This document shows positions 1 to 64,000 of a stretch of 64,000 nt of DNA, piece after piece. The stretch lies in assembly GCA_914767715.1 (NCBI GenBank), contig OU612071.1, forward strand, positions 16,798,948-16,862,947, read 5' to 3'. This DNA comes from Membranipora membranacea. Taxonomy: Eukaryota > Bryozoa > Gymnolaemata > Cheilostomatida > Membraniporidae. The notes beneath the pieces are model-generated. The model saw only the letters and a program-made list of their open reading frames with translations. It was not told the DNA's origin and searched no databases. Position numbers and translations under genes: made by a program. Positions within the stretch are counted from its first letter, which is position 1. Each line of letters starts with the position of its first letter.

Positions 1-74
1 CACAAACATTTAGTACACTATCATCAGAAATAAGGGACCAATACCTACCTACCAATAGAGATATAATATCTTAC

Positions 75-1488
75 CGTCAGAACATGACTGTACAACCACC
101 AGTTTCGGCTTATGAGCCATTGCAGGAAACTTTGTACCACCAAGAAGACCATAAATATCATGGAGGCAAACACTCCAATCGTCATTACCATGAATGAGAC
201 CGTCAGTACCATGTGACATGATGGCCAACACAAACATACCATAAATGATATGCTCTGGTCTCTTAGTCTCAGCTATGATGGTATCACAGATGTCCTAAAG
301 CATACAAATCTTGATATTAGTAAAAGAATGCTGCTACCAACACTTCAACAAATTTTAATTTTAAATAAAAAATATAATAATATGTTAAATCCTCAACATT
401 CATGTAATCAACAAATTACCTATAATTTACACATATTTATTAGGTCAACCTTGCTAATCTGAAGCAATCAATTCATCATTATTATTGATTGGTAGAAATA
501 AAATGTGACAGTCATAAGTTTCAAACCATATTATGGATTATAAAATCTAAGGTTTCACAGCGTGTTCATAAATGTTTCAAGAAAAGACCTCTTCCACTGA
601 TATTTATTTTTCCCTCACATCTATGTTTAGGATTACTTAGATATCTTCTTACCTTGGCAGTATAATCTTTATGTTCGCCAACCACATCAAAGTGGAATCT
701 CTCAAACATTATTTTGAGATTATTGAAGTCTTGCTCAGAGCCAGGACGTGGAGAGCTAGAATAAGCATTTGACACTATGAGTACTCTACCTCTGATTCCT
801 TCACTCATCAGGTACACCTGTGTAAAACGGGAGAAGAATCTGACCTAAATTTTACACAGTAGGCATGCAATACTTCTTCATACTAATAAAGACTAAAACG
901 AAGTGATAACAGGCAGTATAGATAGCTCACATTCAACTCATGTCCAATAATTATTATGTATGCGATGCTAGATTCGATAATGATTCCGTTATTAATATAT
1001 TTTGGATAACACCTTGTCGTCATTAGGAAACAGGTGCTTGATATAATCAGGCGTTGCGTGAGGAACGAGATCGATGTTATCCAAAGCTGTGTCATCCATT
1101 AGAATGTCGAGAGTACGGAATGGATCCGAACCATGTCCATCATATCCAGCCTGGTTAGACTGCTGTAGCCCCAAATCTGTTGGGACTGCGATGAATCCTC
1201 CACCTACAGAAATTTATAACATGCATAAATTTCTTAGGAGAAAGCAAATATTAAGATTCTATAAACGGCGTAGTTCCGGTTGGACCAAGATGTCAGTCGA
1301 ATGCATAAAATTTAGGTATCTTATTGATGAAATTCACAGCCAATAGCTTTGTGTCTTCACACCGGAATAATCTGGGAGATTACAAACTGGTATAAAAATA
1401 CTACCTGCTGTTTCTCCACTCAACAGAGACAAATGAGTTTCTCGGTAGCTTCTCAACTCAACAATTCTCTCAGGGGATAAGTTCTTGC
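75..1488 (-). CDS. exons 11-14 of gene A: acidic linker and caspase large subunit (p20)
   Basis: Exons 11 (1488-1405) and 12 (1203-1013) encode a polar, aspartate-rich linker. Exon 13 (817-653) starts the caspase: R-G-R-V-L-I-V-S-N matches the first beta strand, and R-P-G-S-E-Q-D matches the RxGSxxD motif whose Arg holds the substrate Asp. Exon 14 (294-75) carries M-S-H-G-T-D-G with the catalytic His (about residue 1378) and V-Q-S-C-S-D with the catalytic Cys (about 1421). The usual caspase pentapeptide is Q-A-C-x-G. Here the final Gly codon is GAC (Asp), whereas gene B keeps Gly. The p10 exons should lie left of this window. Activity is therefore uncertain. Confidence 0.88.
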
Positions 1489-4400
1489 CTGGAATGAATC
1501 AATAAGAGCTCCAATCTAGGAAGAAGAAAGGTTTACAACAAGATTTTCAGTTAGATCAATTTTCGCTTCATTAATCTTCCACAAACACTTTGCGCCTACA
1601 GATCTAATTTCACTCACATGGTTTCAGAAAAACTGCTGGAACATCGGCACCATCTACAAGACAGTGAAGTTTGTCATTCTCGTCGCATTCCATCTCATCA
1701 GAGAGCATCCATCTTGGGTTGTGAACCATATGAGGTCTCAATTGCTGGGTGAGCAGGCAGCTTCCGCAGCAAAACATGACAGCAGGGTGAGTGCCTTTCC
1801 ACGTACTCTTCATGTAGGTAAGAAGGTTTTCTAAGCACATCCTCATCCTCCCCCATGATCGACAGAGGTCATGTACAGAGGTTGACACTTGAAGAGTGAC
1901 TCTTGCTTCATGGTAGTGGTGAATGAAATGTGTGGTTGATCCTCCATGGAAAATCTTTGCGCCATTCCTGGCCACTGTACATTTGTCATCAGGACTTCTT
2001 GATGAATCAAGTACTACTATGGAAAGCTCATGGTATATGTGATGCGGTAATGGCAGCATGCTCTCAAAACTTATCACAACTCTCAGCTGATATTCACCGT
2101 CAGATTTCCAACTCCTATCGTTGTATTCCGTGGTGAAGTATGGGACAACATAGCATTGCAAACCATCCTGGATCGGTACAATCGGGCCATGAATCAGCCT
2201 AAACTTCTGCAAGATTCCGAGGGCTATATCTATTGGGAATGTTGAGTCTTCACCAATAACATGATTGAGGAGATCTTCAGAGATCAACCCAGTTTGCTGG
2301 TAATGGAAGACATGATTCTCAAATTCTTTCTTTGTTGAAATCATCCTCACAAACGAATTTGGGACATATACATACTCTTGTATGCATTCTTCCCATTGCT
2401 TTGTGGCATCATGATTGAAGAGTAGAGCTATGAGACTCCTCAATGATATGAAATTATGGAAAATGGGAAACTGAGGGCAGTCTTCCAGCCATAATAATCT
2501 GCCACATTTGTGCATTAACCTTAGCACAATTTTCAGTGACGGTATATTTTGCTGATAAAGCGACTCAAGAGACTGAAGATCTAGGTACGAGGCTTCAAAT
2601 GACTCAATATCAGCAATCATGGCTAACCATAAAGGGGGCAGAAACTGGATGTGACCACAGGAGATCTCATCTATGCACTGAATAATGCCATTGAACTGAT
2701 CAAAGGCTGGATCATCTCCAACCACAAATATATTTGATTGTTGGAAAAGTTGTCTGTTTTCATCAGAGAAAACTCTAATCGCGGGTCCATGTTTCTCCTC
2801 TGCTGTGCGGTCTCTGATAGTAATCCAGGTTTGTCTACGTAGGAGCTCAACTGTGCGAATGAATACTTCCATCTGATAACTTACATCAGTTTCGGATAGC
2901 TTATCTTTGTGGGTTAGCACCAGCAGGGGTGGGCCCAAATCAGGGTTAGCTAGGTAAAAGTGAGCTATCCAGTCAAAGCACAGTTGCTTTACCGCTTCAC
3001 GGGGATCTTGTGTCGCTAATGTTTTGAACTCATGAAGGTTAACTACTATGACTGGAATGAAGTCCGCTTTCAGTGCGATTTGATATGTAGGGTGGTAAAC
3101 TCCATTTCCACCTAGATCTATGATGCGTATTTCCTTTACAGAGTCCATTTTAAGGTTCTTATGATTGAACACAGTTGTGGTTTCATCACTTGGGTCACCT
3201 TTTATCCGCTTTGTTAGGTATCGCTTTTCTTTCCTTAGAGACTCTATGACACTTGTTTTACCTGAGTATGACTTTCCGATCACACCTACGGTTAGGGATG
3301 GTAGCTTTTCAAACCATTCAGCTTCACTATCGAGAAAGAATAACTTAATCGCTTGTAATCCCTGCTCAGCGATAGCAGAGGGTGGACAATTCAAGTTCTC
3401 ACACCCATCGAGTTTTAGGTGAGTGAGAGCTTGAGGTCCGGGAACAGGCAACACCAGTCTTTTCAGATGCTTATTGTGGGCCAAGTTTATGCTGGATAAA
3501 CTATTTTGGGAACGCCATGACATGGTTGAAAACTCAGGGAAACGATTTCGGTCGAGCATCAGTTCCTTCAGGTTGACAAGCAGTGAGAGCCTGCAATCAG
3601 TGAATATTGAGTCCTATTTACCCATTTTAACCATTAACACCATTGTGATATTGTAAATTGTAAGTGAGCTTTGAAATTACTTTGCGTTCATTATAGTAAT
3701 GTTGAAACGGCACACAACCCATTCAATAGCTTTACTCATGCAATATTTGAGGGTACAGCAATATTAACAAGGAACATTTAAATATTGAAAAATGGAAATC
3801 CCCTATTCAGACTTAACAGGCTTCTCTCAACTGCAATCTTTGCGATCAGGGAATAACTAACTTACAGGCGAGGACCAAATATCAATTAACTTATTGATTT
3901 GACATATTCTCAGTGTATAGCTAAGATACATGGAAAATGCTGACTCCAAATTGTTCAGTGATTAAGTAGATTAGGTTTACAAGGTTTTGCTTGGGATGTC
4001 AGTACTATATTTTGAGATGAGGATCTTTGAAATAACTATGAATACATACTGTTGAGGCACTCTAGAAAGCTGATTCCTGCTCAAATCAATCGTCTCCAAG
4101 TTCTCTAGATAAGCTATCCTATAAAAGATAACAAATACAGTGTAAGCTGGTTAATTAGAATCCTGTTAATTCGAAAATATCTGTTAATTCAGACACCTGA
4201 CTGTGTGTGCGTGTGTGTATTTGTGTGCGTGTGTGTTAATGCTCAATGAACTACAGTGCACTCCTCTTAATTTAGACTTTATATTTCAGCACTCAGAATT
4301 CAAACAAAGATAATTGGTCCCTTCAGCCAAATGTCGATTCATTCTTATTTAATTTGATTCAAACTCTGCATAAATAGGACACAATTTGATGGTCCCTAGA

Positions 4401-7400
4401 GATTTGAATTGAGTGGAGTGTACTGTACATAATTATATTTGCAGAATAATTATATCAGCATAAGAAAAATTATATAACATAAAAAATATATTATATATGC
4501 AGCATATTATATTTACAGAATAAGAAGGTCAAAGAATGAAGGATGTGGAAGACAAGTTTTAAAGAGAACCTTCTTATGCACCAACCTGTCTGTGAATATT
4601 TCCAGCTTGTTACCTGCCATTATGAGCGTTCTCAACTGTTTAAGGTCACCAATACTACAACGGCAAGATGTGACAAAATTCACAAAAAAAGCAACGATAG
4701 ACAATAGAAAAACATGAGTCAGCTGTTAGTGAAAAATATTTTTATTCCTTACCTATTCTGATTCATACTAGTTACTGTAATGCTTCGGTGTAACTATTTC
4801 TATCATTCAATACATGACAAAAGCTCTATTTATTACTGTGTATTGTGTTGGTCATGATTGTTTGTTCTCGATATAACAGATATTTAGCATATGCATCGAC
4901 AAATCACACAACACTAGACAGCACACAATATCACATCAAAATTATGCAGCAAAATCAAGTGATAGAACATGATGTAACTCGCAGGTGAAAGTCTAACATT
5001 TGGAGAAAACAATGTAGGTCAACAGTTAGCTGCTGTTATATTTCATTCTTTGAATAATGCATTACTGTTCAATAAAATGTACATTTTGGGACAAAATGGT
5101 TTTTTTCCGGTTGAGACTTTATTGATCTTGCCTTGTACATTGCTACAAGGCTTTTCTATTTTGAATTCACTGTGGTCCAGTGAAGTGAGGGTTGAGCTTA
5201 TATTACATTAGGGAGAGTCAAACTTGGGAATTAGGTTTGAAATAATGCTATACCGTGGTGCTTTGCATAATGCTTGGAAGCTTCATTGAGTGAGCAGTGA
5301 GCAGTGAGCAGTGAAAGAAGTGCATGTTTTGGACCAAATAAAGCTGGTTTAGCCACAAAAATCCCAATATCTCAAGTTGTAAAGCCATAATCAACAATCG
5401 CTTTGATCAAAGCCTAGACAATCCCCTATTATTCATCATGCTGACAACAAAATTGACTGACGTCTTTCTGAATTTCTGATTTTTGGCTGGAAAATTTTGA
5501 CCTAAATAAGTTAAAATTTGGGTTATTATCTGATACAGTTGTGACAACAAGGATCTGTAAACTGTCAAGATTATTGATTGAAGTGATAGTACAAGACGAA
5601 AATGGTATAATGAATTGGAAATTCTAGTTTTTGCATTATTGGGGTTGCATGTAATGAGGGGTCAGAAATGGCCCTAACACCATTGCAAAACTCAATTTCA
5701 AGTCTCGCAGACAGGAGGCCTAAAATCATAAAGTTTCACCAAAATGTCACTCCTCCAGTTAGTGCCATGCCTCCTCTATATGGTGAAAGCATAAACTAAT
5801 CAAATACCTCAAAAACAAGGCACAGAGGGCACAATTTAAAAAGGGCACTTTTTGTCCCAAAATGAACTTCCAGAGGTCACTGCAACTCAACGTCAAACAT
5901 TTGGGAGGTTTAAACTGTGAAAATAACTATTAGACATGATCACCAATACAATATTAAAAAGTTTTAAAAAGCGATATATCACGTTAATTTATAATTTTTC
6001 ACAAAAACTTGATAATAACATCCAAACTAGATTGAAAAACATTCATAATATGTTTTGTAGAACGGTGTTGTGACTGCAGATTCACTATGACAAGTATGAC
6101 CAGCTTCAAACAGAGAGACCAGTCTACTAAAAAAGGAGAGTATACTAGCTCAAACAGAATCCAAAGCTCTGTAAAACTATTCTAAGAAGTTTTGACAATA
6201 ACACCTTGTCTATTACATCTTTTTTCTCCCTATCCCTCTCTGGATCGCAGTTTCTTCCAGTTCTAGCAGTCATGACCGTGATAGTCGGCCATTTATTTCT
6301 TTCTTTATCGATGTTTAATGCCTTACAAACTCTTTATAATTTATTGTAATTAAACCGAAATAAAATGTCTTGAAGGTAACAAACCATTTAGCTGTAAATT
6401 AAGTTGACGGAGGAAAAAAAGATATTACTCATTAATTAAACTCCAATAATACACAAATGATAGCTCAACTAATAGGGCATGATGTAACTAGAGTGGATAA
6501 CATACCCCAAACAATAACTCATATCAACATGAAATGCTCAGTAACTTAGTATACAGACATGCTCCAACCAATCTTTGGCCTGAATTCTAGACTATATAAT
6601 TATCTCCCCAGCCTCAGTCATACCATGATGCTCAATTCTTCGTAAATAAAGTATCTAGAATCCACAGGCAAATTAGTGTGTAAACTCACCATTCAGGCAC
6701 ACTGAGTAGTTCATTGTTGGACAGATCCAAGAACTCCAACTGCTTCACATCACTCAGTCTTTAAACAGAACATAATACAAATCAAATCAGCGGATGTGAG
6801 ATTGCTATGGTAAAATAGAGGTATGGTGAAATAAAGGCCAAAATCTATCATAAATGATAAATTTTGGCTTTTATTTCACATGAGGCTTAAATGTAAGAGC
6901 AACTGTCGAAATCGCACTACCTCTGAATTGATAGCATTCAGAAGAGAGGTAAAGAAATGGCATCTAGTTGTTTCCCAAACGTTCGGAATTTGGAGGCTGC
7001 CACCATCTTGCTATGCTATGGTATAACAGGGTATCACAAATGTGTGATACATTACTTTCTCCATAACTGTGACCATTGATGCATAAAGATTACAATTATA
7101 CATACAGATGGCTTGATGAAAATGTCACATACAGGAACTGATACTAAAGAAGAACAATTGCACACAGCTGGTCACAACTGCTTACTGTTCTGAGCATACT
7201 GTTTCTGTTGACCATGAAATGATTATGACAACATGGTAGAAACAGCTTGATAGTGGTATTATGCACTTGGCAAATGGACCCTCTAAAACATAGCCTAAGC
7301 TATTTAGAGGGCAGTGAAAGCTGCTCGAAAAGTTGCCTCTGCCTTTAATAATCTTTTAAGGGTTAAAGTGACAAGAGATTCAACTCCAGATATGTATGAT

Positions 7401-10400
7401 TAACACTAAGAGCATGCAGTTGAAAGAGTTAATTGAATGGCAGCTGTGCCTCCGTACTGAATCTGAACAGCTTTCAAATAAAAGAAAATTAAAACCCCCC
7501 AGTAAATGAATTCGCATTTCGCATAAGTTCTGCTTGAGACTTACCGTGGTGAGATGATTTTCATATTGCAATTCATCAGCTTCAATGTCTGGAGCTGTGG
7601 CATTGCAGCAAATATATGACCTTGTCTACAACATATCAAATTACAATCAAGTAATAACAGTCAGTGAGTGTTTGCCTGATTAGAAATATAAATCTGTCAA
7701 AACAAAATTGTTTAAGAGTCAACATGGAGATATTTAGAACTTTCGAATTGATAGGCTTCAATTCATGTTCCCGTACACAGTCGGTCACTGCGAGTACTAA
7801 ACTACTGGGCTAGTCTTTGTCTATCCTTATCAGTGTTAGAGAGGGTTGATTGGCAACTGACGAATGAGCCACAAAATTCAGGAAGAAAAGAAACATATCG
7901 CTCAGGATAAAAAGTTTCAAAATACTACACCTAACTAAAATTTGTATCCTGCAACGCTAGAGCTATGCTTGATTAGCAGAATTGAGTGGTAAGACAGCAG
8001 GTTAATGTGGTGAATCTGCAGTGGCTTTGGCCATCAGAAACAAACTTGTAACCAAATTGATAAAAGAACCTAAGGCAGTCAGTGACAGCATGATGACGCT
8101 TAGTGTAACTACAGGAATGCACCCTGCAGTAGTGATAGGTATTGACCAAGTCATTACATTAAATATTGTGTTGATGAGCTATTGAGTGTAACAATTTTTC
8201 AAGGTAGATAATATTTCTTGGATGATAGAGGGGTCAAGTGTAACCAAAATAAACCCTCTTCACTAACAGTCCCAACTAAAGTATAAACTGATATGTATAC
8301 CAGTGCAAACACTGGTTTATAAACTAGTACTTATTCATGTGTATATAGCAGTGTATACTCCGCTGTCACATACCTAACCAAAGTCAGTGTTAGGTAGGAT
8401 TATACCAGTCTCCTCTAACATCATGCCTAATATGAATACCTATTTCATACTTACATCTCTGGGGATACTTGATTCTCACAGTGTGACAAGACGAACCACG
8501 TAATGCTGCTAAAATACCTCAGAATGGCAGCATCCAATCTGTAAGAAAGATCAAAAGTATTTCTCAGATAGATACAAGAAATTTTAATAACTTTGCTGAC
8601 AAGCAATGATAAACAATGGAGGAGGGCTGAGATATTGTGTCTCATGCCTGTCCAAGAAACACAGTAAGTCAATATTTTTTCAGCGCTGGAATGCCGGAAA
8701 CTTCTTTGTGAATTAATAAAAATGATCGAAATGGTTTGCAGCAGCCAATAAGATGATTGGTGATTTTGATTACTGAGCAGGTGGTTGACATTTTGTCACT
8801 AGCCCTTGAAAGGATATCACATATAGCTTGGTAACATTCTGCAGGAGCTCAGCTACCTCTACTGGCAATCTGTAAATGGTTGATTAAAATCGTTGATTAA
8901 AATCAGATGCCATATCACTTGCCACATCCCGAAGCATGGGCAGCGAAATTTAGTTGCTTTAAGGGCTAGGCCGCAATGTATGCGCCAGTTTGATCTCAGT
9001 TTGCAGGCGGGTCGGAGCACACCTGGGAGCCAACCAAAACTCCAGTAGTCGATGGACCGCAGTGGGATTAGAACCCACAACCTTCAACACGCGTGTTGAA
9101 GGACAGGCGCTCTCACCAGCTGAGCCACCTCCTGCTCCTAAGATGAGATATCTTCTCCGAGAAATACAAGAATTTCTAAAAGGTTTGGTGACAAGGAATG
9201 ATATACTATGAAAGAGGGTTGAGAAATTGTGTCTCGTCCCCGTCCAAATAACACAGTCGGTCAATATTTTTTCTGTGCTTAAATGGCGGAAGTTTGTTCG
9301 TTAATTAATAAAAAATGATTGGTATGGTCTGCAGCAGGCAATAAATTGATTGGATTGATTATTGAGCTAGAAGTTAAAACTTTGCCTCTTACCCTTGAAA
9401 GGATATCAAGTATAGCTGAGAAACATCCTCCATGTGTTCAGCTACCTCTACCGGCAATGTAAAACACACTTTCACATTGGTAATGGAGGCTGTGTCTAGC
9501 TTATCTATGACATCTTTGAGTGTGTGCTTCTCCACATCATTCTTGATCCATGAAATATCTTGTGCGGAATCTCCTTCCTCCTTGAAGCTAACCCACATCG
9601 CTGATTGGTCAAATTCTGATCAGAGTAAAAAGTGAACCTAAAATGCTCGTGCTCAAAGTATTGTTTTATTATCTATGAGTTAATTTGATAATTTTGGTAT
9701 TTATTCAAATGTTGAAGACCAACTGGGAGTATGTAGGATGTATAAATTGAACATTGAAAGTTTATTCCGGACTTTTATATACTAGGAACTAATCGTTAAT
9801 GAGAGCTTGTGTAAAGGAGTTTGGATTTGGACACAGAATGGCTAAAATTTAATTTGTGGATATTTTCATTCCTTAGGGTTTTCTCAGCGTAAAGCCACCA
9901 AAATAAACCAGGCCAAGTGAATCAGGGTTTCCAATGAATCCATCGCATCGACCCTTCTATAACTTAATGAAGTTGTTTTGGATGAACCGAGTTGAAAAAG
10001 GTTCATGACTGCAAGGTTAGGCCAACATGTCATATTATTCAAAACACACTAAGTTATATAAATGTGTTACCTTGAATAAGGGATTCGGGCCATTGCTGAG
10101 TTTGAGCCTCCGATGGCAGGCTAGGCCACCACAGCCCAATGCGAGCCGCAACGATCAATCTGCGGAGTGAAGCTACATCAATACCATCCTCAGTGTAATA
10201 TACATGGTCGAAGAACCGTTCAATTGTCCTACACGGATGTGTCGTGAACAAGACCTGAAAAAAAGAGTTTCCCTTTAAATTGAAACAACTTGACTGATGA
10301 ATTAATTTTGTCCCCATTAACTGAAACTATCATAAATTATGGTGGACCCATTACCCATTCCTCCCCTCTCAGTACCGTATGATCTGAATTTCATGTCAAT

Positions 10401-11892
10401 GGCCACATGGCCTAAAACTATTGAGGTCAAGTTTCACTATCATAAAAAATTGAGGTTTTAAAACAAATATAGTGTTTAATTTCAGATTAATCTGCACATC
10501 ATGAGAATGGAAAGCTCTAAGCAAATAGGTTGACGTACATATGATAATTACTTGCTGGAACCAGACTGGTGGGAGTAAAATAGGACTGGGGATCAGTAAA
10601 CTAACTGAATAGAATAAATAAGGGATAGACAAACAATTTTGTGAAATTGATGGTAAGCAAGAATTAAATCTTGTATGGAGATGAAATTTTGTTTGATAAC
10701 TTAAACAGAAATACCAAATTTAATTTATGCTTCCCTTTACTTATTGAGAACCAAATTAGGGATACATATATAATACAAGTGTGAATTAACTTAGCATGTT
10801 AGAAGTAGCCTAATTATTGTTTGAAAGCATCATATCACAAATTTCCTCCACTCATGAAACCAAATCTCAGAAATGTATGAAGAATCATGACATGCAAAAG
10901 TTATTTTGAGAAGGTATCCTAAAACTACAGCATCACACAACGCTGAACTATGTTGAGATTCATTGCATAAAATCTGAAACGCTCATAGTTAGTTAGTATC
11001 TGAATTATGTACAAAGGCGCCTTCTTAGAGGTCCCCGCTACTTGGATTGTTTACTTCGGATCTTATATTTAGTACAAATTCCATATTCCCTCCAACTTAC
11101 CTTTCTTGAAGTTCCATTCTGAAAAATATGGGCATTTTCCTCTATGTACTTTACAGACTGCGCTGACTTACACACCATGAGTTGTAGGGCCAAGCTGTTA
11201 TCACCATCTGCTCCTTCAAGTTGCTTGAGTGCACAAGCACCATCAGATACCCTACATTTGATCAGTGTGAAGTTGGCGACAATCAGAGCCGAAGCAACTG
11301 GATCATAATCATACTGTGAGAATCTGTCATCGACGAAAAGAATTCCGCACAGTTTATGCTGAACGTTAGAAACAGGTGTAGTGTTGAGGCTCGCAAACAG
11401 CCCTTTGTTACCTACGCATGCTGAGATCAATTTCAAAATAGCACTTTGAACGATGACATCTCCAGGTCTGCCTAATGATGCAATATAAGTGAGTAGATCA
11501 TAGAATGGTTTGTATTCTATCAGGCCTTTTGCATATTCCTGACTGACAAGTTCTACCTTGAAGTTTAGATATTGTGTGATCAGTGAGTGATTTTCATTCT
11601 GTGACATCCATTGCTTCATAACGACACTTGTTGACTCAATATTACTCATGACAGTTAGAATTTTTTCAAGCTCAAACATAAATGAAAACTGCAGAAACGA
11701 CATTTTTCCATTGGGGGACTGGATGAACGGTACCGTCAGCATATCTTCGAAGAAGCCCTTATCAGTTGTTAATAATCCTCTAGCTCTTGAAATGATATTT
11801 GAGAACGCCCCTCTGTCTTCTAGTGTCCTTTTAGCTGCAATAGGAACTGAAGGCTCAATACAATAAGTTTCTTTGTCAAATTGTTCCATCAT
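75..11892 (-). CDS. ROCO-caspase gene A: N-terminal region, LRRs, Roc GTPase, COR, caspase p20 (3' end outside window)
   Basis: Fourteen exons join in one frame on the minus strand: 11892-11101, 10254-10071, 9615-9393, 8869-8804, 8538-8455, 7625-7545, 6758-6690, 4654-4586, 4118-4050, 3590-1618, 1488-1405, 1203-1013, 817-653 and 294-75. All borders are GT-AG except a GC donor after exon 4, and every phase matches. They give about 1423 residues. The remaining p10 exons lie left of base 1; gene B supplies a model for them and implies about 1568 residues. Order of parts: unrecognised helical N-terminus (1-about 390), LRRs (about 390-620), Roc (about 645-830), COR (about 850-1200), polar acidic linker (about 1204-1295), caspase p20 (1296-1423). 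Roc-COR proteins dimerise and bind GTP; initiator caspases are activated by induced proximity, so I infer a cytosolic sensor protease. The first two codons are both ATG; the second has the better context (A at -3, G at +4). Confidence 0.85.
1618..3590 (-). CDS. exon 10 of gene A: last LRRs, Roc GTPase and COR domain
   Basis: A 1973-base exon encodes about 657 residues. It opens with LRRs (L-K-E-L-M-L-D-R-N). The Roc domain then shows the P-loop GKSYSGKT (full-length residues about 651-658), a switch-II motif D-L-G-G (about 704-707) and the base-specificity motif T-H-K-D (about 772-775), the Roc variant of NKxD. The COR part follows, with L-P-P-L-W-L, a G-R-L-L-W-L segment, T-G-L-I-S-E-D and an I-L-Q-K-F block, then a C-terminal COR half ending near a Cys cluster (C-C-G-S-C). 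No kinase follows, unlike LRRK1/2. It most resembles MFHAS1-type ROCO proteins in this part. It splices in phase 1 to the linker exon. Confidence 0.92.
4050..8869 (-). CDS. exons 4-9 of gene A: leucine-rich-repeat exon array
   Basis: Six small exons (8869-8804, 8538-8455, 7625-7545, 6758-6690, 4654-4586, 4118-4050) are 66, 84, 81, 69, 69 and 69 bases long. Each starts and ends in phase 2 and encodes one repeat of 22-28 residues. The clearest read L-E-F-L-D-L-S-N-N-E-L and L-E-T-I-D-L-S-R-N-Q-L, the LxxLxLxxNxL consensus. Every exon is a multiple of three, so any can be skipped without breaking the frame. Exon 4 uses a GC donor. Long introns between them (7545 to 6758, 6690 to 4654) hold nothing else I recognise. 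Such arrays usually form the sensing surface of ROCO and NLR proteins. Confidence 0.85.
4196..4238. repeat. TG-rich microsatellite in gene A intron
   Basis: An interrupted (TG)n/(CG) run lies in the intron between exons 8 and 9. The equivalent site in copy 2 (near 58095-58125) is shorter. No function is suggested. Confidence 0.7.
8535..9470 (-). repeat. intragenic tandem duplication of an LRR segment, split by the SINE
   Basis: The block 8535-8876 (exon 4 plus the intron on its low-coordinate side) aligns along its length with 9142-9470 (3' half of exon 3 plus its intron). Both contain the same coding core, L-P-V-E-V-A-E to I-S-F-Q-G, the same downstream intron and the same order. The SINE fills the gap between them. 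Divergence between the halves is much greater than between genes A and B, and B has the same arrangement, so this event is older than the segmental duplication. Confidence 0.85.
8878..9139 (-). mobile_element. tRNA-derived SINE inside gene A, abutting exon 4
   Basis: Reading the minus strand, a tRNA-like head has a Pol III A box (9127-9109, TGGCTCAGC...GAGC) and a B box (9075-9064, GGTTCTAATCCC). A body follows that is shared with the copies near 26040-26278 and 63350-63612. Where the anticodon arm would be, there is a longer perfect hairpin (CCTTCAACA...TGTTGAAGG). The tail ends in repeated GATTTTAATCAAC immediately before the acceptor of exon 4. The element sits between the two halves of a partial tandem duplication of gene A. 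Confidence 0.85.
9393..10254 (-). CDS. exons 2 and 3 of gene A: linker and first LRR-like unit
   Basis: Exon 2 (10254-10071) has a long polypyrimidine acceptor and runs phase 0 to phase 1. It encodes 61 residues with a Trp-Trp-Pro stretch and no family I recognise. Exon 3 (9615-9393) runs phase 1 to phase 2. It encodes an acidic, lysine-rich helix followed by a hydrophobic unit (L-P-V-E-V-A-E then L-Y-L-I-S-F) that resembles a degenerate leucine-rich repeat. The 3' half of exon 3 was duplicated to make exon 4. The matching part of exon 3 in gene B begins at 63867 and runs off the window. Confidence 0.75.
11101..11892 (-). CDS. exon 1 of gene A: 264-residue N-terminal region, fold not recognised
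   Basis: This is an open first coding exon ending in a strong donor (AAG|GTAAGT) exactly in phase 0 after 264 codons. The protein is rich in leucine, isoleucine and phenylalanine spaced as in amphipathic helices. It has no signal peptide or membrane segment. It may be an ARM/HEAT-like or other helical fold, but I recognise no signature. There is no CARD, death-effector, death or pyrin motif that I can see, which matters because initiator caspases normally carry one. The counterpart in gene B lies beyond base 64000. Confidence 0.75.
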
Positions 11893-12007
11893 AATTATAA
11901 GGCAATATGAATGCGATAAAACAAATGGAAAATATGTGTCAAATAAGCATGAGGTCGGACAGCAGTATTGGTAACATGTTAGCCGGGGAAACTTTTGATG
12001 AATGATT

Positions 12008-12016
12008 CTATATATA
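12008..12016 (-). promoter_or_regulatory. possible TATA box of ROCO-caspase gene A
   Basis: On the minus strand the sequence reads TATATATAG about 116 bases before the first ATG of gene A. The spacing suits a TATA-type promoter with a short 5' untranslated region. No other core element was recognised, and TA-rich runs are common in this DNA, so this is weak. Confidence 0.3.
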
Positions 12017-12254
12017 CTGTGTGGGGCGGAGTTGATTATTTTGCAGAATTTGTTGAGTTCATCACAAGGCTGGTGCTGAACATTAAAATATAATTGTAGT
12101 TATTTTTTTATCACTCCAGTACATACATCTACACCAGATAATAGGAACAAAAATATAGCCCTCTCACATTGCAGACAAGCAGATATCTGTGAAAAGCACT
12201 ACCAGCAACTGGAGCAAGTGTGATCAAAGACCATGCTTTCACTTCTCGTGTGAT

Positions 12255-12310
12255 GGGAGAAGGAGGTGGCTCAGTTGGTTAGAGCGCCGGTCATCAGTGA
12301 TCAAGTGTTG
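12255..12310 (+). mobile_element. truncated SINE head
   Basis: AGGAGGTGGCTCAGTTGG followed by TTAGAGCGCC matches the A-box half of the SINE family found elsewhere in the window, in the plus orientation. The B box and body are missing, so it is a 5' fragment. It lies upstream of gene A and downstream of the ubiquitin-like gene. Confidence 0.6.
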
Positions 12311-12940
12311 AATTTTAGTGACAAAATACATGAGAAATTCCTAAAAATTGGTCAACAAACAAGCATAAATAACTTGGGTTTTTGGAAGCTTATTTAAACC
12401 AAATACCAAAATAATTCCCCTGTGCAAGTGCTGGATCAATGTGAAATTTGATGATTATCAAATTGCACCCATCTCAGCTCGGTTTTGCCTATGCTGCGCG
12501 TGCTGAAGGCATCCCAAATGGAGAGAGGGCAACTCTTAATATAGGATCAAATTTCGTTCACAAAGATTTCTGTACATACCTTCACAATCTATCAGCAGGT
12601 CAGTAAACGCGACGTAAAAGTGTCTTCGCATTTCTAAAATTGAAAGGAAAAAGAGAATATTGAAAAGTAAACTATGTATGTGCAGCTGCCTAAGCTCGGA
12701 TTGGCACAAATTTGAAAAGAGGGATACATAAATTTCGGTAACAACTTTATCGTTTAGAGAAAAATTTAAAACAGGGATGCTTACAATACAGACCACTCAT
12801 CAAGCCCCACTGAGATCAGCGCAAAATTCATATTGTCAAATAGCTTTCAGGCAACTAAATTGTACAGCTTTTTCCCATAAACTGCGACTTGATCAATAAT
12901 TCAGGTTGTTCACATACTTATTAATTGATCATCATCATCA

Positions 12941-13606
12941 TCATGCCATCTGAATAATCTGTCCTGTAGAACCGATCGCATGAAAGGCGGGCCCACGCAC
13001 ATAAAAATACATACTGCTCCATTTGTATAGGACTAGATCTGATATCAGCTGGTTGTCTCCTATAACCATGGATACATCTGGTTCCATAAAGAGATCAACC
13101 GTTTCTCTTCGGTTGTAATGTCTGACTACAAAACATGATCAATTTTATTTTTTGAGGCTATGTAGGCTATAGACATTAATGAGAATAAAATTTTGTCTTG
13201 AGGTGGATAGAGTGTTTACAGAGATCCCTTTTTTTGCATCGCTAAGTTCAAACAGTGCATCGTGGAATCCCCTGTAAGATCCTTCATTTTCACAAATTTT
13301 TCTTCTGTATTTGAAAAATTAAAAAAAGATATAATTGAGGGATTAACGATTGTTCTAAATGTGACATTCATACATTGATTACACATTGTTTAGGCCTTCT
13401 ATCTGAGCTAATTTATATGGCGTTAGTGAATTTTGTGTCATTTTAGAGCGAAAATAAAACATGGAGTGTTAAAATTACATACACGAAGCACTGATTTTCC
13501 TCTTCAGGTGTCTAATAGTTGATCCCGGTGACATCCGTAGATTACAGACAGTTCTGCCAATACGAGTCTTTACACATACCGGTATCAGCGCACCCTCTTC
13601 TGCCAT
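12941..13606 (-). CDS. small ubiquitin-like protein, two exons
   Basis: Exon 1 (13606-13483) starts at an ATG in good context (A at -3, G at +4) and ends in phase 1 at a GTATGT donor. Exon 2 (13125-12941) has an acceptor TTTTGTAG and ends at TGA. The product is about 102 residues. The N-terminal part, I-P-V-C-V-K-T-R-I-G-R-T, followed by S-T-I-R-H-L-K-R-K-I, mirrors ubiquitin's first hairpin and helix. The C-terminal part (N-Q-L-I-S-D-L then M-Y-F-Y-V) mirrors L-S-D-Y and the last strand. The tail is not a conjugation-competent Gly-Gly end. It is probably a ubiquitin-fold protein rather than a modifier. It lies about 1 kb upstream of gene A on the same strand. Splicing is inferred. Confidence 0.6.
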
Positions 13607-13934
13607 TCTGAGCTTTCACTCAATGCTACAAAATAAGCAATGTCAGCACCTTACAGATACAAAGGGTCTTATAAGGCCCATTTATAATTAAAGATAAAAA
13701 ACCAAAAAAGTCAATGGAAATAAACACAACAGTCATCAGCCTGCCTTGGCCCTTGAGAAGTAAGAAGAAACAAAGATTTACCGGCTTAATTGAGTGATAC
13801 AATAAGTATACAGATGTGGTTCATTTTTCGGAGGTTAGTCAATGTCCTGCTGGTAATGGTAGTGATTTCTGTCCCATAATCGAATCCTACCAAAAATACA
13901 ACATACATTAAGAGTATCCGATACAACCAACAAA

Positions 13935-14155
13935 CTAGTTATGTTCCTTGCGCAACAAACCAAGAAATGTCTCATGATCAGAAATTAAATATTTGTTATA
14001 ATACTGTTTAGTTAGGAGTTGCCTGACCTTGTCTGTAGAGGAGACTACTCCGGAAAGGAGAGGGTTGTCAGGCTGAGTCATAGCAAAAGAACCACTTTGT
14101 TTGATAACCAATGTGATACACTCTATATGGGGGTACACTAACGGCTGGTTAGTGG
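13935..14155 (-). other. possible terminal coding exon, unidentified
   Basis: An open frame of about 72 residues ends in TAG and looks protein-like in composition (T-Q-P-D-N-P-L-L-S-G, then S-D-H-E-T-F-L-G-L-L). Only a weak acceptor can be proposed upstream (ATTGAG before 14155). No family is recognised and it may be a chance frame. Confidence 0.25.
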
Positions 14156-14159
14156 AAAA

Positions 14160-17100
14160 TGCTCAATTCATATAAATATACAACTCACCAAATTACACTA
14201 TTCTACCTCTGAATCGACAACCATCAAAGTAATTTAATCCTGATCGACCTGTCGTGTTACGCTGATGTCGAACCTAGATATAGACCAAAAAACCGGATGA
14301 GATCCATTCTCATGATAGAAAAACATATACAAATATAAACAGAACAAAATATAATCTCGCAACCACAATCACACAATCATCTTGGTTTGGTTTACTTAGC
14401 TGATTGCATTTCCTTTTTCTGTTGTGTTTTTCTTGTGTTTTCATTGTGTTTTTCTGGGCGTTTTTTTGGTTATTATAATTCTATCTAATACTGATATCTG
14501 TGTGCTGTCGTCACATAGTTCAGCTCCAATCAATGTTTGATGTGCTCAGTTCTCTTGTCGGATCAGGGGCTATTTACTTGCTATTCATGTTTCACTCACT
14601 CTCCGTCATCATCCCTGTTCATTCATGTATGAACTAGGGGCTCTCATTCATACTGGTAACAGATTTGTAATACTTTGTCGTTCTCTTCTCTTGTACATGA
14701 GAAGACAACTAGCAAATGTAATACATAAATTCCTCATACTCTCAAACACCACAAGCATTCACATTACGCGTAACTACATTCAGCTAAACTCGTTCACAAC
14801 AAATGCAAAATGGATATAAAGCAGTGAAACTTAAATCCCTCTGGATTTTACTTTGGACCAACGGTTTGTAAAGTTCAAGGACTCAACATATAGTAGTGTG
14901 TGATTATATAGTTTATTGCAAACACGATATCTGATTCTGCCCGAATGTTGATTGATCCTTTCATAAAATTTTTTGTATATATATTACCTGTATATCCTCT
15001 GAGTTATGCTGGTGAGGAACCTCAACAGTTGGACTTGTCCTTTACACCTCTGTCAAGTGGTCTATTAGTCTTAGTGAGTATAAATTGGAGTAATTAGGAA
15101 GAGTTAACCATTTGCATCTTCTGGGATCTAAAGAATTACAAATGAATAGACTGTCATATTAAATGTCAACTGTTGATGCTTGCCAGAAACAGTATAAAGT
15201 GCATCACCTACAATAGTACAACAAAATGATGGGGAAGAGAGGGGGGGGGGGGGGTGATTGCGATGGACAATGCTGTTGACTTTGCTTAATTAATTTATTA
15301 AAAACTGCTAAGACAACATGGTTGTTAAAGAAACACATTGTAGGGCCTAACCAGAGGATCCAAGACACAGATTCCATTCTTAAACCGTGATCTCAAAACA
15401 CGTAATTGAATATATATCTAAGCAATTCTCATACTTTTGGGGGACGAAAATCCAGGCCTATGACCTAGTTGTCTCAAAAGCCTCGTCCCAAGGTTATGAA
15501 TCCCATTTCAAACCTTGAAATATCTCAGTACTGAAGTTTGCTTGGAAGTCAAGTGCCAAGGTGGTCCAGGCCTCTCAACAACAGATAATCATGGAACTGA
15601 TCACTGATTTCAGAAAGCTATTCATTTTCTTACAATAAAAGGCATGATTGTAGCACTGCACTGATATTCTGCACGGATTATAGGTTATAAATCAGTTCCG
15701 AAAATACAACACGACCAGTCATTAGCCATGCTGAATGAAGGCTAGCAAGGGCATCCACTTCGGATTAGAAGACAGTGACTGCTTTTTGATGGCCAAACAC
15801 ATGGCACGCAAGCTGTCTTGGGATGTGAGGCTGTCTTGATAAAAGCGGTGTCAACTGATTGAATACCAAAGCGAACTTGAAGCGGGAAAATCCTAAAACT
15901 AGTATCATTGCATCTATTTGTGTCAACAATAATGTTTGGTCCATGTCCTTGATCATGGATAGAACCAGCCTGTCTTGACAAGCTTGCTGGTGGGGTAGGG
16001 GGAAAAAGCTTGTCGCCTCTTGCATCGAACTGTCGAGAAGAGATTTGTGTGATCCTCTATTCAACCCTTATATAAATTGGATCTCCAGCTGTGACTTAAA
16101 GGAACCTATTCATTCATTGTCCGTTGATCACAAACGTAAACTAATTTTGACAGCTATGTAAATACTAGGGGATCAATTGTTTGTTCCCCTCTGTGGTGTT
16201 GGAGGGATATCGCGCGATTGTCAGGTATTGAGGCGGCAAGCTACCCAACATCACAAATCACCTCTCCGCCACCACGGGGAGAACAACATTTTCTTAGATC
16301 AGTGGTATGTGCATAGGTCACACGCTTGTTTGTAACTCCAGATGCCCACTATCTGTGGAGTAGTCAGACTAGCTAACTACACACATCATATCTGGAGCAC
16401 TACACTGAGCACAACCTAAAGTATACCTGCCTCCAGATACTACTCAGACTTTTTGAATACTATTAAGTGCTGCGCTAACCTCTTGGGTAGGTACTACGCC
16501 ATCAATATCTGGGAAGAATCCTCTGGTTGTAACCTTTCATGGTAAGTGAACTATTAAATACTGCTAATAGTTTATCCTAAGTTTAACTGTTCATGGCTGC
16601 CCATCCTGGTTCAGTAGGAACTCTTGGGATCTTTACACTATCTTTTGAATTGAATAGCTTAACTATAAACAAGCCTCCCCAGCCCAACCAAGCCAGCCAG
16701 GAAGTTTTTAGACGCTGTATCATCCAAATGGATTGAGTGAGTACTTTAAACAACACGGCATACATGGCTTGGTGGTCTGAGGATAGGCTAAAAAGTGTGG
16801 CATATGATGAGACGGTCACCCCTTCCCATAGAAGAAAATTACAATGGTCATGACAGGCTCAGTTTCATTTCTCTTCTCTGCATTCTTCATTATAATATTC
16901 CATCCTCATCATCACACATTACAAACCTGTACTCCTCTCATAGGCCATATACAAACGTTTTCAGATCTTCAGACTGTGTGCTGGCTGGTCTGGTCCTTAT
17001 TTGACACCAGCAGTACAGGTGTAGAGTGTTCAGAGAGGTAAACAAAACATGTAATCGCTCAAAATAATTTGCAACTAGAGCAAAGCTTACGCAGTCCTGA

Positions 17101-17400
17101 TATATTAGCTCTGACTAGAGTGAATTTCCCGGTGAATGCTATTTTCAAAAGAATTCGCGAATTAGGTCAATATTTTGGACACGTGATCATAACAAACATA
17201 GATTTCAAGTAGATGACATAGAATTGGCCGGCATGGGAAGGAGTAGACAACTACCACTAATAAAACATATAATGTATTGAACCAGGTACAGGTGATTTAA
17301 ATATCAGAAGAGTTTGCATTTACACTTGGTATTAAGTTTGAAAGCTAACCTTGGTTCAAAAGGTTCTAAATCTTGATTGAAACAGCCCAGGGACTCATTC
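14160..17400. other. gene-poor stretch
   Basis: Open frames here are short and lack convincing splice pairs. A frame at 15765-16064 on the minus strand has ordinary composition but no recognisable motif. A homopolymer G run sits at about 15240-15254. I see no tRNA, rRNA or conserved domain. Confidence 0.5.
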
Positions 17401-17404
17401 AATA

Positions 17405-19035
17405 TGTTGAGTGAGTTGTCCCCTCTTTCATCAAAACAACCAAATCTATGTCATCCTAAGTAGTGTTATTTTACATAGATTTGGGGACTTAGTCTTCTCG
17501 GCTTGCTTTTTTCTCTGACGAACGAACCGCAGTATCAAACATATCAAACACAGTCTGAATCTATGATTTACTGCAATTAATTCTATTAATTCTTATGTAT
17601 ATGTAGTAAGTCAAGCTCAGGGTTTTGGGGTTTCCAGCTTGTCTCACTATCAAGGAGGATAGGGGGTGTCGCGGGCTGCGAGGGGAACTGATCCAATGCC
17701 TAAATGGCACATATAAAATATTTTTACAGCAATACATTGAGGTTTACATTCATTCGAAAGCTTGTAGTGCTTGATTAATACAGAGAGTTGGTCCCTGATT
17801 AATACAGACGAGAAGCGCCAAATCGGTTTTTTATGAGTGAGTTGTCCCCTCTTTGAACAAAACACCCAAATCTATGTTATCCTACGCTGTGTTATTTTAC
17901 ATAGAATTGATGAGTTAGTCTACTTGGCTTGCTTTTTCTCCAGATAAAGTGAACAGCTGTATCAAACACATCAAAAATATTGAACACGGTCTGAATATGT
18001 TATTGACAGCAATTAGTTGTATTAATTCTTATGTATGCGTCGTAAGTCAAGCTCAGGGGCTCGGGGGTTTCCAACTGGTGTCATCGAGGAGGATACGGAG
18101 TGTCGCGGGTTGTAAGGGAAACTGATACGATAACTCAATGGTACATAAAACATTAATTTTACAGCAATACATTGAGGTTTACATTCATTCAAAAGGTTGT
18201 AGTGCTTGATTAATATAAGGAGTTGGTCCCTGATTAATACAGACGAGAAGCGCCAAATCGTTTTTTTATGAGTGAGTCGTCCCCTCTTTGAACAAAACAC
18301 CCAAATCTATGTCATTCTATGTTGTGTTATTTTACATAGATTTGATGACTTAGTCTACTTGGCTTGCTTTTTCTCCAGATAAGGTGAACAGCGGTATCAA
18401 AAACATTGAACACGGTCTGAATATGTATTGTATTAATTGTATTAATTCTTATGTATGCGTCGTGAGTCAAGCTGATAGTTTTGGGGGGTTTCCAACTGGT
18501 GTCATCGAGGAGGATACGGAGTGTCGTGGGCTGTAAGGGAAACTGATACAATACCTCAATGGTACATAAAACATTAATTTTACAGCAATACATTGAGGTT
18601 TACATTCATTCAAAAGGTTGTAGTTCTTGATTGATTTTCTTATGAGCGAGTTGTCCCCTCTTTGAACAAAACAACCAAATCAATGTCATCCTACGTAGAG
18701 CTATTTTACATAGATTTGAGGACTTAGTCTACTTGGCTTGTTTTTTTTAAATGATGAACGCGCAGTGTTACTAAAAAATCTTTATCGTATTAATTCTTAT
18801 GCGTGTGTACAAAATGATGTAGTGTGTCTAACCAAAGAATTTTAATGATTGCAACTAGTGTCAACAGCGAGAATGGAATGTGCCATAAATAGTAATTGAA
18901 TCATAAACGGTAGATGGTATATATATGAAACAGACGAGGGACGCCAACAATATTTTTATGAGTTCACTCTCTGACCTACAACCAAATCTATGTCATACTA
19001 TGTAGGATTGAAAAACATAGATTTGAAAATTTAGT
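17405..19035. repeat. tandem repeat field, about five degenerate units of 310-435 bases
   Basis: The marker GAGTTGTCCCCTCTTT recurs at about 17413, 17839, 18274 and 18648, with a decayed unit starting near 18960. Each unit carries CAAATCTATGT, a spacer of about 20 bases, and ACATAGATTTG, a hairpin that is kept in nearly all units (first unit arms 17441-17451 and 17473-17483). The units share TTAGTCTACTTGGCTTGC, and several share TATTAATTCTTATGTATGC. There is no coding frame across units. Confidence 0.85.
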
Positions 19036-19375
19036 CTATTTGACTGGATTTGCTTGTCAATTCACAAGCAAATGCATTGCTCAAGGTCTGGTTGACCAAC
19101 TGCACTTAACCATGTTAGTTCATATATTTTTATATAGAAAACAACTCAGTAGTGTTTGAAACCAAGGAGTAGAATGCAACATAGATCTGATTTCACTGAT
19201 CAGAGAGTGGATAACTCTTTATGATGTCGATTTTGTTACGATACTAGGACTAGGATCTTGTACACTCAAGTCCTGAAAATATTCAAATATCTGTGTATGA
19301 CTAATTAAGTGATGTTCAACTAATATATATTATTGAAGATATACCGATCACCTTCTTACATGTAAAAATAATACT

Positions 19376-19670
19376 GAAATAAACAACAGGTTTGTAGGTT
19401 TAAAGGCATAAGAAGCATAGAAGGCACAGAAGTCATGGATTACAAAATTGAAATAAACAACAGGTTTGTAGGTTTGCTTTTGAGAATAAAGGTTTATGTA
19501 AATATACTGCAGAGAAGGCATAAAAGTCATGGATTATAAAATTGAAATAAACAACAGGTTTGTAGGTTTGCTTTTGAGAATAAAAGTTTTTACGAAAAAT
19601 ACTGCATAGAAGGCATAAAAGTCATGGATTATAAAATTGAAATAAACAACAGGTTTGTAGGTTTGTCTTT
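19376..19670. repeat. tandem repeat of about 75-95 bases, four units
   Basis: AAACAACAGGTTTGTAGGTT recurs at 19381, 19455, 19549 and about 19644, preceded by a shared AAGTCATGGATTA segment. The last two units are nearly identical. It ends about 55 bases before the stop codon of the adjacent CaRF-like gene, so it could lie in that gene's 3' untranslated region or just beyond it. Confidence 0.85.
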
Positions 19671-19725
19671 GAACATTTATAGGAAAATGAATGATTGCAA
19701 GGTATGCAAGTTTGTATGATACGTC

Positions 19726-22412
19726 TCACAATGAGATGGACAACACTTCGTTTAGGTTTCTTCGGTATGCTTCTTCAGCTTCCCCAGGAGATACTTTGTC
19801 AGCTAGTTGAATGCCATTGATAATAATCTAGAAAACAATAAAATCAAAGGTTAATTCAGCAAGGCAAGTGTATTTTGATATTTACCAACCAGGTCCAGAC
19901 CAGAAAAGATGGAAGCTGAACATTGTAATAATTATTCTTATACACATTGGAGAATGACTGTAGAGCTAAAACTTCAAAACCTTATGGATTCAATCATCTT
20001 GCCAATATAAGTACAACTGTAAAAGTCAGCAATGTGCCTTGCAGCTAGGATGATTGAAATAAAACAGGTTACCTTAATTCCAGTTGACAAAACAAGTTTC
20101 TCATTACTCTCTTGTCATTCAGATTGTGTTTGATCACAGAGTTAGAGTTAAAACCTCCAACTCCTTGATTTTATACGTATTTGAGGGCTCTATACGTGGT
20201 TGGACATCATATTTGTTTGCCGATGATAATGGATATTTCAATGTTACATACTCCCTTATTTGTATGTCTGACCACTAGAACACCCGTTTGAAGTGCTGGT
20301 ATGCTTACCTTAGACAAGGAGTTGAACCAAAACCAATCCTCTAGCGCAAATTTCCTGTTGGCTCACACTAATCCAGCTCGTGCACATCGGAGCACTACTT
20401 TCGTAAATTTGTCATCCTGATAATAAAAGACACATCAACATAAAATTTGCAACTTTAAATATTTGATAAGAGAGAACCAAAACAGAAAGTAGAGGTCATT
20501 TTTCTTAACATATTAGGTGTTATGTGTCCTTTGAGCATGTCAGGATAACTTCAAATTTATAATTCGGTGGTGGTGGTGATTTATATTAAAAGTCAGTTAT
20601 TTCTCACCTGTTTATCACCAATCAATATTGGAGACATAGCAGCTCTCTTCAAGCGAGACATGGCCCCTTCAGTACCTTTTATAAATGTAGCTTCCTCATC
20701 TCCAGCTGCACACTTAACTGCTAGTTCTTGTAGCATTATCTGTAATATGAATAAAATAGGAGCATTGTCAATGGAACAACTCAGTCAGGGGTCTTTCAAT
20801 CAGAGTGTGACTGTGTGATGCACTCATTCAAATATCGCTCGTTTGGTCTTTCAAGTAGAGAAACTTGTTCCCAAATCACTCACTCAGAATGTATATAGTT
20901 TGTCAATTGGAGAGGGAGAGAGACCCTCGCAATTTTCATTTTAGCTATGTTTAATTGTTTCATGATTTGTCATGATGGGGTATTTTATATATTGGCTATT
21001 CAGTCTGGTGACGAGGAATTCTGGTGAGTTTTTTTCCCAAGAATGAATGGATAAATAAGGGAAAGCTTTAAAAACACAAGATGACTAAACTGGGACAGGA
21101 AAGAAATTCAATATTGAACACCTTTGAAATTATGAAGAAATTGTCGTTCATTGTAGCTGAAGGATATGTTGTGTGGCACAGGGCCCTTGAGTGATTCTGA
21201 CACTCCATGCCGGATTCCACGGAGCATTTGACTAGTCGGCTCAGAATCGGTCAGCTGTAACAATGTGGAGGGAGTTGATAATAAGTTGGTGGTATACCAA
21301 GTGCTGTTGTGGCCACTACTTATTCAGAGATTTAAGAGAGTGATCAATTAATCGAGACCATGAGTTTGCTAACTTCAATGTCTAGATTCTAGAATAACAC
21401 ATTAAACGGTCTTTATGCAAGCAATTTAATTTTTTTTATAATTACTGATATAGGATAACTTTGATGAAAAATAGTTTTGTGTTCACCTTCCAAAAATAAC
21501 AGAAAAGTTTTGTATCCTGGATGTTGATATTTATGGTATAAAAATAAAGCTCTGATCAGTCATTTGAGAGGCAAAAGGAGTGAAAACAAATTTGTATTTC
21601 AAATACTCTTTTAAACATAAACTCGAAAAAAAATGATATGGATGGACAAGTGCTGCAAACTGCTCAGGATTTAAGTAGCAAGAAAAGGATTATTCAAACC
21701 TGATACATATTGTATTTCATGACAACTGAACTCTAATGTTGATAATGCCTAAGGAGTGGGATTATGACTGTAATAAAACAAAATACTTAGTGCAAACTGA
21801 GAATCATACCTTGAAATTATCATAGAGTACCAGTTTTTTGATAGAAACTTTAGCCGGACAGTTCATCTTCATCGTGTTCTGAATGCGTATACGTCGTTTC
21901 ATTGGATCAGGGTGATCCTAGAAAAGAAAAATTTCTTATCTTCATCAACTGTTGTTGTACAAGCAGCATGATTGAGGTGTTACTATCTGTAGTCATCTCT
22001 TTGTCAAAAAATATTTCACACATACACCTTTTGGAACAATAAATTAGTCAGATGCTGCAATAATCCAATTGATCACATCACAGTACAAAAGCTTCGATCT
22101 TCAATTCTACTCTTACTCTAGGGTATATTTCTACAACCAGACTCAAAGCTTTTTACCCTGGTTTCATTCTACCCAGCTACTTTATTACACAAAACGAACA
22201 ACATAACTGACAACTGAACACCATATACATGTATCTATATATACATATATTATTACTCACAACTTTTTGTTTGCAACTTGCAGTACGCTGCTCACAGAAA
22301 CCTGGCCTTCTTTTCTTCCCATGCCTGCAATCCAGATACTGTAACCCCACAACCGAAAAAGACTGGTGCACTCCGTCAATTCTCTCAATATTTATTCTCT
22401 TTTGCAGGAGCC
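19726..22412 (-). CDS. CaRF/ALS2CR8-like gene, five exons, with an in-frame TGA
   Basis: Exons 22412-22261, 21917-21810, 20739-20608, 20416-20309 and 19827-19726 join in phase 0 with GT-AG borders. The first is entered in phase 2, so upstream exons are missing. The second carries K-R-R-I-R-I-Q-N-T followed by N-C-P-A-K-V-S-I-K-K, the basic Cys-Pro-Ala pattern I associate with CaRF (calcium-responsive transcription factor) and related transposase-derived DNA-binding proteins. The first has D-C-R-H-G-K-K-R-R-P. The last ends at TGA 19726-19728. In the fourth exon a TGA (20363-20365) interrupts an otherwise clean frame (L-V-stop-A-N-R-K-F). So this is a pseudogene, an edited or polymorphic allele, or a sequence error. 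Family assignment is from memory. Confidence 0.55.
20783..20915. mobile_element. partial MITE copies (TCTTTCAAT family)
   Basis: GGGGTCTTTCAATCAG and then GGTCTTTCAAGTAG begin two overlapping fragments. The second continues TTCCCAAATCACTCACTCAG and TATATAGTTT, as in the fuller copies at 30241-30399 and 35477-35642. The far terminal repeat is missing. Confidence 0.6.
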
Positions 22413-22720
22413 CTACAAGGAAAATAATTCAAGTATGATTTGTTAGTATTTGGTAGGCAACTATAGCCCCCAGCCCACAAGTAAATAATATTTCAGAGAA
22501 TTACAACTCTTGATTTACAATACCCAATAATAACTAAGTTGCAACCATAGTAATTAAGTTCCAACTATAGATGAATGTGAATTCACCAAATTGTCTATTA
22601 TTCTCTTTTGTGATATACCCATCCTAGGGTCACCAGTACCAAACTTTGGTCCACTCCTAGCTTATTGCAATTCTAATATGTAGAACCTATCTATCAATTT
22701 AATTCTTCATCATAGGCATT

Positions 22721-23115
22721 CTACCTCGGCTCATCAGTGTTACGGGATTGTGAATGTTTATTTAGCAGGCCCCCTACTTTGTTTGTCTGCTTGAGATTCA
22801 CCTTTAATGTCTGATTCACCCAAAATTGTGGTGAGCACAGGAAGGTTGTCAACAAGGTCAAGCGGTGTTTGTGGTTCTGTCTGCTCATGGAAAGGCAATC
22901 AGCATTGGTGTTAGTTTCCCCATTTTTGTGTTTGATGTCATAGTTGTACGGCTGAAGCAATAGTGACCAGCGACCTAGTCTGCCCTTAGTGTCATTTATG
23001 CTTTTCAACCACTTGAGGCTAATGTGGTCAGTGAGCACCAAAAAGTGTTTATCTGCAAGGTAATGTTTGTATTTCTCTACTGCTGTAACCAGGGCTAGTC
23101 CCTCCTTATGTGTTA
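22721..23115 (-). mobile_element. Ty3/gypsy retrotransposon fragment: RNase H and pol spacer
   Basis: The minus-strand frame reads H-K-E-G-L-A-L-V-T-A-V-E-K-Y, then V-L-T-D-H-I-S-L-K-W-L, then G-R-L-G-R-W and the diagnostic N-A-D-C-L-S. These are the RNase H domain and its downstream A-D-x-L-S motif of Ty3/gypsy elements. The frame stops upstream at about 23105 and there is no adjacent reverse transcriptase or integrase, so it is a truncated relic. LTRs were not found. Confidence 0.85.
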
Positions 23116-26038
23116 TAGAATAATTTTTTTTAAAAAACAGTAGTATAGATCAGAATATCAGAACAACAGAAAGTAAGCTGGGTTTGGTGGAATAAGGTAT
23201 AAATAGATGTCACTAGTTTTTAGGCCTTAGCAACTTGATTCCTTGGTCTTTAACATGTTGTTATAGATGAGTGAGGTATTACTATTTGCTATGTCATTTG
23301 CCATTTAAAAAAGATATGAGGCTGAATTTAATACTCTAACGGAACATAATTAATATTTTGCATGACTTGCTTGGGCAGTTTCATAGCTCAATTGCCTAAA
23401 AATTACATCACTTGATAATAATGATTTAGAATTTTTGACCATTACAGGCAGTGGTGTGAGAGATTATATTATTTTACCAACAGGCTAGGTGATGCAGACC
23501 AATTAATTAAACCAGAATGTCAAACTTCACCTAGAACAAAATTATTTTCATGACATTATTTTTGGCTGAAGATGGCTCCATCCATAACAGTTCTATTATT
23601 TAAAAAGATCAAACCAAATCTGGGGCTGATAAATAAAGGTGTTTCTATTATAAATGTTGTAATTACAAAATAAGATTAAATCTTCATAAGCAGGATTAGC
23701 TTCCTTACACAAACATAGAACATATATGTCAGGCAGCTTGGCAATTATTTTTGCTGGTATGAATGGAAATAGAACAATATCATTGATTACACCCATGCCT
23801 GCACCAAAGGTACCAGAGACATGAGGATGTTTCATACCCAATAAACAAAACAAACAGTGTCTCAGATGTTTTAGGTATCTTAGATGATAAACAACGCTCA
23901 AATTTAGATAGTGCAAAGCAATAAAAGCTTGCTCTTGGCTTTCTCCAGATTACCAATCATTGTGAGAGTGAAGTAGATTGCTCTACCTGTTTTAATATTA
24001 ATGCTATATCCTTAGTTTCACCTGTTTGGTGAGGGAATAGTGTTCCAAAAGATTATCGTAATTTTATCCAGCCTTTTTCACTTAGAAGATTGGTGTGCAT
24101 ATTCACACAACCATCCACCCCTACCCCCATCATCCCAGTCAATTTTTCTTCCTATAGAAAGATAAGGGCAAATATATGTTTATTCAATTGCAGCGGATTC
24201 CTGAAGCTCTATGCATCTAAGCATTTGCCGTGTCCAGTGTTTCCTTTGGTCAATGAGAAACCTATTTTCCTAAATACGTACCAACACTTATGTTGAATAT
24301 TGGTGTGATTATTCGCTTGGAAATGAAGATAACCTGCATCCTACAGCTGAGTCAAAACAAGATATAAATCCGTTAGTCTGCACAATGTAATTTTAATTTC
24401 TTCATCACGCACCTACCACCAACCAGATAAGTAGAGATTCTACTGAGTGCAAAAATATTTCGCTAGCTTGGGGATAATTTTTTGTGACAATACACCAATG
24501 ATGATTGGGAAAGTTAAAGCAGAGATTCATGACATTGATACAAATTGACGAATTTTAGGAAATAAGCTTGCATTTATTTTGACAGAATGTTGTACTGCTA
24601 CAGGTGGAAAACTTTTGCCTTGCAACCTGAAATCCCCCAACAATACTACAGGATTTAGTTACTTGAAAGCTACCAATGAGTGGAAATGAAGTAAGAATTA
24701 TCTCTTCTAACCTGAACAAAACCTCTATATACGACAAGGATTTGAATGATGTGGCCAAATATGACTATTAGAATGCCTAGGCTGTTTATACAAAATTTCA
24801 TATGTTTCACCATCACACCAACACATTTCAATGGTCTGCATACAACTCTCACATCGAAAAAATCAGGAAAATTTATTCCCTCTCCACACAATATTCATCA
24901 TCAATGGTCACCCAGTAAATAAAAGTGCATCATTTATTTCAGCATGATATTTTGTAGACACTGACTATTGAACCGCTATGGCATGCTCATGCTCTATCCT
25001 GCATAATTCCAGCAAAAATAAACTTGCTTAATCACATTTTTTGAACTCAATTAGGGTATAAAACATAACACAACACCTCAATTCCTTGTAACGGCTTTAA
25101 ATTACAGACCCTGGAATTGGTATGGGATGATGCTGATGGAGACCGGCCCAAATATAAATGTACAGTTTGAGTGTAGCCTTGCTAGAAAAAAAAATAGCGG
25201 ATGAAAACAGCTGTGAAACTAACTAATTATGATAAAGATAAGGAAGTAGCTCTGCTGGTTTGATTGCATGCCCTTCACACACAGGATCGTTTTCCGCTTC
25301 AGTCTTCTGACTAATGGATTCTGTAGATGCCCAGGTGGATCCGACCTGCCTGCAAATTTTGTACTGAATTTGGCAGCTTGATTTCTCAGTATTTGAGCTG
25401 AAACAGACCTCGTGATTTTAGCCAACATTCTAAGACTGCTAAACAGGTATATAAACCAGCTAACACACATTGAAAATTGCAATTGTTGCTCTATGTGAGT
25501 AGATGGGGTGTATTCATAGGTAGGTAAGCAGGTAAACTTAGGAAAAGAAAACCTTATCATGCCATAATAGCATGAATATGCATTGACTCTATTTATGTTT
25601 ATCTCAGGGCGCTAAGGGGGTACATCGACATTTTACTGCTACTTCCGCTTTTATTGGCAAATTTCTTTACGTTATAATGTTCAGAGCTCATCAAATAATT
25701 CAAAACTGAAACATGTGAGTTATTCCTCAGCATAATGGTCTGCCTCAAAACATACCTCAACGTCAATGGGCAAGGCTAGAAAACACAGCCTCCTAACATC
25801 ACAAGTTCTAAATTGGTTGCAGAGAATTTTGACTTTTCTTATTATTCCATACACAGACAATCAACCAAAATCACATATTTTCTTGACTGTTAACAGTTAA
25901 ATCAAGCTCTAGTTCCTACCGCCTAGGACTCCCATGTGATCTTTTAATCACTATAAAATATTGCTCGCAGCAATTTACCACCCTACGCAATAAGTTGACC
26001 GAAATATTCAATCCAAGGTTGATTAAAAGGCTGATAAA
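23116..26038. other. gene-poor stretch
   Basis: No domain is recognised. One acceptor-like site (near 25350, minus) opens a polar frame of about 42 residues ending in TAG, too little to call. The frame at 23596-23916 (minus) may be decayed retroelement sequence, but I cannot show it. Confidence 0.5.
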
Positions 26039-26039
26039 A

Positions 26040-26278
26040 TCAAATGTCTTGTCACATGCCACATACTGAAACATGGGCGCCAAAATTCATTGCCCTAGTA
26101 GCGAGGCTGCAACATCTGTGCCAGGTTGCTCTCTGTTTGCAGGCAGGTTGGAGCACAGCACTGGGGGCCAACCGAACCCCAGTAGTCGATGGACCGCAGT
26201 GGGATTCGAGCCCTCAACCTTCAGCATCTGCATGCTAAAGGTGTGGTGCTCTAACCAACTGAGCCACCTCCTACTCAA
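26040..26278 (-). mobile_element. tRNA-derived SINE, intergenic copy
   Basis: On the minus strand it has the A box TGGCTCAGTTGG...TAGAGC, the B box GGCTCGAATCCC and the same body (CTGCGGTCCATCGACTAC...) and tail (TTTTAATCAAC) as the copies in genes A and B. The anticodon-arm position again holds an elongated stem. It is diverged from the gene copies by roughly a fifth, by eye. A body fragment without a head recurs near 26735-26780. Confidence 0.85.
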
Positions 26279-26289
26279 AGTATCAAACA

Positions 26290-28460
26290 CAGTAGGGATC
26301 GGATATGATGTCCCTCAAATGATATTGTTAATCAAAGTTTCCTGCTTGTTAGTTTTTTTCCCGAAAAGGGCTGGAATCTCTAAAAACTGCCTCCAAATTG
26401 TTAAAAAAAAAATTTCTGGGAGAGGCCCTTACCCCCTAGGATGAAGGCACCCATTCCGCCTGGCTCTACCACTTGAAAACCAATGGATACACACCTGGAT
26501 ATTCCCTATTCTGTACCTCAAGTAAAATTTGTCCAAAAAGTGGTGCGGCCAATTGGTATGCTCCCGAACAAAAAGAGGCCAAAGCAGAAAAAAAGGTTTG
26601 CCACGCATGATCTGATGCATTTACATTAGAGAGAAAGCTGTAATTTGTCTCAATCAAAAATTAGTGTGCGAGTTTAAATAGTACATAACATTGCATGGGC
26701 TATTCATATTCAAAGACAGGGAAATAATTTGATGCAAGGCTCATTTCAGTTTACAGGCAGGACCGAGCACACTCAGTGAACTCATATGGTGTGAGAGTTC
26801 ATCCACCACACACTCCATGAAAATGCCCTCAGCTCATCCATTTTTTTGCCTCAAACCCATCTCTATAGTTTTGCGAGGGAAATAATAATTATGAAGGGCT
26901 TGCCATAACTCAGTTAGCTGTCACAATCCAATCTGGTTACTTACATTGCATTGAGATTATTTTGTTGCATCGCTCTGCTTAAACCCTATCCCCCTCCTTG
27001 GAAATTGATATCATGCTGTGGATGGGCACACCACAGAAACCAACAACACCTTTCACAGCATGTGGCAACAAATTCAAACTTGATACAGTAGGATTCACTC
27101 ACCAGCTTCCATATATCTTCCAAACTGTCACCAAACGATTTCTCCTGAGAAAATATAAAGAACTGAAGCTGATGTTCTGTCTAGTGCTGCCTTAGATGGT
27201 CTCTTGCTAACGTCTCATTAGTATGATATGATACTAAATCCATTATGGCAGTCAGTCCAACACAAAATCCAATGCTTTTGTGGCAGCTTATGTTGCAGTT
27301 AAGAATGGGTTTGTCTCTCTTTATCATATACTAATGGGTACTAGGAAAATAAAAATGAATGTTCACTCTTGAAGAGCTTAATTACAAATGACATAGAGCA
27401 CAATTTACAACACACCGATGGAGTGAAAGTGAAAGCACTACATGTGCGCAGGGATGCGCTTTCACTTTACCTTTAAATCTGTACTTGACCTATATTTTGA
27501 ATTCTATGTCATTCAGCATGCACCGAATTTCCCCACTTCCCTGTCATTGTCTGGCCCGAGTTTTGCTATGTTGCATTGAATATTTTCCGAGACCGAACTA
27601 TAGATCCCCGTGTGATGTGATAGTACTTAGGCAATATTGGCAAGCCCCGCCCAATTTCCAACTACCAGCGTTATTTAAATACCATCGTGTAGTTCCAATA
27701 TTAATCCGATATTATATACCTAAATTCAATCAGTCTAGTTTTGAGATATATAGCTAAAATCCTAATCACCGAATGAGAGTCTCCCAAATAGAACTGAAGA
27801 TGTTTTAGAGACCAGGCTAAATATCCAACCATTCTATAAACAACATGGACGGATTGGTATTGATAGCAAGGGTAAACTATGCCCTTGTTGATAGTAAAAT
27901 AAAGTCCAAGAGGGCTCTATCAAACTGATTATTTTGTAGCAAAGCAGAGGGTTCCTGTCTTGGTAGAGTACTAAATTTGGCACACATGGATTACTCTTCA
28001 GGAGATTATTTTATTCAGGTATTTACAAAATGAATTATATCAAATTCAACCCAACTATCCACAATTGGCATGAGATGAAGAGGATGCAAAAAGTTAGGCC
28101 CACTAGTCAGGTACTACTACTAACTACTACTTGCTTGTAACTAATATTAGTTATTCATTGGCACAAAAAGCAATGAGAATATTCTATTCAAGATGCTATT
28201 GATTTGTTGGTGCTACTTTTGCTAGATAAGGTCACAGCAGGGAGAATGGTCACAGATATCTGCTACATTTTAGGTGGATGTCTGGACTAAAAATAAAATG
28301 TTAAGTAAGGGTCTAATAATCTAGTAGTTTAGATATAGGTATCTACCTAACAAGTTTAGGCAGTGTGTGGCTAGGGCACGGCATCTTATCAACATACCCT
28401 CATAGTTACCAGCATTTGCACTAGGCAGCGAACATAGGCTAAGCATTTGTTTGTTGGCAC
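26290..28460. other. gene-poor stretch
   Basis: A minus-strand frame at 26466-26657 has protein-like composition and a possible donor, but no partner exon or known motif. A short inverted repeat (AAAGTGAAAGC / GCTTTCACTTT) flanks 27426-27475. The 30-base segment at 28076-28106 recurs at 29121-29151, just outside the inverted-repeat element. Confidence 0.4.
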
Positions 28461-28467
28461 TGGCACT

Positions 28468-29119
28468 ATGGCCATCATAAGGCCACGTGACTTTGATATA
28501 GCCTGTGATTTTTGTCAGTGGGTGGGGGAGGGCGAGAAGAGAAGAATGAGTATAGGGGGGGGAACCATCAATGTAGTCTCATGATACTTTTTCGATGTGT
28601 TTGTGTGGGTATCTATATATAAAGACATAGATATATATAGATACCCACACAAAATTGAAAAAAAAACACATCGAAAAAGGCATTACGAAATGAAGTACAC
28701 CTATGCTGTAGTATGTTGGATAGGCCCTGGGGGCCGATGTCAGGGAGACATGCCCCAATGCACCTATGAGAGTTGTGTAACAAAAGGCCTTTTGTTTGGT
28801 GAACAAAGGAGTACAATGGCAGGCAAAGTGTGCTTGTCTGAATGCATGTTGGATTCATGTGATTGCATGCTGGGGCGCGTGTATGCTAGGCTCAGCTCTC
28901 TACTTTTGCTACACTCATTTGTGGGTATACACAATCCATCCGCTGCTACGATATGTAGGAACCACTGGTAAAGGGTATTTCACAACTGTACTTTATTTTG
29001 TAATGGGATCATGAGATTACATTGATGGTTCCCCCCTATCTCTTTCACTCATCTCCCACCCTCACCCACTGACAAAAATCACAGGCTATATCAAAGTCAC
29101 GTGGCCTTATGATGGCCAT
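28468..29119. mobile_element. 652-bp foldback/MITE-like element with about 115-bp terminal inverted repeats
   Basis: The left end ATGGCCATCATAAGGCCA is repeated inverted at the right end (29119 leftward). The match continues imperfectly for about 115 bases through TGACTTTGATATAGCCTG, a G-rich tract and CATTGATGGTT. A second nested palindrome (about 28588-28680, TTTTTCGATGTGTTT ... AAACACATCGAAAAA) lies inside the left half. No transposase frame is present and I could not define a target-site duplication, so it is probably a non-autonomous DNA element. Confidence 0.8.
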
Positions 29120-31264
29120 GAAGAAGATGCAAAAAGTTAGGCCCACTATCTAGTTGTCTAGTCAAATTTCTGGGGAATACTCATCCAAGGTATATAATGG
29201 GATAACATAAAGAATTGATGGCGGCACTTTGTTTTAAAATCCTGTCTACGGGTCGATATTCAATCCTTACCAAGGTCTATGTGATTGTGACAGAATCAAG
29301 AATTTTGTATCATTCTAAAGTTCCCATTCTAGTTTAGATTACTGCTCTACAGGTTCATAACCAGCCTTTGGCCCACTGAATTTCACTGAAACATGATGAG
29401 TGGGTAGGCCTAGTAGAAGGTACTGTTTTTTATTATTAAGATGAAAATAGAATAGTACCTTCCCATCTCAACTTTGAGTGGAAATCAACAGGCTGTACGT
29501 TAGCCAAGAGCGGTATATGAACTTAGACTGAAACTGAGAATGATACCAAATATCTGATTCTTTTACCCTGGTTATGCATTGTTTAGCATCCGCTACGAAA
29601 TGACGGATGGATCTTTAACTAGTTGGCCTTTAATTGTAAACAAATGGTAGAAACGAATTATACCAGCTTACTATTTGTGTTATGCTGTCTCTGATAAGAG
29701 TACTGTCTGTCAATATGATTTGTTGTTACGTTGAGTCAAGCATGTTTGACAACTTGTTGTGTTATCATGTTTGTTTCATCACTGCCCAACAGCAACACTC
29801 ACCCCACTAATCTTTATTGAGTGTCCAGTTACTTGGGTGCTCCAATGTTGACCTTGCTGATGGTAGTAGCCTTTCATTATCGAACACATTCCCTGCAATC
29901 AGATTGGTGATGTGGTTGATAATGAAATGCTACTAACATCAAGCCTGGCAGCATTTGGACACTTGAAGTAGATTTCCAGTTGTGGAAGAATATACCCACG
30001 CTTTAAATTATGTACTGAGGTATTACTGAAGGCCAGTAGACCATGAAAAATGTCTGGTCACCAACCGTTTACGTGGCTAAAAAATTGTTTTGCCCCTCCC
30101 CACAGAGATGTTTACAACTTTATATGCTTCTATAACATGGGATATCCTATCAAACAGTGGTGGATTTAGAAGGTAGGTGTCCCTCCTCGCAAATAATTCT
30201 GAATTTACAGACCTGAGTGTTGGTATGAGAGGGTACAGGGGGTCTTTCAATTAGAAACAGACAACAATTCAATCTATTCGCTCACTCATTGAGTGAGCGA
30301 TACCTGCTAGGCTCTCACTTTCAAATCGCTCAGTCATTGATGTAACTATATATATTTTGAGTGAGTGATTTGGGAACAAATTTGTCTAATTGAAAGACCA
30401 AGTGAGTGATAAATATTAGCGGTGTGATGGTGATAATTTGCTTTAGTAAAGCATAAATCATTCTAATTTAAAGTCCCCCCTGGATCTCCAATTTGTTTTT
30501 TTTTGTGATTGTTGCTCAAGTGTACTACTTCAAATAACTTGATCCGAAATGTTTCAACGTGAATTTTATCCCCTGGTAGCCAAAGACATATATCCACCCC
30601 TGAAATTATGGGCCTAATATAATATAATTCATTACCAGTAAAATGTCAAATCAACTGCACTCATTGTGAAGGACTGTCAAGTTTCATACAATGCAAATTT
30701 CACTCTCTACTGAGATTAACAAGGATTGGATATGAATTAAATTATAAGTAAATCAATTTTTCATGCTGACAATGTAAAAACGTTGTATTGACCTATTGTA
30801 TTTTGTGGTATTGAACCAGGATAATACATTCTATTTTTAAATTATATTAGTGCAATTTCAAGTGAACAACTATGCTGCTACGATCTAAAATATTACTTCA
30901 ATGAAATCATTCACCGTGCTTATGACCCAATAAACTTTCGTCACAAATGTGGTACCTAGCCATTTGCAGTGTAAACTGAGCCGCGCATGATTTACCGACT
31001 GTATTATCATGAGACCCCCCCCCCCCAATTACATGTCACTTTTAAAAAGTTTCCCTATGAGCAACAAAACTGTGCCCATTGTCTTGTATTGCTCACAATT
31101 CAGTTGATTCTGTTGATTGATTGAAACCTCATCACATTTGAAGAGCTCTTTTGATGAGCAACAGAACTATGTCACTTGTCCAATATTGCACACAACCTTA
31201 AAATAGGTTTTCATTGGTTGATTCTTTCAATTGATTGAGACCTGATTGTTATTGTCACTTGAAG
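29120..31264. other. gene-poor stretch upstream of the ARM-FN3 exons
   Basis: It contains the MITE at 30241-30399 and a poly-C run at about 31015-31026. Upstream exons of the ARM-FN3 gene should lie here or further left, but I could not identify them. Confidence 0.4.
30241..30399 (-). mobile_element. MITE with TCTTTCAATT terminal inverted repeats
   Basis: The element begins GGTCTTTCAATTAGA and ends TCTAATTGAAAGACC. The interior repeats CTCACTCATTGAGTGAGC-like palindromes. In reverse orientation it aligns with 35477-35642 over its length. It has no coding capacity. Confidence 0.75.
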
Positions 31265-34200
31265 GGTCGCTGGTAATGCTGCTTACATACTCGGTACGCT
31301 AGCTGAGTCTGAGAGCGGACGACGTCGTGTTATATCACTGACTGAGAGCCGACATGATGAGAGAATGAGAATACTACCACACTTAGTCTATCTACTCAGC
31401 TCTACTGACTCTGAGAGTGTGATGAACGCTGCGGGCACTATCGGTACCCTCGCTGAGTCTGACGAGGTTTGTTTCTCTCACTGACATCGAGGTTACGCTA
31501 TCAACATATATCTCTGATCTATAGAGTCAATTTAGTAGCAGTACCTAATATGTACCCACCCCTAAATATTAAAATTGAACACGGGTCATCACACCACATT
31601 TCTTGTGATGGTACTACTACTAAGTGGATTAATCCACTCTCTATCAATCAGAGATATACCTGCAATAGTATATCACGTGATCAGTGTGTTTGTTTGTTAA
31701 ATTTTAAGACCCTCTCTCCAGAGATGTTCACATAAAATAAAAAAACTACTGGGTGCATAAAATTGCTAAAAAGAGTACCCCTTGAGTGAGGTAAAAGCAA
31801 AAAATAAATAAATGAATATATAAAAACTAATACTGACTGACTTTATGTAACTTGTGTTACACAGCATCGCTTTGCCTCTTTTGTACACAGATAGTCGGCA
31901 ACAAAGTCTCAATGGTATTATGGATTCCTAGTTTTGAAATTTGTGTCAGCAGCAGGCAGCCTCTTTCGAAATGGACTCAAGTATTTTCAGGAGATTGATG
32001 CTTGACCAACTGCCAGTGCCAGACAGAATACCTGAATAAATTTTCTGACAAGGGCCATATATCTTAAAAGTTCCAACTTCATATGTGTTGCCGGTGCCCC
32101 GACAAAATGTACACACTAGACATAATCTGCATGCATTGTAACACCTTCAATATACCTGGTTGCGGCCATTTACCTATAAGGGTGCTTTGAGTTAACAATA
32201 TTTTGTATTTTTCAGGGTAGAGACTGGTTACTACGGGAATCTTGTACACAACTAATGGTGGAAAAGGTCACGTCTTTACTGACCAATGAGAATGCCTGGA
32301 CAGCCTCAAATGCAGCCTTAGTTCTTGCCAGACTCACCATATCAGAGCGGGGGTGTGAGCTACTTCTGGATAATCATTTTAATAAGATCATTCTCTCTCA
32401 GCTTATATGCTCCCTTGGAACAGATGAAGCAGGTTTGTTCATACTTTCATATGATAGGCCTTGATCTAAAAGTGTTAGATCCTAAATTGATGTCAAAAGT
32501 GTATTTTCTCATCCACTCAAACATTGATTATACCTTCAGGGTGATACTTATGTCAAAGAAAGGGGTGCTCAGGCAGTGTCAGCATGTTGTCCGTACATCT
32601 TGCGGGCAATCTTCAGCTCTCCACAACAATTCTGATAGCAAAGACATTGTCCCCTCCGTCAAGATTAGCAGTTATAGGGCCATCTCCGTACTGAGATGAT
32701 AGAGCCTAGCAACCTAGCAACTCAAAGGTCATTTCATCGTGCTAGATTGTACCAAAGAGCTGAAAGTCAGGGGTCGAAATTTGAAATATTTATTTTGGAT
32801 CTAGGACAGTAAAGTCGTTTTGCTTTTTTTCACAATAGATGTTTGTAAGTTAATTGTGGTTATGGGATAATTGTCTACTATTTTCTCAGTTAAAGCTTCA
32901 TTCTTGTTGTGTCAGCCGATTCGAAACTGCCGAACATTATCACTGCGCCCCCAAATAAAGAGGGGCTTAGTGATAAGGCTCCCAACTACTAGCTTATATA
33001 TATTGTCACAACCCCTAGCTATCTCATATTCTTTAAATGCCTAAATCCTCAACTATGTTGTGGCTATAAGCTTATATGATCCCTTTCCCTGCCGTAAAAA
33101 GAAAACATACCCCCAAGTTTCAATACACACAAATATCTGCTTTTCACAAACCATTATCTATCCAAAGCATTGTGGCTTATCCAATGTACATGGTATCTAG
33201 ATTAGTAGTACTTACACATAGTTGTCTCTCTTAATCGGTTTTGTGCTCCATTTGGAGGCTTTTATTTTATTCCACCTACACTGGTCCACCCTTATCTATT
33301 TTGATGTTTACACTTAGCGTTGCACTCTCTGTCGGAATCATAGACGTAATGATAGTATCAAGGTTAGATTCAGGGACATAGTGTCTTCCAGTAATGATTT
33401 TTGTGGCCACTCAGTGAGGTCCACTCTGAGTCGTTTGCAAAGGAGGTCATATTATCATAGTTGATTTCAAAAAAATTCAGTCCGCTTATTTTTACCCAAC
33501 GTATCGATCACCTTTCAAGCTTCATTTGGTTACTTTTGCCCATCGTCTCATCTTATTATCCATGTAACAGGTAGAGGGATGAATGCAGCCTTCGCTATCG
33601 GTTGACTTTGTGACATAACAAAAGGAAGAACCATGCTACTAACTCTGCCCGAAGCTAATAAGATGGTCACTCATCTTGGTATGTATTACTTTAATTTCGA
33701 ATCCAATCATATTTATTGTTCAATTTAATTTAAACACTCTAACCTAACAAATCCCTCCTCGCTTATCAACTTGATTGCCACGTGCTCATTTTCAAATTTC
33801 TTGAAGTTCTCAAGCCATGGAACCACTGGCTGAGGCTATCATGTACCATATTAACAACGTTCCACAATATCCAGGAGTATCAGGCCAAACTAATAAGTTA
33901 TACTACTCCCTCACCCCAGCCTGGGAATTCCAGATAATTGCATTGTGGGATATGTTCGATTATTATAATCACTTTTCTTCTTTCTATATCGCACTAGTTA
34001 AACCTGCACTCTCTTCTCCTATGAAATACATGGTCTATACATATTTATATTTTCACAGCTAACATGTTATGTTCCGACGATAGCGGGTCCAGTAAGAACG
34101 CCTGCTTCGCTATCAGCTGTCTGGCTGCCAGCCCTGAGGGACATGAGAAGTTACTGAGTAACTCGATGTGTGACAGGGTGATGAACACTCTGGCTACGCT

Positions 34201-37200
34201 CCTGTCTGCTGAGGACTTTGAGACTGGCTGGTTTGCTGCAATGTGAGTTATTTTAGTATCATCTTACTGATCCAGGCAAAGCTGCTGTAGTCATAGGCTT
34301 CCACTGTACCTTTTTATCTACATAGGTAGGCAGGATAAGGGCCAGCATGTCTTTACAAGCCAACAAAGCTTTTCAAGACAGACAAGATATGGGCCAGCTC
34401 AGAAATGATCATTCATATGAGAAAGTACCACTGCACTCCCATTGTTATGGAAATTAAAACTGCTGCGAATTCAATCATGGTTGAACTAATGTAAGGTAGC
34501 ACAAACTTTCGCCATAAAAGGTGGAAGTTAGGTGGAGTAGATGTTAGCGAGCCTTAAATTTCTCATGTGCTAACTGTGGCTAACTTTTTCTCTTGTGAAT
34601 ACTTAACTCCTTTAGGTTTATAGTGTTTCATGTTAGTAAGAACCTAGTTTGATCTTCACAATGGAGCATCTAAACAGCAACCCTTATGCGCGACTTAAAC
34701 ATGGAACTCCAAGAAATAATCAGGTTAGGGCAATGTGTTCACTATTACCATCTAACTGATTTCAATGGGAATGGGATACTTGTCAACCCTCCCTAGTCGA
34801 TGTATACTGAGTTGGTAGTCGGGATGATTGGATTTAGTTTTGCCTTTTATAAGGTACAAAAGATAATCAAGATGAGACATAGTATCATGTTATTTATTCA
34901 TTCATTCATCTCTCATTGTTTGTAGGACATTGAGGACATTTTCTAGTCGACCTAAAGGTTGTATAAAGCTAAGAGAATTATCACGTATAGTACCATCACT
35001 ACAGGCAGCTGTGACATTGTGTCCTGATAATGATGACATGATCAGAGAGGTGAGGTTTTTTTGTGCAAAGATAGACTTATAAATGTGCAATAACAGTAAA
35101 AGATCCCCAATCGCCACTATGAAATGAAGAGTACAGTAATTTTGCGTTATTACTTTTGCCTCCCCCCCCCCCCCCCGACACCTGTACTCAGGAGAAGATA
35201 ACACTTTGCATGTTAAGGAGAGTTAGGGGTGATTTCAATGCAGCCTTTCTAGCTAACAAAGCAGCTGCCATTGCAGTCTAAGTTGTTTTGGCCTTCTATA
35301 ATCGGCCAGTTCGTAATTGCTGGAATACCACTACCGGATAACTGAGCAGAGTTTGAGCCCAGTTGACATTTTCAGTTAGTTTAGTTTCCAGAACAACACC
35401 CTCTTTCAATAAGAGCAAGAGATGCTTTACGAAATCAAAGTATCACTATCACATCGCACAAAATTATCACTCACTTGGTCTTTCAATTAGACAAAATCGC
35501 TCCCAAATCGCTCACTCAGAATGTTTATAGTTTCTTCGAAGAATGAGCGATTTCGCAAATATGGCAGGTACCACTCACTTATTGAGTGAGGGATCAGTTT
35601 TAAAATTTTGGCTGTTTTCAATTGAAAGACCCCCCAGATTGAATTAAGAGAAATTTGGTGTGGCTCTTCGGACACGGCACCGCTATTTCTGTGTAATGCG
35701 TAACTTATTTTTGTAAGTCATTTTAGGCCAAGGATACTGAATTTAGATTTAGACAACATGGATAGTTGACCTATATTACCCACCGATATCATTGAATTAT
35801 TTGTTTACCCATTTACTATGCAATCCAAACCACTTGACAGTGTGTGTAGTGTTTACTATATTGATTCGTATGTTGACCGCTCACACTTTGAGAGTATTTG
35901 AGAAACCCTTGAAAACAGTTTGAGTGTTTGGACTATAATGTTAACTTTACTGGTGTTTATTTTTATCTGAATAAGTATTATTCAATTACTACGTCAAGGT
36001 CAGTTTGGAAGGCGTGTGCTGTTCATTTGAACAAGGTCATGTCTGTTAGATATGTATTGTGTGTTGGGTCCAAGACCTGAAATAAGAACTCAAGCGAGTT
36101 CATTTTTTCAAATTATTGAGGGAGTTATCCTACTTTAATCAATGAGAGGATAACCATACAGTGAGCTTAACTGTCACAAGTGCAGGAAGGGTGGGGTGAG
36201 GACCCACCCTCACTGCAGGGTGGTATTAATCTCCATGGATCACTATGTGGAACCATTCAAGATTTCCAGGATACTGCAGTTGCCCTGATTCAGATGATAA
36301 CACCATATGCTTACTATTGCAGGTAGAAGAGACACTATTAATACTGAAGCTACTAGAGAGACCAGATCCACCTGCTGCGTCTGTTCTCGGGCCGAGAGAA
36401 GTACATGTTAGCTGGAGTAAAGTAGAGACTAAGAGTGGACTACCCGTCACTTATAGATTACTAGATGGTAAGTTAGATCTAAACATTGTAGAACATTTAT
36501 TATGAAAATAACGACACATAATGACCTTGAATGCTCACCCAGCGATTGTTGTAACTAGTATAAATAAAACCAGTAATTGGAGATGATCAAATAATTCCAA
36601 TGACAACCTCTTGTTTAGAGGGAACCAAACATAGTTGCTGAGTATTTGTTATGCTGCCACCTTCCACTGCACACCCTAGAAGTGTCAAGGACTGGTATAA
36701 CGTGACCAGTACTGAGGGGGGGGGGGTCCCTGTGGCCCCTACAAGTCTAGCTCATTGTAATGTCAGAGTTGTAGATCTTCTCTCTAGTGTCACCAACAAG
36801 TTTGCAATTTGATTAGTTATAATTCTTGCAGCTCTTTACCTAACTCAAAGTAGTCTGTTACAGTTGATGCCTTATAGTAAGCTGTGCCAGTACAGAGGGG
36901 GGTCCCTGTGGCCCCTACAAGTCTAGCTCATTGTTAATGAATCCAACTAATTTGTTGGGGACTTATTTCAGTCCCTATGGTATTCGTTAGTCTGTTGCAT
37001 CTGGTCGTGAAGTTGGGAAGATTTAGGATATTTATTTTCTGTCAGAGTTTTGTTACTATCCATCTCTATCCTGTAATGTCAGAGTTGTAGATCTTCTCTG
37101 TAGTGTCACCTTCTGTTGTCTCTGGCTACTGCAAACAAGTTAGAAATTTGATTAGTTATAATTCTTGCAGTTCTTTACCTAACTCAAGCTACAATAATTG

Positions 37201-40200
37201 CTGTTGCTTTATAATAAGCTGTGCCAGTTCAAGCATTCTGCTAGGTACCTACATAAAAAGTGTTACAGAAATTATGTGATTTTGTGATACATCAAGTTTT
37301 GGCCTCATATGTGGATATAATTAGAAAGGAGCTATTGTACTGGCAAGTGGAACTTCAGCAGGGGGGTGGGGGGCAATACTCATCACAACCGCAAATCAGG
37401 ATCATCAGATAGTCACTTATAGGCCTTGTCATTGTTGTTGAGGGAGAAGGGGTGGAAACACCTCAATGCATTGATTTAACATTAATCATTTGTTGATTCC
37501 ATCCACAGCCAGCCCTTAAAAGCCTTCGGGATGGCGATCGCGGCCGATCGCCATCTCGAAGGCTTTTAAGGGCTGGCTGTGATTCCATCTAGGCATTCGA
37601 ATTTTGACCAGTTTTCACTACCAGTGTCGAGGGAGACTGTTGTGCGGCTAGTAGTTATTAAGTACTAGAAAGTCGTAAATAGTCACATTTGGTTTCAGAG
37701 AGGTAAAACAGTGATTCATTTTGGATTTAAGGCTGAGATTGTAAGGTGTTGATACACTCTACGCATATTGATAGTAGTTATTCAGTACTAGATGATAAAA
37801 TAGAGTAGAGAGAGAGGGGATAACTTACCGACAGAATCTATGATCTGGTAGCCATGATAAGCGAGGAATGATAGAACTACTATAAGTATAACCTGTAGCC
37901 ACTCAGGAGCTGTAACTAATATAGACAGCGCTACTCTGTAATAAAGTAACAAAGTACTAAGTAATAATAATACAGTCAAGTTAGCAGTGGAACAGTCTTT
38001 ACCACAGGCTCTGATGGTAGCACTCTTTGGTTCCATTGTTGTTGCGAGTGTAGGGGATAAAAATTTGTCCACACATTTATCCCCAAGATAATAAAAGCTA
38101 TATGATCATTTTCCACCTAGGCAGTCCTTGCGTGCACTTTGCCTTTTGATGTTGACATGCTAGCCTGCTATTAGCCAGTCTGCACCAAAAGCTGTGATAA
38201 ATTCAGAAAATTTGTCTCAACATCAACTGCCATAAACTTTGGCCAACTCTTCCGCATCCCTAGAGATCATTGTCTATCGCTGAGATCAGCATCATGCCTG
38301 CCTCGGCTCTCTAATAGAGACCGTATTATTATATTTCACCTACCTGCATAAACAGATATATATAACGATGATCGCTATAATGATGGCTATGTCTCTGAAT
38401 AGTGTCAAGATATCTTCTAAATCCCTTGCCTGCAGAATAAAATAAAGCGGTGTAAGTTTAGTGTGTGATGGCCTAGCTCATTGAGTGATAACTAGGTATA
38501 TAATTATTAGGGTTATCACACAGGCCGTATGTGTGGTACATTAAATTGAGCGATTCAGGCTGATGCTTAGTTGGGCCTGTGTAACATCTAAACACTAAGT
38601 TGCCGACTCATCTAGTGAAATGAATTACTGACTCTCTAACGATACATAGTCTCACAGATATGCCCACATATAACAAACTGCAAACTCTAAATCTGCTGCG
38701 GCAAGGAGTTTAACATCTCAAACTCTTTGGTTGCACACTACATCAATCACTTACTGTGTCGCTCGGAGCTGGAGCTGCATTGACTGACGTAGTGAAGCAT
38801 GTCAGTAATCCTATTAGTAGTGCTAAGTTAGCAGTGGATTACTGACATGCTTCACTACGTAACAACAATGGAACCAAAGATTGTTACCATCAGAGCCTGT
38901 GGTAAAGACTGCTAGTTCTCATAATATATCTGCAGCTGAGGTTCGTTATCCTGCTTCCTGTCATCGTGACATCGGACACAGTCTGGTGTTATGTTTCTTC
39001 CTTCTGATTTGATGAGGTAGATCACTGGATTGTTCTCGTCCTCGTATACTCAATTGATAACTTTGTATGCGGTGCTGGCTTTATTACTGAAGAAATACTA
39101 GTCTCAATTTTGCAACTTTATTGATGTTTGAATCGCTGAGTTATCTTTTCCCTAGCTCATAGCAGCAATACTGTTACCAAAGATTAGCAGCACCTTGTCT
39201 CACAGCCTGTGAAGTAAGATGTTAGTTCTTAGAAGTGTGAAAGTCTATCTTGTTGTATCAGTCTTCCTGATTACAACCTTGGCCTGTTACTGTTGAGATG
39301 CATGCAAATCCTGTATACTGACAGTTGTATTGATGAGCACCTGTTGGCTAATGCCACTTCTATATCATGTACCTACTATCAAATTGAGGAGCTTAAATAG
39401 GTTTGTATTTAACGCCACTAAGTTTATCAGATTTATAGATCTATTTTTGTCTCATTGGCTCATGCTGTGTTTACTATTTCATACTTGATTGCACTGATAA
39501 CCACAATTTGAATAGGCAAGCAAACAAAGGAACTATCATAAATATGAACTCTGTAGTCTGAACATTGTAGATGGGAGGAGCACTGTACCTTTTGATTGAT
39601 GTTACAGCATAACTCATTCCTAGCACAAAATCTAAACACAATCTGTCAAAGTTTGTACCAAATGGTTTTGATGTTATCACAGAGTAAGGATAAGCAGAGG
39701 GGACACTTCAATGATCGTTATAGTGCCTGCGGTTTTTGATTCACTGGGGGAAAATTGTGCACAGCTGGATGCCAAAAACTCATTATCTCTATATATTATA
39801 ATGGCATTTTTCTTGCAGACATCCCTACCTTTGATGGGCCATAATTCATTCTGTATTTATCCCAAAAATTGATTTCCAACTTTGCCTGAATGTCCAAGCT
39901 TCAAGCTATACACCATATTATTGTCATTTTTTGCTAGGATTCATAGGCTAAGAGTAATCCAATATTTGAAGAAACTGATCATGGAGTGAAATATATGGCC
40001 GAATGATGTCATAACACAGGTCAAATATGTCACGTCTCACCCTGACAATCAGTTTGTGCAAATTAATTGCTCATTATAGGACAATTCTGAGATAGCATTG
40101 TCAGCAGGTTAGCTTTGAGCTATACAGAGTTAGATGAGCACACATTCCCCTGAGTGGCAGCAGTAAGTAGTAATTTTGTATAGCCAATGTGGAACTTACA

Positions 40201-43200
40201 CTTACACCATCAGCTTACTATAACCATTGAATTTTTTTTCTTCAGATAACAGTCACATAGAACACACCACGGAGCTATCATGTATTATATCAGGACTAAA
40301 AGAGCAGACATCATACAATGTACAAGTATGCGCTACTTCAGTAAATGGACGAGGACCTAAGGCTAAACTAGAATGTATTACAGCTAACCTAGGTGAGCAT
40401 TAATACAAAGAGTGGTTTTTTTAGAAGAATGGTCACACTGATAGCGTGACTATTGCATGATATCTCTGATTAATACAGCATGAATTAATTCGCATAGCTT
40501 GAGTACCAACAGAGGGAAATAAGTGTGGCGATACGACGCTAATTTTTATAGAATTTGGGGCTGGTATACGGAAGGTACTCGGACTAAATTGACTCAAACG
40601 ATGAGAGATACACATCCTGATCTGATAGTGTATTTCGATGTCAGTGTTGGTCAAATCTGCAAAACTGTGGAGACTATGCTAGATGTTAATACATCACAGT
40701 GCCATTAATACATATGTGGTCACCTGGATAAGGTGTAATGCATATAGCTGTTCCACACTGACGTCGAGATTACACTATCGGGATGTTTATCTCTGATCAT
40801 TAGAGTCATTTTAGTCTGAGTACCTCCAGTGTGACCGCCCCTAATTTAAGTAATTCACCTCAGGTTGTCACCCAACTTATTCCTTCTGTTGGTACTCAAG
40901 CTACATGGGTTATTTCATGCTATATCGATAGGAGATATACATGCCATAGTACATCATATGATCAGTGTGGCTGTCCATAAATTTTGATATGTGTTGCCTA
41001 CTCAGTTATCACGTTCAATTATTGGTCACTGGGGCTGGAAACCCCTAACATATTCTGGAAAATCTATCGCCAAAACACAAATACATTATATATTATATGA
41101 ATGTCTAATTTTTAACCATCTATCCCTGCAATAAGGATAGTATTAGACTCAGAACTAAAAAGAGTACGGGTTGAGTTGTAGCATAAAAACTGTTTGTGAT
41201 TTTCTAGAATCTGCCTTTTATCAGCTTCAATCCACAGTTGTCATTTTAATTACTTACAGGTGACCATTGTCCGAGTAAGCCTTCGTTATCAACTCTTGGT
41301 AGGACGGGGATTAATGTATCGTGGAATCCTCCTCAAGTACCACTCGGCAGGTGAGAGAACATAGAAACGGGATAAAACTATACACAGAACTGATTTTAGC
41401 ACTCTTGCTAAAAAATGCCGAATTAAATGCTGTTTTAAAATCTTCATCATGTAAAGTTTTAAATTTTAGGGAAATTTGGGAACTTACGTTCCTGATAGGT
41501 TCTCTTTAACGATCATGGAATTTTTTGACATGCTTAACCACCTCCAATCCATCATGGACACTCACCATGATCCCACTGTAAATATTGACCCTGAACTGAA
41601 ATTTTGCTTCCTTGTATGTATGTATGTATGTATATTGTATTATCAATACTTGATAAAATTCATTGTTGTTTTGCTCTGTGATGCCAAAAAAATATAGAGA
41701 AAGCTGAAGTTTCAATATGAAAACTGAATATGTTTGACCCAATCTGAAAACTGTAATGTTTTCCTCCCTGATGAAGCCGGGAGTTTGATGTGATTGGGCT
41801 CAACTCCCTGGTTAGACATTGGATTCTTTATGAATTATTGCTCCTTTATTTTAGCTTTGTCGGCCTTGACGGTGTATACTTCACCTTATACATTCAACGC
41901 AATACTCTTCATTTAACTTGTCAAACTGTAATAAAGAAACATTTGTGCTAGTTGCTGCATAATGGAATTGTCCTCTCTCTGAACTAAATTTTTTTTAGAG
42001 GACAACTCCAAGTTACCATGTAATTTTTTTAACACTTTTTCAGGATAACACGATATGATGTGATGAGGAATGGAAAAGTGATATACTCTGGTAAAGAGCT
42101 TCACTGTACATCTCAGCATCTTACCCTTAATACAGAGTATACTTTTGTGGTAAGTTACAACTTCATTAGACTCAGTTAATTTGTTGGATTGACTTTCTGA
42201 ACTTTGCAGTATTCATGATTAGGCATTGTGTTGGCCCTGATCTGCTTGGTTGATGTGTTGGAAGGGGCCACCGTCAGATCACTGAAAGGACCTATTGAGA
42301 TATAGTGAAAGTAAGACTGAATTACTTTCACATTCACTATATATCAATAGGTACTTTCAGGAAAGTACCATCTGACTTAACTTTGACTCTCACCCTGCCA
42401 GCTACCTGCCAATCAGAACTATTATCACAGGAAAATCACACCCCGCCAGGGCCGACACAATCTCACAGTGTACAATAACCCGACCTTACTGCTGACTTTT
42501 TGTATGTAAATGTGAATGAAATACTTGCCCTATAATATTGCTTGTCCCAGTGTCACATAAAATACACTTTGTACTTTGTTTTTATACATTGTTTTGTTGT
42601 TGATGCAGGTTATGGTGATTACTAATGAAGGACCACAGAGAAGTAAACCTTCTACTAAGAGAACAGCTAAAGATGAGTGTAGGTTTCCTATCAAATTACT
42701 ATCTAATTTATTACAAACTTTATGTGGTTAATGAGGTTGAGAGGCCCCTTACTATAGCATGACCATACTCTGATTGTTTCATGGCTTGGGGTTTGAGCTC
42801 ATATTGTTGTCATAGATAGCACTAACCACCTTGAGCGTTCACACAGAAATCATCAGCCTGAGATAATGCTTGTACCAAATTATGATATTTTTCCCTAGCT
42901 GTACGCCCTAGCTGTAAGCCCTAGCTGTAAGCCCTAGCTGTAAGCCCTAGCTGTAAGCCCTAGCTGTAAGCCCTAGCTGTACGCCCTAGCTGTACGCCCT
43001 AGCTGTAAGCCCTAGCTGTAAGCCCTAGCTGTAAGCCCTAGCTGTAAGCCCTAGCTGTAAGCCCTAGCTGTAAGCCCTAGCTGTAAGCCCTAGCTGTAAG
43101 CCCTAGCTGTAAGCCCTAGCTGTACGCCCTAGCTGTAAGCCCTAGCTGTAAGCCCTAGCTGTAAGCCCTAGCTGTAAGCCCTAGCTGTAAGCCCTAGCTG

Positions 43201-44942
43201 TAAGCCCTAGCTGTAAGCCCTAGCTGTAAGCCCTAGCTGTAAGCCCTAGCTGTAAGCCCTAGCTGTAAGCCCTAGCTGTAAGCCCTAGCTGTAAGCCCTA
43301 GCTGTAAGCCCTAGCGTACGGCTGTTTAGGTTTAGGTTGAAGAGTAAATTTCATCAAATGTCCCGCTAACAAAATGTCATTCACTTTCATTATCGTTATT
43401 ATGTTATATATTTCAGTTGATCTACAACGAATGCCTTTATATGTGCCACCAATCAAAAGGGACGACACAAAATTAGAATCAGAGCTATCGCAGCCGTTCT
43501 CTAGTAGAAGGAGGAAGAAAAAGACTTCAGTTGGAAAACTGATGATAAGAGAGAAAACTTTCTCTGCTAACAAATCTAAATCTAGTCTCAAAGTAAGTCG
43601 GGGCAGTGAACTTATCTTCTCTTTTGTTAGGGAGAGTCTGCTAGGTGCCTCATTTAATTAGGATTGGCCCCAAATCTACACCTGATAGTGCCCGGTCGGT
43701 GAAGAGAATATCCTTGTAGCTTGCTGTCTATTACTGAAATCATTCACAGTTTATATTTCTATACACTAGGTCGTATTTGACGCCTTATTTAACGGGCCCC
43801 CTTAAGCGCATGTGACTTGTGTTGGGTGGTACACTATACCCTTGCTCACTGTTGTTAGCTACTCGTTCTGAAAGAGGCAACGGGGGGATCTTTTTTCTAC
43901 ATTCAAGCACACAGTAGGCCTCCTGTATTTGGGGTACTGATCTGAATAGAGCTGGCTAGGATGAACGGCTTGCCAATGCGGAAACAGAAATCAGGAGTCA
44001 TGGGGGTTGCCTGCTCTTTCTCATTCATCACACAAGTAAAAAATAGTCGTTAGTTAGGCTAACATAAAAAAAGTTTTGATCATCAGCAGTCATCAGTTAT
44101 GTGGAATGGGTATCCGATTGTCCAACTTCAAATGACTTTCTTCTGTTACAGAGAGTTGCTCAACAAAACGGAACATCAGCCCCTGACAAACCCAACAGTG
44201 CTGGTAGGTGTAACTTATCATATAGTTACATTCTCATTTTGTTCACAAGGATTGAGTTGGTGGTACAAATTTCACAATTCAATTCTATATTCTCAGTTAT
44301 ATAAGTTGACACTTACATCCACTTGCATGGATAGACTTGCCAATGTAAGAAGGTCAAAACCTGTGGCGTATTCACAGATGTTATTCTCTCAATACAACAT
44401 TTATCTTATTTTTTGAATAATCACTCATGTTTTCATCAACCTAATCAAGAGAAGAGCTGCATTTGACAATGTGGCTGGTTCTTTTTCAATGTTAGTTCAA
44501 TTCTGTGTTAAATGTTGTGTGGTATTGATGTCTTTTAATCTCAAAAGAAGCTAACATTTTACTCTTTCTTTCAGGTTCCGATTCTCCTTCAACTGGAAGT
44601 AAAGAACATTCCGACACCCAATCAGCCCAAGTACATCCTCCAATATCTCCAGTACCGCCCCCGCTCACACATAGCCGACTAAGGACTGATGTGAGTCTGC
44701 ACAGGGGAGATAATACCCAATCTCCCATGAGCCACCGATCTATAAATAGTAACACTGACAACCACCATAGATTTAATTCATCCAGTGCAGCCAGCTATAA
44801 ACACTCCGGTTTATCTAGTCATAAAGGCTCTCACAAAGGCTCTGTTACTAGTTTAGAGCAGGATCAGCTGACTAGAACACTGACTAGTTTGAATATAGCC
44901 ACCTTCGAGCCTATGCTTCCTCCTACATTGGATAAGAGATAG
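31265..44942 (+). CDS. armadillo-repeat and fibronectin type III protein, 13 exons, 5' end not found
   Basis: Exons 31265-31466, 32216-32432, 33571-33678, 34059-34242, 34926-35049, 36323-36467, 40246-40392, 41260-41350, 42044-42149, 42609-42678, 43417-43592, 44152-44203 and 44575-44942 join with matching phases and GT-AG borders, ending at TAG 44940-44942. The first five encode armadillo repeats (N-A-A-Y-I-L-G-T-L-A, N-A-A-G-T-I-G-T-L, N-A-A-L-V-L-A-R-L, N-A-C-F-A-I-S-C-L). Exons 6-7 form one FN3 domain (V-H-V-S-W and Y-N-V-Q-V) and exons 8-10 a second (I-N-V-S-W and Y-T-F-V-V). The tail is basic, then Ser/Pro/His-rich and probably disordered. No signal peptide is seen, so it is likely a cytosolic scaffold. 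The third exon holds an in-frame TGA. I do not recognise the orthologue. Confidence 0.75.
31478..31705 (+). repeat. dispersed element with Cys-containing coding-like segment, copy 1
   Basis: About 230 bases align with 40750-40985, both in introns of the ARM-FN3 gene and in the same orientation. Both keep a frame ending W-(I/V) ... R-Y-T-C-x-S-x-S-x-D-Q-C-x-C and an acceptor-like CTNTAG/CATTAG at the same place. Copy 1 is open over 88 codons. This could be decayed exons of an extracellular domain or part of a mobile element. Confidence 0.5.
33571..33678 (+). CDS. armadillo exon with in-frame TGA (exon 3 of the ARM-FN3 gene)
   Basis: The exon has a clear acceptor (ATGTAACAG) and donor (CTTG|GTATGT). 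It translates as G-M-N-A-A-F-A-I-G, then TGA (33603-33605), then L-C-D-I-T-K-G-R, which is typical armadillo sequence on both sides of the stop. It is 108 bases, entered and left in phase 1, so skipping it keeps the frame. CGA (Arg) to TGA by CpG decay is the simplest origin. TGA followed by CTT also resembles leaky stop contexts. Confidence 0.65.
35477..35642 (+). mobile_element. MITE with TCTTTCAATT terminal inverted repeats
   Basis: It runs from GGTCTTTCAATTAGAC to CAATTGAAAGACC inside an ARM-FN3 intron. The interior matches the inverted copy at 30241-30399 (CCCAAATCGCTCACTCAG, GAGTGAG). Confidence 0.75.
36693..37230. repeat. intronic tandem duplication, two units
   Basis: A unit with G-run, GTCCCTGTGGCCCCTACA, AGTCTAGCTCATTGT, GTCAGAGTTGTAGATCTTCT and GATTAGTTATAATTCTTGCA is present at about 36710-36893 and again at about 36890-37226. 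The second unit has about 130 extra bases in its middle. It lies in the intron before the exon at 40246. Confidence 0.8.
37505..37580. repeat. 76-bp near-perfect palindrome
   Basis: The left arm ACAGCCAGCCCTTAAAAGCC continues TTCGGGATGGCGATCG. The right arm is its reverse complement except for one base (a G opposite T, which would pair as G-U in RNA). The loop is four bases (CGGC). It is GC-rich in an AT-rich intron. It could be an inverted-repeat transposon end pair, a recombination palindrome or an RNA hairpin. Confidence 0.9.
37829..38036 (-). CDS. small membrane-protein exon nested antisense in ARM-FN3 intron (copy C)
   Basis: An ATG-initiated exon of 69 codons ends in a GTAAGT donor in phase 1. 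It starts M-E-P-K-S-A-T-I-R-A-C-G-K-D-C and has two hydrophobic stretches long enough to span a membrane (T-V-L-L-L-L-S-T-L-L-L and V-I-L-I-V-V-L-S-F-L). Its start is duplicated at 38868. No downstream exon was found. The family is unknown. Confidence 0.5.
38344..38835 (-). CDS. small membrane-protein exons A and B, nested antisense
   Basis: Exon A (38835-38755) encodes a hydrophobic segment like a signal peptide (L-A-L-L-I-G-L-L-T-C, then A-A-P-A-P-S-D-T) and ends in phase 0 at GTAAGT. Exon B (38429-38344) is entered in phase 0 and encodes R-D-L-E-D-I-L-T-L-F followed by an Ile-rich membrane segment, with a GTAGGT donor. Exon A lacks its start codon in place because the matching start segment lies inverted at 38861-38915. 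This is probably a disrupted paralogue of the exon at 37829-38036. Confidence 0.45.
38787..39080. pseudogene. rearranged segment: inverted start exon and orphan Cys-containing exon
   Basis: ACGTAGTGAAGCATGTCAGT (38787 on) is inverted at 38836-38860. Directly after it the plus strand reads ATG (38868) M-E-P-K-I-V-T-I-R-A-C-G-K-D-C then TAG, which is the start of the antisense gene flipped onto the other strand. Further right, the minus strand (39075-38915) reads a protein-like exon (V-Y-E-D-E-N-N-P-V-I-Y, then C-V-R-C-H-D-D) interrupted by TGA at 39050-39052 and ending in TAG. Confidence 0.5.
40750..40985 (+). repeat. dispersed element with Cys-containing coding-like segment, copy 2
   Basis: This is the partner of 31478-31705. 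Starting after CATTAG (about 40802) there is an open frame through T-S-S-V-T-A-P-N-L, A-T-W-V-I-S-C and R-Y-T-C-H-S-T-S-Y-D-Q-C-G-C-P, ending at TAA. The residue pattern shared with copy 1, despite many base changes, suggests it once coded for protein. Confidence 0.5.
42282..42360. repeat. imperfect hairpin in ARM-FN3 intron
   Basis: CTGAAAGGACCTATTGA and ATAGTGAAAGTAA are mirrored by TTACTTTCAC and TCAATAGGTACTTTCAG around a short loop. It resembles a very small inverted-repeat element. Confidence 0.65.
42893..43314. repeat. 13-bp minisatellite, about 32 units
   Basis: The unit CCCTAGCTGTAAG is repeated almost without error; three units read GTACG instead of GTAAG. It lies in the intron between the exons ending 42678 and starting 43417. 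Each unit contains a donor-like TGTAAG and an acceptor-like CCCTAG. Confidence 0.97.
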
Positions 44943-47691
44943 TTTCAGAAAGATTAATGGTCCTGGAACCCTGGTTATGTGGTGGTCCTGGAACCCTGGT
45001 TATGTGGTAAAAAAATGGTAGTCACCAGTGTTAGAAGTGAGTAGAGACTGTTGGGATCTGTGTACCCACAAAGAAATATAGAGGAAAGAGTTAAGAAAAC
45101 AGTTGCCACTGGATTCTGTGCTCATCATGAATAGATCTGCAAAATTTAATATAGAAAAGATGTTGCAAAGGAATTTTTGAGGCATGAGCAAGCCCTGCGG
45201 GCACAGCCCATCGAGCTGTCGACCCTGAGGCTAAAATACCCACCAATAGAGAGTCCACTCCGAACGTCAGCTGGACTGAAGCTGCTGACAACAACGATGC
45301 AGAACAACTTATGTACAAAGAAGCTGTAGTAGGCCTAATGTGGCTGAGCACTGGTCTGAATTTTGATCTATTTGTTATTCTGGCAAGTGTTCTATTTTAG
45401 GTGAATGAATTGTACTCAAATTGGTTACATTTTACCTTGGCTAACGCAGACTAATGCTAGAATATTAATTTTTCATTTTTCCTATTACTGGCCCAGAATT
45501 AAAAAGGTGTGTCAAGTGTTTATGGCACATGTAGTTATTAAACAATAGCCCTTCACCTGAATCTGGATAATGGTTTGTATTGTCAAAGTCGCTATGGCTC
45601 TGTTTGTCTTTGTTTGGAATAGATAATATGATTCCTATAAATAATATCCGATCTCCATTTGCTGAGTAATACATTATACCCTCATCAGGTTGAGCAAATT
45701 ATATCAACTCTGTATACCTTAGGGCCCCTTGTATTATTCAATGCAAACTATATACATAAATTGTTCTCAACCTCAGAGGTGCTGTTGTTTACTGCTATCA
45801 TCACTTTACTTGCACAAAATGTTATCAAAATGGAGAGTTCTTGGATAAAACTTGAAATATTGTATCATTCTTGCTTTAATTATATGACAGCTGAACTTTG
45901 TGACCAGGCGCAATTTATTCTTCATCCATTTCAAGATTATGTCTTTCACCTAATAATCCTACCATGGTAATGATTGCCTCTCATTATTCATTGGGACCAA
46001 CATCTGTTAATCTTGTACCATACCTTCGTACTATTTTGTGCATACAATTCAGGATTGTCTTGTCTAAGAAACGGAGCCTGCTGAGGAAACTCGAATCAAC
46101 CTTGATTTTGGTCCCTTAACGACTTATAGATCTTCCATGAAAAAATTTTAATCTAGAATATCTGTTCAAAACACCCAAGAATACAATTAATGGACTATGT
46201 CTTTGAACATCAGCAAACACTAAGTTAGGTTAGAAGCGTGACTTCTCCCGGTATCGGCATTCTTTCGTTATAACTAAAGCAACAGAGTGTCATTTTTGCC
46301 ATTGGTATATTGGTAAATGAACTGTAATCTCCTGACAAGTTAATTGAAGGAACTTGTTATTCTAATAATATCTTAATTAAACATAAAGCGCACTGTCATT
46401 TTGTTTCGTAATTATTAAATGCCTTCCATATTTATGGCGATTGCCTACCCATCATTTCATCCTGGTTCTATCACTGATGTTGTATCGAATACTTCCGTTT
46501 TATCTCGTGAATGACGCAGGTGTAAGAGTGCAAAGAATTTTATTTATCTCCAATAATCTGGTAATCCTGTAACATAGATTGATTCGTTTTAAGACATGTT
46601 TGAAAGGTATAAGCGTTTGCAACAAGATTGACATTATGCAAAGACGAGATCATAATGGCATTGTATGGAAAAGTTATGGTATTACATAGACACAAAATTA
46701 ACTTTGAACATTACAATTGATACAAAACTCACACATTATGGGGGAATAGAAAATCCGATAGTGAGCAATAGTGAGCAATTATGAATGGTGACTAGTCGGG
46801 ATTACATCTAGCTAAAATAAGAACGCCAAAATTATAATAGTATGTCAGAAGAATGCAACTGAAATGAATATCTGACACCACAGAAAACAAAGTCCACATG
46901 TAATGTAATGAGATGAAATGTAATGCAATTATCAGTAAGTTATCAAACTGTAGGAATATAAAAGTAAGAACCACAGTCTTACAATATTGATTAGAGCTCT
47001 TGGCTAAAAGATGTATCCTTTCCAATGTCTGGGTGACTAGTGACAGTAAATGGTTGAAAAGGTGAAAAGCTTTAAATTGGTGAAAAAGCTTTCACCATTG
47101 TATTGAAAGCGATGACTCAAAGTTAGAAAGAAAGCTTCTTAGATAAAGCAGTAAAAACATCATGAACGCAGTTTTAGAACAATGGTGGGCTTTGCCAATG
47201 CTATAACACCGATTACCAGACCCTTAACGCCAAGCGCAACTCCCACGGTTACACCCCCAACAGAAAACGCAGTTTTCTCTCTAGTCAGTGGTAGGTTGTG
47301 TCGCATACACGGCAGCAAATAGGAGAATTGTCTATACCAACATTCGACACAACAACAACACCCAATATCTTAGCCAGCATCATCATCAGTACACTCCAAC
47401 CTCGACTTGAGGACACGCAGTTACCAGCCAGTGCATATCACCTCGAATCGGGGACATGCAAATTTATGCAAATCTAAATTCTATTCTTAATACCGGTGCC
47501 ACCCTAAAGCCAGAACCGTGACAACCATGACAATGCAGTAAAGGTGGCACAAACAGAGACAATCCAGAATTAGCATGATGTCTGACTTACACCAACCAAC
47601 TCTTGTGGCCGATCAACCCACTCTTGCGGCCGATCAATCCTCTTTTTGCGGTAATTGAAAATTGTGTTTAGAACCTGTTTTTTTTGCTTAT

Positions 47692-47830
47692 TGACGTCAG
47701 CAGTTTTGTAATTTGTCTGGGTTCATAGTATTTAAGAACATTGTTGTCTATTGAAATTCATTGATTTGTTTGGCGACCCTCTGGTCGTCAAGCAGCGCTC
47801 TTTGTTTGCAACTTCATTCTGGAGACAGGT
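47692..47830 (+). promoter_or_regulatory. promoter-like segment: CRE, TATA-like box and 5' donor
   Basis: A perfect TGACGTCA (47692-47699) is followed 30 bases later by TATTTAAG (47729-47736) and then by GACAG|GTCAGT (donor at 47829). That order could mark a transcription start and a short first exon on the plus strand, or an LTR promoter. No coding exon is linked to it. Confidence 0.25.
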
Positions 47831-49496
47831 CAGTTTTTAAACATGAAAGTTTTACAGTTTTTATCATAATATTTTCTTTTATTGTATATTAGTGATATTT
47901 ATAGGGAAATAGAACTTGCCTTATTATTTGATAATGGCACAGTACAACACTTGGTTGGATTATTTATATCGTCAACTAATTTAGTTAAATGAACTAAATT
48001 GAGCATGCATGGCAACTAGAAAGTATAACTTGTAGAAATAAGACATGCATTGTTAAGTTGAATTGTGTTTGATGTCAAACTTGATAAGAATTAAAAGGCA
48101 TGCTCTTGAGTCAAGTGTTTGATCTCGAAATAAATGAGATCACAATTATGTAAATAAGTCAGTGTCACATAGTGAGAATCATCATACCGAGCTCATGAGC
48201 ACAGATCTCAGTAGCGGAGAGTTAATGTGGTGACTCCATAACCCGGAATCCCACAGTTGCTGTTGATGTGGAAGTAGGAGGACTAGTTTGTGTATGGGTC
48301 TGTCGAGAAGCTGACCATTGCCAAGATGGTTTTGCTTGTCAATAGCAAATACTAATTATGATTAATCCCCGTGCACCACCTTTGGCGGAGCGTTGCTCTT
48401 TAATGTTTAAATCACTGCTGCCACAGCTGGGCTTTGCCCAGCATAGCCACCAGTCAAAAATTTAAATGGAGAGTTGTGGCATCAAAATATCTAGCCAGTA
48501 GCTTTGAATGGTGTTATATGAGGTCTCAAAATGTAGGGAGTATCTTCCTACCTCTGCCATCCACCATTAGTGATGACATTCTCCCTGCTGTAAGCATATC
48601 AGCCTCATATTTTTTAATTTTTTGTGCCCAAAATTAAGGTGGGAGTGTAAAGATAGCTGATAAGATAACAATAACGATTTTATGTTTGAGTTTTTTAAGT
48701 CTGAGTGAAGTTTTATTTCAATTGCTAGATTTAATTTGGTAGATTGTATCTATCAATGAGTTCGTCAGAGTTGTCATAGTCATAGTATAATAAAATGACA
48801 TTCACTAATCCTTAAAACTGCTAAATCAGGCATTTTGGAAACAATGGAATGGCATAGCGCTGGCTGCTTGGAGTGAGTGTTGCGGGAGTCTTCGGACAAT
48901 GGTGGGAGTTCGTTTGATCTTGGTTTCGGTGCCCTCTTGCTATTGTGCGATTGGTATAGAGAACTGGTCAGCCTGGTGTCCCTATTGTTACGTTGCCCAA
49001 CTCTGAACTCGGTGTCTAGGGTCAATTCGGTCCTCTGTCAGTTACCGATCGAGTGCCAGAGGAGAATTATGTACTATATTATTTCTCCCTGCGTACACAT
49101 TTAAATACTAGTATTTACATTTTCTCTGACTGGAATATTTAAGATACAATTTTCCAAGTCATAATCAAGAACGTACCATCATAAGAAAGCACACACTTGG
49201 AATGAGCTAAAGGCAGGGGCGTATATTCTAAAAAATTTCACTCACTGACTTTTTAGAGATGAGCATAATGATCGGGCGCAGCCCGATCCACATGCCGTAA
49301 GCGTGGCGGGGAAGTTGTGGGAGGGGCGCTTAAGCGCCCTCCCACCACGGAAATTTTTGCATATCGGTAGCAAAATAGTGCAAGCAGAGAGGTGAGCACT
49401 GAGCTGTTGGGTACTTTCAGAAAACAACTCAATAGCAGTAGAAGATTACGGTAAAAATGCTCCAGTTATAAAGCACCCAATTGAAAAAAACTGACC

Positions 49497-49590
49497 TTGA
49501 TGGGATTCGAACCGACATCAATCTTATTAATGAAGATTATAAGGCAGACATAAGGCAGACGCTCTACACACTGAGCTATTCAGCCATTCA
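49497..49590 (-). mobile_element. tRNA-like relic (B box and A box)
   Basis: The minus strand has an A-box-like TAGCTCAGTGTGTAGAGC and a perfect B box GGTTCGAATCCC (49513-49502). The arm between them contains a tandem 11-base duplication (GTCTGCCTTAT twice), and the acceptor stem does not pair. It is therefore a tRNA pseudogene or a SINE head of a different family from the one in genes A and B. Confidence 0.6.
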
Positions 49591-51810
49591 CGGGTCCCTG
49601 CGGGCCGTGAGTGCTAATATACGCCACTGGCTAAAGGTACGATATTTTCCTTTTATTACCATATTATTTTTACACAAACTCTTGGTAAACACTCCTTAGC
49701 AGCATTTCTTTCTGTATTTGCATACTTCGCATATACATGTATGCTTGTATTTTATATATTAATTCAAGCTAATTGACTCTAGAGCCTTACCATTGTTATT
49801 TATAACATCTTTTCAGACTTTACGGTGAAATAGTACGACAAGATATTGCGTAGAATTAATAAAAGATTATCTACAAGATTATATAAGTACCATCACTCAT
49901 CAGTAAACCTACCACTCTCATTATTCAAGTGCTGTGAACTAGCATAGATTGCTAAAATAAGATTTATCTGATTTCATCTCACTGATACATGAGGTAACTG
50001 AACGGACAGTGAGTGCTGATTCATTGTCTTGCTGAGAGTGTGACTTCAGCTGGCATTATTTGGTGGTATTATAATGTAAAATAGTTTAAATTGGGCGAGC
50101 ATAACATTGATGCTGACAGAGACCATACCCAGGTCTATTGTGAGCCAACTTGCCCAATGGCTGTTATTTATAAAGTCAACTGCATAAAACAGTGAAAATC
50201 GTAGAATTTCAGAGAAAATACCAATGATATCAGTAGCATTTCAGAAAAGACTGCATGTGAGCGTGAAATTTCTCAAACTTCAACAAAAAACTGATAGACT
50301 TTACCTTAGGACAACACTGTTAGCCAGAGAGATATTCAACAAATGCCATGTACCAATGAGAAGGATCATAGAATGCCTCGAGAGGTGTCACATGGGGGTG
50401 GCTATGAGTACGGACTGAAATAATATCAAGAGGGCAATATAACTTTCCATAAAACGAGGCAACAAAGTGTTAAAAGTTACAATTCTTACAAAGAGTTTAA
50501 GTTAAAAAGTTACAAAGAGTTTTATAAGTGATGACTTTTAGTATTAAAGTATGCAACAATATCCAGAGAACTCTCAAGAGAGTTCAGACTATGAGCTGAA
50601 TGCCTAAAATTATCTTGCTTGTAGCCTCCATGAAATTTCTAAATGCTATCGTAAATAAATTATCTCTAGAGTAAACACAGAAGCCAGTCTAGGATACAGA
50701 CAGACAGAAGTTATTTGCTGGATTGTGACGCTATCAATGCTGTAAATTAGAAGTTGGTGGAGATGTTCTGCAGATAAAGTTAATCCTTTGCAGATCACAT
50801 CTATATAATTTAAAGTTTGCTTTGTTGCGCTTGCCATGTCATTGTGCCCTGAGTGAGTTCTAATTAAGATTGAGAGTAAATCATTTTCACAGTATGAGTT
50901 ACACAGCATGGCATCAACATTCAAGCCATTCATGGCTGCTATAAAACTGAGAATATACTCAAAAGCTCATATTTATGCTTCAAACATCCAGATATTGTGC
51001 AGTCAGGGAGACAATTGCTTATAATAAACGCCAGACTCTTTTTACAAAGCAATATGATACATGAAACTATAATAGATTTACTGTAAAATATATATTTTAT
51101 ATAAATATAGTAAAAGCCACACTATAATATAAAATAGAGCTTATGTATACCAAACTTCATTGGTCCTTAAAAAAATGTGGCCTGCAGTTGAAAGTCGAGT
51201 CTCTTGATAAAACCATCGTAATATCATGTCATGGAAAATGATAGTCTTCATAAATGATCAAAGAAGCTAGCAGATATAAAGTTAGGATTACTAAAAATGA
51301 AAAGAAATCATTGAGTTTCTATGCATGGTGACTCATGAATAGGCATCTTTGATTAATTTGACTTTGAGGGAGACCAGCACCCTGATAACCATAGCTATTT
51401 ACATCTCCAGTGGTAATGTAAATGACAAACATTGAATATGGAAGAATTATGACATTTCTGCGTTATAAAATGATTATAATGATTAGAGATAATATTTTAA
51501 TGAGTTGTAAAAAAACAGCACCAATATCTACTTTACAATGATCATTTACATCATAAAAATGGTACAGATGAGTGATTGGTTTAGATATAAAGAGTAACTA
51601 GAATAACAACTGCGTAGTGTTTGAGACTTGTGCTCCCACTTGACTACAGATTCGTTACGGAGAGCATGGAACGATATTAACAAAATATACATAAATATTC
51701 ATTTTAGGACAAACAATGATTTGTCTTTTTGTTCTACTTAGTGATAAATGAATGAATATTTACAATGTTGCATTGTTTGTTGGGTAAAATCATTGATAGA
51801 AAAATACTCC

Positions 51811-51816
51811 TTTATT
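51811..51816 (-). terminator. polyadenylation signal of ROCO-caspase gene B
   Basis: AATAAA on the minus strand lies about 90 bases beyond the TGA of gene B, a usual distance for a compact 3' untranslated region. Confidence 0.55.
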
Positions 51817-51901
51817 TTACATATGCGGGTAATATATACATGATGTGTATGTACACTGAACATCAAGCCCTAATTTACTGATCTGCCCTCTTGTAGCTGA
51901 T

Positions 51902-54651
51902 TCAGTGAAAGTTAGGGAAGAGATAGACAGTCCTGTCTCCTGTAAATGTACAGCTGATATCTGGTATCTGTCCCTTTGGTTTAGTTTTATCAACACACTT
52001 TTCTATACTCTTCAGTTCAACCTGAGCTCTAACCTGGAAAAAAGTGAGATAGTTCTTAGTACAGGTGAACGGTTACTAATATGGTTACTAGCTTTGATAG
52101 AACATTCGTTGGTTTGACTGACTGAGGTCACACAAAATTGGCAAAATATTGATATTGATATAGACACAAACATAAGAGTGAGCCAAATAGTAGGTTTTTG
52201 ACTGACTGAGGTCTTGTTTTACGCCAGGTATGATTATAGTTGATCAACTTCTTTACTTTCAATAACTAATATTAGTGAGAGGTGGGACTCTGGAACCAGA
52301 TGAACTTCCTTTGGTGATGCTCAACAGAACAACTACTATTACAGTAAAGTAAAATAAGCCCAAACCAAGCTGGACAAACATCATCAAATTAACAATTATT
52401 GTTACCATCTTTGGTCAGGTGAGCCTTTCAGATAACTTACATATTCAGCCAGTTGCCTCAGGTCAGCACAATGCCCGTATCTACTGAACATAATCACTAT
52501 AGCTCTGATGAGCCAGGATCCATTTCTGTGATGTCTCATCGATCCAAATTCTAAGAATATTAAGAGAATTTATAAAATACAACATTTAAATACTAATGAA
52601 GACAGACTTGTTACCTTATCTGTATACTTTACTTGCGAAGGTGAAAAATGTTTTAATCTGGCTTGTTTTGTTGAAGGAAGCCAACAAATTATGGTTGTTC
52701 TAATGATTTCTTCTAAACATATTTACAATCTATAATTGTTGGAATATATCAGGGTACAATATAATACAATAGCAGACAACAACTTGCAACTGATATCAAT
52801 AACAATTTTACTTCAATTTACTCCTCACCTGGTAGACTTGACTTCAGCACAAGAAAATGTGACCGGCTCAGAGACACGTTTTGATCCTCAGTTGCATCAT
52901 AGTTTGGCAAATTGCCAGCATCCCTGAACTCATTATCAGAGGTGCTCAGCTTTATTGGCTTCTTTGGAATTGCATGTTTCATTCTTGCCTCACCTCCGGC
53001 AGCGGAAATGTTATCCATTAGTCCTAAGAGATAATAAACCAAGTGAAAGAAAGACCTAGCATATAGGCTGTTGATACCTTAGACTTAATAATAAACCTAG
53101 AGAGGACGCTGTATGGAGCATTAGCATTCAGGCACGTTGTGGGCGACGTAAAGACAATTTTTGGCGACGTAACGATTTTTGAAAGAGTAGAAGCGATGAT
53201 GATATCATTGATTTACTGTTCAAAATCCAGGTTTTGTGTCGATAGCTTGATCAATTTTGATAGGATTTTGGGTTTGAAAATCACAATTTATTGCAACATA
53301 TTTTTCAGAAATTTCAAATTCAAAATCCGATCAAAATTGATCGACTTACGAACAAAAATCCCAGACTATGGACAGTAACACAATGATAGCATCGATGCTT
53401 AAACAACTTCCAATGACGTTACTTCGCCCCACAATTAAGTACCTCGCTTCAGCTGTGTGTAGTGTCCTGTCTAGGTTAATTATTAAGTCTATGGTTTATA
53501 GCCGCTTCACAGAAACAATAATTTATCTGACTCATCCTCACCCATCTTGAAATCTTTTCAGTTATATAACTTCGAGTCTATGCCATACAACATATAACCA
53601 ATACTGTTACACATACACACATGTGACGGTGAATATGAATCCTGTCAATTCAGATTTCTTCCTAATTCAGAAAGTTGCAAGACTGACTCTAACTAGTAGA
53701 AACACAGCTTGTATATATCATCAAAACTGTCGATGACTTACATGAGTAGTTATAGAATATGGTGAAAGTCAGAGAAAATCTGCAAAATGCATATCAATTG
53801 CTGTAAATGCGACTCACTCAGCTTTTTCAGACACAAACCTTTAGTACACTATCATCAGAAATAAGGGTCCAATACCTACCTACCAATAGAGATATAATAT
53901 CTTACCGCCAGAACATGACTGTACAATCACCAGTTTCGGCTTATGAGCCATTGCAGGAAACTTTGTACCACCAAGAAGACCATAAATATCATGGAGGCGA
54001 ACACTCCAATCGTCATTACCATGAATGAGACCGTCAGTACCATGTGACATGATGGCCAACACAAACATACCATAAATGTTGTGCTCTGGTCTCTTAGTCT
54101 CAGCTATGATGGTATCACAGATGTCCTAAAGCATACAAATCTTGATTATAGTAAAAGAATGCTGCTACCAATACTTCAACAAATTTAAATTTTAAATAAG
54201 AAATATAGTAATATTATGTTAAATCCTCAACATTCATGTAATCAACAAATTACATATAATTTACACATATTTATTAGGTCAACCTTGCTAATCTGAAGCA
54301 ATCAATTCATCATTATTATTGATTGGTAGAAATAAAGTGTGACAGTCATAAGTTTCAAACCATATTACGGATTATAAAATCTAAGGTTTCACAGCCTGTT
54401 CATAAATGTTTCAAGAAAAGACCTCTTCTACTGATATTTATTTTTCCCTCACATCTATGTTTAGGGTTACTTAGATATCTTCTTACCTTGGCAGTATAAT
54501 CTTTATGTTCGCCAACCACATCAAAGTGATATCTCTCAAACATTATTTTGAGATTACTGAAGTCTTGCTCAGAGCCAGGACGTGGAGAGCTAGAATAAGC
54601 GTTTGAGATTATGAGTACTCTTCCTCTGATTCCTTCACTCATCAGGTATAT
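51902..54651 (-). CDS. complete caspase domain of gene B (p20, linker, p10)
   Basis: Exon 13 (54651-54487) has R-G-R-V-L-I-I-S-N and R-P-G-S-E-Q-D. Exon 14 (54125-53906) has the catalytic His in M-S-H-G-T-D-G and the catalytic Cys in V-Q-S-C-S-G. Exon 15 (53023-52829) is a polar intersubunit linker with candidate cleavage Asp residues (F-R-D-A, N-Y-D-A, T-E-D-Q) and opens the small subunit at S-H-F-L-V-L. Exon 16 (52550-52441) has S-M-R and N-G-S-W-L-I, matching the SxR...GSWFI substrate pocket. Exon 17 (52033-51902) has G-Q-I-P-D and the final strand. All residues needed for an active Asp-specific protease are present. Confidence 0.9.
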
Positions 54652-57600
54652 CTGTGTGAATTAGGAAAATAATTTATGTAAATTTGAAACAAAGGGCTTC
54701 CATTACCTATAGAAAACACGATGTCCATTACAGTGAATACGGATAGTTCACATTCAACTCCTATCCGAAATGTGGAATACTAGGAACGCCAATTTATTTG
54801 CATGCTATGCTAGATTTGATAATGACTCTGTTGGAATAAATATGTTTTGGATAACACCTTGTCGTCATTAGGAAACAGGTGCTTGATATAATCAGGCGTT
54901 GCGTGAGGAACGAGATCGATGTTATCCAAAGCTGTGTCATCCAATAGAATATCGGGAGTGTGGAATGGATCCGAATCAGGGTGAACTTGGTTAGACTGCT
55001 GTAACCCCACATCTGTTGGGACTGCGACGAATCCTCCACCTACAGAAATTTATGACATGCATAAATTTCTTAGGAGAAAGCAAATATTAAGCTTCTATAA
55101 ATGGCGTATCTTTGGTTGGACCAAGATGTCAGTCGAATGCAAAAAATTTAGGTATCTTATTGATGAAATTCACAGCCAATAGCTTTGTGTCTGAACAATG
55201 GAATAATCTACGAGACAACAAACTGGTATAAAAGATACTACCTGCTGTTTCTCCACTCAACAGAGGCAAATGAGTTTCTCGGTAGCATCTCAACTCAACA
55301 ATTCTCTCAGGGGATAAGTTCTTGCCTGGAATGAATCAATAAGAGCTCCAATCAAGGAAGAAGAAAGGTTTACAACAAGATTTTCAGTTAGATCAATATT
55401 CGCTTCATTAATCGTCCACAAACACTTTGCGCCTACAGATCTAATTTCACTCACATGGTTTCAGAAAAACTGCTGGAACATCGGCACCTTCTGCAAGACA
55501 GTGAATTTCGTCATTCTCGTCGCATTCCATCTCATCAGAGAGCATCCATCTTGGGTTGTGAACCATATGAGGTCTCAATTGCTGGGTGAGCAGGCAGCTT
55601 CCGCAGCAAAACATGACAGCAGGATGAGTGCCTTTCCACGTACTCTTCATGTAGGTAAGAAGGTTTTCTAAGCACATCCTCATCCTCCCCCATGATCGAC
55701 AGAGGTCATGTACAGAGGTTGACACTTGAAGAGTGACTCTTGCTTCATGGTAGTGGTGAATGAAATGTGTGGTTGATCCTCCATGGAAAATCTTTGCGCC
55801 ATTCCTGGCCACTGTACATTTGTCAGCAGGACTTCTTGATGAATCAAGTACTACTATGGAAAGCTCATGGTATATGTGATGTGGTAATGGCAGCATGCTC
55901 TCAAAACTTATCACAACTCTCAGCTGAAATTCACCGTCAGATTTCCAACTCCTATCGTTGTATTCCGTGGTGAAGTATGGGACAACATAGCATTGCAAAC
56001 CATCCTGGATCGGCGCAATCGGGCCATGAATCAGCCTAAACTTTTGCAAGATTCCGAGGGATATATCTAATGGGAATCTTGAGTCTTCACCAATAACATG
56101 ATTGAGGAGCTCTTCAGAGATCAACCCAGTTTGCTGGTAATGCAGTACATGTCTCTCAAATTCTATCTTTGTTGAAATCATCCTCACAAACGAATTTGGG
56201 ACATATACATACTCTTGTATGCGTTCTTCCCATTGCTTTGTGGCATCATGATTGAAGAGTACAGCTATGAGACTCCTCAATGATTTGAAATCATGGAAAA
56301 TGGGAAACTGAGGGCAATCTTCCAGCCATAATAATCTGCCACATTTGTGCAGTAACCTTAGCACAATTTTCAGTGACGGTATATTTTGCTGATAAAGCGA
56401 CTCAAGAGACTGAATATCTAGGTTAGAGGTCTCAAATGACTCAATATCAGCAATCATGGCTAACCATAAAGGGGGCAGAAACTGGATGTGACCACAGGAG
56501 ATCTCATCTATGCACTGAATAATGCCATTGAACTGATCAAAGGCAGGATCATTTCCAACCACAAATATATTTGATCGTTGGAAAAGTTGTCTGTTTTCAT
56601 CAGAGAAAACTCTAATCGCGGGTCCATGTTTCTCCTCTGCTGTGCGGTCTCTGATAGTAATCCAGGTTTGTCTACGTAGGAGCTCAACTGTGTGAATGAA
56701 TACTTTCATCTGATCACTTACATCAGTTTCGCATAGCATGTCTTTGTGGGTTAGCACCAGCAGGGGTGGGCCCAAATCAGGGTTGGCTAGGTAAAAGTGA
56801 GCTATCCAGTCGAAGCACAGTTGCTTTACTGCTTCACGGGGATCTTGTATCGCTTTTGTTTTGAACTCATAAAGGTTAACTACTATGACTGGAATGAAGT
56901 CCGCTTTCAGTGCGATTTGATATGTGGGGTGGTAAACTCCATTTCCACCTAGATCTATGATGCGTATTTCCTTTACAGAGTCCATTTTAAGGTTCTTATG
57001 ATTGAACACAGTTGTGGTTTCATCACTTGGGTCACCTTTTTTCCGCTTTGTTAGGTATCGCTTTTCTTTCCTTAGAGACTCTATGACACTTGTTTTACCT
57101 GAGTATGACTTTCCGATCACACCTACGGTTAGGGATGGTAGCTTTTCAAACCATTCAGCTTCACTATCGAGAAAGAATAACTTAATCGCTTGTAATCCCT
57201 GCTCAGCGATAGCAGAGGGTGGACAATTCAAGTTCTCACACCCATCGAGGTTTAGGTGAGTGAGAGCTTGATGTCCGGGAACAGGCAACACCAGTCTTTT
57301 CAGATGCTTATTGTGTGCCAAGTTTATGCTGGATAAACTATTTTGGGAAAGCCATGACATGGTTGAAAACACAGTAAAACGATTTCGGTCGAGCATCAGT
57401 TCCTTCAGGTTGACAAGCAGTGAGAGCCTGCAATCAGTGAATAATGAGTCCTATTTACCCATTTTAACCATTGTGATAATTGTAATAATTGTAATTGTAA
57501 TAATTGTGATTGTAATTGTAAATGTAATAATTGTAATAATATTGTAAATTGTAAGTGAGCTTTGAAATTACTTTGCGTTCATTATAGTTATGTTGAAACG

Positions 57601-60600
57601 GCACACAACCCATTCAATAGCTTTACTCTTGCAATATTTGACAGTACAGCAATATTAATAAGGAACATTTAAATATTGAAAAATGGAACTCCCTTATTCA
57701 GGCTTAACAGGCTTCTCTCAACTAAAATCTTTGCGACCAGGGAATAACTAACTTGCAGGCGAGGACCAAATATCAATTAACTTATTGATTTCTGACATAT
57801 TCTCAGTGTATAGCTAAAATACATGGAAAATGCTGACTCCAAATTGTTCAGTGATTAAGCAGATTAGGTTTACAAGGTTTTGCTTTGGATGTCAGTACTA
57901 TTTTTTGAGATGAGGAATCTTTGATATAACTATGAATACATACTCTTGAGGCACTCTAGAAAGCTGATTCCTGCTCAAATCAATCGTCTCCAAGTTCTCT
58001 AGATTAGTTATCCTATAAAAGATAGCAAATACAGTGTAAGCTGGTTAATTAGAGTCCTGTTAATTCGAAAATATCTGTTAATTCAGACACCTGACTGTGT
58101 ATGTGTGTTCGTGTGCGTGTGTGTTAATGCTCAATGAATTACAGTGCACTCTTCTTAATTCAGACTTTATAGTTCAGCACTCAGAATTCAAACAAAGATA
58201 ATTGGTTCATTCAGCCAAATGTCGATTCATTCTTAATTAATTTGATTCAAACTCTGCTTAATTAGGACACAATTTGATGGTCCCTAGAGATTTGAATTGA
58301 GTGGAGTGTACTGTACATAATTATATTTGCAGAATAATTATATCTGCATAAGAAAAATTATATACCATGAAAAAAAAATTATATTTACAGAATAAGAAGA
58401 AGGTCAAAGAATGAAGGATGTGGAAGACAAGTTTTAAAGAGAACCTTCTTATGCACCAACCTGTCTGTGAGTATTTGCAGCTTGTTACCTGCCATTATGA
58501 GCGTTCTCAACTGTTTAAGGTCACCAATACTACAACAGCAAGATGTGACAAAATTCACAAAAAAAGCAACGATAGACAATAGAGAAACATGAGTCAGCTG
58601 TTAGTGAAAAATATTTTTATTCTTTACCTTTTCTGATTCATACTAGTTACTGCAATGCTTCGGTGTAACTATTTCTATCATTCAATACATGACAAAAGCT
58701 CTATTTATTACTGTGTATTGTGTTGGTCATGGATTGTTTGTTCTCGATTTAACAGATATTTAGCATATGCATCGACAAATCACACAACACTAGACAGCAC
58801 ACAATATCACATCAAAATTATGCAGCAAAATCAAGTGATAGAAAACTCAATTGATATTTTGAACATGATGTAACTCGCAGGTAAAAGTCTAACATTTGGA
58901 GAAAACAATGTAGGTCAACAGTTAGCTGCTGTTATTTTTCATTCTTTGAATAATGCATTACTGTTCAATAAAATGTACATTTTGGGACAAAATGGTTTTT
59001 TTCCGGTTGAGACTTTATTGATCTTGCCTTGTACATTGGTACAAGGCTTTTCTATTTTGAATTCACTGTGGTCCAGTGAAGTGAGGGTTGAGCTTCTATT
59101 ACATTAGGGAGAGTCAAACTTGGGAATTTGGTTTGAAATAATGCTATACCGTGGTGCTTTGCATAATGCTTGCAAGCTTCATTGAGTGAGCAGTGAACTG
59201 ATCTGACAATCAATTCATTGTTGTGTGCATCCTACAAGAAGGTTACATCAGGACTTCATCCTCCATACCACGGAGCAATAATGGGCAAACAGAATGGCCG
59301 CTGGAAAGAAAATGAAAAGTTTTACCGCCTCCCTCCCCATTCAGTGATATATCGCCTTTTTCCGTTTCTCAGGAACTACTTGTCCCATCTCAAAATATCC
59401 TTCACTGACACGTTGCCAGTAGTCTGACTTATGTTTAATATCGCAATTTTTTTCAAATCGCATGTTCCTAACTTGATTAATTGTACATTAACTAAAATAC
59501 ATTGAAAACATATAGGCAGCCATGGGCAAAATGATGCAGTAAATTACATTATGCAAAAGCGTGATGAAAATCTAAGCAGTATTACATGCAAATCACATTG
59601 TGTACAACAATGGATCACCTTTGTTAGGTTATTGTTTAGCATGGAAAGAGAAATGTTTATGCTAATAACTTCTTTACTACTGAATTTATCATCAAATGCC
59701 AAGATCAAAACCTCGGAAATATTCTCTAGTTTAATGGAAGCTAGTGTGTATCATATGTTAATTGTTTAACCTATTTTCAGTTTTTGGCTGGTAAAAAGTG
59801 CATGTTTTGGACCAAATAAAGCTGGTTTAGCCACAAAAATCCAAATATCTCAAGATGTAAAGCCATAATCAACAATCGCTTCGATCAAAACCTAGACAAT
59901 CCCCTGTTATTCATCATGCTGACAACAAATTTGACTGACGTCTTTCTGAATTTCTGATTTTTGGCTGGAAAATTTTGACCTAAATAAGTTAAAATTTGGG
60001 TTATTTTCTGATACAGTTGTGAAAACAAGGATCTGTAAACTGTCAAGATTATTGATTGAAGTGACAGTACAAGACCAAAATGGTATAATGAATTGGAAAT
60101 TCTTGTTTTTGCATTATTGGGGTTGCATGTAATGAGGGGTCAGAAATGGCCCTAACATCATTGCAAAAATCAAATTCAAGTCTCCAAGACAAGAGGCCTA
60201 AAATCATAAAGTTTCACCCAAATGTCACTCCTCCAGTTAGTGTCATGCCTCCTCTATATGGTGAAAGCATAAACTAATCAAATGCCTCAAAAACAAGGCA
60301 CAGAGGGCACAATTTAAAAAGGGCACTTTTTGTCCCAAAATGAACTTCCAGAGGACACTGCAACTCAACGTCAAACCTTTGAGAGGTTTAAACTGTGAAA
60401 ATAACTATTAGACAGATCACCAATACAATATTAAAAAGTTTTAAAAAGCGATGATATATCACGTTAATTTATAATTTTTCACAAAAACTTGATTATAACA
60501 TCCTAACTAGATTGAAAAACATTCATATGTTTTGTAGAACGGTGTTGTGACTGCAGATTCGCTATGACAAGTATGACCAGCTTCAAACAGACAGACCAGT

Positions 60601-63600
60601 CTACTAAAAAAGGAGTGTATACTAGCTCAAACAGAATCCAAAGCTCGGTAAAACCATTCTAAGAATTTTTTGACAATAACACCTTGCCTATTACATCTTT
60701 TTTCTCCCTATCCCTCTCTGGATCGCAGTTTTTTCCATTTCTAGCAGTCATGACCGTGATAGTCAGCCATTTATTTTTTTTCTTTATTGATGTTTGATGC
60801 CTTACAAACTCTTTATAATTTGTTGTAATTGAACCGAAATAAAATGTCTTGAAGGAAACAAACCATTTAGTTGTAAATTAAGTTGAAGGAGGAAAAAAAA
60901 TATTTTACTCATTAATTAAACTCCAATAATACACAAATGATAGATCAACTATAGGGCCTGATGTAACTAGAGTGCATAACATACCCCAAACAATAACTCA
61001 TATCAACATGGGATGCTCAGTAACTTAGTATACAGGCATGCTCCAACCAATCTTTGGCCTGAATCCTAGACTATATAATTATCTCCCCAGCCTCAGTCAT
61101 ACCATAATGCTCAATTCTTCGTAAATAAAGTATTTAGAATCCACAGGCAAATTAGTATGTAAACTCACCATTCAGGCACACTGAGTAGCTCATTGTTGGA
61201 CAGATCCAAGAACTCCAACTGCTTCACATAACTCAGTCTTTAAACAGAACATAATACAAATCAAATCAGCGGGTGTGAGATTGCAATGGTAAAATAGAGG
61301 TATGGTGAAATAAAGGCCAAAATCTATCAGAAAATCAAAAATTTTGGCTTTTATTTCACCATGAGGCTTAAATGTGAGAGCAACTGTCGCAATCGCACTA
61401 CCCCTGAATTGATAGCATTCAGAAGAGAGGTAATGGAATCTAGTTGTTTCCCAAACGTTCAGAAATTGGAGGCTGCCATCTTGCTATGCTATGGTATAAC
61501 AGGGTATCACAAATGTGTGATACATTACTTTCTCCATAACTGTGACCATTGATGCATTAAGATTATAATTATACATACAGATGGCTTGATGAAAATGTCA
61601 CATACAGGAACTGATACTAAAGAAGAACAATTGCACACAGCTGGTCACAACTGCTTACTGTTCTGAGTATACTGGATTCTGTTGACCATGAAATGATTAT
61701 GACAACATGGTAGAAAAAGCTTGATAGTGGTATTATGCACTTGCCAAATGGACCCTCTAAATCATTGCCTAAGCTATTTAGAGGGCAGTGAAAGCTGCTC
61801 GAAAAGTTGCCTCTGCCTTTAATAATCTTTTAAGGGTTAAAGTGACAAGAGATTCAACTCCAGATATGTATGATTAACACTGAGAGCATGCAGTTGAAAG
61901 AGTTAATTGAATGGCAGTTGTGCCTCCGTACTGAATCTGAACAACTTTCAAATAAAAGAAAATTAAAACCCCCCAGTAAATGAATTCGCATTTCGCATAA
62001 GTTCTGCTTGAGACTTACCGTGGAGAGATGATTTTCATATTGCAATTCATCAGCTTCAATGTCTGGAGCTGTGGCATTGCAGCAAATATATGACCTTGTC
62101 TACAACATATCCAATTACAATCAAGTAATAACAGTCAGTGAGTGTTTGCCTGATTAGAAATATAAATGTGAAACAAGATTGTTTAAGAGTCAACATGGAG
62201 ATATTTAGAACTTTCGAATTGATAGGCTTCAATTCATGTTCCCATACACAGTCGGTCACTGCGAGTCCCAAACTACTGGGCTAGTCTTTGTCTATCCTTA
62301 TCAGTGTTAGAGAGGGTTGATTGGCAACTGACGAATGAGCCAAAAAATTCAGGAAGAAAAGAAACATATCGCTCTGGATAAAAAGTTTCAAAATACTACA
62401 CCTAACTAAAATTTGTATCCTGCAACGCTAGAGCTATGCTTGTTAAGCAGAATTGAGTGGTAAGACAGCAGGTTAATGTGGTGAATCTGCAGTGGCTTTG
62501 GCCATCAGGAACGAACTTGTAACCAAATTGATAAAAGAACCTAAGGCAGTCAGTGACAGCATGATGACGCTTAGTGTAACTACAGGAATGCACCCTGCAG
62601 TAGTGATAGGTATTGACAAAGTTATTACATTAAATATTGTGTTGATGAGCTATTGAGTGTAACAATTTTTCAAGGTAGATAATATTTATTGGATGATCGT
62701 GGGGTCAAGTGTAACCAAAATAAACCCTCTTCACTAACAGTCCCAACTAGAGTATACGCTGATATGTATACCAGTGCAAACACTGGTTTATAAACTAGTA
62801 CTTATTCATGTGTATATAGCAGTGTATACTCCGCTGTCACATACCTAACCCAAGTCAGTGTTACTGTTACACCTAGGTAGGATTATACCAGTCTCCTCTA
62901 ACATCATGCCTAATATGAATACCTATTTCATACTTACATCTCTGGGGATACTTGATTCTCACAGTGTGACAAGACGAACCACGTAATGCTGCTAAAATAC
63001 CTCAGAATGGCAGCATCCAATCTGTAAGAAAGATCAAAAGTATTTTTCACATAGATACAAGAAATTTTATTAACTTTGCTGACAAGCAATGATAAACAAT
63101 GGAGGAGGGCTGAGATATTGTGTCTCATGCCTGTCCAAGAAACACAGTAAGTCAGCGCTGGAATGCCGGAAATTTCTTTGTGAATTAATAAAAATGATCG
63201 AAATGGTTTGCAGCAGCCAATAAGATGATTGGTGATTTTGATTACTGAGCTGGTGGTTGAAATTTTGTCACTAGCCCTTGAAAGAATATCACATATATCT
63301 TGGTAACATTCTGCAGGAGCTCAGCTACCTCTACTGGCAATCTGTAAATGGTTGATAAAAATCGTCGATTAAAATCAGATGCCATATCACTTGCCACATC
63401 CCGAAGCATGGGCAGCGAAATTTAGTTGCTTTAAGGGCTAGGCCGCAATATCTGCGCCAGTTTGGTCTCAGTTTGCAGGCGGGTCGGAGCACAACTGGGA
63501 GCCAACCAAAACTCCAGTAGTCGATGGACCGCAGTGGGATTAGAACCCACGACCTTCAACACTTGCGTGTTGAAGGACAGGCGCTCTAACCAGCTGAGCC

Positions 63601-64000
63601 ACCTCCTACTCCTAAGATGAGATATTTTCTCCGAGAAAAACAAGAATTTCTAAAAGGTTTGGTGACAAGGAATGATATACTTTGAAAGAGGGTTGAGATA
63701 TTGTGGCTCGTCCCCGTCCGAATAACACAGTCTGTCAATATTTTTTCTGTGCTTAAATGGCGGAAGTTTGTTAGTTAATTAATAAAAAATGATTGGTATG
63801 GTCTGCAGCAGGCAATAAATTGATTGGATTGATTATTGAGCTAGAAGTTAAAACTTTGCCTCTTACCCTTGAAAGGATATCAAGTATAGCTGGGAAACAT
63901 CCTCCATGTGTTCAGCTACCTCTACCGGCAATGTAAAACACACTTTCATATTGGTAATGGAGGCTGTGTCTAGCTTATCTATGACATCTTTGAGTGTGTG
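51902..64000 (-). CDS. ROCO-caspase gene B: LRRs, Roc, COR and complete caspase (5' end outside window)
   Basis: Exons, 5' to 3': part of exon 3 (64000-63867), 63341-63276, 63021-62938, 62099-62019, 61237-61169, 58529-58461, 58012-57944, 57427-55455, 55325-55242, 55039-54858, 54651-54487, 54125-53906, 53023-52829, 52550-52441 and 52033-51902. All are in phase, GT-AG except the GC donor of exon 4. Exon sizes equal those of gene A, except exon 12, which is 9 bases shorter. There is no frameshift or stop, so B looks functional. It provides the only view of the C-terminus, which ends Y-L-F-P-N-F-H, as caspases typically end in a short strand after the small subunit. It is convergent with the ARM-FN3 gene. 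Confidence 0.88.
54858..55325 (-). CDS. exons 11-12 of gene B: linker between COR and caspase
   Basis: Exons 55325-55242 and 55039-54858 encode about 88 polar residues rich in Asp (for example D-I-L-L-D-D-T). Exon 12 is three codons shorter than in gene A. Its low conservation suggests a flexible tether, and several Asp residues could be self-cleavage sites that release the protease. Confidence 0.8.
55455..57427 (-). CDS. Roc-COR exon of gene B
   Basis: It is the same 1973-base length as gene A's exon with no indel. I count roughly 38 amino-acid differences over 649 aligned residues. The P-loop GKSYSGKT, the D-L-G-G motif, T-H-K-D and the late Cys cluster (C-C-G-S-C) are all unchanged, so selection appears to keep the GTPase. 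Differences cluster in the COR part and after the T-H-K-D loop. Confidence 0.92.
57468..57546. repeat. AATTGT/AAT microsatellite expanded in copy 2
   Basis: Runs of TGTAATAATTG and TGTAATTG occupy the intron just upstream of the Roc-COR exon. The matching site in gene A (about 3633-3660) has only a short ATTGTGATATTG remnant. Confidence 0.85.
57944..63341 (-). CDS. exons 4-9 of gene B: LRR exon array
   Basis: Exons at 63341-63276, 63021-62938, 62099-62019, 61237-61169, 58529-58461 and 58012-57944 repeat the phase-2 single-LRR pattern of gene A with identical lengths. Changes fall at putative exposed positions (for example I-A-Y-L to I-T-N-L in the last repeat). Confidence 0.85.
59198..59790. 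other. segment present only in copy 2 of the duplication
   Basis: Copy 2 diverges after GAGTGAGCAGTGAAC and rejoins copy 1 at AAGTGCATGTTTTGGACC. Copy 1 has three GAGCAGT repeats at the junction. The segment contains a 69-codon plus-strand frame of unknown nature and no terminal repeats that I can see. It is either an insertion in B or a deletion in A at short repeats. Confidence 0.75.
63350..63612 (-). mobile_element. SINE in gene B (orthologous position to 8878-9139)
   Basis: The same SINE lies at the same place between exon 3 and exon 4, with the A box GGCTCAGCTGG...TAGAGC and B box GGTTCTAATCCC. It was therefore inserted before the segmental duplication. Confidence 0.88.

Follow-up and report, generated by a model that had tools for sequence, protein, structure and literature searches.

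LRRK2, the Parkinson's protein, is a GTPase of the Roco family, and there is debate over the way in which such proteins turn on their output domain. The LRRKs end in a kinase and WD40, and we know of no prokaryotic LRR-Roco with a caspase. The caspase-activating platforms Apaf-1 and the NLRs are STAND ATPases. MFHAS1 shows the simplest arrangement, LRRs ahead of Roc-COR, and Roc-COR has been modelled as a nucleotide-dependent dimerisation device (PMC4104024). Placozoan Rocos with CARD or death domains have been described, as has, in Aplysia, a Roco linked to TIR and MyD88-like proteins (PMC4104024, PMC9334734). In amphioxus, LRRs-caspase and TNFR-caspase hybrids were proposed to link recognition with apoptosis (PMC2575513).

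Here we analysed a 64,000-nucleotide stretch of Membranipora membranacea DNA (the window), which encodes on its minus strand a predicted protein with features of several of these systems. Like MFHAS1 it has LRRs and then Roc-COR, but MFHAS1 has no C-terminal effector, whereas here caspase exons follow Roc-COR in phase. Its LRR-Roc-COR core is common to LRRK1, LRRK2 and the prokaryotic LRR-Rocos (3dpu/6hlu). As in the placozoan and Aplysia proteins, Roc-COR is joined to a cell-death or immune module; those proteins, however, carry adaptor domains, and the window protein carries the protease itself (PMC4104024, PMC9334734). The amphioxus hybrids likewise have a recognition module fused straight to a caspase (PMC2575513); the words Roc and COR are absent from the main text on these hybrids. 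The working likeness that we propose with the Apaf-1/caspase-9 apoptosome and NLR inflammasomes is a nucleotide-switched assembly that would activate an initiator caspase; these systems use a NACHT/NB-ARC ATPase, whereas the window protein has a Roc GTPase, with no CARD or DED found in its chain. The death-fold prodomain of CARD/DED initiator caspases was likewise not found in the chain.

Results

The gene under study, copy 2, gave a spliced chain of 14 exons and 1188 residues with no internal stops, its N-terminus extending past the window edge, and all 13 exon junctions were GT-AG and phase-compatible (Table 1). LRR exons are followed by one large Roc-COR exon (57427-55455), two linker exons and a complete caspase (54651-51902). 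An earlier note had read LRRs, Roc (P-loop, THKD), COR and a full caspase (His, Cys, both pocket Arg) in one in-phase chain, which the GT-AG junctions, Pfam, motifs and profiles bear out; its limits, 51902..57427, are exactly those of the stretch that opens with the Roc-COR exon (57427) and closes with the last base of the caspase stop codon (51902), and its exon numbering (10-17) was not reproduced. Pfam found the LRRs in the 1188-residue chain as LRR_8 (51 bits). For this chain and the first 399 residues of copy 1, the Pfam matches at E<=1 included neither a death domain nor a CARD or DED, and NACHT and NB-ARC were absent from the Pfam matches. NCBIfam gave just LRR and small-GTPase matches, far under the cut-offs, and neither Rfam (gathering cut-offs) nor ARAGORN had a match within the window. 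The data are best explained by a single gene product of ~1,540 residues, a length obtained by joining the N-terminus of copy 1 ahead of the copy 2 chain, whose predicted layout is a fast-evolving N-terminal part, LRRs, Roc GTPase, COR, linker and complete caspase.

Table 1. Predicted exons and motifs of the two Roco-caspase copies in the window.
Feature	Position	Strand	Evidence
Copy 2 partial exon e3, precedes LRR exons, extends past window	63867..64000	-	exon chain
Copy 2 LRR exon, 84 bp, phase 2	62938..63021	-	exon chain; same exon in copy 1
Copy 2 LRR exon, 81 bp, phase 2	62019..62099	-	exon chain
Copy 2 LRR exon, 69 bp, phase 2	61169..61237	-	exon chain
Copy 2 LRR exon, 69 bp, phase 2	58461..58529	-	exon chain
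Copy 2 LRR exon, 69 bp, phase 2	57944..58012	-	exon chain
Copy 2 exon A: last LRRs, Roc GTPase, COR; donor CCAT/GTGAGT	55455..57427	-	profiles, exon chain
Copy 2 P-loop GKSYSGKT	57091..57114	-	translation, motif scan, alignment
Copy 2 switch motif DLGG (C1 paralogs: DFGG)	56944..56955	-	translation, motif scan, alignment
Copy 2 G4-like motif THKD	56740..56751	-	translation, alignment
Copy 2 exon B, linker	55242..55325	-	exon chain
Copy 2 exon C, linker; weak donor AAG/GTGTTA; 9-bp in-frame indel vs copy 1	54858..55039	-	exon chain
Copy 2 exon D: caspase start (IYLMSEGIRGRVLIISN), first pocket Arg	54487..54651	-	exon chain, alignment
Copy 2 exon E: remaining p20; catalytic His codon 54044-54042, Cys codon 53915-53913 (QSCSG)	53906..54125	-	alignment
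Copy 2 exon F: interdomain linker with several Asp, p10 start	52829..53023	-	exon chain, Pfam
Copy 2 exon G: p10, SMRHHRNGSW (second pocket Arg)	52441..52550	-	alignment
Copy 2 exon H: last exon, stop codon; AATAAA next at 51816	51902..52033	-	exon chain
Copy 1 first coding exon with ATG (264 aa), without a Pfam match over the cut-off	11101..11892	-	
Copy 1 exon e2	10071..10254	-	
Copy 1 exon e3	9393..9615	-	
Copy 1 five LRR exons: 8538-8455, 7625-7545, 6758-6690, 4654-4586, 4118-4050	4050..8538	-	
Copy 1 exon A (Roc-COR)	1618..3590	-	
Copy 1 exons B 1488-1405, C 1203-1013, D 817-653, E 294-75	75..1488	-	

The Roc domain of copy 2 scored 16.2 bits in the spliced chain and 17.5 bits as a member of a 12-exon set, both under the Pfam gathering cut-off of 27, and COR had no Pfam match in the copy 2 sequence taken alone. 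In that set of 12 Roc-COR exons of this genome, all 12 matched Pfam Roc and seven matched COR-A (E<=0.01 in both cases; best COR-A match 1.5e-4). Compared with PDB chains, the 12-exon profile matched 6hlu and 3dpu at 3e-12, 4wnr at 4.5e-11 and LRRK1 at 5e-5; the first two are deposited as 'Rab family protein' and we take them to be the Chlorobium tepidum Roco, while 4wnr, deposited as 'Leucine-rich-repeat protein', is presumably an archaeal Roco. By hhalign, the match to the canonical Roco P0001 reached a probability of 97.6% across the LRRs, Roc and the beginning of COR-A. The P-loop GxxxxGK[TS], D-GG and TH-x-D columns show little or no variation among the 12 aligned exons (none for TH-x-D), with DLGGN in the copies on the window's own chromosome (C7) and DFGGQ in the exons of chromosome C1. 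Structure prediction of exon A from a 3-sequence alignment was too poor to use (pLDDT 30.8). Roc motifs, and a COR that by remote homology directly follows Roc, place the predicted protein in the Roco family.

The caspase half of copy 2 matched Peptidase_C14 (PF00656) at 4.2e-34, over positions 1-229 of a 233-position profile, and its PDB matches included CED-3 (5e-17) and caspase-9 (1e-16). Alignment with these two located the motifs SHG and QSCSG and the Arg residues of PRPGSEQD and SMRxxxxGSW. With a full p20 and p10 region, the catalytic His and Cys and two pocket Arg, the predicted domain can be assigned to caspase family C14.

A second copy (copy 1) lies at 1-11892, with its exons F-H present beyond the window edge. 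On C7 there are five Roc-COR copies in tandem, on one strand and 46-76 kb apart, four of which (1, 2, c3, c4) were read with exons D-H in order. The stretches of copies 1 and 2 are 93-96% identical, as would be expected if the assembly had placed two haplotypes in a row and the tandem duplication were unreal. The number, spacing and common strand of the five copies, together with clusters of divergent paralogs also on other chromosomes, make such an artefact very improbable, and the fusion would hold even with the two copies as alleles.

Of 132 caspase p20 matches across the genome, 59 are preceded on their own strand by a Roc-COR exon at a distance below 5 kb. Since the two window copies add to these 59, we estimate the Roco-caspase family at no fewer than 61 predicted genes, of which the window gene is one member and not a freak. 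Viewed from the Roc-COR side, 43 of 66 exons are followed within 15 kb by a p20 match on the same strand, at 0.8-2.4 kb in 42 cases, and p20 matches upstream or on the opposite strand within that distance numbered 0 and 0. Two of the 23 exons lacking a p20 match in the table of matches are the window copies, which do carry a caspase; the others were judged by that table alone. A Roc-COR exon lies upstream at 17 of the 20 C1 caspase loci examined; locus L022 has a family caspase and, in the stretch examined, no Roc-COR. An ankyrin partner, guessed from sequence for caspases L016 and L017, received no support from Pfam.

Protein searches for relatives returned one Roco (P0001) in the first round and none in the second, and the 12-exon profile led to eight proteins. 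Among them, P0007, predicted in the bryozoan Watersipora subatra, aligns collinearly with the window protein from the LRRs to the caspase start (29% over 788 aa) and combines LRR, Roc, COR-A and the start of Peptidase_C14 in one model; its caspase part covers profile positions 1-49 only, as the model stops before the catalytic residues. Another Watersipora model, P0006, ends in the linker with no caspase. These two are the closest named relatives, and the database calls them MFHAS1-like. P0004 has a weak COR-B match (E=0.002), and P0004 and P0005 match NACHT below the cut-off only, at the P-loop. The earlier note knew of no described animal Roc-COR-caspase, and in the literature searched, largely titles and abstract starts, we found no description of such a fusion and no publication on P0007; nor does the fusion appear in the passages on bacterial conflict systems with caspases (PMC8195603, PMC7159879) or on placozoan immunity (PMC6321704). 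That claim has to be narrowed in two respects: an automated database model, P0007 (named MFHAS1 homolog), carries both domains, and LRRs-caspase hybrids of amphioxus are published (PMC2575513).

A chance origin of the chain is excluded because it recurs in the tandem copies and in distant paralogs and, up to the caspase start, in the predicted protein of another species. Two adjoining genes might also be envisaged, namely an MFHAS1-like LRR-Roc-COR gene ending after exon A and a caspase gene starting in exon D from the Met within YLMSEG. Several features would suit such a split: an in-frame TGA a few bases past the COR donor, so that a retained intron would terminate translation at that point, the Met at the start of exon D, a poly(A)-signal-like AATAAA/ATTAAA hexamer at 54798 in the intron before exon D, a weakly constrained linker (omega 0.85 between copies 1 and 2, little constraint) and the end of P0006 in the linker. 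However, among 22 loci scanned the 21 with COR (all but L022) have the COR-end splice donor at the identical codon, caspase matches lie downstream on the same strand only, mostly at 0.8-2.4 kb, the Watersipora chain is one predicted protein, and a start at this Met would drop the preceding [VI]Y residues common to paralogs. One gene rather than two, as the earlier note had held, is thus strongly supported from sequence; we regard a pair of genes as scarcely credible and the predicted single-chain LRR-Roc-COR-caspase architecture as nearly certain.

Both halves are under purifying selection in the C1 paralogs, with omega of 0.20-0.55 for Roc-COR and 0.09-0.33 for p20 (six hand-picked pairs each, of 21 possible). 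Among the C7 copies omega was 0.66-1.09 for the first exon (3/3 pairs; the starts in copies 2 and 3 are putative), 0.50-0.93 for Roc-COR (6/6 pairs) and 0.32-0.52 for the caspase (6/6 pairs). Between copies 1 and 2 dN/dS was 0.67, with amino-acid change inside the neutral expectation (64-80). The active site varies as well: QACAG was present at all 17 C1 Roco-caspase loci read, QACSG and QACAG occur in copy 4 and C1 paralogs, and the window copies depart from QAC, with QSCSG in copy 2 and QSCSD in copy 1. The window copies may be decaying duplicates in a recent tandem array, in which relaxed selection and an altered active site would leave them with little or no protease activity, though the family would have it. 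The Roc-COR ratios of the C7 copies point in this direction, as do the residues around the catalytic Cys: Ser instead of Ala ahead of it in copies 1-3, and Asp instead of Gly in copies 1 and 3. Nevertheless, copies 1 and 2 show 0 stops and 0 frameshifts over 1046 codons (neutral expectation 3.6 stops, P(0)=0.02) and a single indel (9 bp, in frame) in 3139 bp of exon versus 31 in 7024 bp of intron, and the caspase ratios of the C7 copies are low, so that decay seems unlikely.

Discussion

The mechanism that we propose begins with the N-terminal part and LRRs, where a signal of stress or of microbial origin would be bound. Through its GTP cycle, Roc would switch the Roc-COR unit between assembly states, assembly would bring two caspase domains together for proximity-induced dimerisation, and the dimerised caspases would cut targets after Asp. 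The protein would then be an initiator caspase that brings its sensor and platform with it, and would serve in cell death or inflammation. We think it likely that the Roco-caspases act in immunity or cell death; GTP-gated proximity activation of the fused caspase, which the earlier note had suggested in a GTP- and ligand-controlled form, is moderately probable. Alternatively, the fusion may be real and its GTPase half not an activation platform: the caspase would be activated by an outside initiator or cut off, Roc-COR would have another task (e.g. MFHAS1-like signalling), and the caspase would cleave and release or destroy the Roc-COR half. The Asp residues that the copy 2 translation shows in exon C, part of the linker, and in exon F, between the subunits, would be in line with this, as would the finding of no death-fold domain in the chain. 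Roc nucleotide motifs and caspase catalytic residues are, however, kept together across paralogs, and both halves are constrained in the C1 cluster, and we consider a GTPase half of this kind rather unlikely. Taken as a whole, the best reading, and a fairly likely one, is a single-chain GTP-gated initiator caspase, probably belonging to an expanded immune or cell-death receptor family.

The fusion suggests that animals activate caspases via a non-STAND platform too. A Roco with a caspase as its output would provide a simple read-out of the Roco switch, and its existence suggests that the recurring link of Rocos to cell-death modules (DAPK1, placozoan CARD-Rocos) is functional. We tentatively suggest, as a possibility with slightly less than even prospects, that in a lophotrochozoan lineage, probably the bryozoans, Roco-caspase receptors have multiplied in tandem into a large and diversifying repertoire that does the work of NLR inflammasomes and the apoptosome, each single protein uniting a sensor, a GTP switch and an executioner. 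Roco proteins would in that case form a second nucleotide-switched caspase-activation platform in animals, beside the STAND ATPases. In this little-studied animal lineage, with at least 61 predicted Roco-caspase genes, sensing and killing may share one molecule.

An in-phase exon chain from LRRs to caspase

The stop-to-stop frames of the studied gene (copy 2) include an open frame of 667 codons (57450-55447, minus strand, stop included) that holds the end of the LRRs, the GTPase and a COR-like region. Using splice-site scores, we assembled a chain of 14 exons for this gene, in which every one of the 13 introns is GT-AG, phases match throughout and internal stops are absent, upholding the earlier note's claim that LRRs, Roc, COR and caspase are joined in one in-phase chain. 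Among the splice sites, the exon C donor (AAG/GTGTTA) is the weakest; it is present also in the paralog, copy 1. A poly(A)-type AATAAA lies 3′ of the stop, at 51816.

Exons of copy 2 in the window
Feature	Position	Strand	Basis
exon U	beyond 64000 to 63867	minus	splice chain
exon	63021-62938	minus	splice chain
exon	62099-62019	minus	splice chain
exon	61237-61169	minus	splice chain
exon	58529-58461	minus	splice chain
exon	58012-57944	minus	splice chain
exon A	57427-55455	minus	splice chain
exon B	55325-55242	minus	splice chain
exon C	55039-54858	minus	splice chain
exon D	54651-54487	minus	splice chain
exon E	54125-53906	minus	splice chain
exon F	53023-52829	minus	splice chain
exon G	52550-52441	minus	splice chain
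exon H with stop	52033-51902	minus	splice chain

The spliced caspase matched PF00656 over profile positions 1-229 of 233 (4.2e-34), whereas the best match of any single caspase exon reached 7e-11, which supports the splice model. By sequence, the closest solved structures are CED-3 (5e-17) and caspase-9 (1e-16). In the alignments to them the catalytic His (in SHG) and Cys (in QSCSG) and the two Arg of the substrate pocket are in position, confirming the full caspase described earlier. Pfam found no death-fold domain in the chain that could recruit a separate caspase.

An intron of copy 2 holds a dispersed repeat (63350-63611), 80% alike to 26017-26276; part of this repeat resembles a tRNA-derived element, though ARAGORN called no tRNA in the window. 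Elsewhere in the window are a 13-mer tandem array (CCCTAGCTGTAAG, 32 copies, 98% alike, 42893-43315), a tandem repeat with a 435 bp unit (2.9 copies, 17408-18632) and an RNase H domain of a retrotransposon-type reverse transcriptase (PF17917, 2e-18, 22721-23149).

Identity of the Roc-COR region

For copy 2 alone, Pfam scored Roc at 16.2 bits (cut-off 27) and gave no match to COR, and the comparison of its Roc-COR with PDB entry 3dpu gave E=0.066. As this single-sequence evidence was thin, we used relatives from the same genome to build a profile (A3) of 12 exon A sequences, three from the window's contig (C7) and nine from contig C1. The profile matched 6hlu/3dpu (3e-12; deposited as 'Rab family protein', which we take to be the Chlorobium tepidum Roco), 4wnr (4.5e-11; presumably an archaeal Roco) and LRRK1 (5e-5). 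These matches are carried by the LRR-Roc part, and the COR stretch gave one insignificant extra piece, in 6hlu. Against P0001, a Roco in which COR-A and COR-B both match in full, hhalign gave a probability of 97.6% over 293 columns, from the LRRs into the first part of COR-A. At E<=0.01 Pfam recognized Roc in 12/12 exons and COR-A in 7/12, and the P-loop, D-GG and TH-x-D are conserved across the alignment. With these relatives the reading of this region as a Roc GTPase with COR is upheld, for COR by remote homology.

A tandem array on C7

The species' own genome comprises 339 Mb in 18 contigs, the window being C7:16798948-16862947. C7 carries five Roc-COR copies, all in the same orientation, at 16.80, 16.85, 16.90, 16.95 and 17.03 Mb; exons D to H were found in order in copies 1-4, the four that were read. 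Copy 1, in the first 11.9 kb of the window, has the same exons as copy 2 and 93-96% DNA identity to it over long stretches. Its upstream end comprises a first coding exon with ATG (11892-11101) and two further exons, and its last caspase exons lie just past the window edge, in the adjoining stretch L009. The first coding exons of the C7 copies (window 11101-11892; L010 2476-1646; L013 7995-7156) show 75-76% protein identity to copy 1 and are far more divergent than exon A (about 94%); Pfam reported nothing above cut-off for them. Intron C-D (54857-54652 vs 1012-818) differs by 28% between copies 1 and 2, against 2-8% for nine other compared introns, possibly owing to gene conversion or replacement.

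Between copies 1 and 2 there are 68.5 non-synonymous differences, where 64-80 are expected under neutrality, so amino-acid constraint is not significant for this pair. The 1046 codons compared are free of stops, against an expectation of 3.6 (P(0)=0.02). The exons hold one indel, of 9 bp and in-frame; the introns hold 31, of which 18 have lengths not divisible by 3. Among the C7 copies omega was 0.32-0.52 for the caspase and 0.50-0.93 for Roc-COR (6/6 pairs each). Among C1 paralogs it was 0.20-0.55 for Roc-COR and 0.09-0.33 for p20 (six hand-picked pairs of 21 possible in each set, one pair per set being saturated at dS >1 and one p20 pair including L022, a locus where no Roc-COR was seen). 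Thus, both halves are maintained. For the first exon omega was 0.66-1.09 (3/3 pairs, the exon starts of copies 2 and 3 being provisional), and by these codon comparisons the N-terminal part appears to be drifting or diversifying.

A large family with a conserved junction

The genome has a very large caspase complement: 145 exon matches to PF00656, clustered on C1, C3, C5, C9 and C10, of which 132 cover the His-Cys region (p20 set; 13 dropped). We fetched the first 20 of a list of 130 with upstream DNA, all on C1, and in 17 of them the caspase exons follow a Roc-COR exon that shares about 23-28% identity with that of the window. In one, L028, this exon is in two pieces with overlapping frames, broken just after the P-loop (5688-7711), possibly marking a pseudogene or an assembly error. 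L022 has a family caspase and no Roc-COR within the stretch examined. L016 and L017 are other caspases without Roc-COR, whose frames (L016 683-1303 and L017 647-1279, minus) open with about 100 residues ahead of the caspase; C14 was the only Pfam domain found in these frames. Eight loci were taken with only 1.5 kb of flank, and a COR end precedes the caspase in three of these (L003, L004, L006).

Searching the genome with exon A (237 candidates), we scored at least 66 Roc-COR exons, two with internal stops. Within 15 kb, 43 of the 66 have a p20 match downstream on the same strand (42 at 0.8-2.4 kb, one at 9.9 kb). For all 66, this interval is free of p20 matches upstream on the same strand and anywhere on the opposite one. 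This is an undercount, because copies 1 and 2 of the window are among the 23 unpaired exons, their p20 exons being absent from the C14 search results; the other 21 may lack a caspase or have one. Conversely, a Roc-COR exon lies upstream of 59 of the 132 p20 matches at a distance below 5 kb (42 from the exon A search, 16 from the C1 loci, one from the short-flank loci), and most of the remaining 73 are not to be counted as Roc-COR-negative. With the two window copies added, there are at least 61 Roc-COR-caspase genes. None of the 66 scored exons partners the C5 caspase cluster (4.1-7.6 Mb), which may represent another architecture.

We scanned the junction in 22 loci (four C7 copies, 17 C1 paralogs with COR, and L022 without it). 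In 21/21 loci with a COR exon a Pro-Cys codon pair ends COR and a GT donor lies within the Cys codon (TGTGAGT in 19, TGTTAGT in L034, TGTAAGT in L035), and exon D starts at or near [VI]Y.[MV]S. Such a conserved donor is expected if every member splices on into the caspase and unexpected if the gene stopped after COR.

Relatives in other species

The A3 profile found eight proteins, two of them predicted in the bryozoan Watersipora subatra and labelled MFHAS1-like. In one, P0007, Pfam recognized LRR, Roc, COR-A and the beginning of Peptidase_C14, and a single alignment to the window protein runs from LRR into caspase (29% over 788 aa); its model ends after about 50 caspase residues and so is evidence for the junction rather than for a complete protease. 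The other, P0006, ends in the linker, without caspase. P0002 shares 40% identity with exon A, across 97% of that exon. In the tree, C7 exons, C1 exons, the Watersipora proteins and P0002-P0005 form one 19-row clade (support 100/100), outside which fall P0001, P0008 and P0009; the tree has several long rows and less certain inner branching. This grouping probably places the window's organism among the bryozoans or near them. As the fusion occurs in three subclades of the 19-row clade, it is probably old within it.

Discussion

Initiator caspases become active through induced proximity. In the mechanism we propose, the N-terminal part and LRRs would act as sensor, GTP would make Roc-COR switch its assembly state, and two caspase domains would be brought together and activated. 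Such a built-in effector would be in keeping with the chain's having no detected death-fold domain. A published proposal treats Roc-COR as a device for dimerisation that depends on the nucleotide, and the same paper describes placozoan Rocos with CARD and death domains (PMC4104024). In Aplysia, Rocos joined to TIR and to MyD88-like proteins are described (PMC9334734), and amphioxus is reported to have LRRs-caspase and TNFR-caspase hybrids (PMC2575513). Among the titles and abstract openings listed by searches of the open-access literature, none mentioned a Roc-COR-caspase. The parts are of known kinds; new to us are their combination and its scale. The many clustered copies with a variable N-terminus look like an immune repertoire.
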